From an uncultured Roseateles sp. (GTDB taxonomy: Bacteria > Pseudomonadota > Gammaproteobacteria > Burkholderiales > Burkholderiaceae_C): DNA of 64,000 bases. Below, in pieces: positions 1 to 64,000 of the stretch (positions are counted from its first letter, which is position 1; each line of letters begins with the position of its first letter). The stretch spans positions 124,001 to 188,000 of the forward strand of contig NZ_CAMFJS010000006.1 of assembly GCF_945956965.1 (NCBI RefSeq), given 5' to 3'. The notes beneath the pieces were generated by a model. That model made no database searches and was not told the DNA's origin. It worked only from the letters and a program-made list of their open reading frames with translations. The position numbers were made by a program, and so were the translations under genes.

Positions 1-1533
1 GCCTACCGTTTCGGCATTGGCGAGGTGGATGAGTTCACCCTGACCGCCTTCCACCTCAATAACAACAATGGCATGAACTACGGCATGCCTTGGATCGACC
101 CCAGCCTGACTTCGCCGGACAGCGCCGTGACGCTGACCCCGCTCAAGCCCACGGCCTACTTCGGCATGGCCAGCGACTACAACCGCGGTACCGCCAGCCA
201 GCTGACCGGCGCTCACACCCACCGCTTCAGCAGCAATGTGGAATTGACCAGCAAGCTGCGCTTCAGCGACTACACCCGCGACCAACGTGCCGGCACGGTG
301 CGCTTTGCCCGTGCCAATTTGCAGCCCGATGGCAAAGATGTGACGCTGGAAACGCTGAGCGCCAAGACCGTGATTTCGCGCGGCACGCAGCTGAAGATTC
401 AAGACATGCAAACCGTGCACGCCCAAAGCGACTTGACTGCCAAGTTCAAGGGCTGGGGCCTGGGCCACGAGCTGCAAGCCGGTGTCGACTTCGCGCAGGA
501 AAAGAAGCAGGTGTTCACGCCGCGCAGCGCGGCACAAGGCGGCGTCAACCTGACCAAGCCCAACACCACGCTGGGCACGCCCGATGACGGCGCCTGGATT
601 GATGAAGGCTCACGCGTGCTGCGTACCGCCAATGAGTACACCTCGCGTGCGGCAGGCGCCTATGTGCAGGATCTGGTGCAGGTCGCGCCGGCCTGGAAGA
701 TTCTGGCCGGCTTGCGTTTCGACCACCTGAAGGGCGATTACGACAGCTACGCGATTCCCGCCAATGCTGCCGGCCCGGTGACCACCTCGTCGTACACCAT
801 GAAGGTCAAGGAATGGAGCAAGCGCCTGGGCGTGCTGTTCCAGCCGAACGAGCGCATGTCTTTCCACGCCTCGGCCGCTACCTCTTTCAATACCTCGGGC
901 GATGCTTACTCGCTGGGGGCAACGAATGTGGACACGCCGCCCGAGCAGTCCATCAACCTGGAGCTGGGCGCCAAGATCGACAGCGCGGACGGCAAGTTCA
1001 GCAGCCGCTACGCGATCTTCCAGACCACCAAGCTGCATGAGCGCAATACCGACCCGCTGGTGAATCTGGTTGTGCTTTCGGGCAAGCGCCATGTGGCCGG
1101 CTTTGAGATGGACTTCAGTGGCAATCTGGCACCGGGCTGGGAGGTTTACGGTTCCTATATGTGGATGCCGATCGCCCGCATTGATGAAGGCATTGCGGCC
1201 ACGGCCTCGGAGAAGGTCGGTGATCGTCCTTCGTTGACCCCGCGCCACAGCGGCACCATCTGGAGCAGCTACCAGCTGACCCAAAGCCTGCGCATCGGTG
1301 CCGGCCTGACCGCCCGCAGCGAGCAGACGCCTAACCGCAATCCAGGCTGGGCTGCACCGGGCTGGGTCACTGCCGATGTGATGGCCGAGTACGCAATCAT
1401 CCCCAAGCAGTTGCTGCTTAAACTCAATGTCAGCAATGTGGCCGACAAGCTGTATGCCGACTCGCTCTACACCGGTCACTATGTGCCGGGCGCGGGCCGC
1501 ATGGTCAGCCTGACCGGCAGCTATAAGTTCTAA
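1..1533 (+). CDS. TonB-dependent siderophore receptor (C-terminal part, 5' truncated by window)
   Basis: The reading frame is open from base 1, so the N-terminal plug domain and TonB box lie outside the window. The visible 511 codons are outer-membrane beta-barrel: alternating aromatic and polar strands with long loops, and a C-terminal strand ending in Lys-Phe, the usual outer-membrane terminal Phe. A TonB-receptor C-terminal pattern ([12 protein letters not shown], then [15 protein letters not shown]) is clear. The protein would import ferric siderophore across the outer membrane using TonB/ExbBD energy. The PiuC/YbiX-like hydroxylase gene 25 bases downstream is the classic partner of Fiu/PiuA catecholate receptors, so a catecholate substrate is inferred. 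The exact ligand cannot be read from sequence. Confidence 0.9.
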
Positions 1534-1558
1534 AGGGGCCGCAAGGCTTGTCACGCTC

Positions 1559-2242
1559 ATGTTGATCTGCATTCCCGCCGTTCTTGATTCCGACGCTTTG
1601 CAGCAGGCGCAGGCCTTGCTGGCCCAGGCCAGCTGGGAGCACGGGCGCAAGACGGCTGGGGTGCAGGCCGCCCTGGTCAAGAACAACGAGCAGCTCGCGT
1701 CCGGCAGTGAGCTCGCGCGCAGCTTGCAAGCCTTGATCTTGGGCGCGCTGGAGCGCAACACCACCTTCTTCTCGGCTGCCCTGCCCAAGCGGGTGCTGCC
1801 GCCCATATTCAACCGCTACAGCGGCGCGGCGAATACCTACGGCAATCATGTCGACCAGGCGATTCGCTACACGCCGGGCAGCGGCCAGCGTGTGCGCACC
1901 GATCTCTCCTGCACCTTGTTCCTGGCCGAACCGGCCGATTACGAGGGCGGTGAGTTGGTGATTGCAGACACCTACGGCGAGCAACGGGTCAAGCTGGCCG
2001 CGGGCGATATGGTTCTGTATCCCGGCACCAGCGTGCACCGGGTCGAGCCGGTCACGCGCGGCGCGCGCCTGGCCAGCTTCTTCTGGATCGAAAGCATGGT
2101 GCGCAGCGATGAGCAGCGCCGCTTGCTTTACGAGATGGACCAAGCCTTGATGCGCTTGCGCGCCGAGCAGGGCGAGTGTGAGGCCGCGGTCGCCCTGACC
2201 GGCACGTATCACAACCTCTTGCGCATGTGGGCGGACACATGA
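1559..2242 (+). CDS. PKHD-type Fe(II)/2-oxoglutarate hydroxylase, PiuC/YbiX family
   Basis: This 227-residue protein has the usual PiuC/YbiX length and begins with the family pattern of a short strand followed by WEHGRKTAG. It carries the prolyl-4-hydroxylase-like double-stranded beta-helix: an iron-binding H-x-D ([12 protein letters not shown]), a distal His ([13 protein letters not shown]), and the Arg that binds 2-oxoglutarate ([15 protein letters not shown]). Family members are cytoplasmic, iron-repressed enzymes encoded next to catecholate siderophore receptors; their substrate is not well defined. Here it follows such a receptor by 25 bases. Its stop overlaps the next start (ATGA at 2239-2242), so the three genes are likely one iron-responsive operon. 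Confidence 0.92.
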
Positions 2243-3390
2243 GTGGCGACACCCCCATGCGCTTGAGCGCGCTGCAGCCGATTCCGCCTGGCCTTGCCAA
2301 TCTGGCGGATTTCGAGGCTCATGCGCAGGCGGCCATGAATGCCGAGGCCTGGGCCTATCTGAATGGTGGCGCGGCCGATGAGATCACCCTGCGCGCCAAC
2401 CGCAGCGCCTGGGACGCCATCCGCTTGCAGCCGCGTGTGTTGCGCGATCTGAGCGGCGGCCATACCCGGGTGAACCTCTTGGGCAGCGAGTTGGCTCATC
2501 CCGTTCTGCTGGCGCCGATTGCCTATCAACGCCTGGCCCATGCCGATGGCGAATTGGCCTCGGCTTATGCGGCCGCAGCGCAAGGCGCAGGCATGGTGCT
2601 GAGCGCGCAGGCCTCGGTGGCGATGGAAGCAGTGGCGCAAGCTTTCGCGACCGAGCCGCAAAGCGGGCCGCTGTGGTTTCAGCTCTATTGGCGCGATGAC
2701 CGCGGCTTCATGCTGGAACTCTTGCAGCGGGTAGAGCGCGCTGGTTTCACCGCCTTGGTGCTGACGGTGGACGCGCCAGTGCATGGTGCCCGCGACCGCG
2801 AGCGCCGGGCTGGCTTCCAGTTGCCCGCGGATGTGCGTGCCGTCAATCTGGGCGGGCGCAAAAAGCCGCTGGACCTGCAGCCCGGGCAGAGTGCCTTGTT
2901 TGATGGCCTGATGCCGCGTGCCGCCACCTGGGCCGAGGTCGACTGGCTGCGCGCCAACAGCCGCCTGCCGCTGTTGCTCAAAGGCGTGACGCATGCCGAC
3001 GACGCGCTTGAGGCCCGTCAGCGCGGTGCTTGTGGCGTGATCGTGTCCAACCACGGTGGCCGCACCTTGGACACCGTGCCCGCCAGCGCCGAGCTGCTGC
3101 CGCGCCTGCGTGAGGGTGTTGGCGCTGACTTCTGCGTGTTGGTGGATGGCGGCATCCGGCGCGGCACCGATGTGCTGAAGGCCATGGCGCTTGGTGCTAA
3201 CGCGGTCTTGTTGGGGCGCCCCTATGTGCATGCTTTGGCGGCCGCGGGCGCGCATGGCGTGGCCCATGCGCTGCGACTTTTGCGCGATGAACTCGAGATT
3301 GCGATGGCTTTGAGCGGATGCAAAACCTTGGCCGAGGCCGGCCCGCATTTGCTGTGGTCAGCGCATAAACCGCCTGGATGCGGCCATTGA
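2239..3390 (+). CDS. FMN-dependent alpha-hydroxy-acid oxidase/dehydrogenase (LldD/glycolate oxidase family)
   Basis: The ATG at 2239 overlaps the upstream stop as ATGA, which is preferred over the GTG at 2227. The roughly 383-residue TIM barrel has the family hallmarks: [14 protein letters not shown] near the N-terminus, the catalytic loop [13 protein letters not shown] with active-site His and Arg, [12 protein letters not shown] with the FMN-contacting Lys, and the phosphate-binding [27 protein letters not shown] segment split over two strands. Such enzymes oxidise lactate, glycolate, mandelate or similar 2-hydroxy acids to 2-oxo acids. The substrate cannot be assigned. Translational coupling to a PiuC-like hydroxylase is unusual for this family and may reflect handling of a hydroxy-acid from a siderophore; that is inference only. 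Confidence 0.88.
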
Positions 3391-3515
3391 GTGATGCGGG
3401 TGCGCGACACACAGGGTAAACAAGGGTCATTTCCGTGTGTGATTGAGCCGCGCTCTCCTATGAAAGCCTTCTCAATGCAGGAGGCGCGCAGTACCATTGC
3501 CCTCGCTAGGTGCTA

Positions 3516-3588
3516 GAGAGAATTGAAGGCTTATGCGGTCTTCACCCGGACCCGGCACATCAACAACACTTTGATGGAGAGAATTGAA
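3516..3588 (+). repeat. Duplicated gagagaattgaa motif in the SWIB gene leader
   Basis: The 12-mer gagagaattgaa occurs at 3516-3527 and again at 3577-3588, the second copy directly abutting the ATG at 3589 and serving as its ribosome binding region. The first copy precedes an in-frame ATG at 3523+. The duplication could reflect a translation-control leader or a small local duplication. Confidence 0.5.
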
Positions 3589-4020
3589 ATGGCAACTGCG
3601 AAGAAGGCCGCGCCCGCAAAGAAGGCGGCTGCGGCAACCAAGGCCCCTGCGGCTAAAAAAGTGGCCGTGAAGGCTGCTGCACCGGCAAAGAAAGCAGCCC
3701 CCGCTAAGAAGGCTGCTCCCGCTGCAAAGAAGGCACCTGCTGCGAAGAAGGCTGCTGCTCCTGCGAAGAAGCGCACTCCCAACGCTGCCTTCATGAAGGC
3801 CTTGACTCCCAGCGCCGCTCTGGCCGCCATCGTCGGCGCAGCTCCGCTGCCACGCACCGATGTGACCAAGAAGGTGTGGGAATACATCAAGAAGCACAAG
3901 CTGCAGGACGAAGTGCAAAAGCGCATCATCGTTGCCGACGCCGCCCTGAAGGAAATCTTCGGCAAGGCCAAGGCCGATATGTTCGAGATGACCAAGCTGA
4001 TCAACAGCCACCTGAAGTAA
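3589..4020 (+). CDS. SWIB/MDM2 domain protein with histone-H1-like Lys/Ala-rich tail
   Basis: The start at 3589 is chosen because the gagagaattgaa element directly precedes it and the in-frame extension upstream is not protein-like. About 60 N-terminal residues are AAKK/PAKK repeats of the histone H1/HU-tail type, expected to bind DNA without sequence preference. Residues about 64-143 form a compact SWIB domain (TPSAALAAIVG, TDVTKKVWEYIKKHKLQD, KEIFGKAKADMFEMTKLI). SWIB with a lysine-rich arm is widespread in Betaproteobacteria and Chlamydiae as a small nucleoid-associated protein, and that is the likely role here. It is monocistronic, bounded downstream by a strong terminator. Confidence 0.92.
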   Translation: MATAKKAAPAKKAAAATKAPAAKKVAVKAAAPAKKAAPAKKAAPAAKKAPAAKKAAAPAKKRTPNAAFMKALTPSAALAAIVGAAPLPRTDVTKKVWEYIKKHKLQDEVQKRIIVADAALKEIFGKAKADMFEMTKLINSHLK

Positions 4021-4068
4021 TGCGTCATGGCGCCGACGGGCTTCGCGCTCATCGGCGGCTTGCAAGAA

Positions 4069-4098
4069 GGCCCGGCTTGACCGGGCCTTTTTCTTTTT
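4069..4098 (+). terminator. Rho-independent terminator of the SWIB gene
   Basis: A perfect GGCCCGG/CCGGGCC stem (4069-4075 with 4081-4087) and 5-base loop CTTGA are followed by a T-rich tract (4088-4098). It lies 48 bases after the SWIB stop. Confidence 0.9.
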
Positions 4099-4155
4099 CC
4101 GCCCGCCTGTCTATCGCTGGGCGGAGCAACTTGGCTCAGTGCGGCGCAGCGTGCT

Positions 4156-4551
4156 TCAGACGGTCTGCAAAGCCAGGCAAGCTTGCAGTTGCGCAGCGAA
4201 GCGTGGCACGGCAAAAGGTTTGATCCAGTAGTCACAAAAGCCGGCCGCCAATGCGGCGTCCACTTGGCGCCTATCGTCATCGGCCGACAGCGCGGTGCAG
4301 CGCAAGTCCGCCAAGCGCGGGTCGGCCTGCAAGCGCGCGAACAAGTCCATGCCATTGGTGTCGGGCAGGTTCATATCGATCAGCAGCAGGTCGGGGCGCA
4401 AGCCCTCATGCAGCAGGGCCATGGCCTCGGCACCGGTCTCGGCGCAGATCAATTCCCAGCCGGGCAGGCGTCGAAACACTTCTTCCATCAGAACGATGTT
4501 GATGCGGTCGTCTTCGACGTAGAGCACTTGGGCGGCTGAATCCTGCTGCAT
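4156..4551 (-). CDS. Stand-alone response regulator receiver (CheY-like)
   Basis: This is a single REC domain with no output domain, 131 residues from the ATG at 4551; a longer TTG start at 4635 adds residues unlike the family. The acidic pocket is at residues 14-15 (YVEDDR), the phospho-acceptor is Asp59 (LLLIDMNLPDTNGM), the conserved Ser/Thr position lies in CTALSADDD, and the Lys lies in YWIKPF. The spacing DMNLP-D-TNGM and the YVEDDRINIVLMEE start are typical of receivers paired with hybrid kinases. It would act through phosphorylation-dependent protein contacts. No kinase is adjacent; the hybrid kinase at 8974-10995 is a possible but unproven partner. Confidence 0.9.
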   Translation of the reverse strand: MQQDSAAQVLYVEDDRINIVLMEEVFRRLPGWELICAETGAEAMALLHEGLRPDLLLIDMNLPDTNGMDLFARLQADPRLADLRCTALSADDDRRQVDAALAAGFCDYWIKPFAVPRFAAQLQACLALQTV

Positions 4552-4842
4552 GGCGGAATGTGCGATGGGCGGTTGGACGGGACGGCGCACAGCGTAGCAG
4601 TGAAAGTTCCGGCGCTGCCGGTCTTTAAGCTGCAAAAGCTAGAAATTTGCGAATCGTCAAATTGTGCACTTTGTCACATTTGTGCGATTAAAAGCTCTGG
4701 CGCGTGAAATTACTCACCTTCAGGGCTTTCACCGCTTGTATCTGAACGTAAATCGACAGGGTGCATTCTTTACACTAGCGATATGGCCGAAGGCGGCGCT
4801 CAGGCGGCGTTTTTGGGTCCAAAGAAACATCAAATGGCAGCT

Positions 4843-4875
4843 TTTTTGCCGATCAATTTCAGCATTTTTGCCGAT
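4843..4875 (+). repeat. Direct repeat of tttttgccgat upstream of the PEP-CTERM gene
   Basis: Two copies, 4843-4853 and 4865-4875, start 22 bases apart (about two helical turns). They end 20 bases before the ATG at 4896, so they sit in the leader or promoter region. The surrounding 4552-4895 stretch is AT-rich for this genome and holds no gene. The repeats could bind a regulator. Confidence 0.45.
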
Positions 4876-4895
4876 TGAGATAACCAGGAATCATC

Positions 4896-5666
4896 ATGTC
4901 TTTGCTCGCTACTCTTGCACTTGCGGCCTCCGGCGCGGCGTCAGGCGCCGTGCTACCGCATTGCTCGTGGGACAAGCCGGGCGTGAACCCCTTCATGGGT
5001 GATGTGGTGGCCGCCGTCGACCGCTACACCGACATTCCTGCGGCGACCCGCGCCAAGTTGAAGGAGCGCATGAAGAAGCGCGACTACGACGAGCTGGTCA
5101 GCATTCAGCGCGACGGCATCAAGGGCAATGCCCAGTACGGCAGCGAAATTCGCGATATGCATTTCGGCGCCAACAATGTGTGCAAGACGGTCAGCCGCGC
5201 CAAGTGGTCGGCCAAGCTCGAAGAGCGCGGCCTGGTCTACTGCGAAGACGGTCAGTGCATCTTGGTGCCCACCGTGTGCCGCAATGTCAGCCGCATCGAT
5301 CGCATGCCCGCCAAGGCGGCAGCGCCGGGTGGCGGCAGCAACTCCGCGACCGGAGACTCGCAAGCGCCGCTGGAATTCGAACCCACATCGGCCGGCCCAT
5401 TGGCAGCACCAGGCTCCTTCGCAGCCGGCGCGGGCGGTGGCTCGGATGTTGCGCCGCTGCTGCCGGGATCGGTCTTTACTTCTAGCGCTCCAGCAGCGCC
5501 GCTGGGCTCTTTTGGGCCTGGTGGTGGTGCGAGCCCGATCGCGCCGCCCGGTGCGCCCTCTCTGCCACCAGGACCGGCACCGGTCGTGCCTGAACCCGGC
5601 ACCTGGGCCTTGCTCTTGGCGGGCTTGACCGCGCTGGGCTTCATCGCCCGCCGTCGCCAACACTGA
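4896..5666 (+). CDS. MHFG-type PEP-CTERM sorting domain protein
   Basis: The 256-residue protein begins with a short hydrophobic signal-like segment (SLLATLALAASGAASGA). A conserved Cys-containing region of about 120 residues follows, including the phrase DMHFGANNVCKTV; this matches what is annotated as the MHFG family of PEP-CTERM proteins. A Pro/Gly/Ala/Ser-rich linker of about 90 residues leads to a C-terminal sorting signal: VVPEPGTW, a hydrophobic helix, then RRRQ. PEP-CTERM proteins are exported and processed by an exosortase, usually for exopolysaccharide-associated surface display. The exosortase is not in this window. An AGGAA ribosome site precedes the ATG. The function of the MHFG domain is unknown. 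Confidence 0.88.
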   Translation: MSLLATLALAASGAASGAVLPHCSWDKPGVNPFMGDVVAAVDRYTDIPAATRAKLKERMKKRDYDELVSIQRDGIKGNAQYGSEIRDMHFGANNVCKTVSRAKWSAKLEERGLVYCEDGQCILVPTVCRNVSRIDRMPAKAAAPGGGSNSATGDSQAPLEFEPTSAGPLAAPGSFAAGAGGGSDVAPLLPGSVFTSSAPAAPLGSFGPGGGASPIAPPGAPSLPPGPAPVVPEPGTWALLLAGLTALGFIARRRQH

Positions 5667-5712
5667 TCACTGATGCGGCGGGCCAGCGCTCGCCGTGAGT
5701 CAGCCGAATTGA

Positions 5713-5736
5713 AAACGGGGCCTTGTGGCCCCGTTT
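5713..5736 (-). terminator. Terminator between the PEP-CTERM gene and uvrA
   Basis: A perfect 10-bp inverted repeat (aaacggggcc at 5713-5722, ggccccgttt at 5727-5736) has a 4-base loop, between converging genes. Flanking A/T runs allow use on both strands; it lies 5 bases after the uvrA stop. Confidence 0.8.
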
Positions 5737-5741
5737 GTCAT

Positions 5742-8681
<2,940 letters not shown>

Positions 8682-8973
8682 GATGGTGGGGGAGCTGCTG
8701 CAGGCCAAGGAAAAACAACTGAGCATCATAGGCCGCTTGCCTTCTGAATGTCGGTGCGCAGCGCCCCGGGCACTGGAAAAGAGGGCGATATCGACCCGAC
8801 ATCGTCGCGGCGGACCCGACTTACCGTGTCAATTCAAGCTTAGCTCCGGCCAAGTAAGGTTTAAAGTCAATTCCAAGTTCGCCGATGACCAGCTTGCAGC
8901 TCATCATGCGGGGACTGGCGTGTGCATTCTTGTTCGGGATGCGTGAAGCCAATCGAAATGAGGAGAGCCATTT
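8682..8973. other. Divergent intergenic region between uvrA and the hybrid kinase
   Basis: These 292 bases hold the 5' leaders of both divergent genes. A strong ribosome site (gaggag, 8961-8966) serves the kinase ATG at 8974. No convincing sigma70 promoter pair, small gene or LexA box was recognised by eye. Confidence 0.5.
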
Positions 8974-10995
8974 ATGGGCGTTGAGACAGGGGCAGGGATG
9001 GACCGCGACCATGCGCCTGACCCAGGCCTGCTGCAAATCGCGGCCGCATTCTCCGAATTGGGGGCCTGGCGCCAAGACTGTGGTGCCGCCGGGGCGTTTC
9101 ACGCCTGCGGCATGAGCTATCAGATTTTGCGCGTGCCGCCGGACAGCCTGCATCGTTTGGCGGACTGCTGGGCGCTGTTGCATGACGCGGATCAGCAGCA
9201 AGTCGCCGCCGCCCAGGCGAGTTGCGAAGTCCAGGGCATGGCTTATGCCTTGGATGTGCGATTGAAGCAGGCGAGCGCCGTGCCGATCTGGCTGCGTGTG
9301 CAGGCCGAGCCCGTGCGGGATGGCCAAGGGCACATCATCGCCACCCAAGGAGTGTTCCGCGACGTCAGCGCTGCCAAGCTGGCGGAGGCCGCGCTGCAAG
9401 AAAGCGAGATGCGCTTTCGCTCTTTGATTGAAGGGGTTGAGCGGGTTTCGGTGCAGGGCTATGACAGCCAGCGCCGGGTGATCTTCTGGAACAAGGCCAG
9501 CGAGCGGCTTTACGGCTTCAGCGCCGAGGAGGCGATCGGGCAAAAGCTGGAGGACTTGATCATCCCGCCCGAGATGCGCGAACTGGTGATCGCCGGCACG
9601 CAGCAATGGCTGCAGTCCGGCGTGGTGTCGGTGCCGGCCGAGGAGCTGGTTTTGCGTCACAAGGATGGCTCGCCGGTGCCGGTGTTTTCCAGCCATTCCA
9701 TGCAACGCAGCCGCAGTGGCGAGGCCTTGCTGTACTGCGTGGATGTGGATTTGAGTGAGCGGGTGCAGGCCGAGGCGGTGCGTCATCAGCTGGAGTTGCG
9801 CCTGCGTGAAGCCCAGAAGCTGGAGGCCTTGGGCACCATGGCCGGCGGCATTGCGCATGACTTCAACAATGTGCTGGGCGCGATTCTGGCCAATGTCAGC
9901 CTGGCCAGCGCCTTGCTGCCTGAGGAACATCCGGCCCGCCAACCGCTGCGCCTGATCAGCCGTGGCGGTGAACGCGCCCGCAGCATGGTGCAGAAAATGC
10001 TGGCCTTCAGTCGCCATGCGCCGCACAGCCTGGAAGTTATCCCGCTGGCCGAGCAGGTCAAGGACAACCTGGCGCTGCTGCAGGCCAGCCTGCCGCCACG
10101 GGTGAGCTTGCGCATCGTCGAGGCCGATGAAGCCTTGCGTGTCGAGGCCGATGCCAGCGAGCTGCAACAGGTGTTGTTCAATCTTTGCACCAATGCCTGG
10201 CAGGCGCTGCCGGCCCAGGGCGGCAAGATTGAAGTCGGCCTGCGCGCCTGCCGCTTGCCGCAGGATAGGCCCGAGCTGGACTTGCCGGCCGGCGACTATG
10301 CCCATCTCTTTGTGCGGGACGATGGCAGCGGCATCAGCGAGGAGACGCGCGCGCGCATCTTCGAACCCTTCTTCACCACCAAATCGGTGGAGCAGGGCAC
10401 CGGCCTGGGTTTGTCGGTGGTGCATGGCATTGTGAGCAGCCATCGCGGCGCCGTGGCGCTGGAGAGCCAGCTCGGCGCAGGCAGCTGCTTCAGCGTCTAT
10501 CTGCCCAGCTACACCGGCCCGGCGACGCCGTCGCAGTCACATTCGCAGCAGCTCGCGACCCCCGGCCCTGACACTGCTGCTGCGGCTACACCGGCCCAGG
10601 CCGCCATACGCCCGCAGGTCTTGTATGTGGATGATGACGAGGTGATGCGCCTGACCGTTGAAGGCCTGTTGCAGCGGGCCGGCTATCGGGTTGAGCTGTG
10701 CGCCTCGGTGGATGAGGCGCTGGCCAGCTTGGCGGCGCATGGCCAGGACATTGCCGTCGTGGTGAGCGACTACAACATGCCCGGGCGCGATGGCCTTGGC
10801 TTGGCCAAGGCGATGCAAAGCGGCCTCCCGCAGCTGCCGCTGCTTTTGTCCACCGGCTATGTCAGCGAGCATCTGCAGCAGCAGGTGCAGGCCATGGGCC
10901 TGGCCCGCTTGATCAAGAAAGAGCATCTGCTCGATGAGCTGGTGCCCAGCATCACCCAGCTCCTGGCCAGCGGCAGTCAGCCCCGCAGCTGGTGA
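8974..10995 (+). CDS. PAS-domain hybrid sensor histidine kinase with C-terminal receiver
   Basis: This 673-residue soluble kinase has no membrane segments. Two PAS-like regions occupy roughly residues 15-140 and 145-280; the second has a good PAS core (FWNKASERLYGFSAEEAIG). The HisKA phospho-acceptor is His295 (GGIAHDFNNVLGA), of the HDFNN subtype. The HATPase_c domain shows the N box (LFNLCTNAWQAL), G1 (DDGSGIS) and G2 (GTGLGLSVVHGI). A linker leads to a REC domain with acidic DDDE and acceptor Asp599 (VVVSDYNMPGRDG). An intracellular ligand or redox cue is inferred. The gene starts with a good gaggag site and is followed by the cyclase-fold genes, suggesting a signalling cluster, although the genes may be separate transcripts. 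Confidence 0.93.
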   Translation: MGVETGAGMDRDHAPDPGLLQIAAAFSELGAWRQDCGAAGAFHACGMSYQILRVPPDSLHRLADCWALLHDADQQQVAAAQASCEVQGMAYALDVRLKQASAVPIWLRVQAEPVRDGQGHIIATQGVFRDVSAAKLAEAALQESEMRFRSLIEGVERVSVQGYDSQRRVIFWNKASERLYGFSAEEAIGQKLEDLIIPPEMRELVIAGTQQWLQSGVVSVPAEELVLRHKDGSPVPVFSSHSMQRSRSGEALLYCVDVDLSERVQAEAVRHQLELRLREAQKLEALGTMAGGIAHDFNNVLGAILANVSLASALLPEEHPARQPLRLISRGGERARSMVQKMLAFSRHAPHSLEVIPLAEQVKDNLALLQASLPPRVSLRIVEADEALRVEADASELQQVLFNLCTNAWQALPAQGGKIEVGLRACRLPQDRPELDLPAGDYAHLFVRDDGSGISEETRARIFEPFFTTKSVEQGTGLGLSVVHGIVSSHRGAVALESQLGAGSCFSVYLPSYTGPATPSQSHSQQLATPGPDTAAAATPAQAAIRPQVLYVDDDEVMRLTVEGLLQRAGYRVELCASVDEALASLAAHGQDIAVVVSDYNMPGRDGLGLAKAMQSGLPQLPLLLSTGYVSEHLQQQVQAMGLARLIKKEHLLDELVPSITQLLASGSQPRSW

Positions 10996-11087
10996 GTGCC
11001 GACTCGCGAGCAAACCCGCTGAATCAGACCAATCCGCCCGGCTGACCGACAATGCGCGGCATTGAGAGTCGCCAAGGAGTGTTGGGA

Positions 11088-12314
11088 TTGAACGAAGTGT
11101 TACGCCGCCGCAAGTCATGGCTGGACGGCTTCATGGCCTACGACTGGCCTGCGCATTTGAGCGAAGCCGAGGTGCGCGAGCACATCATGCTGCTCGACCA
11201 ACGCCTCTACGAACTCTGGGATCTGGGCCAAAACCTGGTCTACGGCTGGGCGCCCAGCGCCAGGGGTTTGCGCTTGCTGCTGGCCCCACACCCGATGCTG
11301 ACCGAGTTTGTGCAGGCGGCTCAAGCTGCTAATGATGAGGCCGAGGGCGAGCGCCGCAGCCGCTTGCTTGACGAAGTGCTGGCTCAACCCGGCCAGTTGC
11401 CCGACGCCCAGTTGGATGCCCTGGCCGCCGAATTCGATATCGCGCCCCTGCATGTGGACCTGCCCTTCGAGCCCAAGCTGGGCCTGGGCCTGGAACTGGT
11501 GGCCGCCATCGTGGCGCGCTACAGCATCCGCTTGGTGGAAGACCGCGCCGTGATTCTGCTGGACACGGTGGGCTTCTCCCTGCTCAAGCCGCTGCAGCAG
11601 GTGGTGCAGCTGGGCAGCTTGTCTTGTTCGGTCAATGCGGCTTACGCCAAGCTGCTGGACCGCGAGATCAATATCAATTTCGCCCGCACCACCACCGGCG
11701 ACGGCTTCTACATCTGGAACCGCATGCGCGGCATCGAAGCCAATGTGGAGCTCTACCAGCTGCTGCAATTCATCCTGGCCGATAACGCCCTGGCGCGTGA
11801 GCGGGCGCTGCGGCCGGAGTCGGTGCCGCGCCTGCGCGCCGCTTTCCATGTCGGGTCGCACTATGAGTTCTATCAGTCTGAGGGCCTGAACCCGACCTCC
11901 TTCAGCTATTTGGTGGGTCAGGTCACGATCGAGTTGGCGCGCATGCTGGACCGGGCCCTGCCCGGCCAGATTCTGGTGGGCAAGTTCAGCACCTTGATGC
12001 ACGACAGCCAGGGCGGCCACAGCCAGCGCATCGACAGCAAAGACTTTGTGGAGCGCGCACGCTCCCCGCTCAAGCAGCTTGACGGCTTGGCCCTGGGCGG
12101 CTCGGAGATCGACGAGATCGCCTGCTACCTGACCGGGCGGCGCGACGATGAGAGCCAGTTCGACATCAGCGAATTCGCCATCCGCGACAAGCATGGTCTG
12201 GAGCACCGGGTCTACAACGCCAAGATCAATATCCATCGCCGCCAAGGCGAGTCCATTTACCTCGGTTTGCGCGAAGAAGACCTGTCGGACTTCGGTATCC
12301 CCCTAGAAAGGTAG
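11088..12314 (+). CDS. Cyclase-fold protein (class III nucleotidyl cyclase-like), function unproven
   Basis: The TTG at 11088 is preferred because aaggag (11074-11079) sits 8 bases upstream; an ATG at 11052 has no ribosome site. The protein is about 408 residues. Its N-terminal 140 residues are helical and unrecognised. From residue about 155 it shows class III cyclase landmarks: VILLDTVGFSLL, with an Asp at the first metal position (Asp159), and ARTTTGDGFYIWNR, with the second metal-type Asp (Asp205) in a GDG turn. Later motifs are weak: the Lys/Asp that select the base and the transition-state Asn/Arg are not obvious. Activity may be degenerate or atypical. The next gene is an unambiguous cyclase-domain protein, so the two may be functionally paired. 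Confidence 0.6.
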   Translation: MNEVLRRRKSWLDGFMAYDWPAHLSEAEVREHIMLLDQRLYELWDLGQNLVYGWAPSARGLRLLLAPHPMLTEFVQAAQAANDEAEGERRSRLLDEVLAQPGQLPDAQLDALAAEFDIAPLHVDLPFEPKLGLGLELVAAIVARYSIRLVEDRAVILLDTVGFSLLKPLQQVVQLGSLSCSVNAAYAKLLDREININFARTTTGDGFYIWNRMRGIEANVELYQLLQFILADNALARERALRPESVPRLRAAFHVGSHYEFYQSEGLNPTSFSYLVGQVTIELARMLDRALPGQILVGKFSTLMHDSQGGHSQRIDSKDFVERARSPLKQLDGLALGGSEIDEIACYLTGRRDDESQFDISEFAIRDKHGLEHRVYNAKINIHRRQGESIYLGLREEDLSDFGIPLER

Positions 12315-12483
12315 TAATTCCTTTTTACCTTCATCAAGCTGTACGATACGCGCCTGAACGTCGGCCAAAGAGCCGCGAGTGATCAAAAAAGGGTTGGCGC
12401 AAAGTCGTCTTTCGCAAACAAGCCAGTGGCTTGGGTCTGCGGAGGCGGTGTTTCCTCAGCCCGAAAAAAATGAGAACAGGGGT

Positions 12484-15400
12484 ATGAGCGAGCAGTCCGA
12501 TTTAGCGCCGGCACTGAGGGCATCCGGTCACAGGCGCAACCTGACCATCTTGTTTGCTGATTTGTCGGAATCGACACGGCTGGCGGGAGCGATGGAGGCA
12601 GAGGACTACGCCTTGATGCTGGCCGAGTTGCGCGGCCTCTACCAAGGCCTGGTGGCCAAACACGGCGGCACGGTGGTGCGCATCCAGGGTGACGGCATGC
12701 TGGCCATTTTTGGCCATCCACAGCCTGACGAGGAAGCAGGGCGTCATGCCACCATGGCCGCGCTGGAGTTGCACGCGGCGGTGCGCGAGATGCGCCCGGC
12801 CTCGGGCCAGCCATGCTGGCCTCACAGGCAAGTCCTGACCCTGCACTCCGGCATTCATGCCGGCATGGTGCTGATGGAAGCCGGCGATGAGGTGCGTGGC
12901 AAGTTCGAGTTACTGGGCAATGTGCCCAATATCGCGGCACGCCTGTGCGAAGCCGCCGGCCCCGATGAGATCGTGGTTAGCGAAGCCAGCCTGGGCCTGC
13001 AATGCCATTACTTCCAGACCGATGAACGCCGGCCCCTGTTGGTCAAGGGGCGTGCGACGCCTTTGTCGGTCTACCGCATCTTCGGAACGTCGGCCATCAA
13101 GCGCCGCTTTGAGGCCAGCCAGCTGCGCGGCCTCAGCCCCTTCGTTGGGCGTGGAGCCGAGCTGAGCATGCTGGAGCAGGCCTTGGCTGCTGCCAGCCGC
13201 GGCCGTCCACGATGGATCAATGTGCAGGCCGAGCCGGGCCTGGGCAAGACCCGCCTGACCGAAGAGTTTCTGTATCGCTCTGCCGATGAGGATTGCCAAA
13301 TCCACCGCGGCTATTGCGAAAGCCATTTGAGCGCCGAGCCCCTGCAGCCCTATCTGCAGATGCTGCGCAGCCAGCGCGCCTTGGGCAGCCAAAAAGCGGC
13401 TGAAATCATGCAGCTGCCGGTCAAGGCGCGGGCCGAGGCCATACTGACTTACTTCCTGCAACTGGCGCAGCAGCTGCCGCAGCTGATCTTCATCGACGAT
13501 CTTCACTGGGCCGACGATGCCAGCATCGCGCTCTTGCACCGCCTGCGTGCCACGGCCGCGCAAGCGCAGTTGCCGCTGATGCTGCTGACCGCCAGCCGGC
13601 CGCAGGCGCAATGTGGACTGAACGCGGCCCCCGACTTACTCAGCAACGCCCCTGAACTTTGGCGGGACCCGGTGCAAGTGCATGAGTTGCAGCCCTTCAG
13701 CGCCCAGGAGGCGCAAGCCGCCACGGCCCAGCTGCTGCCGCGGGTGGACCCGTTCTGGGCCGTCGAGATTCAGCGTCATGCCGGCGGTAACCCGCTCTTC
13801 ATCGAAGAGCTTTGCCATGCCCTGGCGCATGAGGGTGGGGCGGAAGATGCCTTGCGCAACTTCGGCGCTTTTGTGTCGCAGGTGTCACCGGCGGGCGCGA
13901 TGGCGGCCAACCCTTTGGGGCACGGCAGCGCCTGGTTGTCGGCCTTGGTCGAATCGCGCATGGCGCGGCTGGCGGAAGATGAGGCCGAGGTGCTGCGGGT
14001 GACGGCGGTGATCGGCAATGTGATTCCTAGCTGGCTGCTGCAGCGCCTGACCGGCTGCGATGAGTCGCACCCCGCAGTGCGCAATCTGGCGGCGCAGGAC
14101 TTTGTGTTCCCGGCGCAGCGCCCCGGCTATCTGCGCTTCAAGCACGGCATGGCCCGCGATGTGGTCTACGAGGCCATTGGCATGCAGGCCCGCCAGGCCT
14201 TGCACCGCCGCATCCTGGCCGAGCTGCACGAACGCATGGCCCAGCCGGGTCAGGCGCCGGTGCATGAGCTCTTGGCCTATCACAGCCGTGCCGCCCGCCA
14301 GTGGGAGGCCGCCGCTCAACACGCCGAACAAGCGGGTGACCAAGCGCTGGCCGGCTCCGCCCTGGACCGCGCCAAGCAGCAATACCGTGCGGTGCTGGAG
14401 GCGCTGGAGCACCTGCCGCCCAGCGACGAGATTGCCCTGCGCTGGATCTCCATCGCTCAGCGCTTCGGCATGGCTTGTGTGTTTGACGCCTCGGCCGCCG
14501 ACCTGCGGGTCTTGAAGCACGCAGCCAAGCTCGCGCAAATCAGCGGCCAGCAGGACTTGATCGCCCGTGCCGAGTATTGGCTGGGTTATGTGCATTACGC
14601 GCTCGGCCAAGCGCATGTCGGTGCCCAGCATTGTGAGCAGGGCCTGGCCGCCGCTCAGCAAGGCACGGACGAAGGCCTGGTGGCCCAGTTGCGCGGCGTG
14701 CTGGGCCAGATCCGCGCGGCCGCCGGCCAGTATGAGCCAGCCCTGGCGCTGCTGGGTCAGGCGATTGCCTATCAGCGCCCACGCCACCGCCCCGGGCGGG
14801 TCAATGTGGGCCTGGCCTACTCCTTGGCCGTGCAGGCTTATGTCTTGGGCGACCAGGGGAATTTCGCGGCGGCCCACAGCATCTTCGAGGAAGCACTGAG
14901 CGATGTGCGCGGCAGCAATCATGCGGTGGAAGCCTCCATCCAAGGCTGGCGCGCCGCGGTGCTGCTGTGGCAAGGGCGCTGGGACGAGGCGCAAGTCTGC
15001 GCCGCTGAAGCGCACCGCATCGGCACCCAGGTGCGCAGCCTGTTCACCTGTGCGATGGGTCATGCGGCGCAAGCCTATGCGGCCTGGAAGAGCACGCGCT
15101 CGGTGGCCGCCAGCCAGGTCTTGCTCAATGCCACGCATTGGCTGGCACCGCGCGGTGGCGGTTTGTTCAATTCCTTCAACCATGGCTGGTTGGCCGAAAT
15201 CATGGCCGAACAAGGCCAGGTCGAGGCCGCCCGCCATCACATTGCCGAGGCGCTCAACCGCGCCCGCCGCAATGATTTGATCGGCGTGGCCATGGCTTAC
15301 CGGGTGGCCGCGCGCCTGGCAGCCGCTGATGCGGTGGCCGCGACTGATGCCAACCAGGCCGCAGCAGCATCCGCACGGGTGGCGCGTTATTTGACGCGCG

Positions 15401-15591
15401 CCTTCGGCGTGGCCGAGCGGCGCGGCTCAGCCCATGAGCACGCCGTGACGCTGCTGTGCGCGGCCGAGTTGGCCACTGCCATGGGGCGCAGCGGCAAGCC
15501 CGAGTTGGATCAGGCGGAGCCCCTGTTCAGCGCCATGGGCATGGACTGGCATTTGGCCGAAGTGGCGCGGCTCCGCGCCACCCTGGCCTGA
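12484..15591 (+). CDS. Class III adenylate/guanylate cyclase domain fused to AAA ATPase and TPR region
   Basis: The ATG at 12484 follows an AGGGG site; the GTG at 12379 would add an unstructured segment. The protein has 1035 residues. Residues about 18-185 form the cyclase domain, with metal Asp26 (LFADLSESTRL) and Asp70 (IQGDGMLAIFG). A P-loop region follows: Walker A AEPGLGKTRL (Lys255 area) and Walker B LIFIDDLHWADD (about 334-345), of the STAND/AfsR-like type. The C-terminal 400 residues are alpha-helical TPR-like repeats. This cyclase-AAA-TPR layout is common in Proteobacteria and Actinobacteria and is thought to sense partners through the TPRs. Substrate choice between ATP and GTP cannot be read with confidence. 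The preceding cyclase-fold gene ends 169 bases upstream. Confidence 0.9.
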   Translation: MSEQSDLAPALRASGHRRNLTILFADLSESTRLAGAMEAEDYALMLAELRGLYQGLVAKHGGTVVRIQGDGMLAIFGHPQPDEEAGRHATMAALELHAAVREMRPASGQPCWPHRQVLTLHSGIHAGMVLMEAGDEVRGKFELLGNVPNIAARLCEAAGPDEIVVSEASLGLQCHYFQTDERRPLLVKGRATPLSVYRIFGTSAIKRRFEASQLRGLSPFVGRGAELSMLEQALAAASRGRPRWINVQAEPGLGKTRLTEEFLYRSADEDCQIHRGYCESHLSAEPLQPYLQMLRSQRALGSQKAAEIMQLPVKARAEAILTYFLQLAQQLPQLIFIDDLHWADDASIALLHRLRATAAQAQLPLMLLTASRPQAQCGLNAAPDLLSNAPELWRDPVQVHELQPFSAQEAQAATAQLLPRVDPFWAVEIQRHAGGNPLFIEELCHALAHEGGAEDALRNFGAFVSQVSPAGAMAANPLGHGSAWLSALVESRMARLAEDEAEVLRVTAVIGNVIPSWLLQRLTGCDESHPAVRNLAAQDFVFPAQRPGYLRFKHGMARDVVYEAIGMQARQALHRRILAELHERMAQPGQAPVHELLAYHSRAARQWEAAAQHAEQAGDQALAGSALDRAKQQYRAVLEALEHLPPSDEIALRWISIAQRFGMACVFDASAADLRVLKHAAKLAQISGQQDLIARAEYWLGYVHYALGQAHVGAQHCEQGLAAAQQGTDEGLVAQLRGVLGQIRAAAGQYEPALALLGQAIAYQRPRHRPGRVNVGLAYSLAVQAYVLGDQGNFAAAHSIFEEALSDVRGSNHAVEASIQGWRAAVLLWQGRWDEAQVCAAEAHRIGTQVRSLFTCAMGHAAQAYAAWKSTRSVAASQVLLNATHWLAPRGGGLFNSFNHGWLAEIMAEQGQVEAARHHIAEALNRARRNDLIGVAMAYRVAARLAAADAVAATDANQAAAASARVARYLTRAFGVAERRGSAHEHAVTLLCAAELATAMGRSGKPELDQAEPLFSAMGMDWHLAEVARLRATLA

Positions 15592-15610
15592 AGGCCCGCA
15601 GCGCGCTCGC

Positions 15611-18600
15611 TTAAACCTGCACGCCCAGCACCGTGGGCGATCCAGTGAAGCGCAGCGTGCCGGCCTCCAGCACGGCGGCGGCCACGCCCATCATCACGCC
15701 CATGGCCATGGCATAGCCCGGGCAGGCATGCAGCGGCGCGGGCTTGATGGGATCGCGGCGGTCGCCACCGAACATCGTGTAATGCTCGCGCGGGTTTTGT
15801 TGCGTGGCCGAGGCGATGCCGACGATCAGGGTCTCGCCCTGCTGCACCTCCACCTGGCCTAACTGATGGGTTTTGCGGGCTGTGCGCCAGACCATATTCG
15901 GCACCGGCCGCCCCACCATGGTGGCCAGCAGCGTGGGCCGCAGGGCCGACACAGCGCGGCTGTAAAGCTGGGCTGGCGGCGTGCTGGCCGGCACGGCGGG
16001 CCAGTCCTGCTGCACATCCCAGAGCTTTTTGCTCACGACCCATGCGCCCAGGCAGGCCAGGGTGTTGCCATGCACGGTGGGCGGGAAGCCCAGCATGATG
16101 CCGGTGAGGGTGCGCGGGATGATGTCGGGGTCTTGCTGGCTCAGCGGCGCCAGGGCGTCGGCAATCGCCTGGCTCAAGGGCGGCAGCTTGGTGCCGGGTT
16201 TTTGTGCGGCCAGCCATTGGCGCACGGCGGCCTGCAAGGCCTGACCCTTTTTGCTGGCCGTCTTCTCCACCACCGGGCTGGGGTGGGGGCCGAACACATA
16301 GCGCGATACGGCGATGAAGTCGCGCGGGCAGCGCGGCGCCGGTGTGTCGCTGGCGGCATGCCATTCGGTGCCCCACATCAGGCGCTGGTCGGGCAGGCCG
16401 AACCATTGCTGGCACAGGGCGGCCAGCACATGTTCGGACAACTGCTCCACGTCCAGCAAGGCCTCTTTGAGTTGCAGCTGGCGGGCGCCGCCTAAGGTCT
16501 GCTTGATCACTGCGTTAGCGATGGCGCGCGCGGCACCGAAGGCGCTGGCTTCGTCGATGCGTTCGATGGCGGCGTTGATCAGGGGCGCCTGCTCGCGGTG
16601 GCCGCTGTCTTCGTCCATGCCGAGGTAGCCGCGGCCCACCGACTGGGCCATGCGGGTGCCGTAGCCGCTGACGGAGTAGCGCGAGTCCACGTCGCGAAAC
16701 ACATCGCAGACCCGTGCAGCCTCGCCCACCAGCACACCGTAGGCGGTGCGCAAGACGCCACCCGGCTGGCTGCGCACATAGGCCCAGGCGGCGTCGCGGC
16801 TATTGCTGTCTTCCAGCCATTCCTGCCAGGCTTTGGCGTCGGCCACATCGGGGGCGCGGGCGGGCACGGCCATCGGCGTGGGGAAGGCCGGCAGTTCCAC
16901 CAGCATGGGCAGCTGGCGCAGGGCGGTGATGGCGGGCACAAAGAAGTAAGCACCCCATTGCAACTCCACCAGCGGCTGCTCGCCCAGATTGAGGCTTATC
17001 GCGCGGCCCTCATGCTCAAAGCGGAACACCCGCGGCGTGGTGCTGGGCAGGCGCTCGGCGGCAGCGGACTTGGGCACAGCCACGCCCAGAAAGGGATCGG
17101 ACTGGCCGGCATAGCCGCCGCTGCTATTGCCGCCGGAGATCCAGCGCTGCACGGTCTCGAACTGCTCGGCCAGGCTGGCGTTATAGGCCATGAAGATCAG
17201 GCCGCGTTCGTCCTTGTCCATGTCAGCCGGCGTCTGGCCCGGCTGCAGTGGCGGGCCGTAGGACATGCCGCGGCGCAGCAGGCGTGGCACCGGTGTGGCC
17301 AGGGTGGGGTCGGTGCGCGGGTTGGCGCGCCGGATGTGGGCGTGGAAGGGGCAGGCCTTGCCCTGCGCATCCTGGCTGTAATTGAAGTTGTTGCCGGGGC
17401 CGATGGCGGGCGCGGCCAGGGGCACGCCGTCGGGCCAGCGGCCCATCATCTTGGCCAGCAAGGTCTTGCGGTCCAGGCCCAGAGCGGGGGCTTGGCTGTC
17501 TAAGGTCTGCTGCAGGCGGCCGGGAAACTGGCGCAGCTTGCGCACCACCAGGAAAGTGCCTTTGTCCAGCAAGGCGTCGGCCTGCTCGGGCACGGCGTAG
17601 CGTTCGCGGTCGGTGCGGTAGCCCAGCAGCAGCTCACCGCGCTGCACCGCGTCTGACCAGGGCTGCGCCGGCGTCGGCCCGCTGGGTTCGCCCACCACCG
17701 GCTGGCTGATGCCGTCCACAAAGCCAAAGCTCTCCACCGTCTGCTTAGGGTTGCCGGGTGGGCTATTGCGGCGCATGGCTTGCACCGACAGCACTTGCAG
17801 GCCGCTGCCTTGCTCCAGCTGCTGGATGGCGGCTTGGCGCGCCGCCTCGCTGACTTGGGCGCCATGGCGCAGCTGAATCAGCACATGCACAGCGTTCAGA
17901 TCAACCCGGCCACTTTCGGCGTTAGCGTTGGCGGCGGGCCAGTTGCGTTGCGGCAGCTTCCAGTAGCGCGGGTGGTTGTGGCGCAGATCACCCAGCACGC
18001 CGGCGCGTGCTTCCATGCCTTCCAAAAACGGTTGTGGCATGCGCTCCAGCCGGCTGCTGCTGACACCCAGCGCCCGCAGGCCGGCCAGGCTCAGCGCCAC
18101 ATTGCGGTAGATGCCATCGGGCGGAGGCGTGCCTTTCAAGGTGTCTTCCTCGCTGCTGGCCGGGAAGGCGGCCAGCCAGGCCACGGCCTGGGGCGCCTGC
18201 ACCACGCGCAGCAAGACCATGGCGCCGCCGCTCAAGTCGGGGTAGGCCGTCAGCATGCCGCCTTGGATGTCGCTGGGCTGGTAGTCCAGCTGACGGGTGC
18301 TGATCTCGGCCACGCGGGCGGGCTTTTCAAACCAGTCCAGCATGCGGTAGTAGGCGGCGCGCAGGGGGCTGCCCGGCGGGAACAGTTTGGCGGTGTCGAG
18401 TTGCACCAGCTCAAACAAGATGTCGCGGGCGGCGCGGATCAGGCATTGGCCGTCTGCCACGCTGGGGTCATCGCGCATGAAGTAGCGGTCCAGCGTGTAG
18501 AGCGTGGCCAGGGCCGGCAGGGCGCGCACGGCCATGGCGGCGCGGGCGGGCAGGCCATCAGGCAAGGGCGCGGTTTCGCCGGGCACGGGTGTGCGTATGC

Positions 18601-19168
18601 GGGTGGCGGCCAGGGCGGCGTCGGTCTCGGGGTGCTGGCGCTCTTGCCATTCCAGGGCGGCCAGATAGTCGTGGTCGGCGCTGCTGCGGCCGGATTCGAA
18701 GTAGAGGAAATCGCTGGCGATTTCATGCTCGCGCACCCAATCCTTATAGCGCTCGAAGCTGGTTTCCTTGGCCAGGCGGTAGCCCTCGGCGTGGCACAGA
18801 ATCAGGTCCAGCATGCTGCCAAGCTGGTCCCAGATCACCCGCATATAGGGCTCCCAGCCGCCGTCAAAGCAAACATTGAGCAGCAGCTTGTGCGGAGTGC
18901 CGGGTGCAGCATCGGCGGGCGGGGCGATGATGGCCCAGCGGAAGGAGTGCACGATGTGGAAGCGGCTCACCACATCGGTGAACAGGCCCGGCGCATCGCT
19001 GGACTCGCGTGCGCCCAGGCGCAAGGCATTGAGTGACTTCAACACCCGGCGCAGCCGGTCTACATAAGTGATGGTCTCGAAGGCGGTGACGAAGCCGGGC
19101 TTGATCGGCGTGATCAGCACCAGATCGGTGATGCCTTGCAGCTGGGTTTCGAAGGCTGGCTTGCTCAT
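15611..19168 (-). CDS. Giant fusion: Dyp-type heme peroxidase plus cytochrome P450-like C-terminal domain
   Basis: The ATG at 19168 follows AGGGAG, and the protein is 1185 residues. Residues 1 to about 330 look like an extra ferredoxin-like region with no heme motif. The Dyp peroxidase core is central: the distal Asp motif GFVDGISQP (Asp485), then CPFHAHIRRANPR carrying the proximal-type His (609 or 611) and the conserved Arg region, then a GLIFMAYNASL strand. The C-terminal ~430 residues read as a P450: RTARKTHQLGQVEVQQGE followed by a helix, and a heme-Cys loop HACPGYAMAMG with Cys1149 as likely thiolate ligand. The usual FxxG before that Cys is poorly kept. No signal peptide is visible. 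It would carry two hemes. The substrate is unknown, and such fusions are uncommon. Confidence 0.82.
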   Translation of the reverse strand: MSKPAFETQLQGITDLVLITPIKPGFVTAFETITYVDRLRRVLKSLNALRLGARESSDAPGLFTDVVSRFHIVHSFRWAIIAPPADAAPGTPHKLLLNVCFDGGWEPYMRVIWDQLGSMLDLILCHAEGYRLAKETSFERYKDWVREHEIASDFLYFESGRSSADHDYLAALEWQERQHPETDAALAATRIRTPVPGETAPLPDGLPARAAMAVRALPALATLYTLDRYFMRDDPSVADGQCLIRAARDILFELVQLDTAKLFPPGSPLRAAYYRMLDWFEKPARVAEISTRQLDYQPSDIQGGMLTAYPDLSGGAMVLLRVVQAPQAVAWLAAFPASSEEDTLKGTPPPDGIYRNVALSLAGLRALGVSSSRLERMPQPFLEGMEARAGVLGDLRHNHPRYWKLPQRNWPAANANAESGRVDLNAVHVLIQLRHGAQVSEAARQAAIQQLEQGSGLQVLSVQAMRRNSPPGNPKQTVESFGFVDGISQPVVGEPSGPTPAQPWSDAVQRGELLLGYRTDRERYAVPEQADALLDKGTFLVVRKLRQFPGRLQQTLDSQAPALGLDRKTLLAKMMGRWPDGVPLAAPAIGPGNNFNYSQDAQGKACPFHAHIRRANPRTDPTLATPVPRLLRRGMSYGPPLQPGQTPADMDKDERGLIFMAYNASLAEQFETVQRWISGGNSSGGYAGQSDPFLGVAVPKSAAAERLPSTTPRVFRFEHEGRAISLNLGEQPLVELQWGAYFFVPAITALRQLPMLVELPAFPTPMAVPARAPDVADAKAWQEWLEDSNSRDAAWAYVRSQPGGVLRTAYGVLVGEAARVCDVFRDVDSRYSVSGYGTRMAQSVGRGYLGMDEDSGHREQAPLINAAIERIDEASAFGAARAIANAVIKQTLGGARQLQLKEALLDVEQLSEHVLAALCQQWFGLPDQRLMWGTEWHAASDTPAPRCPRDFIAVSRYVFGPHPSPVVEKTASKKGQALQAAVRQWLAAQKPGTKLPPLSQAIADALAPLSQQDPDIIPRTLTGIMLGFPPTVHGNTLACLGAWVVSKKLWDVQQDWPAVPASTPPAQLYSRAVSALRPTLLATMVGRPVPNMVWRTARKTHQLGQVEVQQGETLIVGIASATQQNPREHYTMFGGDRRDPIKPAPLHACPGYAMAMGVMMGVAAAVLEAGTLRFTGSPTVLGVQV

Positions 19169-19466
19169 AGGGCTCCCTGATTTCTTGTGTGTGGGCTGGC
19201 GGACCGTGCGCACGATAGGCGGCTTGGCCGCTCTTGTCGTGGCAAATAATAAGGATTGAGTGTGTCAGGCGCTTGGGCTAAAAGCGCTTGTCCTGCGCTG
19301 CTGGGCGCCGTGCCTCGCCTTTGTTCATGGCGCCATTCATCGCCTCTCCACGCCGTTCGCGCAGCGCTTTTGCGCCTTCGTCTCGCGGCGCTGGCGCGGG
19401 GTGCCGCCTTTGCCGACACTGTGTTCACTGCCAGAAAAGGCAGGCAACACCGAAAGGCCCGTCATC
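19169..19466. other. Divergent intergenic region
   Basis: These 298 bases separate the peroxidase/P450 fusion from the small membrane-protein gene. Short frames here are not protein-like. An AT-rich patch (gtggcaaataataagg, about 19240-19255) may hold a promoter, but no pair of hexamers is convincing. Confidence 0.4.
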
Positions 19467-19685
19467 ATGAAATCCCAACTCGCTTTGCGCACTTTGTTGA
19501 CCGCTCTGATCGCAGTCGCCGCCGCGGCGCTGTTGGGGCTGAACCTGGCCGCCTTGTCGGAGTCGCCGCCCGCCGCCACGCCGCGCGTGGTGCAACTGGA
19601 GCGCGTGGTGGTGGAGTCGCCACGCAGCACGCTGGCGCCTCTTTCGGCTCAGGCCAGCGGCTTGCAATCCTCTCCTCAGAGTTGA
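19467..19685 (+). CDS. Small signal-anchored protein with RVVxLERVVVE motif
   Basis: A 72-residue protein starts at the ATG at 19467. One hydrophobic N-terminal segment (residues about 7-30, ALRTLLTALIAVAAAALLG) is followed by a short exported tail containing PRVVQLERVVVESPR. No enzyme motif is present. The same tail motif occurs in the 98-residue protein at 21983-22279, so the two are paralogues. The protein is probably periplasmic or membrane-anchored. Its function is unknown. Confidence 0.6.
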   Translation: MKSQLALRTLLTALIAVAAAALLGLNLAALSESPPAATPRVVQLERVVVESPRSTLAPLSAQASGLQSSPQS

Positions 19686-19787
19686 TCCGCTCTACTGCGT
19701 CACGGCCTCCCATAGGCCACTGCACGCCTGATCCTGCCGCCTTGTAATATGGCCGCCCGCATGGCGGGACCGGACCGAGACAAGGCG

Positions 19788-21776
19788 ATGAAAAAGAACA
19801 AAGCATTCAATATGGGCGCGCAAGCATGGAGCTTGGCGCTCTTGCTCTTTTTGGGGGGCTGCGGTGGTGGAGGTGGCGGCGGCGCTGCCGGCAATGAGGC
19901 ACCGACACCCACACCCACGCCACTGCCCGTCCCCGCGCTCAGCAGCCAATGTGAAGCCGGCTCGGTAGCACGCTTGGCACTTGAGGCGGCACCGCTTGCC
20001 GGTCGCAACACCGAGCTGGCCTTGCTGGCTTGCGAGGGTTCCACACTCAGCGCCCTGCAGTGGACGCAAACGGCCGGTCCGGCCCTGAACGCCATGTCCA
20101 GCCGCTCGCAGGCGCTCAGCCTTGAGCCTGCGTCGGCGGGGTCTTATCAGTTTGAGCTGCGCTTTGTCGATGCCAAGGGGCGCGCTTATCAAGCGCCGGT
20201 GCAGTTCAATAGCAGCAGTGCGGCTGCAGCCCCCGCGCTGGTGGTGCGCGGCGAGCCCTCGGTGTATGCCGGCGGGCAGACCTCGCTGCGCGCCTGGGCG
20301 CCTGGTTTTAGCGAGGCCGAAGTGGCCGGCGCCCAAGTGGCCTGGAGCCAAAGCGGCGAGACCAGCGCCACGCTGAGCGCCACCGATGGCTGGCGCGTCA
20401 TCATCAAAGCGCCCGCGGTGCAGCGCGACAGCAGCCTGAGCCTGAGCGTGCGGCTCACACTCGCCGATGGCCGCACGGCCACGGGCCAGTTCAGCCTGCT
20501 GGTGCAAGCCGTGCCGGGTCTGCCGACCGACCCCTTGTTCACCAGCAGCAATCCGGTCAGCCGCACTTACCCCTATCTGGCCCAAGGCCCTTATGCGGCG
20601 GCCTTGCGCGATTGCGTCTTCAGCCCTTACTTAAGCCGCAGCAATCCCAATAACACCTGCACCTTGGCGCAACTGCCCATCCTCGGCCAGACCAGCGGCG
20701 GCGCGGCGCCGACGGTGGAGCAGGTGATGCAGCGCGTCGTGGTGTCCAACGACTGGATGGCGGAGGTGTTCGAGCGCTTTTTGCGCGAGCAAGACGTCAA
20801 TGGTGACTTCCGCCGCATGCTCGCGGCCGTCACCGCCGTGGTGATCGGCGGCCAAGTGCGGCCGGCTTTTTACTGGAGCAGCACCGGCGCCATCTATCTG
20901 GATGCCAACTATCTCTGGCTCACCCCCGCCCAGCGCGACAGCATCAGCGAAGCCGCCGACCCGCGTTCCGCCAACGGCAGCACGCTGGCCTTCGCCACGC
21001 CCTGGCGCTATGTGCTGAACAACCAGCATGCCGTCACCAGCTACGCCATCAGCGCGCGCCAAAGCCGCAGCCTGAGTGAGTTGCCCTACGACTTGGGGCG
21101 CTTGCTGTATCACGAGCTGACGCATGCCAATGATTTCCTGCCGCCCCGCGTGCATGCCAGCCTGGACAGCAGCAAGCGGGTCTACCAAGCCAGCCCGTCC
21201 AACACCGCCTCGCAGCAGCTGGCGCAAACATTGCCTTTCTTCTCGCAAGAGATGCAGGGCCTGGCCTCGGTGCTGTCCTTCGGCGCCACACCCACGCCGG
21301 TGCAAGAGGCCTACCGCCCCGAGGACATCACCCGCTTCTTCAGCCAGGACCGGGTCAATGACGATTACAGCTATTCGGTGCCCAGCGGCGCCAGCGTGCC
21401 GCGTGAGGACGCGGCCATGCTGGTGGAGGAGGGCATGATGCAACTGCGCTACGGCGTGCTGCGTGACTTTGCCGTGACCAATCAGTTGCAGCCCGGCAGC
21501 AGCAGCGCCGATCTGGTGCTGAACTGGGGCCAGCGCGGGCGCATCGGCGAGCCCAGCATCCGGCCGCGCCTGCAACTGGTGCTGAATGATTTGCTGCCCT
21601 GGTTGCCGGCCAACTTCAGCGCCGGCCTGGCCGCGCCGCTGGCCTTGCGGGCCGGGCAGACCTGGGGCGCCAATCTCGATCAGGCCGCGCTGGCGGCGGC
21701 GCGGGTCAAACCTTTGACGGCGCAGCAGCGCCTCAATGAGCAGGAGCAGACCACCCGCGTGCTGCGCGCCCGCTGA
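19788..21776 (+). CDS. Putative lipoprotein with HEXXH metalloprotease-like motif
   Basis: The ATG at 19788 is chosen because the lipoprotein signal follows directly: MKKNK, a hydrophobic stretch and a lipobox ending LGGC, then a Gly-rich and TPTPTP linker. The 662-residue product should be lipid-anchored. Residues about 45-260 contain beta-sandwich-like segments of the Ig/PKD kind. The second half carries LLYHELTHANDF with His442-Glu443-x-x-His446, the zinc-metalloprotease HEXXH signature. A clear third ligand was not identified, so catalysis is inferred, not shown. It does not match a family I recognise. It lies between two genes for related small membrane-anchored proteins. Confidence 0.75.
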   Translation: MKKNKAFNMGAQAWSLALLLFLGGCGGGGGGGAAGNEAPTPTPTPLPVPALSSQCEAGSVARLALEAAPLAGRNTELALLACEGSTLSALQWTQTAGPALNAMSSRSQALSLEPASAGSYQFELRFVDAKGRAYQAPVQFNSSSAAAAPALVVRGEPSVYAGGQTSLRAWAPGFSEAEVAGAQVAWSQSGETSATLSATDGWRVIIKAPAVQRDSSLSLSVRLTLADGRTATGQFSLLVQAVPGLPTDPLFTSSNPVSRTYPYLAQGPYAAALRDCVFSPYLSRSNPNNTCTLAQLPILGQTSGGAAPTVEQVMQRVVVSNDWMAEVFERFLREQDVNGDFRRMLAAVTAVVIGGQVRPAFYWSSTGAIYLDANYLWLTPAQRDSISEAADPRSANGSTLAFATPWRYVLNNQHAVTSYAISARQSRSLSELPYDLGRLLYHELTHANDFLPPRVHASLDSSKRVYQASPSNTASQQLAQTLPFFSQEMQGLASVLSFGATPTPVQEAYRPEDITRFFSQDRVNDDYSYSVPSGASVPREDAAMLVEEGMMQLRYGVLRDFAVTNQLQPGSSSADLVLNWGQRGRIGEPSIRPRLQLVLNDLLPWLPANFSAGLAAPLALRAGQTWGANLDQAALAAARVKPLTAQQRLNEQEQTTRVLRAR

Positions 21777-21982
21777 CGCGCGGGCAAGCACTTCTTGCAG
21801 GCGCTTGAGGCGGTAGCGACCAGGGGTTTTCCAGTAGTCGGACGTGCGTTCATCCGGCTCTGCTGCAACTCAATCGCCTCTCCTGTCGCTTGATCGCCTG
21901 GGCCTGGAAAGCACCGCACTCAAAGCCGAAACTGCATTCATGGGTAGCGCATCTGCTACTCGCAGCAGCAGGAGTTAGTGCC

Positions 21983-22279
21983 ATGATTGCCAGCCCCAAG
22001 AATCTCTTCGTTACCGTGTTCACCGCTGTCGGCCTGATCGCCGGCGCCGCCACCGCCTGGGTCGTGCAGGCCAAGCCCGAGGCGTCCATGCGCGTCGTCA
22101 AGCTGGAGCGTGTGGTGATCGAAGGCAAGCGTCCCGTGGCCCCCGCCACCGTGGCCCAGCAACTGCCGGTCGAGAAGCTGCCGCGCGTGGTCATCGAAGC
22201 CCGCCGCACGCCAGCCGCTGCCGACACCTCTGTGTTGATGGCCAAGGCCAAGGTCTGCAACGCCCCCGTGCAATGCTGA
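21983..22279 (+). CDS. Small signal-anchored protein, paralogue of the 19467-19685 product
   Basis: This 98-residue product starts at the ATG at 21983, with aggag 8 bases upstream. A hydrophobic segment (LFVTVFTAVGLIAGAATAWVV) is followed by MRVVKLERVVIEGKR and a second similar phrase, LPRVVIEARRTP. The motif is therefore present twice here and once in the 72-residue paralogue. It ends in a short Cys-containing tail (KVCNAPVQC). It is likely membrane-anchored with a small periplasmic tail. Function unknown. Confidence 0.68.
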   Translation: MIASPKNLFVTVFTAVGLIAGAATAWVVQAKPEASMRVVKLERVVIEGKRPVAPATVAQQLPVEKLPRVVIEARRTPAAADTSVLMAKAKVCNAPVQC

Positions 22280-22292
22280 AGCCCGCCCACGT

Positions 22293-22314
22293 CGGCGCCT
22301 GTCGATTGGCGCCG
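22293..22314 (+). terminator. GC-rich hairpin after the small protein gene
   Basis: A perfect 7-bp stem (CGGCGCC 22293-22299, GGCGCCG 22308-22314) with an 8-base loop starts 13 bases after the stop at 22279. There is no T tract directly after it, so it is a possible rather than certain terminator. Confidence 0.45.
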
Positions 22315-22399
22315 CCCGGCGCACCGTTCGTCGTAATGCCTGATTGATTTTTCCCCCTCATCTCTAAGATCGCGCCACACCAGTTGAGGAGGGCGGTCG

Positions 22400-23338
22400 A
22401 TGACAGAGATCTTGCAAGTCCAGGGCCTGAAGAAAGCCTTTGGCGCCAGGCAGGCGGTGCGTGAAGTTTCTTTCCAGGTGCGTGCCGGCGAGTTGCTCGG
22501 CTTCCTCGGCCCCAACGGCGCGGGCAAGTCCACCACGCTCGCGATGATGGCCGGCCTGATCCCGGCGGACAGTGGCTCGGTCCAGGTGACCGGCATCAGC
22601 TTGGCGGAGCAGGCGAACGCGTTCAAGTGCCGCATCGGCTTGGTGCCGCAAGACATCGCCCTGTTCGAGGATTTGCCGGCCCAGGCCAATATCGAATTGT
22701 TTGGCGCGCTCTATGGCATGTCCGGCCCGTCGCTGCGGCAGCGCGCACGCGAGGTGCTTGAGCTCGTCGGCCTGGCCGAGCGCGCCCAAGACAAACCCGC
22801 CAGCTTCAGCGGCGGCATGAAGCGCCGCCTCAATATCGCTTGCGCCTTGGTGCACGACCCCGCGGTGCTCTTGCTCGATGAGCCCACCGCCGGGGTGGAC
22901 CCGCAAAGCCGTAACGCCATCTTCGATCAGCTTGAGCTGCTCAAGCGCGCCGGCAAAGCCCTGGTCTACACCACCCACTATATGGAAGAAGTGGAGCGCC
23001 TGGCCGACCGGGTGCTGATCATGGACCACGGCGAGGTGCTGGCCAGCGGCACCCTGCCCGAGCTATACCGCCGCTTGCCCGCCGCGCAAACCCTGCAGCT
23101 GGAATTGGCCGAGGGTGCGCCGCTGGATCTGGCCGCCTTGCAGGCCCTGGCCGGCGTCAGGCAGGTCGAGCTGCACGGCAGCCAGCTCAAGCTGGGTGTG
23201 CAAGACCTGACCCTCGCCACGCCCCTTGTCTTGCAGGCCCTGGCCGCGCAAGGCCAGCAGCTGCGACACATCAGCTCAGGCCGGGCCAATCTGGAAGATG
23301 TGTTCCTGGCCCTGACCGGCCGCCAGCTGCGCGATTGA
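22400..23338 (+). CDS. ABC transporter ATP-binding protein (ABC-2/DrrA type)
   Basis: This 312-residue cytoplasmic ATPase has Walker A GPNGAGKSTT (near residue 37), a Q-loop in LVPQDIALFEDL, signature FSGGMKRRL, Walker B VLLLDEPTAGVDP and the H-loop VYTTHYMEEVE. The C-terminal extension after about residue 225 is typical of DrrA/CcmA-type subunits. It starts after a strong AGGAGG site and is followed 16 bases on by its membrane partner. Together they would export a drug, lipid or polymer; the substrate is not readable. Confidence 0.95.
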   Translation: MTEILQVQGLKKAFGARQAVREVSFQVRAGELLGFLGPNGAGKSTTLAMMAGLIPADSGSVQVTGISLAEQANAFKCRIGLVPQDIALFEDLPAQANIELFGALYGMSGPSLRQRAREVLELVGLAERAQDKPASFSGGMKRRLNIACALVHDPAVLLLDEPTAGVDPQSRNAIFDQLELLKRAGKALVYTTHYMEEVERLADRVLIMDHGEVLASGTLPELYRRLPAAQTLQLELAEGAPLDLAALQALAGVRQVELHGSQLKLGVQDLTLATPLVLQALAAQGQQLRHISSGRANLEDVFLALTGRQLRD

Positions 23339-23354
23339 GAGTAAGGACACCACC

Positions 23355-24647
23355 ATGCACGCTTTTCTCGCTCTTCTGCGCAAGGACCTGGTCCTGCATT
23401 TCTCCAACCGGCGCGCCGTGTTGATGAGTGTTGCCGCGCCGATTCTGATTGCGGCCTTTTTCGGCAGCCTGTTCGGCGGCTCGGGCAACAAGCCCGCCCA
23501 TGTGCCGGTGGCCATCACGGATCTGGACCGCAGCGACTTGTCGCAAAAGCTGGTGGCGGCCTTGCGCGCAGACCCCAGCCTGGCTGTCAGCGAGTTGCCG
23601 GCCGACGAAGCCCAGGCGCAGGTCAGGGCCGGCAAGCTGCGCGCCGCCATCGAGCTGCCCAAAGGCTTTGCCACGCAAGCGGGCCGCGCCATCTTTGGCG
23701 GCCAGAACAAGCCGGAGGTGGGCCTGGTCTACGACCCCTCGCAAGCCATGGCCTTGCCGCTGGTGCGCGGCCTGCTGACCCAGCATGCGATGGCCTTGGT
23801 GGCGCAGCAGACCTTCGGCGCCAACAGCCCGGTGCTCAAAGATGCGCGCGAGCAGGTGGCCGCCGACACGCAGTTGCCCGCCGCCCAGCGCCAGGACTTG
23901 CTGCAGATGTTCGACAGCATCAACCGCGTGCAGGCGCAGACTGCGGCGCCCGCCGCTTCAGCGTCGGCATCGGCCGCACTGTCCGGTCCCAGCTTCAGCC
24001 CGCCCTTCAGCACGCGTGAAACCGAGGCCAGCGCGCGACCGGAGCTGCACTACAACAGCTACGCCCATTCCTTCGCCGGCATGGGGGTGCAGTTCATATT
24101 GATGATGGGCGTGGACATCGGCGTGGGCTTGCTGCTGCTGCGCCGCCAAGGCCTGTGGCTGCGCCTGCGCGCAGCACCCTTGTCGCGTGCCACCTTGCTG
24201 GGCAGCCGCATGGCCAGCTGCGCGCTGATCGCCTTGCTGGTGTTCGCCGCCATCTATGCCGTGGCCATCGCCGCTTTCGGCGTGCGGGTGGAAGGCAGCT
24301 GGCTGGGCTTTGTGGCGGTGCTGCTTGCCTTCTCAGCGTTGACATCGAGCTTTGGCTTGTTGATTGCCGCGCTGGGCAAAACGCCCGAGGCCACCCGTGG
24401 CCTGGCGATTCTGGCCACCTTGTTGATGGTCATGTTGGGCGGCGCCTGGGTGCCGTCCTTCGTCTTCCCGGAGTGGCTGCAAACCCTGTCGATGTTTGTG
24501 CCCACACGCTGGGCGGTGGACGGGCTGGACGCCATGACCTGGCGTGCCCAGGGCCTGCAGGCAGCGCTGATGCCGGTGGCGGTGATGCTGGGCTTCACGC
24601 TGCTGTTCGGGGCCCTGGCTCTGGCGCGCTTCAAGTGGGAGGAGTGA
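23355..24647 (+). CDS. ABC-2 type transporter permease
   Basis: This 430-residue protein follows the ABC-2 plan: one N-terminal membrane helix (RAVLMSVAAPILIAAFFGSL), a periplasmic domain of about 200 residues with an Ala/Ser-rich linker, then five or so C-terminal helices (from about residue 235, including FILMMGVDIGVGLLLL and FALTSSFGLLIAALG-like segments). It is the obvious partner of the ATPase immediately upstream, with which it would form a homodimeric exporter. It is of the YhgE/YbhR-like class with a large external loop between the first and second helices. Substrate unknown. Confidence 0.93.
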   Translation: MHAFLALLRKDLVLHFSNRRAVLMSVAAPILIAAFFGSLFGGSGNKPAHVPVAITDLDRSDLSQKLVAALRADPSLAVSELPADEAQAQVRAGKLRAAIELPKGFATQAGRAIFGGQNKPEVGLVYDPSQAMALPLVRGLLTQHAMALVAQQTFGANSPVLKDAREQVAADTQLPAAQRQDLLQMFDSINRVQAQTAAPAASASASAALSGPSFSPPFSTRETEASARPELHYNSYAHSFAGMGVQFILMMGVDIGVGLLLLRRQGLWLRLRAAPLSRATLLGSRMASCALIALLVFAAIYAVAIAAFGVRVEGSWLGFVAVLLAFSALTSSFGLLIAALGKTPEATRGLAILATLLMVMLGGAWVPSFVFPEWLQTLSMFVPTRWAVDGLDAMTWRAQGLQAALMPVAVMLGFTLLFGALALARFKWEE

Positions 24648-24826
24648 GCGCCGCGCAGGCCGGCATTCCTATTGCGGCACAAAGTCACAGCAAGCGCGGA
24701 TGCGCCGGGCAAACGTTACCTTGGCTTACATTCTGCTGGCCTTGAGTGCCCTTCAGTCGGCGCGGGCTGACTAGAGTTCCGACCTCGGCGCTGCCTTTTG
24801 TTTTTGGCGCCGCGTGTGGGAGCGCA

Positions 24827-26674
24827 ATGAGAGTCGAATTTGATCCGCTGGCCTTGCGCCAGTCGCCGCCGCAGCAGCTGATGCAAGCAGCTCGGCCGCG
24901 CTGGGCCTTGGCCAGCTTGTTGGTGTCGATGTCGCTGGCCGTGGCCGGCTTGACGGCCTGCGGCGGCGGTGCCGGTGGCAGCAGTAGCAGTGCCGGCGAC
25001 CCCGGCGCTGCGCCCAATGCGGGCACGGCCACCCCCGAGCCCGCTCCCGCCAAGCCCAGCCGTGACGAGGCGCGCCGCTTCCTGCTGCAAGCCAGCTTCG
25101 GCCCCACCGAGGCCAGCATCAAGGCGGTGATGGATCAGGGCTATGCGGCCTGGATCGATCAACAACTGGCCCTGCCCCTCAGCTCGCACCGCGCCAACTG
25201 GGAAGCTTCAGACGCCAGCCTCAAGGCCGCCAAGGCCACGAACAGCGCGGGCACGGGTGAGGTGCTGGACTCCTTTTACAAAGTTGCCCTCAGTGGCGAA
25301 GACCAGCTGCGCCAGCGCTTCGCCTATGCCTTGTCGCAGATCTTTGTGATCTCGCTGGCGCAAGGCGCGGTGGGCGATCAGCCGCGCGGCGCCGCCAGCT
25401 ATCTGGACATGCTGGCCGCGCAAGGCCTGGGCAGCTACCGCAATCTGCTGGAGCAGGTGGCCCGCCATCCGGTGATGGGCTTGTACCTCTCGCATCTGAA
25501 GAACCAGAAAGAAGACCCCGCCACCGGCCGCGTTGCCGATGAGAACTTCGCCCGCGAGGTGATGCAGCTGTTCTCCATCGGCCTGGTCGCCCTCAACCCC
25601 GACGGCAGCGCCAAGCTCTCTGCCGGCGTGACAACGCCCACCTACGGCCCCGACGACATCGCCGGCATGGCCAAGGTTTTCACCGGCTGGAGCTGGGACG
25701 GCCCCGATACCGACAACGGCCGCTTCTTCGGCTGGTGCCCGAGCTTTTGCTCGGCGGACCGCGCCATCATGCCCATGCAGGGCTATGGCCAATACCACTC
25801 GCTGGCCGAGAAGCGCTTTCTCGGCCAGGTGCTGCCCGCACAAACCCGCGCTGACCCGAACGCCAGCCTCAAGCTGGCACTCGACACCCTGGCCAGCCAC
25901 CCCAATGTGGGCCCCTTCATCGGCCGCCAGCTGATTCAACGCCTGGTCACCAGCCACCCCAGCCCGGCTTATGTGGCCCGGGTCAGTGCGGCCTTTGGGG
26001 CCAACGGCGATATGCGCGCCATGCTCAAGGCGGTGCTGCTGGACCCCGAGGCGCGCAACACGCCTGCCGCTGATGCCAACAGTTATGGCAAGCTGCGCGA
26101 GCCGGTGCTGCGCCTGACCCAGGCCCTGCGTGCCCTGGGCGCCAGCAGCGATTCGGGCGCCTGGCTGATCCGCAGCACCGACGATCCCGGCTCGCAGTTG
26201 GGCCAGTCGCCGCTGCGTTCGCCCTCGGTCTTCAATTTCTACCGCCCCGGCTATGTAGCCGCCGGCAGTGAAACCGGCGCCGCCCAACTCACCATGCCCG
26301 AGCTGGCGCTGGTGAACGAGACTTCGGTGGCCGGCTACTCGATCTATCTGCGCAACGGCCTAGGCAATGGCTTCGGCATGGCCGGCATTGACGGCAAAGC
26401 CGCGCGCCCCGATGTGCAGCTGGATCTCAGCGCCGAGATCGCCCTGGCCGACAAGCCCGCCGAGCTGGTGGGCGCCGTGGCCACCAAGCTGCTGGGCGCG
26501 CGCAGCAATGCCGCCCTACAGGCCGAAATCGTGGCGGCGGTGGAAAGCGTCAAGCTCGACGCCCTGAAGGCCGATGCCAGCAATCAGAAAACCGTTGACG
26601 AGCAGCGCCGCAACCGTGCCCGCATGGCGGTCTATCTGAGCTTGCTGGCGCCCGAATACCTGGTGCAGAAATAA
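24827..26674 (+). CDS. DUF1800 domain protein, predicted lipoprotein
   Basis: The ATG at 24827 follows ggag at 24818-24821; an earlier in-frame start lacks a ribosome site. The 615-residue product has a hydrophobic stretch and lipobox-like LAVAGLTAC, then a Gly/Ser and Pro-rich linker. The DUF1800 body begins at RRFLLQASFGPTEASI and contains the family phrases NFAREVMQLFSIGL, VAKVFTGWSW-like text, and the C-terminal SPLRSPSVFNFYRPGY. DUF1800 proteins are exported and almost always encoded next to a DUF1501 protein, as here with a 3-base gap. Their function is unknown; links to surface or c-di-GMP-related processes have been proposed. Probably one transcript with the next gene. Confidence 0.93.
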   Translation: MRVEFDPLALRQSPPQQLMQAARPRWALASLLVSMSLAVAGLTACGGGAGGSSSSAGDPGAAPNAGTATPEPAPAKPSRDEARRFLLQASFGPTEASIKAVMDQGYAAWIDQQLALPLSSHRANWEASDASLKAAKATNSAGTGEVLDSFYKVALSGEDQLRQRFAYALSQIFVISLAQGAVGDQPRGAASYLDMLAAQGLGSYRNLLEQVARHPVMGLYLSHLKNQKEDPATGRVADENFAREVMQLFSIGLVALNPDGSAKLSAGVTTPTYGPDDIAGMAKVFTGWSWDGPDTDNGRFFGWCPSFCSADRAIMPMQGYGQYHSLAEKRFLGQVLPAQTRADPNASLKLALDTLASHPNVGPFIGRQLIQRLVTSHPSPAYVARVSAAFGANGDMRAMLKAVLLDPEARNTPAADANSYGKLREPVLRLTQALRALGASSDSGAWLIRSTDDPGSQLGQSPLRSPSVFNFYRPGYVAAGSETGAAQLTMPELALVNETSVAGYSIYLRNGLGNGFGMAGIDGKAARPDVQLDLSAEIALADKPAELVGAVATKLLGARSNAALQAEIVAAVESVKLDALKADASNQKTVDEQRRNRARMAVYLSLLAPEYLVQK

Positions 26675-26677
26675 ATC

Positions 26678-28216
26678 ATGAGCCAAGCCACTTTCCATTC
26701 CGCGGCCTCGCGCCGCGCCTTTCTGCGCCAAGCCTCGGCCTTTGCCGGCCTGGGTGTGGCCGCCCCGCTGGGCCTGAATTTGGCCGCCATGGGCAGTGCC
26801 AGCGCGCAAACGGCGGGTGATTACAAAGCCATCGTCTGCCTGTTCATGAACGGCGGCAATGACGGCCTGAACATGGTTTTGCCCACCGATGCCGACAGCT
26901 GGGCCGCCTACACCGCTACCCGCAACCAGGCACCGGACTCCATCGCGCTGCTGGCGCCGGGCACGCTGCCCAATGCCGGCGCAGCGGCTGGCTCGCCCAC
27001 GCGGCTGGGCGGGGTTTTGCCGATCAGCCCCATCTCAAGCCAAGGCCGCACTTTTGCCTTGCACCCCAGCATGGCGGCGGCGCGTGATCTGTTCGCGGCT
27101 GGCCGCTTGGCGGTCTTGCCCAATATTGGCACCCTGGTCAAACCCACCAGCAAGGCGGACTTGAAGCAGGTCAGCTTCCCGCGCCCGGCCGCGCTGTTCT
27201 CGCACAACGACCAGCAATCCACCTGGCAAGCCCTCAGCCCCGAGGGCGCGTCACTGGGCTGGGGCGGCCGCATTGCCGACATGCTGCTGGCCAATAACAG
27301 CCAGCCCATCTTCAGCGCCGTCTCGGCCGGCGGCAACGCCGTGTTCCTGACCGGGCGCCAGGTCTTGCCTTATCAGATCGGCAGCCGCGGCGCGGTGCGG
27401 GTGGGCGGCAGCGGCAGCAGCTTGTTCGGCTCCACCACGGCCACCGAGCGCTTGCGCAATGTGATGCGCGGCGGCCGTAGCACTGACTTGATCGGCCGCG
27501 ATCATGCCGCCGTGGTGGCGCGCGCGCTCAGCGCCGAAAGCCTGATCGTGCCGGCCATGCCCGACATCGTTCCCGCGCCCTATGGCTCCGGCGGCCTGCT
27601 GGCCGGCGCGGCCGACCCGCTGCTGCAATACGACAACCCGCTCACCGGCGCCAAGGCCAATAACTCGCTGGCTCAGCAGCTGCAGGTGGTGGCGCGCACC
27701 ATCGGCGCGCGCGGCAGCCTGGGCGTGGGGCGGCAGGTGTTCTTTGTCAGCATCGGCGGCTTTGATACCCATGACGACCAGAACCGCGCCCATGCTGATC
27801 TGATGGCCAAGCTGTCGCATGCGCTGAGCTATTTCGACGCCACCCTGGGCGCCATGGGCATGCGCAACCAGGTCACCACCTTCACCGCCAGCGACTTCGG
27901 CCGCAGCTTCACCAGCAATGGCGACGGCACCGACCACGGCTGGGGCAGCCATCATCTGGTGATGGGCGGCGCGGTGCGCGGGCGCGAGTTCTACGGCAAA
28001 TTCCCGCAGCTGGGCCTGAAGAATGCCGGCAACAACCAGTTCGACAGCAGCCCCAATCAGCTCGGCAACGGCGTGCTGCTGCCCGAAACCTCGGTGGAGC
28101 AGCTGGGTGCCACGCTGGGCCGCTGGATGGGCGTGTCAGACAGCGGCCTGGCCGACATCTTCCCGAACTTGAAGAACTTTGATGCCAGCGTGCGGGACTT
28201 GAAGTTCTTCGGCTGA
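26678..28216 (+). CDS. DUF1501 domain protein with Tat-like signal
   Basis: This 512-residue protein has a twin-arginine-like N-terminus (SRRAFLRQ) followed by a hydrophobic segment and an Ala-x-Ala site (SASAQ), so export by Tat is likely. The DUF1501 body starts at AIVCLFMNGGNDGLNMV and contains GGFDTHDDQ and SDFGRSF with HGWGSHHLVMGGAV, the alkaline-phosphatase/sulfatase-like fold positions expected for metal binding. DUF1501 proteins are the constant partner of DUF1800 proteins; the preceding gene encodes one. The biochemical reaction is not established. Confidence 0.93.
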   Translation: MSQATFHSAASRRAFLRQASAFAGLGVAAPLGLNLAAMGSASAQTAGDYKAIVCLFMNGGNDGLNMVLPTDADSWAAYTATRNQAPDSIALLAPGTLPNAGAAAGSPTRLGGVLPISPISSQGRTFALHPSMAAARDLFAAGRLAVLPNIGTLVKPTSKADLKQVSFPRPAALFSHNDQQSTWQALSPEGASLGWGGRIADMLLANNSQPIFSAVSAGGNAVFLTGRQVLPYQIGSRGAVRVGGSGSSLFGSTTATERLRNVMRGGRSTDLIGRDHAAVVARALSAESLIVPAMPDIVPAPYGSGGLLAGAADPLLQYDNPLTGAKANNSLAQQLQVVARTIGARGSLGVGRQVFFVSIGGFDTHDDQNRAHADLMAKLSHALSYFDATLGAMGMRNQVTTFTASDFGRSFTSNGDGTDHGWGSHHLVMGGAVRGREFYGKFPQLGLKNAGNNQFDSSPNQLGNGVLLPETSVEQLGATLGRWMGVSDSGLADIFPNLKNFDASVRDLKFFG

Positions 28217-28239
28217 CGGCTTGTTGTTGGCTGAGCGGT

Positions 28240-28263
28240 GAGCAGTGAGTTGGCTCGCTGCTC
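28240..28263. terminator. Hairpin between converging DUF1501 and recQ genes
   Basis: A 10-bp stem with one G-T pair (28240-28249 with 28254-28263) and a TTGG loop lies in the 70-base gap between two converging stops. There is no clear T tract; it could terminate either strand. Confidence 0.5.
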
Positions 28264-28286
28264 AGCTCACATCACCTCATTCCAAC

Positions 28287-30167
<1,881 letters not shown>

Positions 30168-30196
30168 GGTGGCCCGCATTGTCGAGGAGAACGACT

Positions 30197-30688
30197 TTGG
30201 ACGAAAAAAGCCAGGCCTTGCGTGCCAAGCTGATCCGCAATCATCTGGACTTGCCGCGTGAACGCTTTGTGCGCCCGCCGCGCTACGACAGCATGATTGG
30301 CGCCCTCTCCGAAGGCACGCTGGCGCGCAAACTGGGCTGCGGCGTGGACACCGTGGCGCCGGGCCAGCAAAGCTGCCCCTATCACTTCCACCACACGCAA
30401 GAGGAGATGTTCATCGTGCTGGCGGGCGATGGCACGCTGCGCGTAGCCGGTGAGATGCTGCCGATCAAGACGGGCGATGTGATCTTCATCCCCTGCGGGC
30501 CGGACTATCCGCATCAAATCCTCAACACCTCGAACGCGCCGCTGAGCTATTTGTCCATCAGCACCCAGGAGCGCCCCGAGGTTTGCGAGTACCCTGATTC
30601 CGGCAAGATCGGCGTTTTCGCCGCCCGGGGCCGCAGCTTTGTGCAGCGCCTGGAGAACGGGCTGGACTATTGGGAGGGCGAGCCCTAA
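30197..30688 (+). CDS. Cupin domain protein
   Basis: The TTG at 30197 is chosen because gaggag (30184-30189) lies 7 bases upstream. The 163-residue protein is a single cupin barrel. Metal ligands are in [17 protein letters not shown] (His, His, Glu) and in the second motif [13 protein letters not shown] (His). Similar cupins include sugar-binding and mannose-6-phosphate isomerase-like proteins; no substrate can be given. The divergent start with recQ shares a very short promoter region. This is the last chromosomal-type gene before the repeat cluster at 30750, which makes its 3' side a candidate integration junction. Confidence 0.85.
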
Positions 30689-30749
30689 TCTGGCCTCGTG
30701 GCTGGGGCGGCATAATCCGCCCTTTGGTTTTCTCCTTCTCTGCTGTGTT

Positions 30750-30837
30750 GGGGCAATTTTTCTTGTCCACAAATCACGCGCAAGGGGCAATTTGGATTTG
30801 TCCAGAATTGCCAAAGGGAATTTTTTATTGTCCAAAC
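30750..30837. repeat. Three spaced TTGTCCA-type direct repeats at the island junction
   Basis: Three related blocks share a G-rich start, CAATTT/GAATTT, and then TTGTCCA. The TTGTCCA cores lie at 30063+700=30763-30769, 30798-30804 and 30828-30834, i.e. 35 and 30 bases apart. A TGTG just upstream (about 30744) could be a transposon-type terminus. Closely spaced transposase-binding repeats of this kind are known at the ends of Tn7-, Tn5053- and IS21-related elements. No transposase gene lies nearby, so this may be a remnant end. Confidence 0.5.
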
Positions 30838-31113
30838 AGCCCTGTTTTTCCTAGGGCAGCTGCCGCTTTGACTGGGCCGGGTGACTCTGCGATTCCACTC
30901 CCAAGAGGACCAAAGCATTGAGTCTGAACGACTTGCTCAGTACGGCGGTGCGGGGAGTCCAGCTTGGTAGCCTGAGCAGTCGCCTATAGCTACTGGTAGG
31001 CAGCTATGCAGCGGAAGCGGTCATCGTTGAGGCACGCACTCGCTTTGCGCATCATCCTCCCCCGAACTGCATGCCTTCGGCACAAACGAGCCCTCCAAGC
31101 CTTCGGTTGGCCT
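30838..31113. other. Non-coding or decayed stretch at the island edge
   Basis: About 275 bases follow the repeat cluster without a frame I can support. A leftward frame overlapping it (30990-31382) is the shadow of the neighbouring gene. No tRNA, integrase or att core was recognised. Confidence 0.45.
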
Positions 31114-31578
31114 TCAAATTGTTGGGTACACCTTCCGCTCATTCGAAGAACTGTGGTCGTCCTCCCAAAGTAGTCGAATAGAGTGCTTGCTGGCAGAGCC
31201 CATCGAGACTGCGGCGATGAGGTCCACCGAACCATGCGGCTGCATGACCTCGAGCGGAAACTTGCTCTCGACATCGCTGGGGATGAAGACGCTCTCGCTG
31301 CTTGCATCTGCGAACTCGATGCGAACGTGCCTAGCCGCGGCCTTCCCACGGTTGAATACTCGCAGCCGGTACCCGGATCCAATCTTCAAGAAGTTCGCGT
31401 CAAGTTCTGCCTGCCTGGATGCCTTGACCTCGGCATCCTCCTTGCGCTGCAATGTTCGGTTGAGCAGTTCCTGGTTCTCGAAGAACTTCTTCTGCCGCTC
31501 GTTGAACCGGTACGTGATGAAGAGCGCGGCGGCGGAGACGCCGAGCGCAAGCAGCGCGACATAGTCGGAGGATGTCAT
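31114..31578 (-). CDS. Membrane-anchored accessory protein of the ubiquitin-like operon
   Basis: This 154-residue protein has one N-terminal transmembrane helix (residues about 6-24, YVALLALGVSAAALFITYRF), a charged coiled-coil stretch (about 25-62) and a C-terminal beta-rich domain (YRLRVFNRGKAAARHVRIEF onward). This is the layout of small bacterial proteins of unknown function often found in defence islands. It starts 3 bases after the zinc-ribbon gene stop and is the last gene of the leftward operon beginning at 34075. A membrane-linked sensor or effector role is inference. Confidence 0.75.
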   Translation of the reverse strand: MTSSDYVALLALGVSAAALFITYRFNERQKKFFENQELLNRTLQRKEDAEVKASRQAELDANFLKIGSGYRLRVFNRGKAAARHVRIEFADASSESVFIPSDVESKFPLEVMQPHGSVDLIAAVSMGSASKHSIRLLWEDDHSSSNERKVYPTI

Positions 31579-31581
31579 CGT

Positions 31582-31854
31582 TTATCGAAGCTTGATGAAC
31601 TTGTTGCCGCGGAAAGCGTCGCGGAGTGTCCGGTGCACCATCTGCTCCAGCTCCTTGTTGGCCTGGCTGACGACCTCTTTCTTGGCAGCCTCAATGAGCT
31701 CGGAGTTGTAGCTTTCCAGCTCATCGCGGCGCAGTTGCCTGCGGCAGGATGCGCAAGTGACGATTCCGCTGGGGCTGGCGGCCTCGTCGAACTGAAAGTC
31801 GGTCTTGCCGCAGGTAGGGCATTGCAGGCTGACCTGGCGCCGGATGTCTTTCAT
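31582..31854 (-). CDS. Small zinc-ribbon protein
   Basis: The ATG at 31854 follows TGGAGA at a good distance; an upstream start at 31890 lacks support. The 90-residue product has a four-Cys zinc ribbon: CPTCGK near residue 12 and CASCRR near residue 35. An amphipathic helical C-terminal half follows (SELIEAAKKEVVSQANKELE). No catalytic motif is present. It is likely an adaptor or nucleic-acid/protein-binding module in the ubiquitin-like operon. Spacing is 40 bases from the preceding gene and 3 bases to the next. Confidence 0.75.
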   Translation of the reverse strand: MKDIRRQVSLQCPTCGKTDFQFDEAASPSGIVTCASCRRQLRRDELESYNSELIEAAKKEVVSQANKELEQMVHRTLRDAFRGNKFIKLR

Positions 31855-31894
31855 GCGATTCTCCAGAAGCTTCGTTTGAGCGCGGAGCACTGGC

Positions 31895-32137
31895 TTAGCG
31901 CTTCACTTTTTGCGTGAGAACGCTTCCCGCCACGGATTTCGAAGCGGGGGACGTCCGGGCGCTGTCGAGAGTCCTCGCAGCCTTTGTTGCAACCGCCGGC
32001 GAGGTGACCCGGCCGGCTCCTGCTTGAGATAAGGCGCTCCCCGCGACCGAGCGTTCGGTCTTGGTCGACGAGGTGCTACGCAGGATTGAGGAGGCCGTGC
32101 TGGCCACCTTCGGCGAGGTCTTTTCATTCTTCGGCAT
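31895..32137 (-). CDS. Small Ala/Ser/Lys-rich protein with internal repeat
   Basis: The ATG at 32137 follows an AAAGGGA site. The 80-residue, basic, low-complexity protein contains a repeated unit: SVAGSALSQ near residue 30 and SVAGSVLTQ near residue 67, each preceded by a TSP/SK segment. The opening (KTSPKVASTASSILR) resembles short hypothetical proteins seen in many bacteria. No fold or enzyme motif is assignable. Lys and Ser abundance make it a conceivable modification target of the neighbouring conjugation genes, which is speculation. Confidence 0.6.
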   Translation of the reverse strand: MPKNEKTSPKVASTASSILRSTSSTKTERSVAGSALSQAGAGRVTSPAVATKAARTLDSARTSPASKSVAGSVLTQKVKR

Positions 32138-32180
32138 GAGATTCCCTTTCTTCCTTGGCGCGAACGCCACCTTCCATTGA

Positions 32181-32615
32181 CTACAGCTTCAGCAACCGGC
32201 GCAGCGCACGCAGCACCCGGCCGAAGAAGCCACCCGATGCAGCGGCACGCTGCTCATCTCGCTCACGATTGATTTGCGCGACCTGGCTTGCCCGGTCGGC
32301 AAAGTCCCGCGCCTGAACCCTCTTAATCTGGCCCTTGCTCATGCTGCCCGCCCAGGAGATGCCATTTCGGCGAATCCAGTAGTGCGACTGGCAGGCGTAG
32401 TTCCAATTGCCGATAGACGGGTGCAGGCTGACCTTCCCCCCATCCATGCTTAGGTGCCAGTCCGCCGGCGACAGAGGGGTCACCACCTTCTCGCCGCACC
32501 CGCATGCGCAGAGGTGCGAAGCGGTGCGGTACTTCTCGCTGACATACAGCACGCCGGGCTCGAGAAGTTTCGGAATGAACTCGACGAACTCCGGCCTGAT
32601 AGCGCTAGCCTTCAT
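32181..32615 (-). CDS. DUF6527-like zinc-binding protein
   Basis: The start at 32615 is supported by a GGAG six bases upstream, and the gene overlaps the ThiF stop by 11 bases. The 144-residue protein has a Cys cluster HLCACGCGEKVVTPL (Cys36, 38, 40), an aspartate/His region (WHLSMDGGKVSLHPSIG) and a second site NYACQSHYWIRRNGISW (Cys75, His78). This matches the DUF6527 family as I recall it, which co-occurs with multiubiquitin and ThiF proteins. The C-terminal 25 residues form a basic helix (RVLRALRRLLKL), possibly membrane-binding. Biochemical role unknown; a metal-dependent processing or transfer function is possible. Confidence 0.75.
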   Translation of the reverse strand: MKASAIRPEFVEFIPKLLEPGVLYVSEKYRTASHLCACGCGEKVVTPLSPADWHLSMDGGKVSLHPSIGNWNYACQSHYWIRRNGISWAGSMSKGQIKRVQARDFADRASQVAQINRERDEQRAAASGGFFGRVLRALRRLLKL

Positions 32616-33825
32616 CGCCATCTCCGAGGCCCGCGACCGTCTTCGCAAGCATGTTCTGGTTGACCGAGAACAGCATGTTTACCGTCGCAAAATCTGCCTG
32701 GTAGAAGCCGCAGTACTGCTTCCACAGCACCACGGCCATCTGCGCGTTCAGCGCGTTCATGTCAGCTACCTGGATGTTCTGGCGATACAGCGCATCGTCA
32801 TCACCATCCGCCAGCGGGACGCTGCTGTAGACGTGGTCGTTTAGCTCAGGCGTCACCAGGGTCGCGCGGCAGCTTCCGATGAGGCGCAGCGAACCCTTGA
32901 CCTGCTGCAAGTTCATGCCGACATCGACAAAGGGAATGCCGCGCGATTGCAGGAACTGGAAGATGACGCGGCGAGCATCCGCCCGGTCGACGCACACGAA
33001 GACGAAGCTGAAGTCCGCCAATTCCGAGACATTGGTATCGTCCAAGAAGTATGGATGGCTGATGATGCCGCGGTGCATCGCGCTGTAGCGCCGCTTGTAA
33101 ATTTCGACCTTGGGAAGCCGCGCGTCGATTTCGGCCTCGGTGGCGGCACCGGGGGAGCGAAACGCGCTGTGCTGCTCGAAGAGGTCGCCGTCGAAGAGCT
33201 CAATGCCTGGCACGGGCGTCTTGGCCAGCTGGTCAAGGACATAGCTGCCTGTGCCGCCCAGGCCCACGATGGCGACTTTCCCGATGGCCAACTGGGCCGA
33301 TGTCATCAGAATCTCCGCCCGGGCCGATGCCGAGTCCGGGTACTGGAAAACCGACTCGTCCTCGCTGCGCTTCACGCCTCCAGCCTGCGCACGCGACCAG
33401 GGCTCAAGAACGCCGGCCTGTGCCTGAATCAGGTTGACGTAGTGCATCACCTTCTCGACATGCGTCTGGAAGTGGTCCACGCCGACAGGCTTGTTGGAGA
33501 ACCGGAAAGTGAACGTGCAACCAGGGAAGAGCTCCTGCCCTTGGTTTTCGTTTTCCAGTTCGGCCATGCGTCGACGGTCTGCATAGCAGGGGTACTCGCC
33601 CTGCCACCAGACTTGATGGCTGTCGCCATGATTTGCATTCGGCGGAAGCACTTGGCCGCCGGATTCCACGTACTTGCAGATGACCGTGCCGCGCTTCACT
33701 ACCCCAGCTTCATTGACGTAAGGCACCTGGTGCACCAGCAAATGCTGCTGGCGCACCTCCACGTCGAACCCGGCCGTGGCGAGCAGCTGCAGGGCCGAAT
33801 CAGGAGCGGTTGGTTTTGACGACAT
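32605..33825 (-). CDS. ThiF/E1-like activating protein with N-terminal DUF6791-type domain
   Basis: This 406-residue protein starts inside the end of the ubiquitin-like gene (26-base overlap, translational coupling). Residues about 1-165 form an E2/DUF6791-like region with conserved HQVPYVNEAG and a Cys-containing QGEYPCYADRR. Residues about 170-400 are an E1/ThiF adenylation domain: ATP loop VAIVGLGGTGS (188-194), Asp212/Asp214 (LFDGDLFEQHS), VFVCVDRADARR, and a candidate catalytic Cys319 (RLIGSCRATLVTP). It would adenylate the C-terminus of the co-encoded beta-grasp protein and pass it on. Cysteine assignment is by position only. Confidence 0.85.
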   Translation of the reverse strand: MSSKPTAPDSALQLLATAGFDVEVRQQHLLVHQVPYVNEAGVVKRGTVICKYVESGGQVLPPNANHGDSHQVWWQGEYPCYADRRRMAELENENQGQELFPGCTFTFRFSNKPVGVDHFQTHVEKVMHYVNLIQAQAGVLEPWSRAQAGGVKRSEDESVFQYPDSASARAEILMTSAQLAIGKVAIVGLGGTGSYVLDQLAKTPVPGIELFDGDLFEQHSAFRSPGAATEAEIDARLPKVEIYKRRYSAMHRGIISHPYFLDDTNVSELADFSFVFVCVDRADARRVIFQFLQSRGIPFVDVGMNLQQVKGSLRLIGSCRATLVTPELNDHVYSSVPLADGDDDALYRQNIQVADMNALNAQMAVVLWKQYCGFYQADFATVNMLFSVNQNMLAKTVAGLGDGDEG

Positions 33826-34075
33826 TGAAGCTCATCCCATCCTTGACGGTCACTTTCTGGCCCGGAGCCAGGGTGCCATCGTGGCCGCGCGGGTTGGCGT
33901 AGGTGACGGAGTAGAGGATGTCGAACGGGCCACCCGGGAAGGCTAGGCGCACAACCTGTTCGTACGTCAGGTGGTTGTCCTTCACGGTCTCTTGCTGACC
34001 GTTGATGACGATGTTGAACGACTTCTCCTTACCTTTGGAGGCGTCGTCGTGATGAACAGAAGGTTCGATGGACAT
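33800..34075 (-). CDS. Multiubiquitin-type beta-grasp protein (ubiquitin-like modifier)
   Basis: A 91-residue protein with one beta-grasp domain: SFNIVINGQQETVKD (first hairpin), LTYEQVVRLAF (helix), FDILYSVTYANPRG and TLAPGQKVTVKDGMSFNVV (later strands). It matches the multiubiquitin (PF14452-type) pattern, with a single copy here. The C-terminus is VVKTNRS, with no Gly-Gly, so either it is trimmed or it uses a different attachment chemistry. It is the first gene of the operon, 26 bases overlapped with the E1-like gene and driven by the promoter at 34150-34178. Confidence 0.85.
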   Translation of the reverse strand: MSIEPSVHHDDASKGKEKSFNIVINGQQETVKDNHLTYEQVVRLAFPGGPFDILYSVTYANPRGHDGTLAPGQKVTVKDGMSFNVVKTNRS

Positions 34076-34149
34076 GCTGGGTACCTCTTGAGTCTGATGA
34101 CAGTCGTGTGGATCGTGGGCCTGGATGGCCGTCTCGAGAACGTATCGTT

Positions 34150-34178
34150 ATATTAAGTGAACGACTTGTGCCTGTCAA
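34150..34178 (-). promoter_or_regulatory. Sigma70 promoter of the ubiquitin-like operon
   Basis: On the leftward strand, a consensus -35 TTGACA (34173-34178) and -10 TAATAT (34150-34155) are separated by exactly 17 bases. The ATG at 34075 is about 70 bases downstream of the expected start. The spacer contains gaacgact (34159-34166), resembling half of the palindrome just upstream. Confidence 0.8.
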
Positions 34179-34184
34179 CTACAG

Positions 34185-34199
34185 CGAACGAGTCGTTCG
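34185..34199. promoter_or_regulatory. Palindromic operator between the ubiquitin-like operon and XRE/ImmA genes
   Basis: A perfect 15-bp palindrome, CGAACGA-G-TCGTTCG, lies just upstream of the leftward -35. A related half site is in the promoter spacer (34159-34166) and a gttcgaac palindrome is at 34228-34235, near the XRE start. These are likely sites for the divergently encoded XRE repressor. Confidence 0.65.
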
Positions 34200-34249
34200 T
34201 AGACTAGAATTCCCAGAGTTAAAAACTGTTCGAACGCAGGGGAACGCGC

Positions 34250-34588
34250 ATGTCGCTTGGTGCCAAGCTGGCGGAGCTTCGGCTTCGGAAGGGGCAATCG
34301 CTCCAGGACGTAGCAACAGCGGTGGGGGTCTCGAAGACCCACGTCTGGCAGTTGGAAAAGGGCGCAAGTGGCAATCCGTCGATGGACCTGCTCAAAAGCT
34401 TTGCGGCTCACTTTGATGTGCCGTTGACCTACTTGGCTGATGCCGAGAGCCAAGCCTCCCTGCAGGACGTGGAGGCTCTGCAGTTCTTCCGTGATTTCAA
34501 GTCGCTATCAGAACAAGAGCAGGCTGTCTTGAAGCAAACTCTGGACCTATTCAAGAACAAGAGGGCCCAGGGAGATGGTGGCACTTGA
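34250..34588 (+). CDS. XRE-family transcriptional regulator
   Basis: This 112-residue protein opens with a Cro/CI-type helix-turn-helix (SLGAKLAELRLRKGQSLQD, then VATAVGVSKTHVWQLEKG with the recognition helix). The C-terminal half is helical, probably for dimerisation or protease contact. It follows a ggggaa site. The gene overlaps the ImmA/IrrE gene by 14 bases, the standard arrangement in which the peptidase cleaves its cognate XRE repressor on stress. It diverges from the ubiquitin-like operon, whose promoter carries palindromes, so repression of that operon and of itself is the simplest reading. Confidence 0.92.
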   Translation: MSLGAKLAELRLRKGQSLQDVATAVGVSKTHVWQLEKGASGNPSMDLLKSFAAHFDVPLTYLADAESQASLQDVEALQFFRDFKSLSEQEQAVLKQTLDLFKNKRAQGDGGT

Positions 34589-35375
34589 CCTCATAGAGTT
34601 AGCCGACTTCGTTCGGCCGGAAGACTTGGTCGCGGAAATCATGCGGCAGAACCCGGCGATGCCAGTGCCTGTGCCAATTGAAGAGCTAGCGCGCTTGGCA
34701 GGCATCTCGAAGATTTCAGCATTCGAGACCACGGGCTTTGAAGGCACGCTCATCACGAACCCCGAGAAGTCCGACGGGCACATCTTCTACAACTCCCGCG
34801 TATCTCGGCCGCGTCAGCGGTTCACGATAGGTCACGAGCTCGGCCACTTCCTGTTGCCGTGGCATCGCCAGGCGACGTTCAATTGCTCGGCGGATGACCT
34901 CAAGACCAACAAGGCTGGGTGGGAGCTCGAGGCGAATCGGTTCTCCGCTGAGCTCCTCATGCCACAAGCCCTGCTTGCCCGAGAATGCAGCCCCTCTCGC
35001 GAGTTCGACCTTGCCGACGTCATCCGGGTGCGGGACGCATTTGGCACGAGCATGGAGTCGACGATTCGCCGCATCATCGAGCGCAGTGAGCGTGCCTATG
35101 CCGTCGTGTTCTCACACGAGAACAAGGTCCGGTACACCAACTTCAGCGAGTACTTCAAGGCCCGGCTGACCGTGCGGAAGGATTCGCCGCTGCCCGCCAA
35201 GAGCCTGAGCCGGCTGGGTACCAGCAGCACTGATGACTGGAACGAAATCGATGCGCACTGGTGGCTTGACGATTCCCAACGTGGGGTCACGCTGCCGGAA
35301 TCTGTGTACGAACAGACGCTAGTACAGGAGGACGGATACAAGGTGACGTTGCTTACCTACGACCCAGAAGACTAG
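34575..35375 (+). CDS. ImmA/IrrE-family metallo-endopeptidase
   Basis: This 266-residue protein has the ImmA/IrrE zinc site TIGHELGHFLLPWH (His87-Glu88-x-x-His91) with a downstream acidic third-ligand region ELEANRFSAELLMP, a family hallmark. The C-terminal region (about 150-266) is the extra domain often present. Family members cleave partner XRE repressors, as ImmA does to ImmR in ICEBs1 and IrrE does to DdrO. Overlap with the XRE gene supports a functional pair. Target expression is probably the leftward ubiquitin-like operon; the inducing signal is unknown. Confidence 0.93.
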   Translation: MVALDLIELADFVRPEDLVAEIMRQNPAMPVPVPIEELARLAGISKISAFETTGFEGTLITNPEKSDGHIFYNSRVSRPRQRFTIGHELGHFLLPWHRQATFNCSADDLKTNKAGWELEANRFSAELLMPQALLARECSPSREFDLADVIRVRDAFGTSMESTIRRIIERSERAYAVVFSHENKVRYTNFSEYFKARLTVRKDSPLPAKSLSRLGTSSTDDWNEIDAHWWLDDSQRGVTLPESVYEQTLVQEDGYKVTLLTYDPED

Positions 35376-35660
35376 GTCATACAAGCGTGACAAGCTGGGG
35401 TGTCCGCTATCAGCCTGAAGCTGCCGGTAAACTGCCGGCCAGCCAAACCTGATTTGCCAGCGCCTCAGCAGACGGCCGACGCCCGTCGAGGTCGATATGT
35501 TCTTCATACGGCTGCTCAAAACTCGGCTTGGTACTGCGCCTTCAACTCGTCGTCCTGCCTGCACAGGTAGGGGTGCTGCATACGGACCAAGACCCCACGG
35601 GCGCCGGCCGTCAGTCCGTTCGAAGGTAGCGGCACCTTCAGCAGGGCGTCGCAATACAAC
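35376..35660. other. Gap between converging genes, no supported gene
   Basis: These 285 bases lie between the ImmA/IrrE stop and the MbcA/ParS-like stop. A short leftward frame ending at 35516 has a few protein-like phrases but overlaps the next gene and has no ribosome site, so I do not call it. No terminator hairpin stood out. Confidence 0.4.
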
Positions 35661-36392
35661 TCACGCACACATGCCTCCGCGTGTTCGTTCGAGCAGGGAT
35701 TCAACTTGGCGCAGGCCATCGTCGCTGTACAGCGCCTGCGCCGGCGTGGCGCCATTGAGCTCGGGCAAGGGTTCAGCGAGCCAAGCATGCAGCCAGGGAA
35801 AGAGGGCAGCCATGTCAGCTTCGCCACCGCTTTCTTCGATCATCAGACAGAGCTTGTTCAGTAGCGCCGCTTTGGCCCGAGCGTTTTCAAAGTCGGCGAG
35901 CTTCAAGGCCGGCTTCTTCAGCGCCTCGCTGAATTTCTCCAGCCGATGAAGCCCCGCCTCCGGTCCATCGTCGTCCGTCCAGCCAGCGTCCGCGGGCGAC
36001 TTGCTGTAGGCGACGGGTACGCCGTACTCGTAGTAGACCTCGTGGACCGCAAACCAAGTCTCTTCATCCGACGGGAATTCGATGACGCGACAGTTCCAGT
36101 GACTGGCCGGCGTCGGACTCGGCCCAGGAGCCGGTGGCTCAGGGCTGGCGCTTGCACGCGCGGCAATGGCCTCCTGCCAGTCTTGAAGCCGGCCGAGCTT
36201 GACCACCTCGTCGAGCCCGATGTTTTCCAGCAAGCCGGCCAACAGGGTGAGTCGCTGGGCCTCGTCTAAGCAAAGCTTGCCGCGGACCATTTCAAGGCGA
36301 CCGGGTAGGCGATTGAGTTTCTCCAGGCCTTCCGGCCCGGTCCACGTCCGGCCCACGCGACCGATGTTCCAACCGTTGTTCTCGTTTGTCAT
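35661..36392 (-). CDS. Protein with MbcA/ParS/Xre toxin-binding-like C-terminus
   Basis: The ATG at 36392 is chosen (MTNENNGWNIGRV), as the longer frame upstream overlaps the neighbouring gene and is not protein-like. The product has 243 residues. Residues about 10-75 form a helical region (GPEGLEKLNRLPGRLEMV); a Pro-rich linker and a central domain (CRVIEFPSDEETWFAVHEVYYEYG) follow. The last ~45 residues, AWLAEPLPELNGATPAQAL onward with a GLRQVESLLERT helix, resemble the MbcA/ParS antitoxin toxin-binding domain. No RES toxin partner is adjacent. It follows the yggL gene by 34 bases on the same strand. Function not established. Confidence 0.65.
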   Translation of the reverse strand: MTNENNGWNIGRVGRTWTGPEGLEKLNRLPGRLEMVRGKLCLDEAQRLTLLAGLLENIGLDEVVKLGRLQDWQEAIAARASASPEPPAPGPSPTPASHWNCRVIEFPSDEETWFAVHEVYYEYGVPVAYSKSPADAGWTDDDGPEAGLHRLEKFSEALKKPALKLADFENARAKAALLNKLCLMIEESGGEADMAALFPWLHAWLAEPLPELNGATPAQALYSDDGLRQVESLLERTRGGMCA

Positions 36393-36426
36393 GTGCGTGT
36401 GATGTCCATGGGCGATTGGTCGGCGC

Positions 36427-36786
36427 TCAGGGTGCCTCGTCATACCAGGCGTCCCGCAGGTGTCCGATCTCGGATTTGGCGATGTCGGGCCAATTGCGAA
36501 TCCAGCCATCGAAGGCTTCACGATCGGCTGCCGTGACACTGCCCCGTCGTGCGGCCACGAAGCCACAGTTGACCCCGCCTCCCAGACTCAGCGCGCGAGG
36601 CTCGATGACCTGCTCGAGCAGTTGGTCGATGAATCGATCCTGCAGCTCGATCGACGGCGGCGCCCGCCAAGTCAGTTCGTAATCGAAGCCCAGGGTCTGG
36701 AACTCGCCGATGCGCAGCTTCTTGCGAAGCCGCCGGGAGCGCCTGCGCTTCGGTGGCGGCAGCACGATCAAGTCAGCCATATCCAT
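36427..36786 (-). CDS. yggL: YggL family 50S ribosome-binding protein (DUF469)
   Basis: This 119-residue protein matches YggL/DUF469: RSRRLRKKLRIGEFQTLGFDYELTW, split here as RSRRLRKKLRIGEF and TLGFDYEL, then FIDQLLEQVIEPRAL, SLGGGVNCGFV and the final DREAFDGWIRNWPDIAKSEIG helix. YggL binds the large ribosomal subunit in E. coli and is a small chromosomal gene in many Proteobacteria. A second ATG at 36780 is equally possible. Its location between island-type genes and the 34-base gap to the MbcA/ParS-like gene suggest a two-gene unit carried in the island. Confidence 0.85.
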   Translation of the reverse strand: MDMADLIVLPPPKRRRSRRLRKKLRIGEFQTLGFDYELTWRAPPSIELQDRFIDQLLEQVIEPRALSLGGGVNCGFVAARRGSVTAADREAFDGWIRNWPDIAKSEIGHLRDAWYDEAP

Positions 36787-37018
36787 TCCAGTTGGTGTCC
36801 TGCATCACCGCGCGTGCTCGCCCCGGGGCTCTGCACAGTGGGTGGGTCAGTATCGAATCCATACAGGCGAAATACGTTAAGTTGTTGATTTCATTGATGT
36901 TTATGATGCATCTTGCCGCAGAAAGTGGCGCCCGTCGAGTGTGTGCGGGCCTCACGTGCCTGCGGAGGAGTCGCCTCCGCGCAGCCGTGCCACCAGACAT
37001 CAAGTCCTCGGAGTCCCC

Positions 37019-37660
37019 ATGCAGATCAAAGATGTGCGTCCATCGTCCTTCGTCAAGCAGATTCGGTGCGATCGCTGCGACCGCCTGGCTGAGGTGGGCG
37101 ATGCGGAGTTGGAGTATCAAGAGTTCGTCAGCATCGATCTGAAGGCCGGCTATGCCTCCATCTTTGGCGATGGCAACCACGTCCAACTCGACCTGTGCCA
37201 GCACTGCCTCAAGGACGTTCTCGGACCGTGGCTGCGGATCGACGACCCGAGCGCCAAGAGCCTGGGCCTGTTCGACCCGAAACGGCACGGCGGCGAGTTT
37301 CCGAATGCTGCGGACGCTTCGCTGCAGGAGCCGGCCGACATGCAGGTTCAAGACCGCATGCCACTCAATGAGCCGCCAGCGCTTCGGCGGCGGTTGTCCT
37401 CGCTTCAAGCCTTCTTCGGCCACAGCGTTCGGCTCTACTTCGCGCCGCTGACCGGCGCCGTGAGGGGCATCGGCTGGGAGTACCGACGACTAGAGTGGGC
37501 CGAAAGGCAACGCCGAAGGCGCCAGGCCGAGTTCGAGCGGCGCGGACGAGAGGCCATCAAACGCACCAATGCTGCTGGTGATGGGATTCCGGCCGACGCA
37601 GTCATCGACAAATTGAGAGCCAAAGTCGCTCTGACGCGTGATCGAAAGTTGGGGGAGTAG
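37019..37660 (+). CDS. Zinc-binding protein of unknown function
   Basis: The ATG at 37019 has cggag five bases upstream. The product has 213 residues. The N-terminal ~75 residues contain two CxxC pairs (CDRCDRL and, about 50 residues later, CQHCLKDV) around a beta-rich core (EFVSIDLKAGYASIFGDG), a fold common in short proteobacterial zinc proteins of unknown function. The C-terminal half is basic and helical (EWAERQRRRRQAEFERRGREA), like a DNA- or RNA-binding tail, and looks fused on. It ends 2 bases before the SNase gene, so the two are co-transcribed. Confidence 0.78.
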   Translation: MQIKDVRPSSFVKQIRCDRCDRLAEVGDAELEYQEFVSIDLKAGYASIFGDGNHVQLDLCQHCLKDVLGPWLRIDDPSAKSLGLFDPKRHGGEFPNAADASLQEPADMQVQDRMPLNEPPALRRRLSSLQAFFGHSVRLYFAPLTGAVRGIGWEYRRLEWAERQRRRRQAEFERRGREAIKRTNAAGDGIPADAVIDKLRAKVALTRDRKLGE

Positions 37661-37662
37661 GC

Positions 37663-38421
37663 GTGGCACATCTCGCTGGGAGAGTTCTCTGGGCAGGCCT
37701 GGCGTGGCTTAGCTTGGTCGCGCCAGTGTGGGCAACCGACACGATTCAAGGGCAGATCGTCAAGGTCGTTGGCGGCGACACCGTCACCCTCATCGATGCG
37801 CAACAGCGCGAGCACCAGCTGCGGCTGGCCTTCATCGACGCGCCTGTGCCGGGTCAGCCCTTCGCCGATGAAGCGCAATCGGCCCTGTCTGCCATGGTGC
37901 TCGGCAGACAGGTGAAGGCACAGGTTCGCGGGATGGACCGAAACGGCATCGCCGCAGTCGAGGTGGTCGAGCCACATGGCCACGTCGTGAACCTCGAGTT
38001 GGTTCGCCGCGGCCTGGCTTGGCGCGACTATTTCGATGAGCAGAACCATTCCGACCGCGAGCAGTATCAGGCCGCCCTGTCCGAAGCTCAGCGGGCGCGA
38101 CAGGGCTTGTGGTCTCAGGATCGCGTGGAGGCACCTCGGGACTTTCGGGCTCGGGTCAGTCAGTACACGCGCTGGTGGCTGTATGCAGTTGCTGGTCTAG
38201 CTTGCTTCACCTTCGTTGGGCTCGTCTTCTCCATCTACGACAGGAGGATCTCGGCCTGGCTCGAACGGCAAGACGAGATCACCAAGGCATCGGCTGAAGC
38301 CTACCGCCAGGCGCGCATGCAGGCCGAGGCAGAACAAGCAGAGCGGGACCGGACGCGGGAGATCGCCAATCAGGAGATGGATCGACTCGCGGCCGAGCGC
38401 CGGCGTCGAGAGTCCGTGTAG
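37663..38421 (+). CDS. SNase/thermonuclease-family protein with transmembrane and coiled-coil tail
   Basis: A GTG start at 37663 gives 252 residues. A signal-like hydrophobic N-terminus (VLWAGLAWLSLVAPVWA) precedes a staphylococcal-nuclease OB fold: TIQGQIVKVVGGDTVTLI, RLAFIDAPVPGQPFADEA, and NLELVRRGLAWRDYF. The catalytic Arg/Asp positions are partly kept (DAPVPG instead of DAPE), so activity is plausible but not certain. A transmembrane helix at about 170-192 and a C-terminal coiled coil follow. An exported, membrane-held nuclease is the likely form. It follows the zinc-protein gene with 2 bases between. Confidence 0.85.
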   Translation: MAHLAGRVLWAGLAWLSLVAPVWATDTIQGQIVKVVGGDTVTLIDAQQREHQLRLAFIDAPVPGQPFADEAQSALSAMVLGRQVKAQVRGMDRNGIAAVEVVEPHGHVVNLELVRRGLAWRDYFDEQNHSDREQYQAALSEAQRARQGLWSQDRVEAPRDFRARVSQYTRWWLYAVAGLACFTFVGLVFSIYDRRISAWLERQDEITKASAEAYRQARMQAEAEQAERDRTREIANQEMDRLAAERRRRESV

Positions 38422-38430
38422 CGCGCCAGC

Positions 38431-39471
38431 CTACTGCCCTTGTTCGGTCGCTGCAGCCAGGCTCTCACCGACCCGAGGCCACGCCCTGTTGAGGGCATCC
38501 AAGCCAACGTCCAAGGCCTTGCGCCAAGCTGGGCCGCGTGCACGTGTCGAGGCGACCATCTCGACGATGCCGTCGGGATCGCGCTGCACGAAGTAGTCAA
38601 TCAGCGCCGCGGCCTGAGCGATGTCCTTTTTCGTCTTTGATCGGCTGTCCCCGGTCCGTTCGGCGGCCACGAGCAGTTTGCCCACGGCGTAGGTGGCCGG
38701 GGCTGGTAGGTTGACGACGATGGCCGAGGTACTGCCCAGCAGGGCCGCCGGGATGGGCGCTTCAAGCGCCAGCTCCATGAAGCGTAGCGGCTGCAGGGTC
38801 ACGTTCAGCGCACGGCATTCGACCGGTGCGTCACCGGTGCGCGTCCGAGAGGTCAGCCAGTCCAGATCGAAGTCTGGTTCGTCCGGCTTCACGTAGCGTG
38901 TTCCAGAGTTCACCGGCACAAAGCCCATCTGCAGGGACTCGATCGCCGAGTGGGCATCGACGCGGGCGTTCGGCGCCACAGCCAATGAGAGGTTTCTGCC
39001 TGCGTGGGCGAAGTCCAGGTCAACCGTCTGGCCAGGATCACCCCAGAGCACGCCCAGCACGTTCTGGTAGGCCAGGAAGGCATGGGTGCCGACCACGAGG
39101 GCGCCGGCCGAGAACACGCCGTGATCAGCGAGGCGCTTCAGCACGCGGAAATGCTTCGGTGCGACCGTGTAGCAGCCCAAGGCTGCAGCTGCGTTGGACA
39201 GCTTGCGCAAGTGCGCCTGGTTCGCAACCGCCGTCTCGTCGTGAGCGGCTTCGATGAGCGCGCGGGTTGCCTCGTCATCCGGACCGACATAGATCTGCTC
39301 GAGGCCGGCCGGGCCCTTGCGCTGGTAGTAGTGGTACCGCTTGCCGTGAATCAGCTTCGACGCGAAGCCACCTGGAAGGTCGGCGGGTGATCGATTGAGC
39401 TGCGCCATCCGGGCTGCGGAAAGCACGGAGGAGTAGGCGGCCTGAGCTGCCAGGCTGTTGTCGACAAACAT
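38431..39471 (-). CDS. GSU2403-family nucleotidyltransferase-fold protein
   Basis: This 346-residue protein has a nucleotidyltransferase-type active site: VVGTHAFLAYQNVLG (Gly-Thr motif near 128) and TVDLDFAH with Asp151 and Asp153. A helical C-terminal half follows, including YFVQRDPDGIVEMV. It fits the GSU2403 nucleotidyltransferase-fold family, related to AbiEii/MenA-type NTases of toxin-antitoxin and abortive infection systems. No antitoxin is beside it. It is the last gene of the leftward cluster, 34 bases after the DUF2357-like gene, but an inverted repeat in that gap may give it its own control. Confidence 0.82.
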   Translation of the reverse strand: MFVDNSLAAQAAYSSVLSAARMAQLNRSPADLPGGFASKLIHGKRYHYYQRKGPAGLEQIYVGPDDEATRALIEAAHDETAVANQAHLRKLSNAAAALGCYTVAPKHFRVLKRLADHGVFSAGALVVGTHAFLAYQNVLGVLWGDPGQTVDLDFAHAGRNLSLAVAPNARVDAHSAIESLQMGFVPVNSGTRYVKPDEPDFDLDWLTSRTRTGDAPVECRALNVTLQPLRFMELALEAPIPAALLGSTSAIVVNLPAPATYAVGKLLVAAERTGDSRSKTKKDIAQAAALIDYFVQRDPDGIVEMVASTRARGPAWRKALDVGLDALNRAWPRVGESLAAATEQGQ

Positions 39472-39478
39472 GTTTCTA

Positions 39479-39503
39479 TACTACCTTCTATGGAAAAGTA
39501 GTA
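39479..39503. promoter_or_regulatory. Inverted repeat TACTAC...GTAGTA upstream of the nucleotidyltransferase gene
   Basis: Perfect 6-base arms (39479-39484 and 39498-39503) flank a 13-base AT-rich centre, seven bases before the leftward ATG at 39471. It could be an operator; no -10/-35 pair is certain. Confidence 0.4.
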
Positions 39504-39505
39504 CA

Positions 39506-41416
39506 TCAATTTCTGACCAGAGTGTTAGGGCTAGTCGCATGGCCAGTCCAAATTCTGTCCGCATCCTCGGGCGATTCAATCTGGATCTCATCAGCCCCAA
39601 CGACCTCGAATGGGCGAGGTGCGTCTCCGTATGCATAGCTTCCCTGACGCTCACTGGCCTCGGCGCCGAACCGCCATTTCCAATTGAAGCCACACCCACA
39701 CACGGCTTTAAAACCCTTGCGGTCAGCCTGAACTCCTCGGGCGGGCACAACGTCACCACACACCTTGCACGTAGCCATCAACTCAGCGGTCTGGAGTGCC
39801 GACCACATGTTCGAGATGACACCCTCGCTGGCCCCGGCTGCTTGAATCATCGAGCGCAGTCGCGCCTGATCTTGATCTTCGACAGGCCTGAGTACACGAA
39901 GCCCACGCCCCTCCGCCGAAAACGTGCCTGGAAACGCTGCACACAAATCCTGTGCGGATGCTTGAGGCCACGGAGACACGAGCATCGGATACGCGGATGC
40001 GAGCCGCGAAATCAGCCAGGCTTCGATCCGAGCTTTCACTCGCTCCACAGAATAGAACTGCAACGGGTTGAGGACTGCATCCCCACCCGTCCCCCACTGA
40101 AACGCTTCTTCGGTGGCCGATGGCGGTGCGTGGCAGAAAACGACTTGTCGTTCACTACCATCCATGGACCACTGACCATTGCCTCGCCATACCGGCGCAA
40201 AAATCAGCGGACGCTCTACCCCGAAGGCGCCGGACTTCAAGTGGAGTAGAAACTCACCTCTCGTCGCTTCAGAGACGATGAGCGACCAAGGCCCCAATCT
40301 GTACTCAGCGGGCTCTTTGCTGGCCTTCAGCAGCTTTGATGAAGACAGCGCGTGCTGGATTAGCAAACCTACATAGCCTCTGAACTGCTGATATTGCCCT
40401 TCAGCGGCTTCAACTTTCAGCTTTCCAGTTTGAGCTTGACCACTGCCCACGGCATGAGCCATGGACCACAGCGGCCGCAGTCGCTTGTAATTCTGGTCAT
40501 GCAGCAGCACATTGGTTGTGCGAAGAGCCTGCGGCACATGCACGCCGTTGGGAATAGCTTGATACAAACGACCGAGTTGAAGCCGCTTGATCTTCTTCAA
40601 GAGAACAGTCAACTCCGCAAGGACAGCCGATCCGGCTTTGTTGGATTCCGCATCAGTCGAATAGGCTTTACCCCAAAGCCCGCACAAACGGTACCGAAGA
40701 CGGTGATCAAGTTCCTCAGCATTGGCGATCGCAGCTGCGTCTGTCCGCCTAGCTTCCAAGGTACGAAGGCTGCGTACCCTTTGATTCAGGTGGATGTACA
40801 GCCTGTCCAAGAGACGTGCGTAGACAACGTTCTCATAGATATGAAGCTCGTCCTCACTCACCTCCGCCAGAAGGCGTTTGGGGCTTACGCCCCTAAAGTC
40901 TCGTCTGTTCCAATCATCAGAGTGGGATGTCAGCCTCACGAGCGCGCCACTTGCGAGCCTCCTGACTCGTGATGTCGGAGTGAGTTCCGTGTCGTAGCGC
41001 ATGCTCATGCGAGGCGACCGCTCAATGCTAAAGAGATGCGGCATGTCCTTGGTCAGCCTCTTCTCAAGCTCGGTCAGTTCAGCTTGCTCTTTGAGCTTTC
41101 CAGGCATCACCGGAGACAGATTCTCAGTCAGGCCACTTTCATCAAGCTCGTCAACAACGGCTTGCACCGCTCTGACAACGAGATCCTCATCAGCATCTTG
41201 CTCAGACGAAAAACCTGAGAAAACATGGCTTTCGGCGACGTCGCCCTTGCGAACCTGCAGATCGCAGCGGCCAGTGCCAGGGGCCCAGAGGATTGCACCA
41301 GCCTTGAGTTCGATGCTGTCGTTGAGTTTGGCATCGACCAGAATTCGATAGCGCCCCGACTCCACCACATGTGGAAGATCCGTCTCGCAACCTGTCACGA
41401 GATCGAAAGCCCTCAT
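39506..41416 (-). CDS. DUF2357-like partner of the McrB-like ATPase
   Basis: This 636-residue protein starts with an ATGA overlap with the McrB-like gene, a pairing typical of McrB ATPase and its DUF2357/McrC-like partner. N-terminal residues 1-100 are beta-rich. Residues 194-206 read YENVVYARLLDRL, a phrase like the YEN(R/x)hhh...LL helix in DUF2357 proteins. Later come a long helical and beta domain and a C-terminal zinc ribbon (ATCKVCGDVV and VCGCGFNW). No certain PD-(D/E)xK nuclease triad was identified, so cleavage activity is not claimed. It would act as regulator or effector of the ATPase. Confidence 0.7.
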   Translation of the reverse strand: MRAFDLVTGCETDLPHVVESGRYRILVDAKLNDSIELKAGAILWAPGTGRCDLQVRKGDVAESHVFSGFSSEQDADEDLVVRAVQAVVDELDESGLTENLSPVMPGKLKEQAELTELEKRLTKDMPHLFSIERSPRMSMRYDTELTPTSRVRRLASGALVRLTSHSDDWNRRDFRGVSPKRLLAEVSEDELHIYENVVYARLLDRLYIHLNQRVRSLRTLEARRTDAAAIANAEELDHRLRYRLCGLWGKAYSTDAESNKAGSAVLAELTVLLKKIKRLQLGRLYQAIPNGVHVPQALRTTNVLLHDQNYKRLRPLWSMAHAVGSGQAQTGKLKVEAAEGQYQQFRGYVGLLIQHALSSSKLLKASKEPAEYRLGPWSLIVSEATRGEFLLHLKSGAFGVERPLIFAPVWRGNGQWSMDGSERQVVFCHAPPSATEEAFQWGTGGDAVLNPLQFYSVERVKARIEAWLISRLASAYPMLVSPWPQASAQDLCAAFPGTFSAEGRGLRVLRPVEDQDQARLRSMIQAAGASEGVISNMWSALQTAELMATCKVCGDVVPARGVQADRKGFKAVCGCGFNWKWRFGAEASERQGSYAYGDAPRPFEVVGADEIQIESPEDADRIWTGHATSPNTLVRN

Positions 41417-43794
41417 CCACCACGCTCCATGCGCTTGCGGTCACGGTCTAGTGCGGCCACACACCTTACAGGCTCGCCTTCCAGTTCGCAATCTTTCCAA
41501 AGCCGATGCAGCGCATCTTCGATTGTGCGGAGATCGTCGAGACCCATGTCATGACGCCCGACAACTTTGCCATCGCGGAACATTCGGCTGTGCAGCATGT
41601 GGTCGACCGCCACAGACTCGCTGCCACCCGATTCAAGAACAACCGGAACAAAACGCTTAAATTGAGCTTCGAAGCGATTGCCCCATCCAAGGTGCCATTG
41701 GCTTGACAACAAGCGAGTCAGTTCACTGGCGTTGATGAACTGCAGCAGGTCCTCTACCTGTGGCTTCCTACCCTCGAACGCTTTGCTGAAACTCTTCTTG
41801 AGGCTGGACACACTCCATTGAGCAGGGGATTCAGGCCTCTTCAGAGCTGCATCCTCACCATCGATCTTGTGCAACTCCATGACAAAGGCACGGTCGTGCG
41901 TCTTGTCCGCGAAGCTGTTCGTGGTCTCATCCTGGTTGGCTGTGCCAATGAACCACACGTTTGGCGGAACGAGGATGTCTCGTCCGCCTCGCAGCAGCGC
42001 GGGTGCCATGCCTCCAGCAGGAGAGTCCATCAAGTTGATCCATCGATCGGGCTCGTTCATCTCCAAAGCGGACAGGAAGTCGGCAAAGTACTGCTCTGGT
42101 CGAGACAAGTTCATCTCATCAAGAAGAACGATGTTGAAGCGATCCTTCCATTGGGGCATCTGTGCTCGGTACAAGGCCTGGAGCGTGTTCTTCTCGTAGT
42201 ACTTCTTCTCGAACGCGTTGTAGTACCCAAGCAAGTCGTTTCGATCACGCCAACCAGCCTGTACGGCAACGGTGGTGCAGTGGCCCCCAACGGCCTTGGC
42301 AAATGCCATCGCCAGACTCGTCTTGCCTGTGCCACTGATGCCCTGCAGGATGTGCAAATGGCTCATCGCCAGGCCACCCAAGAAGATTTGGATGTCTTCG
42401 GTGCTGTACTGGAGCACCTTGCCCTCGCCGCCGCTATACGCAATCCGTGAACGCAGCTCCGCCACAAGTTGCGGCAACTTGGGCACAGGATCCGTGTGCG
42501 CATCGACGGCCATTTCACGATCCATGAGCATTAGGGCGGGGAAGGCACTCTCGCCCTCACGCTTGTCGAGCAGGCTCTCGACGTCACGACGAAGCCGATC
42601 GTTTTGCTCGTGCAGAACTGCACGACTGCGCTCCATGGCGGCCTTGGCGCGCTCCCAGTCTTCTCTCTCCGTCACGCTTCTGCGCCAATTGCCTTCTTGT
42701 GACCTCAAGGCCACCAGCTCAGCATCTAGCTCGCGAATCTTGTCGAGATACAAGTCCCTCTGAGCTTTCAGCTCGGCGGGATCATCACTGGCCAAGCGCA
42801 TATGAGCGTCTTGCAGTTCACGATCCTTCTCTCTGCATTCAAGGCGCAGTTTCTCCAACTCGTCGAGGAGCGCGCGGGGATCGCCGCCAGCGCTGGAGCG
42901 CAGGTCTTCCAGCTCGTCGAGTTCCGCCTGCAATCGATCAAATTCGTCAGACTTCTTGTCCAGCCTTTGCTGAAGGCGAGCTTCGCGTTCCTTCGCTGTG
43001 CGTTGAACTTGCTCGAGTTCCTCCTGCACGGACTCCACTGCCACGGAGCGCCCCACCTTGAGCAATTCCTCATTCATCTTGAGGCGCTCCTCCCGCTTAT
43101 CCAGCTCAGCGGACCGCTTGGCTTGCTCAAGCTCTTCAGCCTGAAGCGTCAAAGTACGAGCACGAGCCACGTCAACCAATGCAGCAGCATCCGCTCGCGC
43201 CTGGTCCAAGATCTGTTCACGTTGGGCCTGCATCTCGACAGCCAAACGATCACGCTTTCCTTCGAGGAGATCAATCTGCTCTCGAAGCAACTTGAGTGCT
43301 TCCTCTCGCTCTGAGACGAGTCCCCCGCGCAGAGCTGCTTCCTGCACTAGCAGTGCCTGCTCCTTGCGCAGCAACTCCGACTGCTTGGCCTCGAGCTGCG
43401 CCTGTTGATCTTGAAATGCCGATCTCAATTCCCCCTGCATCTGTTGTTCTTCTGAGAGGGTGCTTCTCTGCGCGCGCAGGTCTTCACGCTCCTGCGCCAA
43501 AGACTGTCGCGCTGCTTCGATCGCCGTTTTCTGCTCGTCTAAAGCTTGCAGCCCATTCTTCAGTTGAGTTCCAAAGCTTGCGAACTGCTCGATGAAGGTG
43601 CCAAGGCGCTGCTGAACTTCTTGAGGTGCACCGGCCCACAGCTCTCTGACTTCCTGCTCATTCCAGTCAGGAGGAGGGATGTTCAGCAAGGGAGCGGCCT
43701 GCAGTGTTGTTGCAAACAGCTTGTTGAGGACTGGCGGAGGTGCTGCTTGCCCCGTTGACCTGCTTTGGGCAGGGATCCGATTCTTCTTTCCCAT
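41413..43794 (-). CDS. McrB-like AAA+ ATPase with long coiled-coil N-terminus
   Basis: This 793-residue protein has a coiled coil over residues about 85-410, rich in Glu, Lys, Gln and Leu heptads, then an AAA+ domain of the McrB clade. Walker A is ILQGISGTGKTSL (485-492), Walker B is IVLLDEMNLSRPEQYF (about 555-570), and the sensor region is VWFIGTANQDETT. In McrBC systems the ATPase (GTPase) translocates DNA and drives McrC cleavage; here a DUF2357-like gene overlaps its stop as ATGA. The coiled coil in place of a DNA-binding domain is the odd part and suggests protein-filament or oligomer scaffolding. It follows the HEPN-motif gene by 11 bases. Confidence 0.88.
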   Translation of the reverse strand: MGKKNRIPAQSRSTGQAAPPPVLNKLFATTLQAAPLLNIPPPDWNEQEVRELWAGAPQEVQQRLGTFIEQFASFGTQLKNGLQALDEQKTAIEAARQSLAQEREDLRAQRSTLSEEQQMQGELRSAFQDQQAQLEAKQSELLRKEQALLVQEAALRGGLVSEREEALKLLREQIDLLEGKRDRLAVEMQAQREQILDQARADAAALVDVARARTLTLQAEELEQAKRSAELDKREERLKMNEELLKVGRSVAVESVQEELEQVQRTAKEREARLQQRLDKKSDEFDRLQAELDELEDLRSSAGGDPRALLDELEKLRLECREKDRELQDAHMRLASDDPAELKAQRDLYLDKIRELDAELVALRSQEGNWRRSVTEREDWERAKAAMERSRAVLHEQNDRLRRDVESLLDKREGESAFPALMLMDREMAVDAHTDPVPKLPQLVAELRSRIAYSGGEGKVLQYSTEDIQIFLGGLAMSHLHILQGISGTGKTSLAMAFAKAVGGHCTTVAVQAGWRDRNDLLGYYNAFEKKYYEKNTLQALYRAQMPQWKDRFNIVLLDEMNLSRPEQYFADFLSALEMNEPDRWINLMDSPAGGMAPALLRGGRDILVPPNVWFIGTANQDETTNSFADKTHDRAFVMELHKIDGEDAALKRPESPAQWSVSSLKKSFSKAFEGRKPQVEDLLQFINASELTRLLSSQWHLGWGNRFEAQFKRFVPVVLESGGSESVAVDHMLHSRMFRDGKVVGRHDMGLDDLRTIEDALHRLWKDCELEGEPVRCVAALDRDRKRMERGG

Positions 43795-43805
43795 GTCTGT
43801 ACTTC

Positions 43806-45248
43806 TTAAAGATAGCGTTCAAATTGACGGAACCAGTTCAGGGCTGACTGCGTCAGTCGCAGTACCTCGTCCTTCTGGAGGCGATGACTCGTTGCGTGGC
43901 TGCTGTCGTTTCGCAGGTCCATCAGCGCCCAATCCAAGCCGTCGTCTGATACCGTTCGAAACGGATGATCCATGTGCACATGTGTGGACAAGAGCGCTGC
44001 CACCATCAACGCTTTAAATGGGCGATCTCTGTCCTTTCCGGCAAGCCTGACCTGCTTCGCCACTTGCCCGCTGAGTGCCTCAATGGACGGTTGCGTGAGT
44101 GGCTTTGCCAGGGGCAACGATTGAAGCAAATGCTGGAGTTCTCTTCTATGCCAGTTCTGCGGCCAGTCCTGTGTCTCTACGCGCCAGCGACCCAGCATCC
44201 ACTTCAGCGTGGCCTCCAAAAGTGAACCGCACTGGTTGGCCAGGTTGGTCAGCTCCTCTTGGTACGGACTGGATGCTGCAGTGATGCTTTCCTGCAGCCG
44301 AATCACTCGAAGCAAGTACTCTTGCATCATCTCGTGCTCCGGCTTGGTCAAATTGGGCGCCTCTTGCAGTGCCCGAGCTTTTGCCAGCAAATCCAACTGG
44401 GCCAACCTGTCCGCTGGTGTCGCACCAGCCAGGTCGGCGTCATCCTGGCGAAGCAGGTCAATGACCTTCGTTGCCAGATAGGGCTCTCTGCTCATGGCGG
44501 GGGTCAATGCTTCACGAAGGGGACGCAAGGCGGGCGTCAATCGCCAAGGATCCGACACCAGCCACGGGTACAGGTCTCTTTCCGGCGCGTAGATTTCACA
44601 GATGGCCCAAGCCCTCTGGGGCGGCGCGTCGATCAGTTCCAGTGACTGATCGGCGTACGTCACCCAGTCCACTTCCTCAACAGCGGCTGCACGAACATCT
44701 CGGCGAAAGTCTCTCCACGCCGTTTGCAAAGACTGCAGGTCGGGCACCAGATCATGTGCACGAAACGGCAAACGATATGGCCTTCTCACACGCCCGGTAC
44801 CCCGATCATCGACGAACTCGGGACGGTCCCTCGAGCTGCTTTGCGTGGGTCTTACCTCTTCCAAGCTTCGCGCGAACCTGGGGAGCAAGCGGCCTGAAAT
44901 AGCATCTCTGAACGCATACATGACAGTCAAGGAAGCTTCGGCCTCCTCGCCAGTCAATGCATCGAGCCCTCGTTCCGTGATTCGCTGCCCAGCATCGACC
45001 CAGCCCCTGGGCTGCAGTTCCTGCGAGATGATGAACGCGATCAAATCTCGATCCAACTCGAGGTTTGAAGCCAGCTCACTCAAATCGCGCACGCCCGTCG
45101 CCAGTAGACCGAGGACAGCCTCTTGAAATACATTGATGTGGTGGCTTGTCTGGGGAGCCAACACCGTAAATACATCCATGGGCCAAAGGATTGGCGTTGC
45201 GTTCTTTCGGACCGGACGTCCCCACTGCAGATAGATCTCAGCTGACAC
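43806..45248 (-). CDS. Winged-helix-like protein with C-terminal HEPN-type Rx4H motif
   Basis: The GTG at 45248 is preferred because GGAG sits 7 bases upstream and it overlaps the helicase stop. The product has 480 residues. Residues about 30-90 look like a winged helix (LGLLATGVRDLSELASNLELD). A long helical middle follows. Near the C-terminus, DWALMDLRNDSSHATSH contains Arg446-Asn-Asp-Ser-Ser-His451, the Rx4H motif of HEPN ribonucleases, inside a helical region. HEPN proteins often act as RNase toxins in defence. The whole does not match a named family I recognise. It lies between the helicase and McrB-like genes in the same operon. Confidence 0.7.
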   Translation of the reverse strand: MSAEIYLQWGRPVRKNATPILWPMDVFTVLAPQTSHHINVFQEAVLGLLATGVRDLSELASNLELDRDLIAFIISQELQPRGWVDAGQRITERGLDALTGEEAEASLTVMYAFRDAISGRLLPRFARSLEEVRPTQSSSRDRPEFVDDRGTGRVRRPYRLPFRAHDLVPDLQSLQTAWRDFRRDVRAAAVEEVDWVTYADQSLELIDAPPQRAWAICEIYAPERDLYPWLVSDPWRLTPALRPLREALTPAMSREPYLATKVIDLLRQDDADLAGATPADRLAQLDLLAKARALQEAPNLTKPEHEMMQEYLLRVIRLQESITAASSPYQEELTNLANQCGSLLEATLKWMLGRWRVETQDWPQNWHRRELQHLLQSLPLAKPLTQPSIEALSGQVAKQVRLAGKDRDRPFKALMVAALLSTHVHMDHPFRTVSDDGLDWALMDLRNDSSHATSHRLQKDEVLRLTQSALNWFRQFERYL

Positions 45249-48200
45249 GTTTGGACTCCGCTTCACACAGTTCAAGGAAATCGCACATCTCTGGCACGGC
45301 CTTCATCGCCGCATCGCCTCGATACATGTCAGCGTCACCCACCACAAGCAAGTACCGCCGTTGACGACTCATGGCCACGTTCAAACGATTGGACGAACGA
45401 AGGTGGCCAAACTTGGCGCTGGCTTGCTTTTCAGAGGCCTCAAGCTGTGATTCGTCACCGCCGTCAACGGGGGCAGCCAACTTCATGGTGTTGCTTCGCA
45501 CCGTTGACAGCAGCACCACATCGAATTCCTTCCCTTGGAACGCATCGACTGTGCCAATTCGTAGCCGCTCGGTGCACACCGCATTCGCGGCCATTGAGGG
45601 CTTGATGACCCAACCTGTCTCAGTCTTTTCGGTGATGCCATGCTTGGGTGCAGACAAGGCCTCATTGATGGCATCTCGTTGTGCCGCATAGAACGTGATC
45701 ACGCCGACGCTCATTTCTGAGGGCAATGTCTCCATCAGCCGCGAGACCTCCTCGGCAACTCTGACGGCCTCAACTTCCCTTAGACGACTTGACCCCTTGC
45801 GTTCTTCAGGCCCCCTTGAATGGGGCACATGAATCCAAGAGCAAACTGCTCGGCCCAGACCAGGGACCTCATCCATGAAGTCAGACTCCAACAGCCCCGA
45901 CTTCACCCGGCCAAGTCCAGGTCTCTCATAGAACTGCTTGCTGATGAAGTCGCCCAACCGTGGGTGCATACGGAACTGGGTGTCCAACATGACGACGCGT
46001 GAGAAGCCATCCGAAGCCTCCCGCTTCTGAAACTGGCGCCAGAGTCGTTCGAAAAGGCTTTTCTTGTAGACGTCGCTGCTGATCTGCTTGCCTCTTTCGG
46101 CTGTGATCTCGTCCTCAATATCTGCATCCAACAAGTGAGGTAACTGCCGTGGGTCGCCCACCAACACCACTCGACGCTTGGCGAGTGCCATTGGCACAAA
46201 CAGATCCATGGGGTTGGCTCTCGCAGCCTCGTCAATGATGACGCTGGAGAATCGCAAGGAATCCAGGCTGTCTTCACGCCCATCTTTCAGCAAAGCCATC
46301 TGGCGGCTGGCAGACTGCTGGCAAGTTGCGCCCACGATGCTGCTGTATTGCGCCACGGCGCTGCGCACCCTGTTAGGGCTGCTGACCAAGGCATCGACAT
46401 ACTTCTCTAAGACCGCAGCACGGCCATGGGAAGTGGAGATCACCTTCTCTTCGATGAAGTCCTGCAACTCCTTGAGCAGTGTTTTCAAGTTCTCCGATAA
46501 CTGAAGGCGCTCTTCGTGCGTTCTGACGTCGCTGGCCAAACGATCAAGCAGTCGAGACTTCATCTCCACTAGTGCGGGGAGCATTTCGGCGGGCAACACC
46601 TCTGTCGCGCAAGCGCTGTCCAGCGCTTGCAGGTCTTGATCGTCGAGCATTCCATTGATGGCGCTGAGCCTGACTCGCACGTTCATCAATCGAGCCCGTC
46701 CGTCATCAGCAGCACCTTCTGGGGTCACCCGGATGGCTCGCACCGCCCTCCGCAGGCCTCTCCGCCGTTCGGCATCCACGCCATTTGAGATCGAAATCAC
46801 GCGCAGGTTGCCCGTGGAGTCCGTTGCCTCCTCCCAGCGGTCCATCCATGCAGAGGGAACTCGGATGCGTGCCATGACGCCCAAGTCCTCAACCATCGAG
46901 GTGAGACGAGCGAACGACTCTGCTCGCTGCTCAGGGGGGCAACCCAGCATCAAAAGGTCATTGATCGACTTGCCGAGGTCGCGCAACAGACCCAACGCAG
47001 GGTTGGAAGCAAGAAGTGCATCAAGGTACTGCTGGACTTGCTCCGCCTTGGCCTTGCGCCACCCATCAACTGAATCTGATCGACTGGAGTCTCGTCCCTT
47101 TCCCACCTTGATGGCGGGCAGGCCATACACGTCGGTTCGCTCGAGCGCGTTCTCTACGGCATCGTGCTGAAAGCTTGAGATGAGAACGTCTTGTGCAATC
47201 GACTGTTTTTCGTTCAGCTCCGATAAGCGTCGCTCAAGGGCTGCAATCACCTGGGTCTTACCTGTTCCCGGTGGGCCGATGATCAATGCGACATCCGGCG
47301 TGTTCAGAGCTACGCGGATGGCCTCTTCCTGCTTGTCGGTTGGGCGGCCAGACCGGAAGCTGGCGCGCGCATAGGCTGTCAGGGCGGGCAGCCTGGATGG
47401 CCGGACCATCGGTATGGGTTGATCCTGAAGCAATGCCCTCAGACCTCGCACACCACGTCCAGATTCGATGAACTGCCGAGCCTTGATTCTGCGTGACTGC
47501 TGTGTTCGGTCCCCTGTCACTGACAAGTAAACGTACCCCCGGGAGGGCGGAGCGTCAGCACTCTGCAGTTCCAGCAAAAGTTCGCCGTCTCGCCACTTTG
47601 GTTTAGCCCTCATGGGGCTTCGCCGAGACTGGGCACTACCAGCCAGGTCGTTGTATTGCTCTGAGTTCCAGTCAGGCGCTTCGTCCGCGATCTCAATCTG
47701 GTCGTCGTCTTCAGAGAGCTCCCGCCATCGGCGAGCCATGGCCCGCATGGCATCGGGGTCCCCCAATAGGCGCCATCCACCCCCTTCATCGCTGAGCGGC
47801 TCACAGCGGGTGTAGGCCAAGGCCTGAATGCTTGCAGCTCGTTTGACAGTACGTTGCCACTCGCGCTCGCCATACGTTTTCCAGAGGTCCAGGTAGGTGC
47901 CAAAGGTGCTCGTGACGGTCTCAAGCCTGCCTGTGCTGTTTTCGTTGATGCACTCGCCCTGCTGGGCCTGGTCGATGAATCGGATCTCACCCTCGGCAAG
48001 AACCCAGGCAATGTCTGCGCTGATCTTTCTCGTCGAAACCTTCTCGACCCACAAGACTCCCTGCGCATCTTTGCTCAGGTCAAGGACGTGTTTGCGGCCC
48101 AACAACTGAAAGCGTCGCTCGTCTGGGCGATCACGCATCGGCATGAATGCACGCACGCTTGAACTACCAGGCACCTCACACAAGAACTCCTCCTGCAGCC

Positions 48201-48585
48201 AGTCGATCGAATCCTTCACATCTGTGGTGTCGACAACCCGCAGCATCTTCAAGCTTTCGGCGGTTCGCACATCGACGACAAATGCCATGCTGCATTCATC
48301 CAAGATGTACTGAACCGGAACAACGCGGAGATACACAAACCCAGATTTCAGGGTGCCTAGATGCCACAAAGCGGTGTTGCTCAAGGCGTACTGAAACATC
48401 GCCCCAGACTCAGGAACCAGCTCCAACTCGACGATCCGATCATCTTGTCGGAGGAACACCTGATCGCCTTGCGCCCTGACAGTCACCTCTTCGTGGCGTC
48501 GCCAGTCCTTTGCCCTGAAGTCGCGCTGTTTGACACGCGCCATCAAGAGATCAGAAGTGAGGAATGGTGTTTCGTGGAGTCTCAT
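45238..48585 (-). CDS. Superfamily 1 (Upf1-like) helicase/ATPase
   Basis: This 1115-residue protein has a ~400-residue N-terminal region without clear homology, then an SF1 helicase core: Walker A LIIGPPGTGKTQVI (437-444), a long insertion of about 250 residues, Walker B SSVIIDEAARANP (about 780), motif III VLVGDPRQLPHLL, motif IV LDTQFRMHPRLGDFI, motif V GTVDAFQGKEFDVVLLS and motif VI RLNVAMSRQRRYL. The set is that of Upf1/AAA_11-AAA_12 helicases acting on RNA or DNA. No fused nuclease was seen. The start follows the kinase stop by 7 bases; its end overlaps the next start by 11 bases. Confidence 0.9.
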   Translation of the reverse strand: MRLHETPFLTSDLLMARVKQRDFRAKDWRRHEEVTVRAQGDQVFLRQDDRIVELELVPESGAMFQYALSNTALWHLGTLKSGFVYLRVVPVQYILDECSMAFVVDVRTAESLKMLRVVDTTDVKDSIDWLQEEFLCEVPGSSSVRAFMPMRDRPDERRFQLLGRKHVLDLSKDAQGVLWVEKVSTRKISADIAWVLAEGEIRFIDQAQQGECINENSTGRLETVTSTFGTYLDLWKTYGEREWQRTVKRAASIQALAYTRCEPLSDEGGGWRLLGDPDAMRAMARRWRELSEDDDQIEIADEAPDWNSEQYNDLAGSAQSRRSPMRAKPKWRDGELLLELQSADAPPSRGYVYLSVTGDRTQQSRRIKARQFIESGRGVRGLRALLQDQPIPMVRPSRLPALTAYARASFRSGRPTDKQEEAIRVALNTPDVALIIGPPGTGKTQVIAALERRLSELNEKQSIAQDVLISSFQHDAVENALERTDVYGLPAIKVGKGRDSSRSDSVDGWRKAKAEQVQQYLDALLASNPALGLLRDLGKSINDLLMLGCPPEQRAESFARLTSMVEDLGVMARIRVPSAWMDRWEEATDSTGNLRVISISNGVDAERRRGLRRAVRAIRVTPEGAADDGRARLMNVRVRLSAINGMLDDQDLQALDSACATEVLPAEMLPALVEMKSRLLDRLASDVRTHEERLQLSENLKTLLKELQDFIEEKVISTSHGRAAVLEKYVDALVSSPNRVRSAVAQYSSIVGATCQQSASRQMALLKDGREDSLDSLRFSSVIIDEAARANPMDLFVPMALAKRRVVLVGDPRQLPHLLDADIEDEITAERGKQISSDVYKKSLFERLWRQFQKREASDGFSRVVMLDTQFRMHPRLGDFISKQFYERPGLGRVKSGLLESDFMDEVPGLGRAVCSWIHVPHSRGPEERKGSSRLREVEAVRVAEEVSRLMETLPSEMSVGVITFYAAQRDAINEALSAPKHGITEKTETGWVIKPSMAANAVCTERLRIGTVDAFQGKEFDVVLLSTVRSNTMKLAAPVDGGDESQLEASEKQASAKFGHLRSSNRLNVAMSRQRRYLLVVGDADMYRGDAAMKAVPEMCDFLELCEAESKRVS

Positions 48586-48592
48586 CTCACGC

Positions 48593-50023
48593 TCACCACT
48601 TGAAGTTCCATGCGTCGTGCATGTTTCTCAACTCGCCGACATGCAACGCATGAGCGAGTTCACGACGAGGCAAGTTAACCCGCCCTTTGATCGGTGTCGG
48701 CGACTTGTGACCCGCCATTTGCAGATAGAGCGGCTTCTCACCAGAGGGCGTGATGCAAAGCTCTTGGCCTTTGATCACCAATTCCGCAATGACCTCGCTG
48801 TCCGCATAGCTGGCAGCGCCTGGTGGGGCGTTGCGCAGCTGAACCGGTTGCTGCCCTACCACCTGGTGTCGTTCTGATTTGATCCAACGATCCTTGTTCA
48901 CACTGCCATCAGGCAGTTGATCCAAAGGGCAGAACACGAAGTGATGCAGGCGAATCGCCTGCTGTGATGAAGCAGTGCTTTCACAGAACGGGCACTCACC
49001 TGTGTCTGACCAGAGGATTGAACTCCCGCAACCGCCGGCGCTTGGCTCACAAACAGTCTGCAGGGCAAGAGCTGACTCAAAGGCTTCAGCCCACTCTGTC
49101 ATCAAAGGCCGCGCCTCAGGTGTCTGCGCGCCGCCTCGGAAGCAGCGGTCAAAAAGCTGGCTCAGCTCTGGTGTGCAGACCGTGGGCCGGCTGATTCCCA
49201 ACGCGGTGCTGTTGCGATCATCTCGCGGGTGATCTATCCAAGGCAGTTCTCCACGCAGAGCGGCTGACTCCAGCTCAGGATCTGCGTCTACCATGTCTCC
49301 ACTCTTGAACGGGTGGAGCAATGACAGCAACTGGAACGCCATCACGGCAAAGCTCCAGATGTCGGTGTAGGTGCTGATGCCAGCATCTTCACGAACCAAC
49401 TCCGGCGCGCCGTAGTCAGGCGTGTAGAGCTGCAGGGTGCTGTTGCGAACCGCGTAGGTCAGGTTGTCACAGTCGATCAACCAGACCTGGGCGTGCTCCA
49501 CCGACTCGGATACGAACACGTTCTTCGGTGATAGATCACCATGTGCCAGGCCCAGCCCATGGAGCTTGGCCAGCACGCGCGCCAGCCGTGCCAGCAAAGC
49601 CAACCGTCGCTTCAAGCCGCCGGACGATAAGTACCCCTCCAGCCTACGACCTTCAAGACCGGCCCTTTGAGCCTCAATCAGCAAGTCTTCCAGGGGCACC
49701 AAGCCGTCCATCAACTCCATCAAGTAGCCCACTCTGGGCTTCAAGATCAAGGCCTTGGGCATCGCAAAAGGCAGGTCAAAGTCTTCGATCGGCAGCCTTT
49801 TCACAGCAGCGATTTGTTCCGCCCAGACTTTGGCGCGCGGGTCTGCGCTCGGCCACTTGCACAGCTTGACGAGCCATCTCGGTTGACCCTTTATGGTGAC
49901 GACAGCCCCTTGACCGCCTTCGGCAATCTTCTTCTCAAGCACATGGATGCGCCCGAGTTCGTCCTGCACAGACTGCGCTTTCTGCCCAGCCCTGGTGCCC
50001 ACCAATTTCTCCGTGTCCGCCAT
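48593..50023 (-). CDS. Serine/threonine-type protein kinase of a TerY-P-like triad
   Basis: The ATG at 50023 gives 476 residues. The kinase domain covers about 28-290: glycine-rich IAEGGQGAVV (33-42), VAIK-equivalent Lys53 (WLVKLCK), catalytic loop HGDLSPKNVF (Asp163, Asn168), metal motif LIDCDN in place of DFG (Asp184/186), and APE-like GAPELV. The C-terminal part has a zinc-ribbon-like GCGSSILWSDTGECPFC and a final domain with no match. With the adjacent PP2C and vWA genes it forms the triad seen in tellurite-resistance-type (Ter) clusters. It likely phosphorylates neighbouring operon proteins. Gap to the phosphatase gene is 5 bases. Confidence 0.9.
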   Translation of the reverse strand: MADTEKLVGTRAGQKAQSVQDELGRIHVLEKKIAEGGQGAVVTIKGQPRWLVKLCKWPSADPRAKVWAEQIAAVKRLPIEDFDLPFAMPKALILKPRVGYLMELMDGLVPLEDLLIEAQRAGLEGRRLEGYLSSGGLKRRLALLARLARVLAKLHGLGLAHGDLSPKNVFVSESVEHAQVWLIDCDNLTYAVRNSTLQLYTPDYGAPELVREDAGISTYTDIWSFAVMAFQLLSLLHPFKSGDMVDADPELESAALRGELPWIDHPRDDRNSTALGISRPTVCTPELSQLFDRCFRGGAQTPEARPLMTEWAEAFESALALQTVCEPSAGGCGSSILWSDTGECPFCESTASSQQAIRLHHFVFCPLDQLPDGSVNKDRWIKSERHQVVGQQPVQLRNAPPGAASYADSEVIAELVIKGQELCITPSGEKPLYLQMAGHKSPTPIKGRVNLPRRELAHALHVGELRNMHDAWNFKW

Positions 50024-50028
50024 GACCG

Positions 50029-50727
50029 TTAACCTCTGAAAATCATTGACATCGTCTTGTCGTCTGTGTGACCCGGTGTTGCCCAATGGGTCATCTCATG
50101 CTTCAACCACGCGCGAGCGCCTCTGCGGTTGCGTGCAGCCACTTCCCGATTAACCGCTGTGGCAAACCCGCCGATCCGAGGGGCGTCAATGTCATCGGAC
50201 ACGCCATCGGTCATCAACAGCACAAAGTCTCCCGGGTGGAGTATTTGCACCGAGCCTGTCGTCCAAGCCGACCACGATCGATCCACGCCAAGCGCCCGTG
50301 TCTGGTTGCCAAACCCAGTGCGTTCTGGCGTGATGACCTGGACGACGCCCTGGCTCTTGCTCACGATCAGCCCGTCACCCATCTGCAGGTAGCGAACCTC
50401 TCCATGTGCATTGCAGGCGGCCACGAGCAGCGTGGTGGCGTAGGCCGCAGGCTCAGGTGAACCCACGCGCGACAACCAGCGTTGATAGATGGCGGTCACC
50501 ACGGCCCGGTCCGGCAACCCCCAAGCATTGGTTTCACGAAACACCGCTTGCGCGCTCTGCACAGCCAACCGTGAGCCGACTCCGCTGAGGGGTTTGCTGC
50601 CCAGGCCGTCAGCAATTGCGGCGATCCATCCACCCCGCCACCCCCGCACACTCAGTGCGTCTTGACTGGGCTGGCATGCCTGCAAGTGCCATGGGCCTGT
50701 GACCGATGCCCCAACTGCCCGCAGCAC
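50029..50727 (-). CDS. PP2C-family protein phosphatase
   Basis: This 232-residue phosphatase starts with GTG immediately after the vWA stop (TAAGTG). Metal ligands fit PP2C: Asp23 (SQDALSV), Asp40-Gly41 (AIADGLGSKP), Asp118 (LQMGDGLI), Asp174 (LMTDGVSDD) and Asp223 (TDDKTMSMI). It would reverse the kinase encoded next. Compact, soluble, without a membrane segment. Gene order vWA, PP2C, kinase with almost no spacing points to coupled translation and a shared complex. Confidence 0.93.
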   Translation of the reverse strand: MLRAVGASVTGPWHLQACQPSQDALSVRGWRGGWIAAIADGLGSKPLSGVGSRLAVQSAQAVFRETNAWGLPDRAVVTAIYQRWLSRVGSPEPAAYATTLLVAACNAHGEVRYLQMGDGLIVSKSQGVVQVITPERTGFGNQTRALGVDRSWSAWTTGSVQILHPGDFVLLMTDGVSDDIDAPRIGGFATAVNREVAARNRRGARAWLKHEMTHWATPGHTDDKTMSMIFRG

Positions 50728-51513
50728 TTACAGTGCATCCAGGTCAAGGTCATCAGAAAGATCGCTGCCAAAGTCCAAAGCCAAGGCCTGGTCTGGGCTG
50801 GTGCTGGTGGATCGCGCCACCACACTCATCGTCACGGCCTTGAAGAACTTCACGATATCGCGGGCTCCATCGGCATCGAATACCGGGGTTTCGCGATCAT
50901 TGACAAACTGGCCCAGCATGGCCCGGTCGGCGTCTGCCCCGATGGCCATCGCAAAGCGGCTTGCTTTTTGCCCGCGCTCGCTGCTTTTTAGCGAGGCCAG
51001 TGGTTCTTCCCAGTCGTCTGTGGGCGCGCCATCAGAGACCAAGACCAGCACAGGCCGATAAGAGCGTGCCGGGACTTTCTCTTTGTCTTCCAGAAGCAGG
51101 CGGGCCATCTCGAACGCGCTGCCCATGGGGGTGCGCCCTTGGGCGCGGAAGGCCTCCACGCCGGCAATTCGATCTGCCGCCACCAAGGGAAGATGCTCTT
51201 TGGCTACTTCGCCGCCAAATGTGATCAATCCGACCTGAATCTCTGCCCGCAGCTTGGACTCCGCCCCGAAGCTCAAGATCATGCTCTTGAGGGCGTTGTT
51301 CAGGATGTCGATCTTGCCGTCCTCGGACATGCTGCCACTCACATCGGCCAGCACGATGACCGGCAAGGGACGTGGCTGAGGCATGGCGAAAGCCTTCAGC
51401 TTCGTGGCCGGCGCCTCCTTGGTCGGCAGCAGTGCGTCATGCTCTTTGTTGCGAATGACAGTCGCTTGATGAAAGCGACTGGCGTTGTCTTCTTCGTAGC
51501 TGGCCCAACCCAT
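50728..51513 (-). CDS. TerY-like von Willebrand factor A domain protein
   Basis: The ATG at 51513 follows CAGGAGA, six bases upstream, and is preferred over a longer non-protein-like frame. The 261-residue protein is mainly one vWA domain with a complete MIDAS: ADVSGSMSEDG (Asp57, Ser59, Ser61), QGRTPMGSA (Thr128) and LVSDGAPTDDW (Asp161). It resembles TerY of Ter stress-response clusters, thought to be a metal-dependent scaffold for kinase and phosphatase partners. An acidic tail closes it (SDLSDDLDLDAL). It is probably a phosphorylation target or platform. The DUF2130 gene ends 115 bases upstream. Confidence 0.92.
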   Translation of the reverse strand: MGWASYEEDNASRFHQATVIRNKEHDALLPTKEAPATKLKAFAMPQPRPLPVIVLADVSGSMSEDGKIDILNNALKSMILSFGAESKLRAEIQVGLITFGGEVAKEHLPLVAADRIAGVEAFRAQGRTPMGSAFEMARLLLEDKEKVPARSYRPVLVLVSDGAPTDDWEEPLASLKSSERGQKASRFAMAIGADADRAMLGQFVNDRETPVFDADGARDIVKFFKAVTMSVVARSTSTSPDQALALDFGSDLSDDLDLDAL

Positions 51514-51628
51514 GGGGAGTCTCCTGTTTACTGGTGTCGATGTTGAGGGCGGTTCACGCCGGCAGCGGAATCCATACGCTTTCGGTGTCCGCAGCCCTTG
51601 CGTTTTCAGGCAGCGAGAGGCCGCACAA

Positions 51629-53038
51629 TCAGTCAATTCGGCTGGCGTCGGAGTTCTTGAGTTCCGCAAACTTCGCCGCCATGGTTGGGTTGCCCTTGGT
51701 CAGCTTCTTGATGGTCACGTCCTGCGCTTTGTCATTCGCCAAGCGGAGATTGCGATCAGCACCCAGCAGGGCGTCCTTGGTCTTTTGCAGGTGATCGATG
51801 GACTTGTCGATCTCGTCAATCGCAGTCTGGAAGCGCCGGGAAGCCAAGTCGTAGTTCTTGGCAAACGCGTCCTTGAAGCTGTCGAGCTGATTCTCGAAGT
51901 TCGTGATGTCGATGTTCTGGGCCTTCACCAGAGCGAGCTCGGTCTTGTACTTCAGCGAGTTCATGGCCGCATTGCGCAGCAGCGTGATGATGGGGATGAA
52001 GAACTGTGGACGCACCACGTACATCTTGGGGTAGCGATGGAATACGTCCACGATGCCGGTGTTGTACAGCTCGCTCTCGGGCTCCAGCAGTGACACCAGC
52101 ACCGCGTACTCGCAGCCTTTTTCGACGCGGTCCCGGTCTAGCTCCTTCAGGAAATCCTCGTTGCGCTTCTTGGTCGCCGTGGTGTCGCTCTCGTTCTTCA
52201 TCTCGAACATGATCGAGACGATCTCGGTGCCCCCCTCGTCCGTGTCGCGGAAGATGTAGTCGCCCTTGCTGCCACTGCTGGCGTCGTTGTCTTTCTCGAA
52301 GTAAGCGCGAGGGAAGGCAGTGGCGCGGATGCGATTGAACTCGGTCTCGCAGTGCTGCTCCAGGGTTTCGCCCACCATCTTGGTGGAAAGCCGAGCCTTC
52401 ATGTCGCGCAGTCGCTCAATGGCGTCGTCGCGGTCCTTGATCTGGACCTCGTAACGGTCCCTGAGAGATTGTTCGGCAAGCTGTTTTTCCAGGCGCGCAC
52501 GCTCCAGACTACTGCGCAGTTCATCGCGCTCCTTCTCCACCGCGCTGCGTGCCTCGGTGATGGCCAGCGTCTGCGTCAACTCAGCTGCATCCAAGCGGGC
52601 TTTGAGGGACTGGATCTGGGCGTCCTTCGCGGCAGCCGCTTTCTGAAGCTCGTGATCGAGCTTGTCTTCGGCCATCTGCTTCGCCGACTGGCTTTCCTGC
52701 CGAGCGCGCTCGAGCTCACCCGCCAAAGCGTCACGCTGCTTTTCCACAGCAGTCAATGCCTGCGTCACGGCCAGTTGCCGGGCCACTTCCTCGGCTTGAA
52801 GTTTGGACTTGAGCTCTTGGATTTCGGCTTCGCGAGCGGCCGTCTGCTTCTGCAGCTCGGCAGTCATCTGGGCGCGGGCCAACTGCACGGCAGATTGCTT
52901 GTCGCGTTCAGCCAGTTCCAGGCGCTCGTGCAACTGGTGTTCGAAGTCGCTGTCGCGCACCTGCTTGAGGATGTCGGCATATCCAGCTTCGTCGATCTTG
53001 AAGGCTTTGCCGCAATGCGGGCAGATGATGTCATTCAT
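51629..53038 (-). CDS. DUF2130 domain protein
   Basis: The ATG at 53038 has GGAG eight bases upstream. The 469-residue product opens with a zinc-binding segment ([13 protein letters not shown]), then a coiled coil of about 200 residues with repeated Ala/Glu/Gln heptads, then the DUF2130 region ([23 protein letters not shown] and [18 protein letters not shown]). The IMFEMKNE strand resembles a PD-(D/E)xK-type E-x-K core, consistent with the suggestion that DUF2130 is nuclease-related. It is widespread in Proteobacteria. It is the first gene of the leftward cluster, behind an AT-rich region with an inverted repeat. Confidence 0.88.
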
Positions 53039-53117
53039 GGCGTCCACTCCGAAGGTTGTCGATGCCTGACTCTTCGCGGGAGTCATGCCAGGGCGAGAGA
53101 TGGCAGGAAATTCATAT

Positions 53118-53152
53118 AAATCAACAACATAGGATCTCGGCCATGTTGATTT
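53118..53152. promoter_or_regulatory. Inverted repeat upstream of the DUF2130 gene
   Basis: Perfect 9-base arms AAATCAACA (53118-53126) and TGTTGATTT (53144-53152) are separated by 17 bases in a conspicuously AT-rich stretch, about 80 bases before the leftward ATG. This is the only evident control region for the DUF2130-triad-helicase cluster. Confidence 0.55.
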
Positions 53153-53168
53153 GAATAAGAAAAATTAT

Positions 53169-53642
53169 TTACTCGTAAGGTTGTTTGCAAACTTCATCTG
53201 CAAATGGCTGGCTAGGCCAGTGCGCGGTCAGTCGCCGCAGGTCAAGCGATGCGGATCGCTCCACGGCCAGTTGACCGTTGCCGCCCTGGAAGTTCGCTCG
53301 CAGGCTGCTGGGATGGTGAGCCCGCAACCAGGCAGTCACCTCGTCAAGGTGCTTCTGCGCAACCCCTTCGTCGAACCATACGGACCGAGGGTCGTCAGGC
53401 CGGTAGTGCATGAGGCTCTCGCCCGGAGCCGCCATCACCTTCGTTGTGGGCGAGTCCGACCACACCAGTCGCCCCAACAGCTGCAGTTGCCCCTTGCACC
53501 CGCGCGGCGTTTTTACTACCCAGATGTCATCCGGGGATCGCTGTCGCAGTTCCTCGAGCTTGTCATTGGCAGATCGGAAGTAGCCGATGCGGCCTTGGCG
53601 AATGTCGGACTCGTAGTCTTTCCAGTAGTACAGAACGTCCAT
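53169..53642 (-). CDS. Small protein of unknown function at the end of the type I RM operon
   Basis: This 157-residue protein begins MDVLYYWKDYESDIRQGRIGYF and has a mixed alpha/beta pattern (WVVKTPRGCKGQLQLLGRLVW), somewhat like PUA/EVE-type folds, though this is not certain. No catalytic motif is visible. It starts 8 bases after the DUF3644 stop, so it is the last gene of the operon beginning at hsdR or earlier. Function unknown. Confidence 0.7.
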   Translation of the reverse strand: MDVLYYWKDYESDIRQGRIGYFRSANDKLEELRQRSPDDIWVVKTPRGCKGQLQLLGRLVWSDSPTTKVMAAPGESLMHYRPDDPRSVWFDEGVAQKHLDEVTAWLRAHHPSSLRANFQGGNGQLAVERSASLDLRRLTAHWPSQPFADEVCKQPYE

Positions 53643-53650
53643 GTCAGCTT

Positions 53651-54634
53651 CTAGGAGTAGCGCGCTGCATCCGCGGCGCAGTGTGAATCGACAATCTCAA
53701 GCCAAGGCTGATACCAGTACCAAGTCTTGACTACGAGGGCGCCCAAACCTTTGGAAGGATGCTTTGCGTCCAGTTCCTTCCACAGCTGGGTATGGCTATG
53801 CATGGTGAAGCGCGGGTACCCGTTCTCCTGCATCTTCTCCACCACCTGCTTGGGCAGGTACTTGGCCTTCTCGGTTTCCTTGACCGCGGCGTAGTGCTTG
53901 TTGACGTCCTTGGCCAAGTCCGAGTCGGCCTTGATGAACTCAATCACCTTGTCCGCCTGCCCTTTGCGGTTCGCGGTCTTGGGCACGAACAGCACGCGGT
54001 ATGCGAACCGTGGGTCGTTGAACTCGGCTTCGGTCAGCTCAGAGTCGAAGGCATTGATGAACGCTCGGATGTTCGGTGGCAAGCCCTCGGCGTCATGCAG
54101 CGCTTCCCACTGATCGGTGTTGATCGCCGAGAACTGCAGGCTGAAGGACAAGTGCTTGTCGATGCCGTACTCGTCCCCGAATTGGCGCTTGATCAGGTCG
54201 TTGTAGTTCAAGCAGCAGGCCTGGAACCGAGCGCTCAGGTGCTCGTCAAGCCGACTGGTCATTTGGTGCTCAATCTCGTGGCGCAAGCCGATAAGGAAGC
54301 GCAAGTTGTTCGCTGCAGCCTTGTCGACCGGTGAGGCTTTGTCATTCAGGCAGCGCTCAAGTTCCCAGTACTTGTAGGCGCCCTTTGAGGTCTTGTCGAA
54401 ACGCTTCCGTGTACCGGCGACCTTGAAGTAGCGGTACTCGATCCCTTGCTTACGGAAATGCGCGTGGAGCAAGTAGGTCCACGAGATCACCATCATCACG
54501 ACGAAGATCTCGGACTTGAACGTAATGGCTGGATTGTTGAAGACCTGCACGGCCGCCAAGGCGGCTTCGCGGGACTTCTTCAACAACTCGTTTGAGACTG
54601 AGCCGACTGTTCTGATGCGTTGTTTTGGCTTCAT
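53651..54634 (-). CDS. DUF3644 protein with HEPN-type Rx4H motif
   Basis: The ATG at 54634 follows GGGAGAAGA. The 327-residue product fits DUF3644: an early AALAAVQVFNNPAITFKSEIF segment (split FNNPAITFKSEIF), VMMVISWTYLLHAHF, and LIGLRHEIEHQM. The last contains Arg118-His-Glu-Ile-Glu-His123, the Rx4H arrangement of HEPN proteins, and DUF3644 has been placed in the HEPN group. HEPN proteins are often RNase effectors or their regulators in defence. It follows the PLD-like gene by 20 bases. A second Rx4H-type protein lies in the next cluster at 43806-45248. Confidence 0.85.
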   Translation of the reverse strand: MKPKQRIRTVGSVSNELLKKSREAALAAVQVFNNPAITFKSEIFVVMMVISWTYLLHAHFRKQGIEYRYFKVAGTRKRFDKTSKGAYKYWELERCLNDKASPVDKAAANNLRFLIGLRHEIEHQMTSRLDEHLSARFQACCLNYNDLIKRQFGDEYGIDKHLSFSLQFSAINTDQWEALHDAEGLPPNIRAFINAFDSELTEAEFNDPRFAYRVLFVPKTANRKGQADKVIEFIKADSDLAKDVNKHYAAVKETEKAKYLPKQVVEKMQENGYPRFTMHSHTQLWKELDAKHPSKGLGALVVKTWYWYQPWLEIVDSHCAADAARYS

Positions 54635-54654
54635 TCTTCTCCCTGGTTCTTTTG

Positions 54655-55512
54655 CTATCCCCAGCAGGCGACTGGGTCGTCCCCGCTGTATTTCTCCCAC
54701 TGCACTGACCAGATGGCCGGCTCCAAGACGCCAACTTCGTCGGTCCGGTTGGCGCCGTCGTCGTGGTCATCCAGGCCGGTAGAAAAGAACAAACCTCCGC
54801 CTTCGGTGAGTACGTAGCGGTTGTGTAGGGCCGCTTGCGGGCGCAGGTACAGCCGCACTTCGACGCCATCGGGCCGAGCCAACTCAAGAGCGCGCTCAAT
54901 ACCGCGGAACAGATGATCCTGGCGCTTGCCGTCGCCGCAGAAGACGTCGACGCGAGCACCAGGTCTGACGCAGCGGAGAAAGGCGACCAAGGGTCTGCGA
55001 TGCCGGTTGTTGTTCGCGTCCAGGTGGGGATCGATCAACTTGATGTGTGATCCGGCGCGCAGCAGAGGCGCGCAGCAACGGGTCATCGCTTCAGCCGTGC
55101 GTTCGATGTGCCACTGCCGATTGGGCTGCAGGCAGGGATGGGCGGCGTCCAGCTCATGAGCCGGAACAACCGGGCCGTACGCGTCGCCGTCTGCGGCAAT
55201 GATGGCGTCGAACGGTTCACGTGCATGCTCAGCCTCGGCTGCGGCCAGCCAATTCTCAGCACACCCTTCCCCTGGACGGCCCTGGAAGTAGAAGAGATCG
55301 TCCTTCAGACCACGCAAGCGGACTTCGATCTTGGACAGCTCGGCGGTGCCTCGCAGCTTGGCTTGGGCCGCCTGGTAAACAAACTTCTTCCATTTGCTTG
55401 GGAAGGCGGCAATCAGCCGTCCTTCAGCAACGCCGAACTTCTCGGTGATGTAGCGAAACTGAAGGTCAGAAGCTGCCACCGCAGCGGGCTCGACAGCAAT
55501 CTCCTTAAACAT
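54655..55512 (-). CDS. PLD-like protein coupled to a DUF3696 ATPase
   Basis: The ATG shares bases with the upstream stop (TGATG at 55510-55514), so it is translationally coupled to the ATPase. The 285-residue protein has an unrecognised N-terminal half and a C-terminal region reminiscent of the phospholipase-D/nuclease fold: IKLIDPHLDANNNRHRRPL (a core strand) and HNRYVLTEGGGLFFSTGLDD, where His230-x-Arg232 replaces the usual HxK. Only one HxK-like half is present, as in Nuc-type dimeric enzymes. It may be the effector of the ATPase. Known ATPase-effector pairs (Septu, Gabija) use other nucleases, so this would be a different combination. Confidence 0.7.
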   Translation of the reverse strand: MFKEIAVEPAAVAASDLQFRYITEKFGVAEGRLIAAFPSKWKKFVYQAAQAKLRGTAELSKIEVRLRGLKDDLFYFQGRPGEGCAENWLAAAEAEHAREPFDAIIAADGDAYGPVVPAHELDAAHPCLQPNRQWHIERTAEAMTRCCAPLLRAGSHIKLIDPHLDANNNRHRRPLVAFLRCVRPGARVDVFCGDGKRQDHLFRGIERALELARPDGVEVRLYLRPQAALHNRYVLTEGGGLFFSTGLDDHDDGANRTDEVGVLEPAIWSVQWEKYSGDDPVACWG

Positions 55513-57140
55513 CAGAACAGCTCCGCGCCACGTTCATCGAAGAAGCCCTGCGGCCAGGGCTTGGCGAAGTCACCGTCCTTGGTCACCGGGATCTCGTCGA
55601 TGGTCACGGCACCGTTGCGCTTGCTGAGGCAGTAGACACCGATCAGAGCAGGTGACAGCGGCTGGTCTATCGCCTTGCTGGTTAGTTCCGCGGCTTCGCG
55701 GATGCGGCGCAGCAGACGCAGGATCAGGTGCTCGCTGTGCGTCTCGATCAGGAACGACAACCCCTGGTTCACCGCACCGTCAATGAACAGGTCGCCCAGC
55801 CCCACCTGCACGGCAGGGTGAATGTGCAACTCGGGCTGCTCGATGCATACCACGCTGGCCGAGCTGTCCTGGGCCGCCACGACAACCGGCAGCACCTGCG
55901 AGATGCCGACGCCCACGTCTTGCGGCTGCAAGGTCAGACCAGCGCCGTCCACCAGCTGCGCGCGCTTGCGGATGGGGCCGATGGGCTGTGGAACCGGGTG
56001 GTTCGGATCGAACTCCTGGAATGCCTTGCGGGTGACGGCGTAGCCCGTGCCCAGCTTGAGGGGCGATTCCATCCAGTCGCTTACTCGTTCCACTAGGTCT
56101 TGGCTGCCCGTGACCAATGTCTCCCACGCGGCCATGCCATCAGACCAGGCCGAGTCGCTCTTGGTGAGCGACACTTCGAAGCCACGCGGCGGAATGCGGC
56201 GCAGCGGCCCGATGTAGCGCATCTGGCGCAACTGATCACGCAGCAGCAACGCAGGGCCCACGGTCAGCCACGACAGGAACGCTGTGAACTCGCGGACAAG
56301 GTAGATGTTCTGTGCTCCCTGAACGCCAGGGGCTGGGACGAACAGCAATTGATCGAGCCTGGGCAGAGCCCCGCGGAACCCTGAAAGCCAGGCCCGCAAG
56401 CCTTGGCCGGGCCGCTGCAAGCCCGCCTCTTGCACCGCAGCCAGGACCTCTGGCAGCACGGACGTCTTCCTACTACCGTTGCTTGACGGTGTGCCGTTGG
56501 CGGACTGCCCAAGATCCTGCGGATCAACCAGGTCCAGCATCTCCGCCAGCATGGCATCCGCATCTGGGCGCTCGACCTCAAAGATCGGATTCTCTTGATT
56601 CAAGCGCATCTGGGCATCACGCCCGTCGTTGCTGGCAGTGATGCGCGTACACCACTGCCCATTCGCTATCACCTCATAACCTCGAACGACGGGCTGCTCA
56701 CGCTGTTCATTCCACCCAACGCGCAGACGTACTGCGACATGGGTGACGCGCTTCCGCACATCCTGCAGGGCGTTGTACATCTCCCAGACGCGGTCGTCCC
56801 GAACCTCCCATTCCTCAAACGCCTCTGGAACCAGTTCAGGAATGTCGCTCTCTCCAAGTTCGAGACCGACCTCGATTTCGATTTCCTTGCGTGGGTCTCG
56901 ACCGTGGACGAGGTTCAAGAAGCCGCCCAGGTCAATGGCCTCACCACCTTGCAGGGTGCGATCAGCGTTGACGTTGTGTCGCTCCAGGATTTCACGCACG
57001 TACTGCAGAGCCTGCAGCACACTGCTTTTGCCGGCACTGTTGGCACCGAACAGCAAGGTGATAGGGAGGAGTTCAACGCGAACCTCCTCAGAGAAGCCCT
57101 TGAAGTTCTTGAGCGATAGCGATTTGATCAGTGATGTCAT
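55512..57140 (-). CDS. AAA family ATPase with DUF3696 C-terminus
   Basis: This 542-residue ABC/SMC-like ATPase opens LKNFKGFSEEVRVELLPITLL; Walker A is FGANSAGKSSVLQ (32-39). A large insertion holds the coiled and regulatory region. Near the C-terminus come GVGISQVLPVVVAAQ (signature-like), Walker B VCIEQPELHIHP and the H-loop region LIETHSEHLILRL, ending in WPQGFFDERGAELF, the DUF3696 motif. Such ATPases are common in defence islands and act with an effector, here the co-translated PLD-like gene. It starts 42 bases after hsdS and continues the RM operon. Confidence 0.92.
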   Translation of the reverse strand: MTSLIKSLSLKNFKGFSEEVRVELLPITLLFGANSAGKSSVLQALQYVREILERHNVNADRTLQGGEAIDLGGFLNLVHGRDPRKEIEIEVGLELGESDIPELVPEAFEEWEVRDDRVWEMYNALQDVRKRVTHVAVRLRVGWNEQREQPVVRGYEVIANGQWCTRITASNDGRDAQMRLNQENPIFEVERPDADAMLAEMLDLVDPQDLGQSANGTPSSNGSRKTSVLPEVLAAVQEAGLQRPGQGLRAWLSGFRGALPRLDQLLFVPAPGVQGAQNIYLVREFTAFLSWLTVGPALLLRDQLRQMRYIGPLRRIPPRGFEVSLTKSDSAWSDGMAAWETLVTGSQDLVERVSDWMESPLKLGTGYAVTRKAFQEFDPNHPVPQPIGPIRKRAQLVDGAGLTLQPQDVGVGISQVLPVVVAAQDSSASVVCIEQPELHIHPAVQVGLGDLFIDGAVNQGLSFLIETHSEHLILRLLRRIREAAELTSKAIDQPLSPALIGVYCLSKRNGAVTIDEIPVTKDGDFAKPWPQGFFDERGAELF

Positions 57141-57182
57141 TGACAGAGGGCTTTCAGGTCAGCGGAGAGCAATCAAAAGGCT

Positions 57183-58361
57183 CTACGCGTAAGCCGTCTC
57201 GGTGCAGAAGAACTGGTTGGCCAGAGCCGCCCGCAGCTTGTCCGCTTGCTGAGCAAAGACGTGATGCTTGGATGCACGGCGAGTAACCTCCTCAACCACT
57301 CGCCCAAACTTGTCTTGCAGGTCTTTAGGTGGAAGCAGGAGCGGGATGTCTTGCATCTCCTGGGCGTTGATGTTGGCCATGCCGACGATGCTCTTTGCTC
57401 GGCTTACGAGCGTCTGTTTGCCGTGAGCAGAGTTGAGGTACCCAGAGACGTAATGGGGGTTACCTTTTTCATTTATCCGCACCCGAACCAAGTAGCCGGC
57501 AATCGCCATTGGCTCGTCTCGCATGTAGACGGCCGTCTTCCCAACCAATTCCTTGCTATTTGTCCGGTTGAACAATAGGTCGCCCCGCTGCGTCAGGTAC
57601 TTATGCGCCGTCGCTGGTTCCAGATCCACGTACTTCAAGGACGAAAAGTCCCAGCCACCTTGATAGGTGATGTTGTTCATGCGAAGGATGGCGTACTTGC
57701 CGGCCTCCTCGCTGGCCTTTTCTGAGGTCCCATAGTTCGCCGATGCGACGAGATCGCGGATGGTGCCGGTTTCAAAGTTCTTTGGGTTTGAACCGGGATC
57801 GCCAAACATGTCGATGAACACGGCCCTCAGAAACTCGTCCGCCAGCCGGATGGCCTCCTGACGCTTGCGGCGCAGGCTGTGTGCCTTGTCGAGGATCGTG
57901 GCGACACGCTGCTGTTCAGCCTTGCTTGGAACAGGCACGCGGATCTTTGCGACCTCTGATGGGCGCGCTCGGAGTAAAGATCCTCCTACCCCAGAAACAG
58001 TCTGCATGAACTGCTGATGGAATCCATCGGAGGTAAGCAAGTGCTTGAGGTAGTCGGGCAGAAAACGCTCGTCTCTGAAGACAATCCACTCGCCAGATGC
58101 AATGAGCCGGTGCGATGTTGTGGGCCTTACCACCCATGCCCGGCGAATGTGCGGGACGATCTTCGACAGCAGTACGTCGCCTGGCTGAACCACTTGCTTG
58201 CTTGAGCCAATGTCTCGGCCCCGCACGACTTCCGGCCGCCCCGCATCAAATGCGGGGATACTCAGCAACTCGAAGACCTCCTCAGGGAACTTGGAGGGAT
58301 CTACAGAGCCGTTCTTTCGCGCAATGACTTCCTCTAACGGAATCGAGCTGCTTTGGATCAT
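57183..58361 (-). CDS. hsdS: Type I restriction enzyme specificity subunit
   Basis: HsdS recognises the bipartite target for the type I complex. The 392-residue product has two target-recognition domains, each followed by a conserved helical spacer: the first ends in KAEQQRVATILDKAHSLRRKRQEAIRLADEF (split KAEQQRVATILDKA and SLRRKRQEAI), the second in PLLLPPKDLQDKF and VVEEVTRRASKHHVF. A normal length for HsdS. Its start overlaps the hsdM stop as ATGA at 58358-58361. The DNA sequence recognised cannot be deduced. Confidence 0.95.
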   Translation of the reverse strand: MIQSSSIPLEEVIARKNGSVDPSKFPEEVFELLSIPAFDAGRPEVVRGRDIGSSKQVVQPGDVLLSKIVPHIRRAWVVRPTTSHRLIASGEWIVFRDERFLPDYLKHLLTSDGFHQQFMQTVSGVGGSLLRARPSEVAKIRVPVPSKAEQQRVATILDKAHSLRRKRQEAIRLADEFLRAVFIDMFGDPGSNPKNFETGTIRDLVASANYGTSEKASEEAGKYAILRMNNITYQGGWDFSSLKYVDLEPATAHKYLTQRGDLLFNRTNSKELVGKTAVYMRDEPMAIAGYLVRVRINEKGNPHYVSGYLNSAHGKQTLVSRAKSIVGMANINAQEMQDIPLLLPPKDLQDKFGRVVEEVTRRASKHHVFAQQADKLRAALANQFFCTETAYA

Positions 58362-59905
58362 TTCAGCAGTCCGTTCAGATCAATCAAGTCCCTTTGGATT
58401 TCAGCCTCAAGCTCGATGAGGTCACCAAGGATCTTTCGAGGATCGACAGCCGTGCGCACTTCCTGTGGCTTGACCAGGTATCGATTGATCGACAGGTCAT
58501 AGCCCTGTGCTTGTATGTCGCCTACCGAAACCTCGAAGGCTTTGGCAGTCCGGTCTTCGAGCTTGATGCTGCCCTCACACCACTGCCGGTACTTCGCCAG
58601 CACATCCGGCAAGTCCCCTTTGCCATCACCGATCTGAGCCCGCTTGTCGTCCAGCGTGAACCCATCCGACTGCACGTCGTAGAAGAAGACGCTCTCCGTC
58701 TTGCCGCCCTTGGCAAAGATGATGATGGCGGTGGAGACGCCTGCATACGGCTTGAACACACCGGACGGCAGCGAAATCACCGCTTCCAGCTGGTTGTTCT
58801 CGATCAGGTGTTGGCGCAGCTGTACATGGGCCTTGCTGGAGCCAAAGAGCACGCCATCCGGCACGATGGTGGCGCTGCGACCGCCGACCTTCAGCATGCG
58901 CAGGATGAGCGCGATGAAGAGCAGCTCCGTTTTCTTGGTCTTGACGACTCGCAACAGGTCCGGGGCCACGTCTTGTTCGTCTAGGCTGCCCTTGAACGGT
59001 GGGTTGGCCAGGATGAGATCGAACGCGCCCTTGGATCCCTTGGGGTGGCGCTCCTCGAAGCTCTGGCTCAACGTGTCTTGGTAGTGCACGTCGGGCTCGC
59101 CCACGCCGTGCATCACCAGGTTCATGCTGGCGATGCGCAGCATGGTGGCGTCGAAGTCGTAGGCATGGAACATGTCGCTGTCCACATGCGCGCGATGGCC
59201 TTGCTGGGCGAGCAGGTCGCCGCTGTAGGTGATGTGCTCTTCGCCGTCCACCAGCTCCACATGTTTGCCGGCGTCGCTGGTGTGCTCGCGCAGCAGATAG
59301 TCGTAGGCCTCGACCAGGAAGCCGGCGGTGCCGCAGGAGGGGTCGCAGATGCGATCCGTGGGCTGGGGCTGCATCAGCTCCACCATCAGGCGGATGATGT
59401 GCCGCGGCGTGCGGAACTGGCCGTTGATGCCGGCGGTGGTGAGCTTGCTGAGCAGGTACTCGTAGAGGTCGCCCTTGGTGTCACCTCGCTCCAGGGGCAG
59501 GTCCTGCACGGCGGCTACGGCCTTGGAGAGCAGGGTCTCCTTCTGGATCATCAGCTGCGCGTCCTTCATGAAGGACGCGAACAGGCTGCCGGAGCCTGTG
59601 CTGCGCTCGGCCAGGCGGCGGAAGTGCGGAAACACGCGGTCGCGCACATGAGGCAGCATCTTTTCGCTGCCGAAGTGGCGCCACGTTTCCCAGCGGCAAT
59701 CCTGGTCGGCTTCACTGAAGCGGCGAGCAAACGGCTGGCCGGTCAGCGAGGCGCGCTTCTCGTCCTTTCGCTCCTGCATGTCCAGCAGGCGGCTGTACAT
59801 CAGGAAGGTGATCTGCTCGATCACCGTCAGCGGGTTGGTGATGCCACCGGTCCAGAAATCGGTCCAGAGGCTGTCGATGCGGCTCTTGAGGGGCCCTGTG
59901 ATCAT
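58358..59905 (-). CDS. hsdM: Type I restriction enzyme modification subunit (N6-adenine methyltransferase)
   Basis: HsdM methylates adenine in the type I target using S-adenosylmethionine. The 515-residue protein has the N-terminal helical HsdM domain (ITNPLTVIEQITFLMYSRLL), then motif I DPSCGTAGF (188-196) and motif IV NPPF (301-304), as expected for gamma-class N6 methyltransferases. QFRTPRHIIRLMVELMQP before motif I is a family hallmark. It sits 26 bases after hsdR and overlaps hsdS by four bases. Confidence 0.96.
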   Translation of the reverse strand: MITGPLKSRIDSLWTDFWTGGITNPLTVIEQITFLMYSRLLDMQERKDEKRASLTGQPFARRFSEADQDCRWETWRHFGSEKMLPHVRDRVFPHFRRLAERSTGSGSLFASFMKDAQLMIQKETLLSKAVAAVQDLPLERGDTKGDLYEYLLSKLTTAGINGQFRTPRHIIRLMVELMQPQPTDRICDPSCGTAGFLVEAYDYLLREHTSDAGKHVELVDGEEHITYSGDLLAQQGHRAHVDSDMFHAYDFDATMLRIASMNLVMHGVGEPDVHYQDTLSQSFEERHPKGSKGAFDLILANPPFKGSLDEQDVAPDLLRVVKTKKTELLFIALILRMLKVGGRSATIVPDGVLFGSSKAHVQLRQHLIENNQLEAVISLPSGVFKPYAGVSTAIIIFAKGGKTESVFFYDVQSDGFTLDDKRAQIGDGKGDLPDVLAKYRQWCEGSIKLEDRTAKAFEVSVGDIQAQGYDLSINRYLVKPQEVRTAVDPRKILGDLIELEAEIQRDLIDLNGLLK

Positions 59906-59931
59906 GATGTGCTTTCTTGTTGTCTACGGCT

Positions 59932-62900
59932 TCAGCTGGTGGCGGGCGGCTGTAGCGGCTCACCAAAGCCGCGCACCAGCGCCACCACCTCGTCGAGTTG
60001 GAGTTGATTGGGGAAGACGCCGCCCAGGCCCTCGGCATGCAGGGTGTTGAACGGTGCGTCGAAGAGTTGCGACACCGCAATGGCGCCGAACTGGCGGATG
60101 TGGTCCTTGAGCATGCTCAGGAAGCGGAGCTGCTGACTGCTCAGTGCGTGGGACTGGGCGAAGGCCGTGAACTTGGACTCGACGGCTTCGTGGTCCAGGC
60201 CGACGATGGCGCGCAGGATGTGTGCCAAGGGGATGGCGGTGTCGGGATAGAACTCGCGCAACGTGGCCAGATCCACATCGGGGTTGCGCGTGTGGAGCAG
60301 GCTGTTGAGCTTGTCCAGTTCGTCCTGGGTGATGGCTTCGCCGTTTCGCACCTTGACGAGTACCGGGTCGCTCTGGAACAAGGGCTCCAGCGCGGCCTGT
60401 ACCGCCTTGCGGAAGATGACGAAGTCCACGTCCTTGATCCTGGAGGGGCGGTCGTGGATCTGGTACTCGGCCTCGTCTTCGCGAACGTCGAGCACGGCTG
60501 TCGGCATCGGAGGCGGCAGGACTGGTGCTTCGGCCAGTGCCATCACATCGCGCAGGGCCACGCGCAGCTTGTCCAGTTCGGCAAAGCTAGGCGATTGCCA
60601 GAAGGCGTCGGAGCGCAGGGCCTTCAGCTCGTCGGCCTTGGCACGCACCGGATTGAGATGTGGCGGCAAGCGTCCCACCCATTCCAGGATCTCGGCCCGA
60701 TGTGGGTTGGGCTTGCCAGGGTCTGCAATCGCTGCAGCCTGGGCCTTGCCCAGCAGAAGGTCCCAGCGCAGGGCATCTCCCTCACCGCGCACATCAACGG
60801 CGCTCATCAGCGGCGCGACCGTGTCGACCAGCAGCTGCCGTGTGATGGGTGCGAATTGGTGGATGAGCTTGGCATCGCGCGCTTGCTGCACCGCTTGCCA
60901 GTTCTCGCGCACAGCAATGGCACCGTCGGGCAGGGCGGCTGCGTCTTGCTGGATCTGCTGGGACAGTAGGTCGAACGCAGCCAGGTCGGACCGGGCCAGG
61001 GCCAGTGCGGCGAGTTCGATGCGAGCTTCGTAGCGGCGCTGGGTCAGGGGCTTGGGTGTGGAGGGTTCGACCTCTTCGGCATTGAGTTCATGGAACTCGA
61101 AGTTGTTCCAGTGATCGAAGATGAGGAACTCGCTCTTGTCCTTGCCTGGGCCGAAGAGGTTCTTGCACAGCCGAGTGCCGCGGCCAATCATCTGCCAGAA
61201 CTTGACCTTGCTTTTGACCGGTTTGGCAAAGACAAGGTTGACCACCTCGGGCACGTCGATGCCCGTGTCCAGCATGTCCACCGAGATGGCGATGCGCAAG
61301 TCGCCGTTGGGCTCCTTGAACTGGTCGATCAGATCCTCGGCTCGCGGCTCCTTGGAGTGGATCACTCGGCAGAACTTGCCGGCGAACTGCGGGTACATCT
61401 CGTCGAACAGTTCGGCAAGAAGGCGGGCGTGGTCGATGTTGCGCGCGAAGACGATGCTCTTGCCGGGGAGCTGGCCATCGGCATCGCGCAGGCCGTTGTC
61501 CATCAAGTTGCGCAGGATGACGCGATTAGTGTCCTTGTTGAAGACGGCGTCGTCGATCTCCTTGGCGTCGAAGTCCAGGGTGTTGGGGTCGATGCCCTGG
61601 TCCTCGAGCTGGGCGATCTGCTCATCGGTCAGGTGTGCGGCCTTGATGCCGTCGCGCAGGAACTTGGTGGTGTGCGCGACAACGCGGAACGGAACCAGCT
61701 TTCGGTCGGCGATCGCCTGTTCCAGCGGGTAGTTGGCGGTGGGCAGCTTGTAGTCGCACCCGAACAGGCGGCAAGTGCTGCGGCTGACCATCTCGACTGG
61801 CGTGGCGGTCAGGCCTACCTGGATGGCGTCGAAGTACTTGAAGAGGTCGCCGTAGAGGTTGTAGATGGAGCGGTGCGACTCGTCGGCAATGATCAAGTCG
61901 AAGAAGCCGACGTCGAACGACTCATAGTCGTTGATCAACCCTTGGTAGATGCCGATGTAGATGCGCGCATCCATCTTGCCCACATCGTTGGCCTGGCCGA
62001 TGACGTAGATGGGCTCTTGGACGAAGTCGTTGAAGGCGTTCTTGGCCTGCTTGCGAAGTTCCTTGCGGTCGCACAGGAACAGCACGCGCTTGACCCAGCG
62101 GGCTTCGATCAGCAGCTTGGCCAAGGCGATGGCGACCCGGGTCTTGCCCGTGCCCGTCGCCTGGACCACCAGGGCGCGGCGATGGCGCTGCGTGAAGCGC
62201 TCGGCGACGCGGGTGATGCTTTCGAGCTGATGCAGGTAGCCGGCGATGTTGGGGTCGGGCCGAACGTCTTTCAGCAGGTCCAGCTTCTCCTTGCGCTGGA
62301 AGCCCACACGGTACTGCAGCGTGTCCTTGGAGAAGAAGCCGAATACCGAACGAGGCGGGTAGCCGCCGGCGTCGTCCCACACCCAGATGTCGTGGCCGTT
62401 GGTATAGAAGATCATCGGCCGCTGGCCGTGCACCTTCTCCAGCGCGTCTGCGTAGAGTTTGGCTTGCTCCTGGCCGGCGCGCGCATCGACCAACGTCTTC
62501 TTGGCTTCGACAACCGCCAGAGGCTTGCCGTTGTCGTCCCAGAGCACGTAGTCGCAATAGCCCTTGCCGGTGGTGGTGGGCTGGTGCGGGACTTCGACCT
62601 CCTGGCCCACCGAATCGTTGCTGGCGGTGCCAGGCGGCACATCCCAGCCGGCCATGCGCAGGTCCCGATCAATCAGCCATTTGCGGGTGTTGTCTTCCGT
62701 GAAGCGCAGCTGGCTGGCAGCTTGAGCCGAGGCTTGGCTGACCAGTTGCAGCGCTTGCGCGGTGGGCGGCGCGTTGACGTCTGCCGCATGCGCGGCAAGA
62801 CGGTCAGCGGCGCGCAGTGCAGCCAGTTCCTCCAGCGCCTGCTTCAGTCGCTCCTCCTTGAGGCTGTTCTCCTCGGCCAGCGCCTTGGCCTTGCGTTTGA

Positions 62901-63381
62901 ACTCGGCCTTGCTGTCGATGCCTTCGACCGGAGGTTGCTTGAACTCGGAGAAGTCCACGACCTTGCCGCCGAGGAAGGTCACATGGAGCCACCGTGCGAG
63001 CTGCCATGCTTCCTGTACGCAGCGGACGGCATCTGAGGCTTCGACGTCTTCGCCATGGGCGCCCCGGTTGCCCAGGCGGCGCAGCAGATGGAGCTTGTCC
63101 AGAACCAAGGGCTGGGCCACCTCGCGGAAGCTAGCGTTGTGCAGCAGATCCACGAAGTTGGACTGCGGAACGCGCTCGAGCCTGAGCTTCAGGTAGAGCC
63201 GATCGACGAGGCGTTCGGCGAAATTGCGCAGCTTGACCAGTGCGCTCTCGGGGTCGGTGTGCGCGTAGTGCTCCGCATACCCGCCCATATTGGCGAGCTC
63301 GGGGTAGGCCGCGCGCAGCGGCTCGAAGTTCAGCGATTTGATGTCTTGCATCGACATCTGGCCGGCTTTCGGGGCAATCAT
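59932..63381 (-). CDS. hsdR: Type I restriction enzyme endonuclease/translocase subunit
   Basis: HsdR translocates DNA and cuts unmethylated targets at a distance. The ATG at 63381 gives 1149 residues. An N-terminal DUF4145-like helical region (about 10-135) is followed by a coiled coil and a PD-(D/E)xK nuclease: YCDYVLW (Asp277) and AVVEAKKT (Glu292, Lys294), with Q306 further on as GQEQAKLY. The SF2 motor has Walker A QATGTGKT (408-414), a DESH motif II (IIADESHRSIYN), SVDMLDTGIDVPEV and QMIGRGTRL. The C-terminal ~300 residues are the HsdM-contact region. This is the EcoR124/type IC-like plan. Confidence 0.96.
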   Translation of the reverse strand: MIAPKAGQMSMQDIKSLNFEPLRAAYPELANMGGYAEHYAHTDPESALVKLRNFAERLVDRLYLKLRLERVPQSNFVDLLHNASFREVAQPLVLDKLHLLRRLGNRGAHGEDVEASDAVRCVQEAWQLARWLHVTFLGGKVVDFSEFKQPPVEGIDSKAEFKRKAKALAEENSLKEERLKQALEELAALRAADRLAAHAADVNAPPTAQALQLVSQASAQAASQLRFTEDNTRKWLIDRDLRMAGWDVPPGTASNDSVGQEVEVPHQPTTTGKGYCDYVLWDDNGKPLAVVEAKKTLVDARAGQEQAKLYADALEKVHGQRPMIFYTNGHDIWVWDDAGGYPPRSVFGFFSKDTLQYRVGFQRKEKLDLLKDVRPDPNIAGYLHQLESITRVAERFTQRHRRALVVQATGTGKTRVAIALAKLLIEARWVKRVLFLCDRKELRKQAKNAFNDFVQEPIYVIGQANDVGKMDARIYIGIYQGLINDYESFDVGFFDLIIADESHRSIYNLYGDLFKYFDAIQVGLTATPVEMVSRSTCRLFGCDYKLPTANYPLEQAIADRKLVPFRVVAHTTKFLRDGIKAAHLTDEQIAQLEDQGIDPNTLDFDAKEIDDAVFNKDTNRVILRNLMDNGLRDADGQLPGKSIVFARNIDHARLLAELFDEMYPQFAGKFCRVIHSKEPRAEDLIDQFKEPNGDLRIAISVDMLDTGIDVPEVVNLVFAKPVKSKVKFWQMIGRGTRLCKNLFGPGKDKSEFLIFDHWNNFEFHELNAEEVEPSTPKPLTQRRYEARIELAALALARSDLAAFDLLSQQIQQDAAALPDGAIAVRENWQAVQQARDAKLIHQFAPITRQLLVDTVAPLMSAVDVRGEGDALRWDLLLGKAQAAAIADPGKPNPHRAEILEWVGRLPPHLNPVRAKADELKALRSDAFWQSPSFAELDKLRVALRDVMALAEAPVLPPPMPTAVLDVREDEAEYQIHDRPSRIKDVDFVIFRKAVQAALEPLFQSDPVLVKVRNGEAITQDELDKLNSLLHTRNPDVDLATLREFYPDTAIPLAHILRAIVGLDHEAVESKFTAFAQSHALSSQQLRFLSMLKDHIRQFGAIAVSQLFDAPFNTLHAEGLGGVFPNQLQLDEVVALVRGFGEPLQPPATS

Positions 63382-63415
63382 GCCTCTTGTGTTGCGAAAG
63401 CCGTGCCAGTCCTCC

Positions 63416-64000
63416 CTAGTCGCTATTTTCCTGTGTTTCGAAACCCAGCCGCTTCATCCAGTTGCCCAGGGTTTGGTGGTTGGCGAAACCCAGCATCTTG
63501 GCTGCAGCGGTCTTGCGGTCTCCAGACTGTTTGAGCGCTCTCGCAATGTAGTCTCGCGAGATTTCGTCCAAAACCGCTTGCAAATCAAAGCCTTGCGTTA
63601 ACGGTCGGCTGAAAAGGCTTTGATTGGCTGGCTGGACCTGGAGCAGGGCGGCCTGCAGGTCTTCCGCTTGAATGACTGGGCCAGAGGACCAGATCGCAGC
63701 TCTTAGCAGCGTGTGGTACAGCTCACGGACATTGCCCGGCCAAGGATGTTGCGCAAGAAGTTTTCTTGCGCTGGCGGAAAGTTTCTTATCTTGTGCTTCC
63801 GGCTTGCCCTGCGCGTCGGCATTGATCTGGGCTAGGAACGCGTCCGCGAGCAGGTCCGTGTCGCCATCGCGCTCCCGCAGCGGTGGGAGGCGGAGGATGC
63901 CAACGGCTAGGCGGTGGAACAGATCTTCTCGGAAGCGGCCGGCGGCAACATCCGCTGCCAAGTCTCGGTGCGTCGCGGCAATGATCCGAGCATCGACCTT
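63416..64000 (-). CDS. Sigma54-dependent activator, C-terminal part (N-terminus beyond window)
   Basis: The frame is open to base 64000, so the N-terminal sensor and Walker A lie outside. Visible are the end of the AAA+ domain (RIIAATHRDLAADV, then GRFREDLFHRLAVG with the conserved RFREDLFHRL, and the WPGNVREL motif) and a C-terminal Fis-type helix-turn-helix (KQSGDRKTAAAKMLGFANHQTLGNW). Such proteins activate RNA polymerase-sigma54. It is encoded 34 bases upstream of hsdR on the same strand, so it may control or be co-transcribed with the restriction operon. The signal it senses is not visible. Confidence 0.9.
   Translation of the reverse strand, partial: KVDARIIAATHRDLAADVAAGRFREDLFHRLAVGILRLPPLRERDGDTDLLADAFLAQINADAQGKPEAQDKKLSASARKLLAQHPWPGNVRELYHTLLRAAIWSSGPVIQAEDLQAALLQVQPANQSLFSRPLTQGFDLQAVLDEISRDYIARALKQSGDRKTAAAKMLGFANHQTLGNWMKRLGFETQENSD

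Follow-up and report, generated by a model that had tools for sequence, protein, structure and literature searches.

A Type II CoCoNuT superoperon with a TerY-P triad, a Type I restriction system and an RtcR-like activator

The gene cluster is, judged from its sequence, almost certainly a Type II CoCoNuT with a TerY-P triad. Together these form the last part of a superoperon of 15 genes and about 24 kb on one strand, downstream of an RtcR-like activator. The full unit is, in order, the RtcR-like CARF/sigma-54 activator, HsdR-HsdM-HsdS, four accessory genes, DUF2130, TerY-P and CnuH-CnuE-CnuB-CnuC. Coordinates are those of the window, the whole stretch of 64,000 nucleotides that was analysed, and all genes named lie on its minus strand. 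The Type II CoCoNuT superoperon, including the working proposed below, is the best explanation of the locus with a probability of roughly 70%. Type II CoCoNuT with TerY-P and with neighbouring RtcR and Type I RM genes has already been described (PMC11090510), and the gene set matches that account, so the original prediction of a system without a name does not hold.

The likeness to the published system covers gene set and order, an NxD GTPase with a coiled coil, a UPF1-like helicase, a wHTH with one RxxxxH motif, a zinc-ribbon DUF2357 protein without a nuclease motif, an STK-zinc ribbon, and RtcR and Type I RM genes upstream (PMC11090510). According to the same source, the triad with STK-zinc ribbon is frequent, not obligatory, and an RtcR homologue with DNA restriction genes is frequent in the superoperon; all of these are present here. 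There are also differences: DUF2130 is absent from the main text of PMC11090510, the 115-bp gap before the vWA gene is too small here for a BrnT-like gene, and a sigma-54 element can now be located. Type III-A CoCoNuTs share TerY-P, CnuH, CnuE and CnuB but differ in their two HEPN domains and in a CnuC that is fused to Hsp70 and lacks the zinc ribbon. They are ruled out by the single RxxxxH near the C-terminus and by a 636-aa zinc-ribbon CnuC with no Hsp70 match in Pfam.

Conservation of the core was followed in 91 sequences, found by a profile scan of genome contigs (a single-protein scan had yielded none) and picked by CnuB similarity. All seven core genes occur in 40 of the 91, in the same order in 40/40, and only 1 of 234 core-gene junctions exceeds 50 bp (39 relatives, window excluded, longest-ORF starts). 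An association of this completeness, with one order and near-zero junctions, goes beyond chance. The carriers span several phyla and include Pseudomonadota, cyanobacteria, Deinococcus, Geomonas, Verrucomicrobia, Bacteroidota and one Polyangiaceae. The claim that a phospho-signalling triad, a helicase, a HEPN-motif protein, McrB and DUF2357 make up a conserved, tightly spaced set, predicted to restrict or abort infection, is thereby borne out. All nine minus-strand ORFs of the original prediction are real by ORF check and Pfam family matches, and its junctions from vWA to the DUF2357-like gene (0, 5, 7, -11, 11 and -4 bases) were reproduced with its starts. The nearly gapless run it described holds for the seven-gene core; DUF2130 is separated from vWA by 115 bp when the ATG start is used, and the nucleotidyltransferase is not a member.

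The triad consists of a TerY-like vWA protein (50728..51513, where ATG 51513 is the likely start of a longest ORF at 50728-51669; Pfam VWA 9e-12), a PP2C phosphatase (50029..50727; PP2C_2 2e-39) and a Ser/Thr kinase with a C-terminal zinc ribbon (48593..50023 from ATG, longest ORF to 50086; Pkinase 2e-12). Its functional residues are well kept in the alignments: the vWA MIDAS residues D109, S111 and S113 in 60/60, the PP2C aspartates D118, D174 and D222 in 42/42 and D23 and D40 in 41/42, and kinase D184 with Cys 346, 353, 365 and 368 in 63/63. PP2C alone is missing in 19 relatives, so TerY-P is not always a triad. Ter clusters are a known setting of TerY-P, and its presence with a zinc-ribbon kinase could suggest a tellurite or metal stress locus with no anti-phage role. 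That is very improbable: the triad sits among Type I RM genes and further defence candidates, its conserved partners are McrB, the helicase and the RxxxxH protein, and no Ter family was matched among the proteins scanned with Pfam.

CnuH (45238..48585) is a UPF1-like SF1 helicase (Pfam AAA_11/AAA_12 5e-31/5e-39) whose nearest PDB relatives are NAM7/UPF1/SEN1. It has a large insertion after Walker A, with about 340 residues from Walker A (K443) to Walker B (D785), both residues being conserved. In a Type II CoCoNuT, CnuH would also be expected to carry SmpB-like (SPB) and RNase-toxin-like (RTL) domains at its N-terminus. CnuE (43806..45248, with an ORF possible from 45275) is a candidate HEPN-type effector by its RxxxxH motif, RNDSSH at 455-460. 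R455 and H460 are both kept in 57 of 66 CnuE; one or the other is missing in nine, two of these through gaps. Its wHTH is matched by PF24409 (1.3e-6), and Foldseek of the model points to one as well, at probabilities as high as 0.99 although every E value exceeds 1. Foldseek does not confirm the HEPN fold, the best match being Csm6 (E 0.17, probability 0.10; not significant).

A PADLOC run returned the RM and defence-candidate matches given below, and it assigned the helicase to MkoA (4.5e-85) and the RxxxxH protein to MkoB (1e-7), both Mokosh profiles. Mokosh is an anti-phage system, and the kinase, helicase and wHTH protein might be a split MkoA-MkoB of Mokosh type I doing the defensive work, with the McrB/DUF2357 pair as an add-on. 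The MkoA profile that fits the helicase also fits the kinase, through its kinase portion (1.6e-11); MkoA is matched by 16/16 CnuH and MkoB by 22/30 CnuE given, and helicases of the CnuH family occur with wHTH-effector genes outside CoCoNuTs too (PMC11090510). This is nevertheless unlikely. The kinase-helicase fusion of the MkoA profile is absent, the two being separate genes here (P0006, P0005) with McrB and DUF2357 genes added; the MkoB match is limited to the profile's N-terminal half (22-287 of 610); the same CnuH proteins also match MkoC (16/16) and PDC-S37 (15/16), more weakly; and the order kinase-CnuH-CnuE-CnuB-CnuC with near-zero gaps is found again in distant phyla. Since the loci were selected by CnuB, the constant company of CnuB and CnuH among them proves nothing on this point. 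The match does connect the CoCoNuT core to an experimentally tested anti-phage system, and profile-based annotation may label such CoCoNuT loci Mokosh.

CnuB (41413..43794; AAA_5 2.6e-6) is a coiled-coil McrB-like GTPase that by its motif belongs to the NxD branch: it reads N620-Q-D622-E623, and N, D and E are present in 67/67 aligned proteins. The coiled coil is indicated indirectly by an SMC-type match over residues 76-428. Its partner CnuC (39506..41416) combines DUF2357 (2.3e-4, under the Pfam gathering score) with a zinc ribbon whose four Cys are kept in 62-65 of 66 aligned proteins, and the alignment contains no conserved acidic/Lys PD-(D/E)xK triad in residues 360-480. McrBC entries rank 2 and 8 in the Foldseek search with the CnuC model (E 0.11 and 0.30; not significant). 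Whole-length Foldseek of the CnuE and CnuC models gave no significant match, and no informative relative came up among solved structures for CnuE, CnuB, CnuC or DUF2130. Canonical McrBC likewise pairs a McrB-like GTPase with a DUF2357 partner, but it has NxxD, a small DNA-binding domain and an active McrC nuclease; the NxD motif and the lack of a conserved catalytic triad in CnuC rule it out.

With no such triad conserved in CnuC, the locus could cleave DNA as a Type IV restriction system, the lost nuclease being provided by the DUF2130 protein (51629..53038, longest ORF from 53086; Pfam DUF2130 6e-93). Its gene lies directly before vWA, and the protein has a long charged N-terminal stretch and, by eye, what we take to be a D...ExK-like motif. 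Against this improbable reading, the co-conserved partner is the RxxxxH-motif protein instead, and DUF2130 lies beside the CoCoNuT of the window alone among the 91 sequences, in many of which just about 2 kb upstream of vWA is visible. It was therefore dropped from the core and counts as accessory.

The head of the unit, missing from the original prediction, lies upstream of DUF2130 on the same strand. It comprises the rtcR gene, HsdR (59932..63381, although translation may actually begin at an in-frame ATG, 63357 or 63351; PADLOC REase_I 1.7e-274), HsdM (58358..59905; MTase_I 1.4e-172), HsdS (57183..58361; Specificity_I 2.2e-94) and four more genes. These encode an AAA_15/AAA_21 ATPase (55512..57140; Pfam 2e-18, PADLOC NsnB 3.8e-43), a 285-aa protein (54655..55512), a DUF3644 protein that is an accessory defence candidate (53651..54700; Pfam 3.8e-59, PADLOC PDC-S19 1.1e-167) and a 157-aa protein (53169..53642) with no match in Pfam, NCBIfam or PADLOC. 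Relatives of the 285-aa and AAA_15 genes also adjoin a Deinococcus CoCoNuT (L013).

The regulatory part is what this analysis adds: sigma-54 elements at the rtcR-hsdR junction and before vWA, and a host without RtcA and RtcB. The activator, of 510 aa, has its 3' part at 63416..64000 and runs 948 bp beyond the window (L008:1416-2948 on the extended sequence); it matches PADLOC RtcR_PspF2--CARF_AAA_HTH (6.6e-198) and Pfam Sigma54_activat (3.9e-66) and RtcR (6.3e-6). Directly downstream is hsdR, across a gap of 34 bp. The sole sigma-54 match with at most one mismatch in the 64 kb, TGGCACGGCTTTCGCA (63393..63408, minus strand), is at chance level, since both strands of 64 kb would give 1.44 by chance; it nonetheless sits within this gap. 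Similar elements occur in many relatives at the rtcR junction and just before vWA. Scores of at least 10/12 were obtained in 8 of 14 rtcR-adjacent gaps (6/14 below 10) and at 8 of 11 further rtcR copies (3/11 below 10), against 1.2% of random 280-bp segments. A shared dyad as activator site upstream of the elements was sought, with nothing consistent. A weak site before DUF2130 (53090, 8/12) was not counted, as 41 sites of at least 8/12 lie on that strand (26 kb scanned, single strand, the 53090 and 63408 sites included). The 37.5-57 kb interval shows no enrichment of sigma-70 promoters, with 1 observed against 4.1 expected.

The head of the cluster looks like a switch responding to damaged RNA. 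The host genome, scored 100% complete, has a sigma-54 gene and yields no match to rtcA or rtcB, the E. coli control being positive, and RtcB was not found in 11 of 17 searched genomes having RtcR and CoCoNuT. Activity of E. coli RtcR requires RtcAB (PMC9650030), and with neither enzyme found in this host the trigger proposed below is tentative. The absences in the host and in the 11 genomes argue that the activator senses its signal without RNA-repair enzymes. The locus resembles the RtcR-RtcAB RNA-repair regulon in having a CARF-AAA-HTH sigma-54 activator adjoining its likely target promoter, but the target here is the restriction/CoCoNuT operon, and membership in that regulon is ruled out by the missing rtcA and rtcB. 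The RtcR-like family has already been linked to R-M systems (PMC4012209).

The mechanism proposed for the superoperon as a whole has about an even chance of being right. Infection or RNA damage would generate RNA ends or nucleotides bound by the activator's CARF domain, by analogy with RtcR, and the activator would open a putative sigma-54 promoter at the element in the rtcR-hsdR gap. Type I restriction would then, as its family suggests, attack phage DNA. CnuB, the NxD GTPase, and CnuC, its DUF2357 partner with no nuclease motif conserved, may recognise foreign or ribosome-associated RNA together with the UPF1-like helicase CnuH, as hypothesised in PMC11090510. Should restriction fail, CnuE would cut RNA and slow or kill the cell, while kinase and PP2C, with vWA as scaffold, might set CnuH or CnuE on or off by phosphorylation.

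In regulatory terms, the superoperon could, at balanced odds, be an infection-induced sigma-54 regulon. An RtcAB-independent CARF activator would fire a promoter 3-9 bp behind the activator's stop codon, making HsdR the first product; a second sigma-54 promoter, just before vWA in many relatives, would switch on the triad and the RNA-cutting CoCoNuT, whose helicase-effector core would act as a Mokosh module controlled by McrB. If true, a single RNA-damage sensor would drive both DNA restriction and RNA-based abortive infection. RNA targeting and phage defence by Type II CoCoNuT are a prediction in PMC11090510 too, and a literature search found no experimental work on any Type I, II or III CoCoNuT. 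Druantia Types I and II, now counted as Type IV CoCoNuTs, are protective against phages, and stand-alone defence by TerY-P-like modules has worked (PMC12458937, PMC11090510). CoCoNuTs are large and widespread, and the sigma-54 elements open the published suggestion of their activation by RtcR-like proteins to a simple reporter test.

Downstream, the NTP_transf_8 nucleotidyltransferase (38431..39471; Pfam 1.3e-39) had been taken as the ninth member. It is ruled out as such and is a neighbour across the island boundary. Beside tnsA, Tn7-type end repeats amount to a single 14-nt inverted pair, nothing convincing. Shinella plasmid NZ_CP084759 encodes a 98.3% identical nucleotidyltransferase with the same nuclease gene as its neighbour, and the 17.8 kb examined around this gene contain no CoCoNuT. 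DNA similarity to this plasmid is 90-92% over 35584-37628 and 37712-39526 of the window and stops at 39526, which marks the boundary.

The nine leftward genes of the original prediction (window 38431-53038) all lie on the minus strand where it placed them, and the junction lengths it gave are correct. Pfam assigns vWA, PP2C, protein kinase, UPF1-type helicase, AAA_5, DUF2130 and NTP_transf_8 families; the DUF2357-like protein does match DUF2357, at a sub-threshold score, and the sole match of the RxxxxH protein is the wHTH-type PF24409 (1.3e-6). The cluster had been taken for an unrecognised system, but its gene set matches the Type II CoCoNuT as described in parts of PMC11090510. There, TerY-P comprises vWA, PP2C and a zinc-ribbon kinase; CnuH is a UPF1-like helicase with SmpB-like and RNase-toxin-like domains at its N-terminus; CnuE combines a wHTH with one HEPN domain bearing RxxxxH; CnuB carries a coiled coil and an NxD McrB GTPase; CnuC contains DUF2357, a zinc ribbon, a beta-sandwich domain and a dead nuclease; and the systems often share a superoperon with an RtcR gene and Type I RM genes. 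All features examined are present at this locus: TerY-P, the UPF1-like helicase, the wHTH and RxxxxH motif of CnuE, the coiled-coil NxD GTPase, the zinc-ribbon DUF2357 protein with no conserved nuclease triad, RtcR and Type I RM; the HEPN fold of CnuE is putative. The predicted CnuE structure (mean pLDDT 87, pTM 0.72) resembles MarR-type winged helices in Foldseek at probabilities up to 0.99 but with E above 1, its top raw match being a Csm6 (E 0.17, probability 0.10). For the CnuC model (mean pLDDT 84), McrBC entries rank 2 and 8, non-significantly. The cluster is a well-preserved Type II CoCoNuT, an already-named kind of system; the literature searched yielded no experiments on Types I-III.

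The unit extends to the activator gene rtcR, which straddles the window's right end (1416-2948 of L008, the sequence that continues there) and encodes a 510-aa CARF-AAA-HTH protein (6.6e-198 to the PADLOC model RtcR_PspF2). It is followed by hsdR, hsdM, hsdS, an AAA_15 ATPase, a 285-aa protein, DUF3644, a 157-aa protein, DUF2130 and the core, with a single strand from activator through the seven core genes. The DUF3644 protein matches PDC-S19 (about 1e-167). The 157-aa protein (53169-53642, minus strand) has no family match; by eye it appears EVE/PUA-like, which would suit a sensor of modified nucleic acid. The AAA_15 ATPase and 285-aa protein (54655-57140) may form a small separate defence unit. 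Paired relatives on a Deinococcus plasmid (L013:19453-22325) adjoin a distant CoCoNuT, on the opposite strand.

RtcR control has been proposed for CoCoNuTs, in a main text that uses "promoter" once and "sigma54" twice and reports no sites in the passages available (PMC11090510), and RtcR-like activators have been linked to R-M systems (PMC4012209, in part). Promoter-element evidence is new relative to the literature as far as the searches show, and this regulatory evidence is the part of interest to specialists for follow-up. In the 34-bp rtcR-hsdR gap, TGGCACGGCTTTCGCA matches 11 of 12 positions of the sigma-54 -24/-12 consensus, with GG-N10-GC spacing; when the gap region was Markov-shuffled 1000 times, this score was reached in 2 copies. 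Between rtcR and the next gene at 14 loci (regions of 80-761 bp), eight score at least 10/12, L010 and L034 score 9, L032 and L066 score 8, and L029 and L035 have no element; among loci unseen before the test was set up, 6/11 score at least 10. L016, with a divergent rtcR, was excluded, and its 927-bp gap scores 10. As a control, 1.2% of 20,000 random 280-bp segments from loci with rtcR score at least 10/12.

The 300 bp upstream of vWA were searched in 46 loci without adjoining rtcR. Five reach 10 (L019, L022, L023, L030, L036), all 49-75 bp upstream of the longest-ORF vWA start; a score of 9 occurs 47 bp (L021), 58 bp (L024), 232 bp (L061) and 5 bp (L078) before vWA. The activator is present in 12 of 17 proteobacterial-type genomes, picked after these matches were seen. 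An element of at least 9 at 47-75 bp before vWA occurs in 7 of the 10 activator-bearing genomes covered by the vWA search and in none of the five without activator; the other two activator genomes are L025, which lacks vWA, and L031, already in the rtcR set. The activator lies ~19-34 kb upstream of cnuB on the same strand in 8/12 genomes, just downstream in G381, on the other strand in G373 and G374, and on another contig in G378. Of 11 activator genes (all of the 12 genomes' except L031's), eight are followed by an element scoring 10 or more, 3-9 bp past the stop codon; L104 scores 9, and L106 and L109 have none. The following gene is HsdR in 9/11. Kinship inflates these counts: one 16-mer is common to four of the eight, another to two.

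E. coli RtcR requires RtcA and RtcB (PMC9650030, in part). Neither was found in the host genome, where sigma-54 is present. RtcB is absent from 11 and present in six of the 17 RtcR-plus-CoCoNuT genomes searched, whose completeness is not given and which do not include L039. In such hosts the activator must therefore detect its ligand by itself or through a different partner.

Gene content, motifs, order and element positions are observed directly, whereas all activities are inferred. Induced DNA restriction would act first, RNA cleavage by CnuE would be the fallback, and the phosphorylation triad would serve as the gate.

The core is co-conserved: the whole seven-gene set occurs in 40 of 91 sequences, in one order in 40/40, a fraction that is not a census because loci were selected by CnuB similarity. 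The 91 comprise relatives from a profile scan of a genome collection (596 stretches matched; best 80 of 552 taken) and plasmid, viral-contig and other genome-search loci, with the window and L008 counted in; L001, L002, L005, L006, L007 and L009 were left out from the start because each was short, partial, a duplicate or flanking sequence. Three to six core genes occur in 30, of which 19 lack PP2C alone and the remaining 11 are mostly cut by locus or contig ends; L068 lacks vWA and PP2C although upstream sequence is present. Only CnuB-CnuC occurs in 18, only CnuB in two, and L008 has no core gene. In the alignment of loci with CnuH, catalytic and motif residues are retained: NxD of CnuB in 67/67, the vWA MIDAS in 60/60, kinase D184 and four cysteines in 63/63, and both RxxxxH residues of CnuE in 57/66. 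Among 369 genomes drawn from the class, CnuB matches at 1e-20 in six, the window's own included, and over most of its length in only two others.

The 19 otherwise complete loci without PP2C between vWA and kinase (L048-L054, L056, L059-L063, L065, L067, L069, L077, L086, L094) are mostly Actinobacteria. A relaxed PP2C search was negative in 20 loci without PP2C (best E 1.8), so the phosphatase is missing where vWA and kinase remain, chiefly in Actinobacteria. One of these loci, L094:2696-13674, lies on an IMG/VR "viral" contig and carries vWA-kinase-CnuH-CnuE-CnuB-CnuC; CoCoNuTs may therefore travel on phage-like or plasmid elements. Judged by CnuB (50% identity), the nearest relative with a name is L010:6057-20241, on the Polaromonas plasmid pPNAP01, typed conjugative, with RtcR, a DUF4258 gene and the entire core; a zorA-containing cluster lies nearby.

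Mokosh is an anti-phage system. The nearest PADLOC profile of CnuH is its MkoA (16/16 given, best 2.7e-94), with weaker matches to MkoC and PDC-S37; the kinase portion of that MkoA profile is in turn matched by the window's kinase. CnuE matches MkoB in 22/30 given (window's CnuE, E 1e-7). The name Mokosh is unused in the parts of PMC11090510 available, which note related helicase-effector pairs beyond CoCoNuTs.

The nucleotidyltransferase, originally counted with the cluster, does not belong to it. A plasmid of Shinella sp. XGS7 encodes a counterpart with 98.3% identity, adjoined by the same thermonuclease gene as in the window, and no CoCoNuT lies within the 17.8 kb examined there. DNA similarity to this plasmid (35584-37628 and 37712-39526) stops 21 bases within the cnuC reading frame, which argues that the nucleotidyltransferase gene was present before the CoCoNuT or was separately acquired. 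At the other end, beyond rtcR, lie divergent tnsA, tnsB, tnsC and tniQ/tnsD of a Tn7-like element (L008:3227-9723, plus strand), and the contig ends 395 bp past tniQ. The defence island may be cargo of this element, whose ends were looked for beside tnsA and not found. The neighbouring block holds an E1-like DUF6791-ThiF protein (32605-33825, minus strand), beside an IrrE-like peptidase (34575-35375) and a ParS/Xre-type antitoxin (35661-36566).
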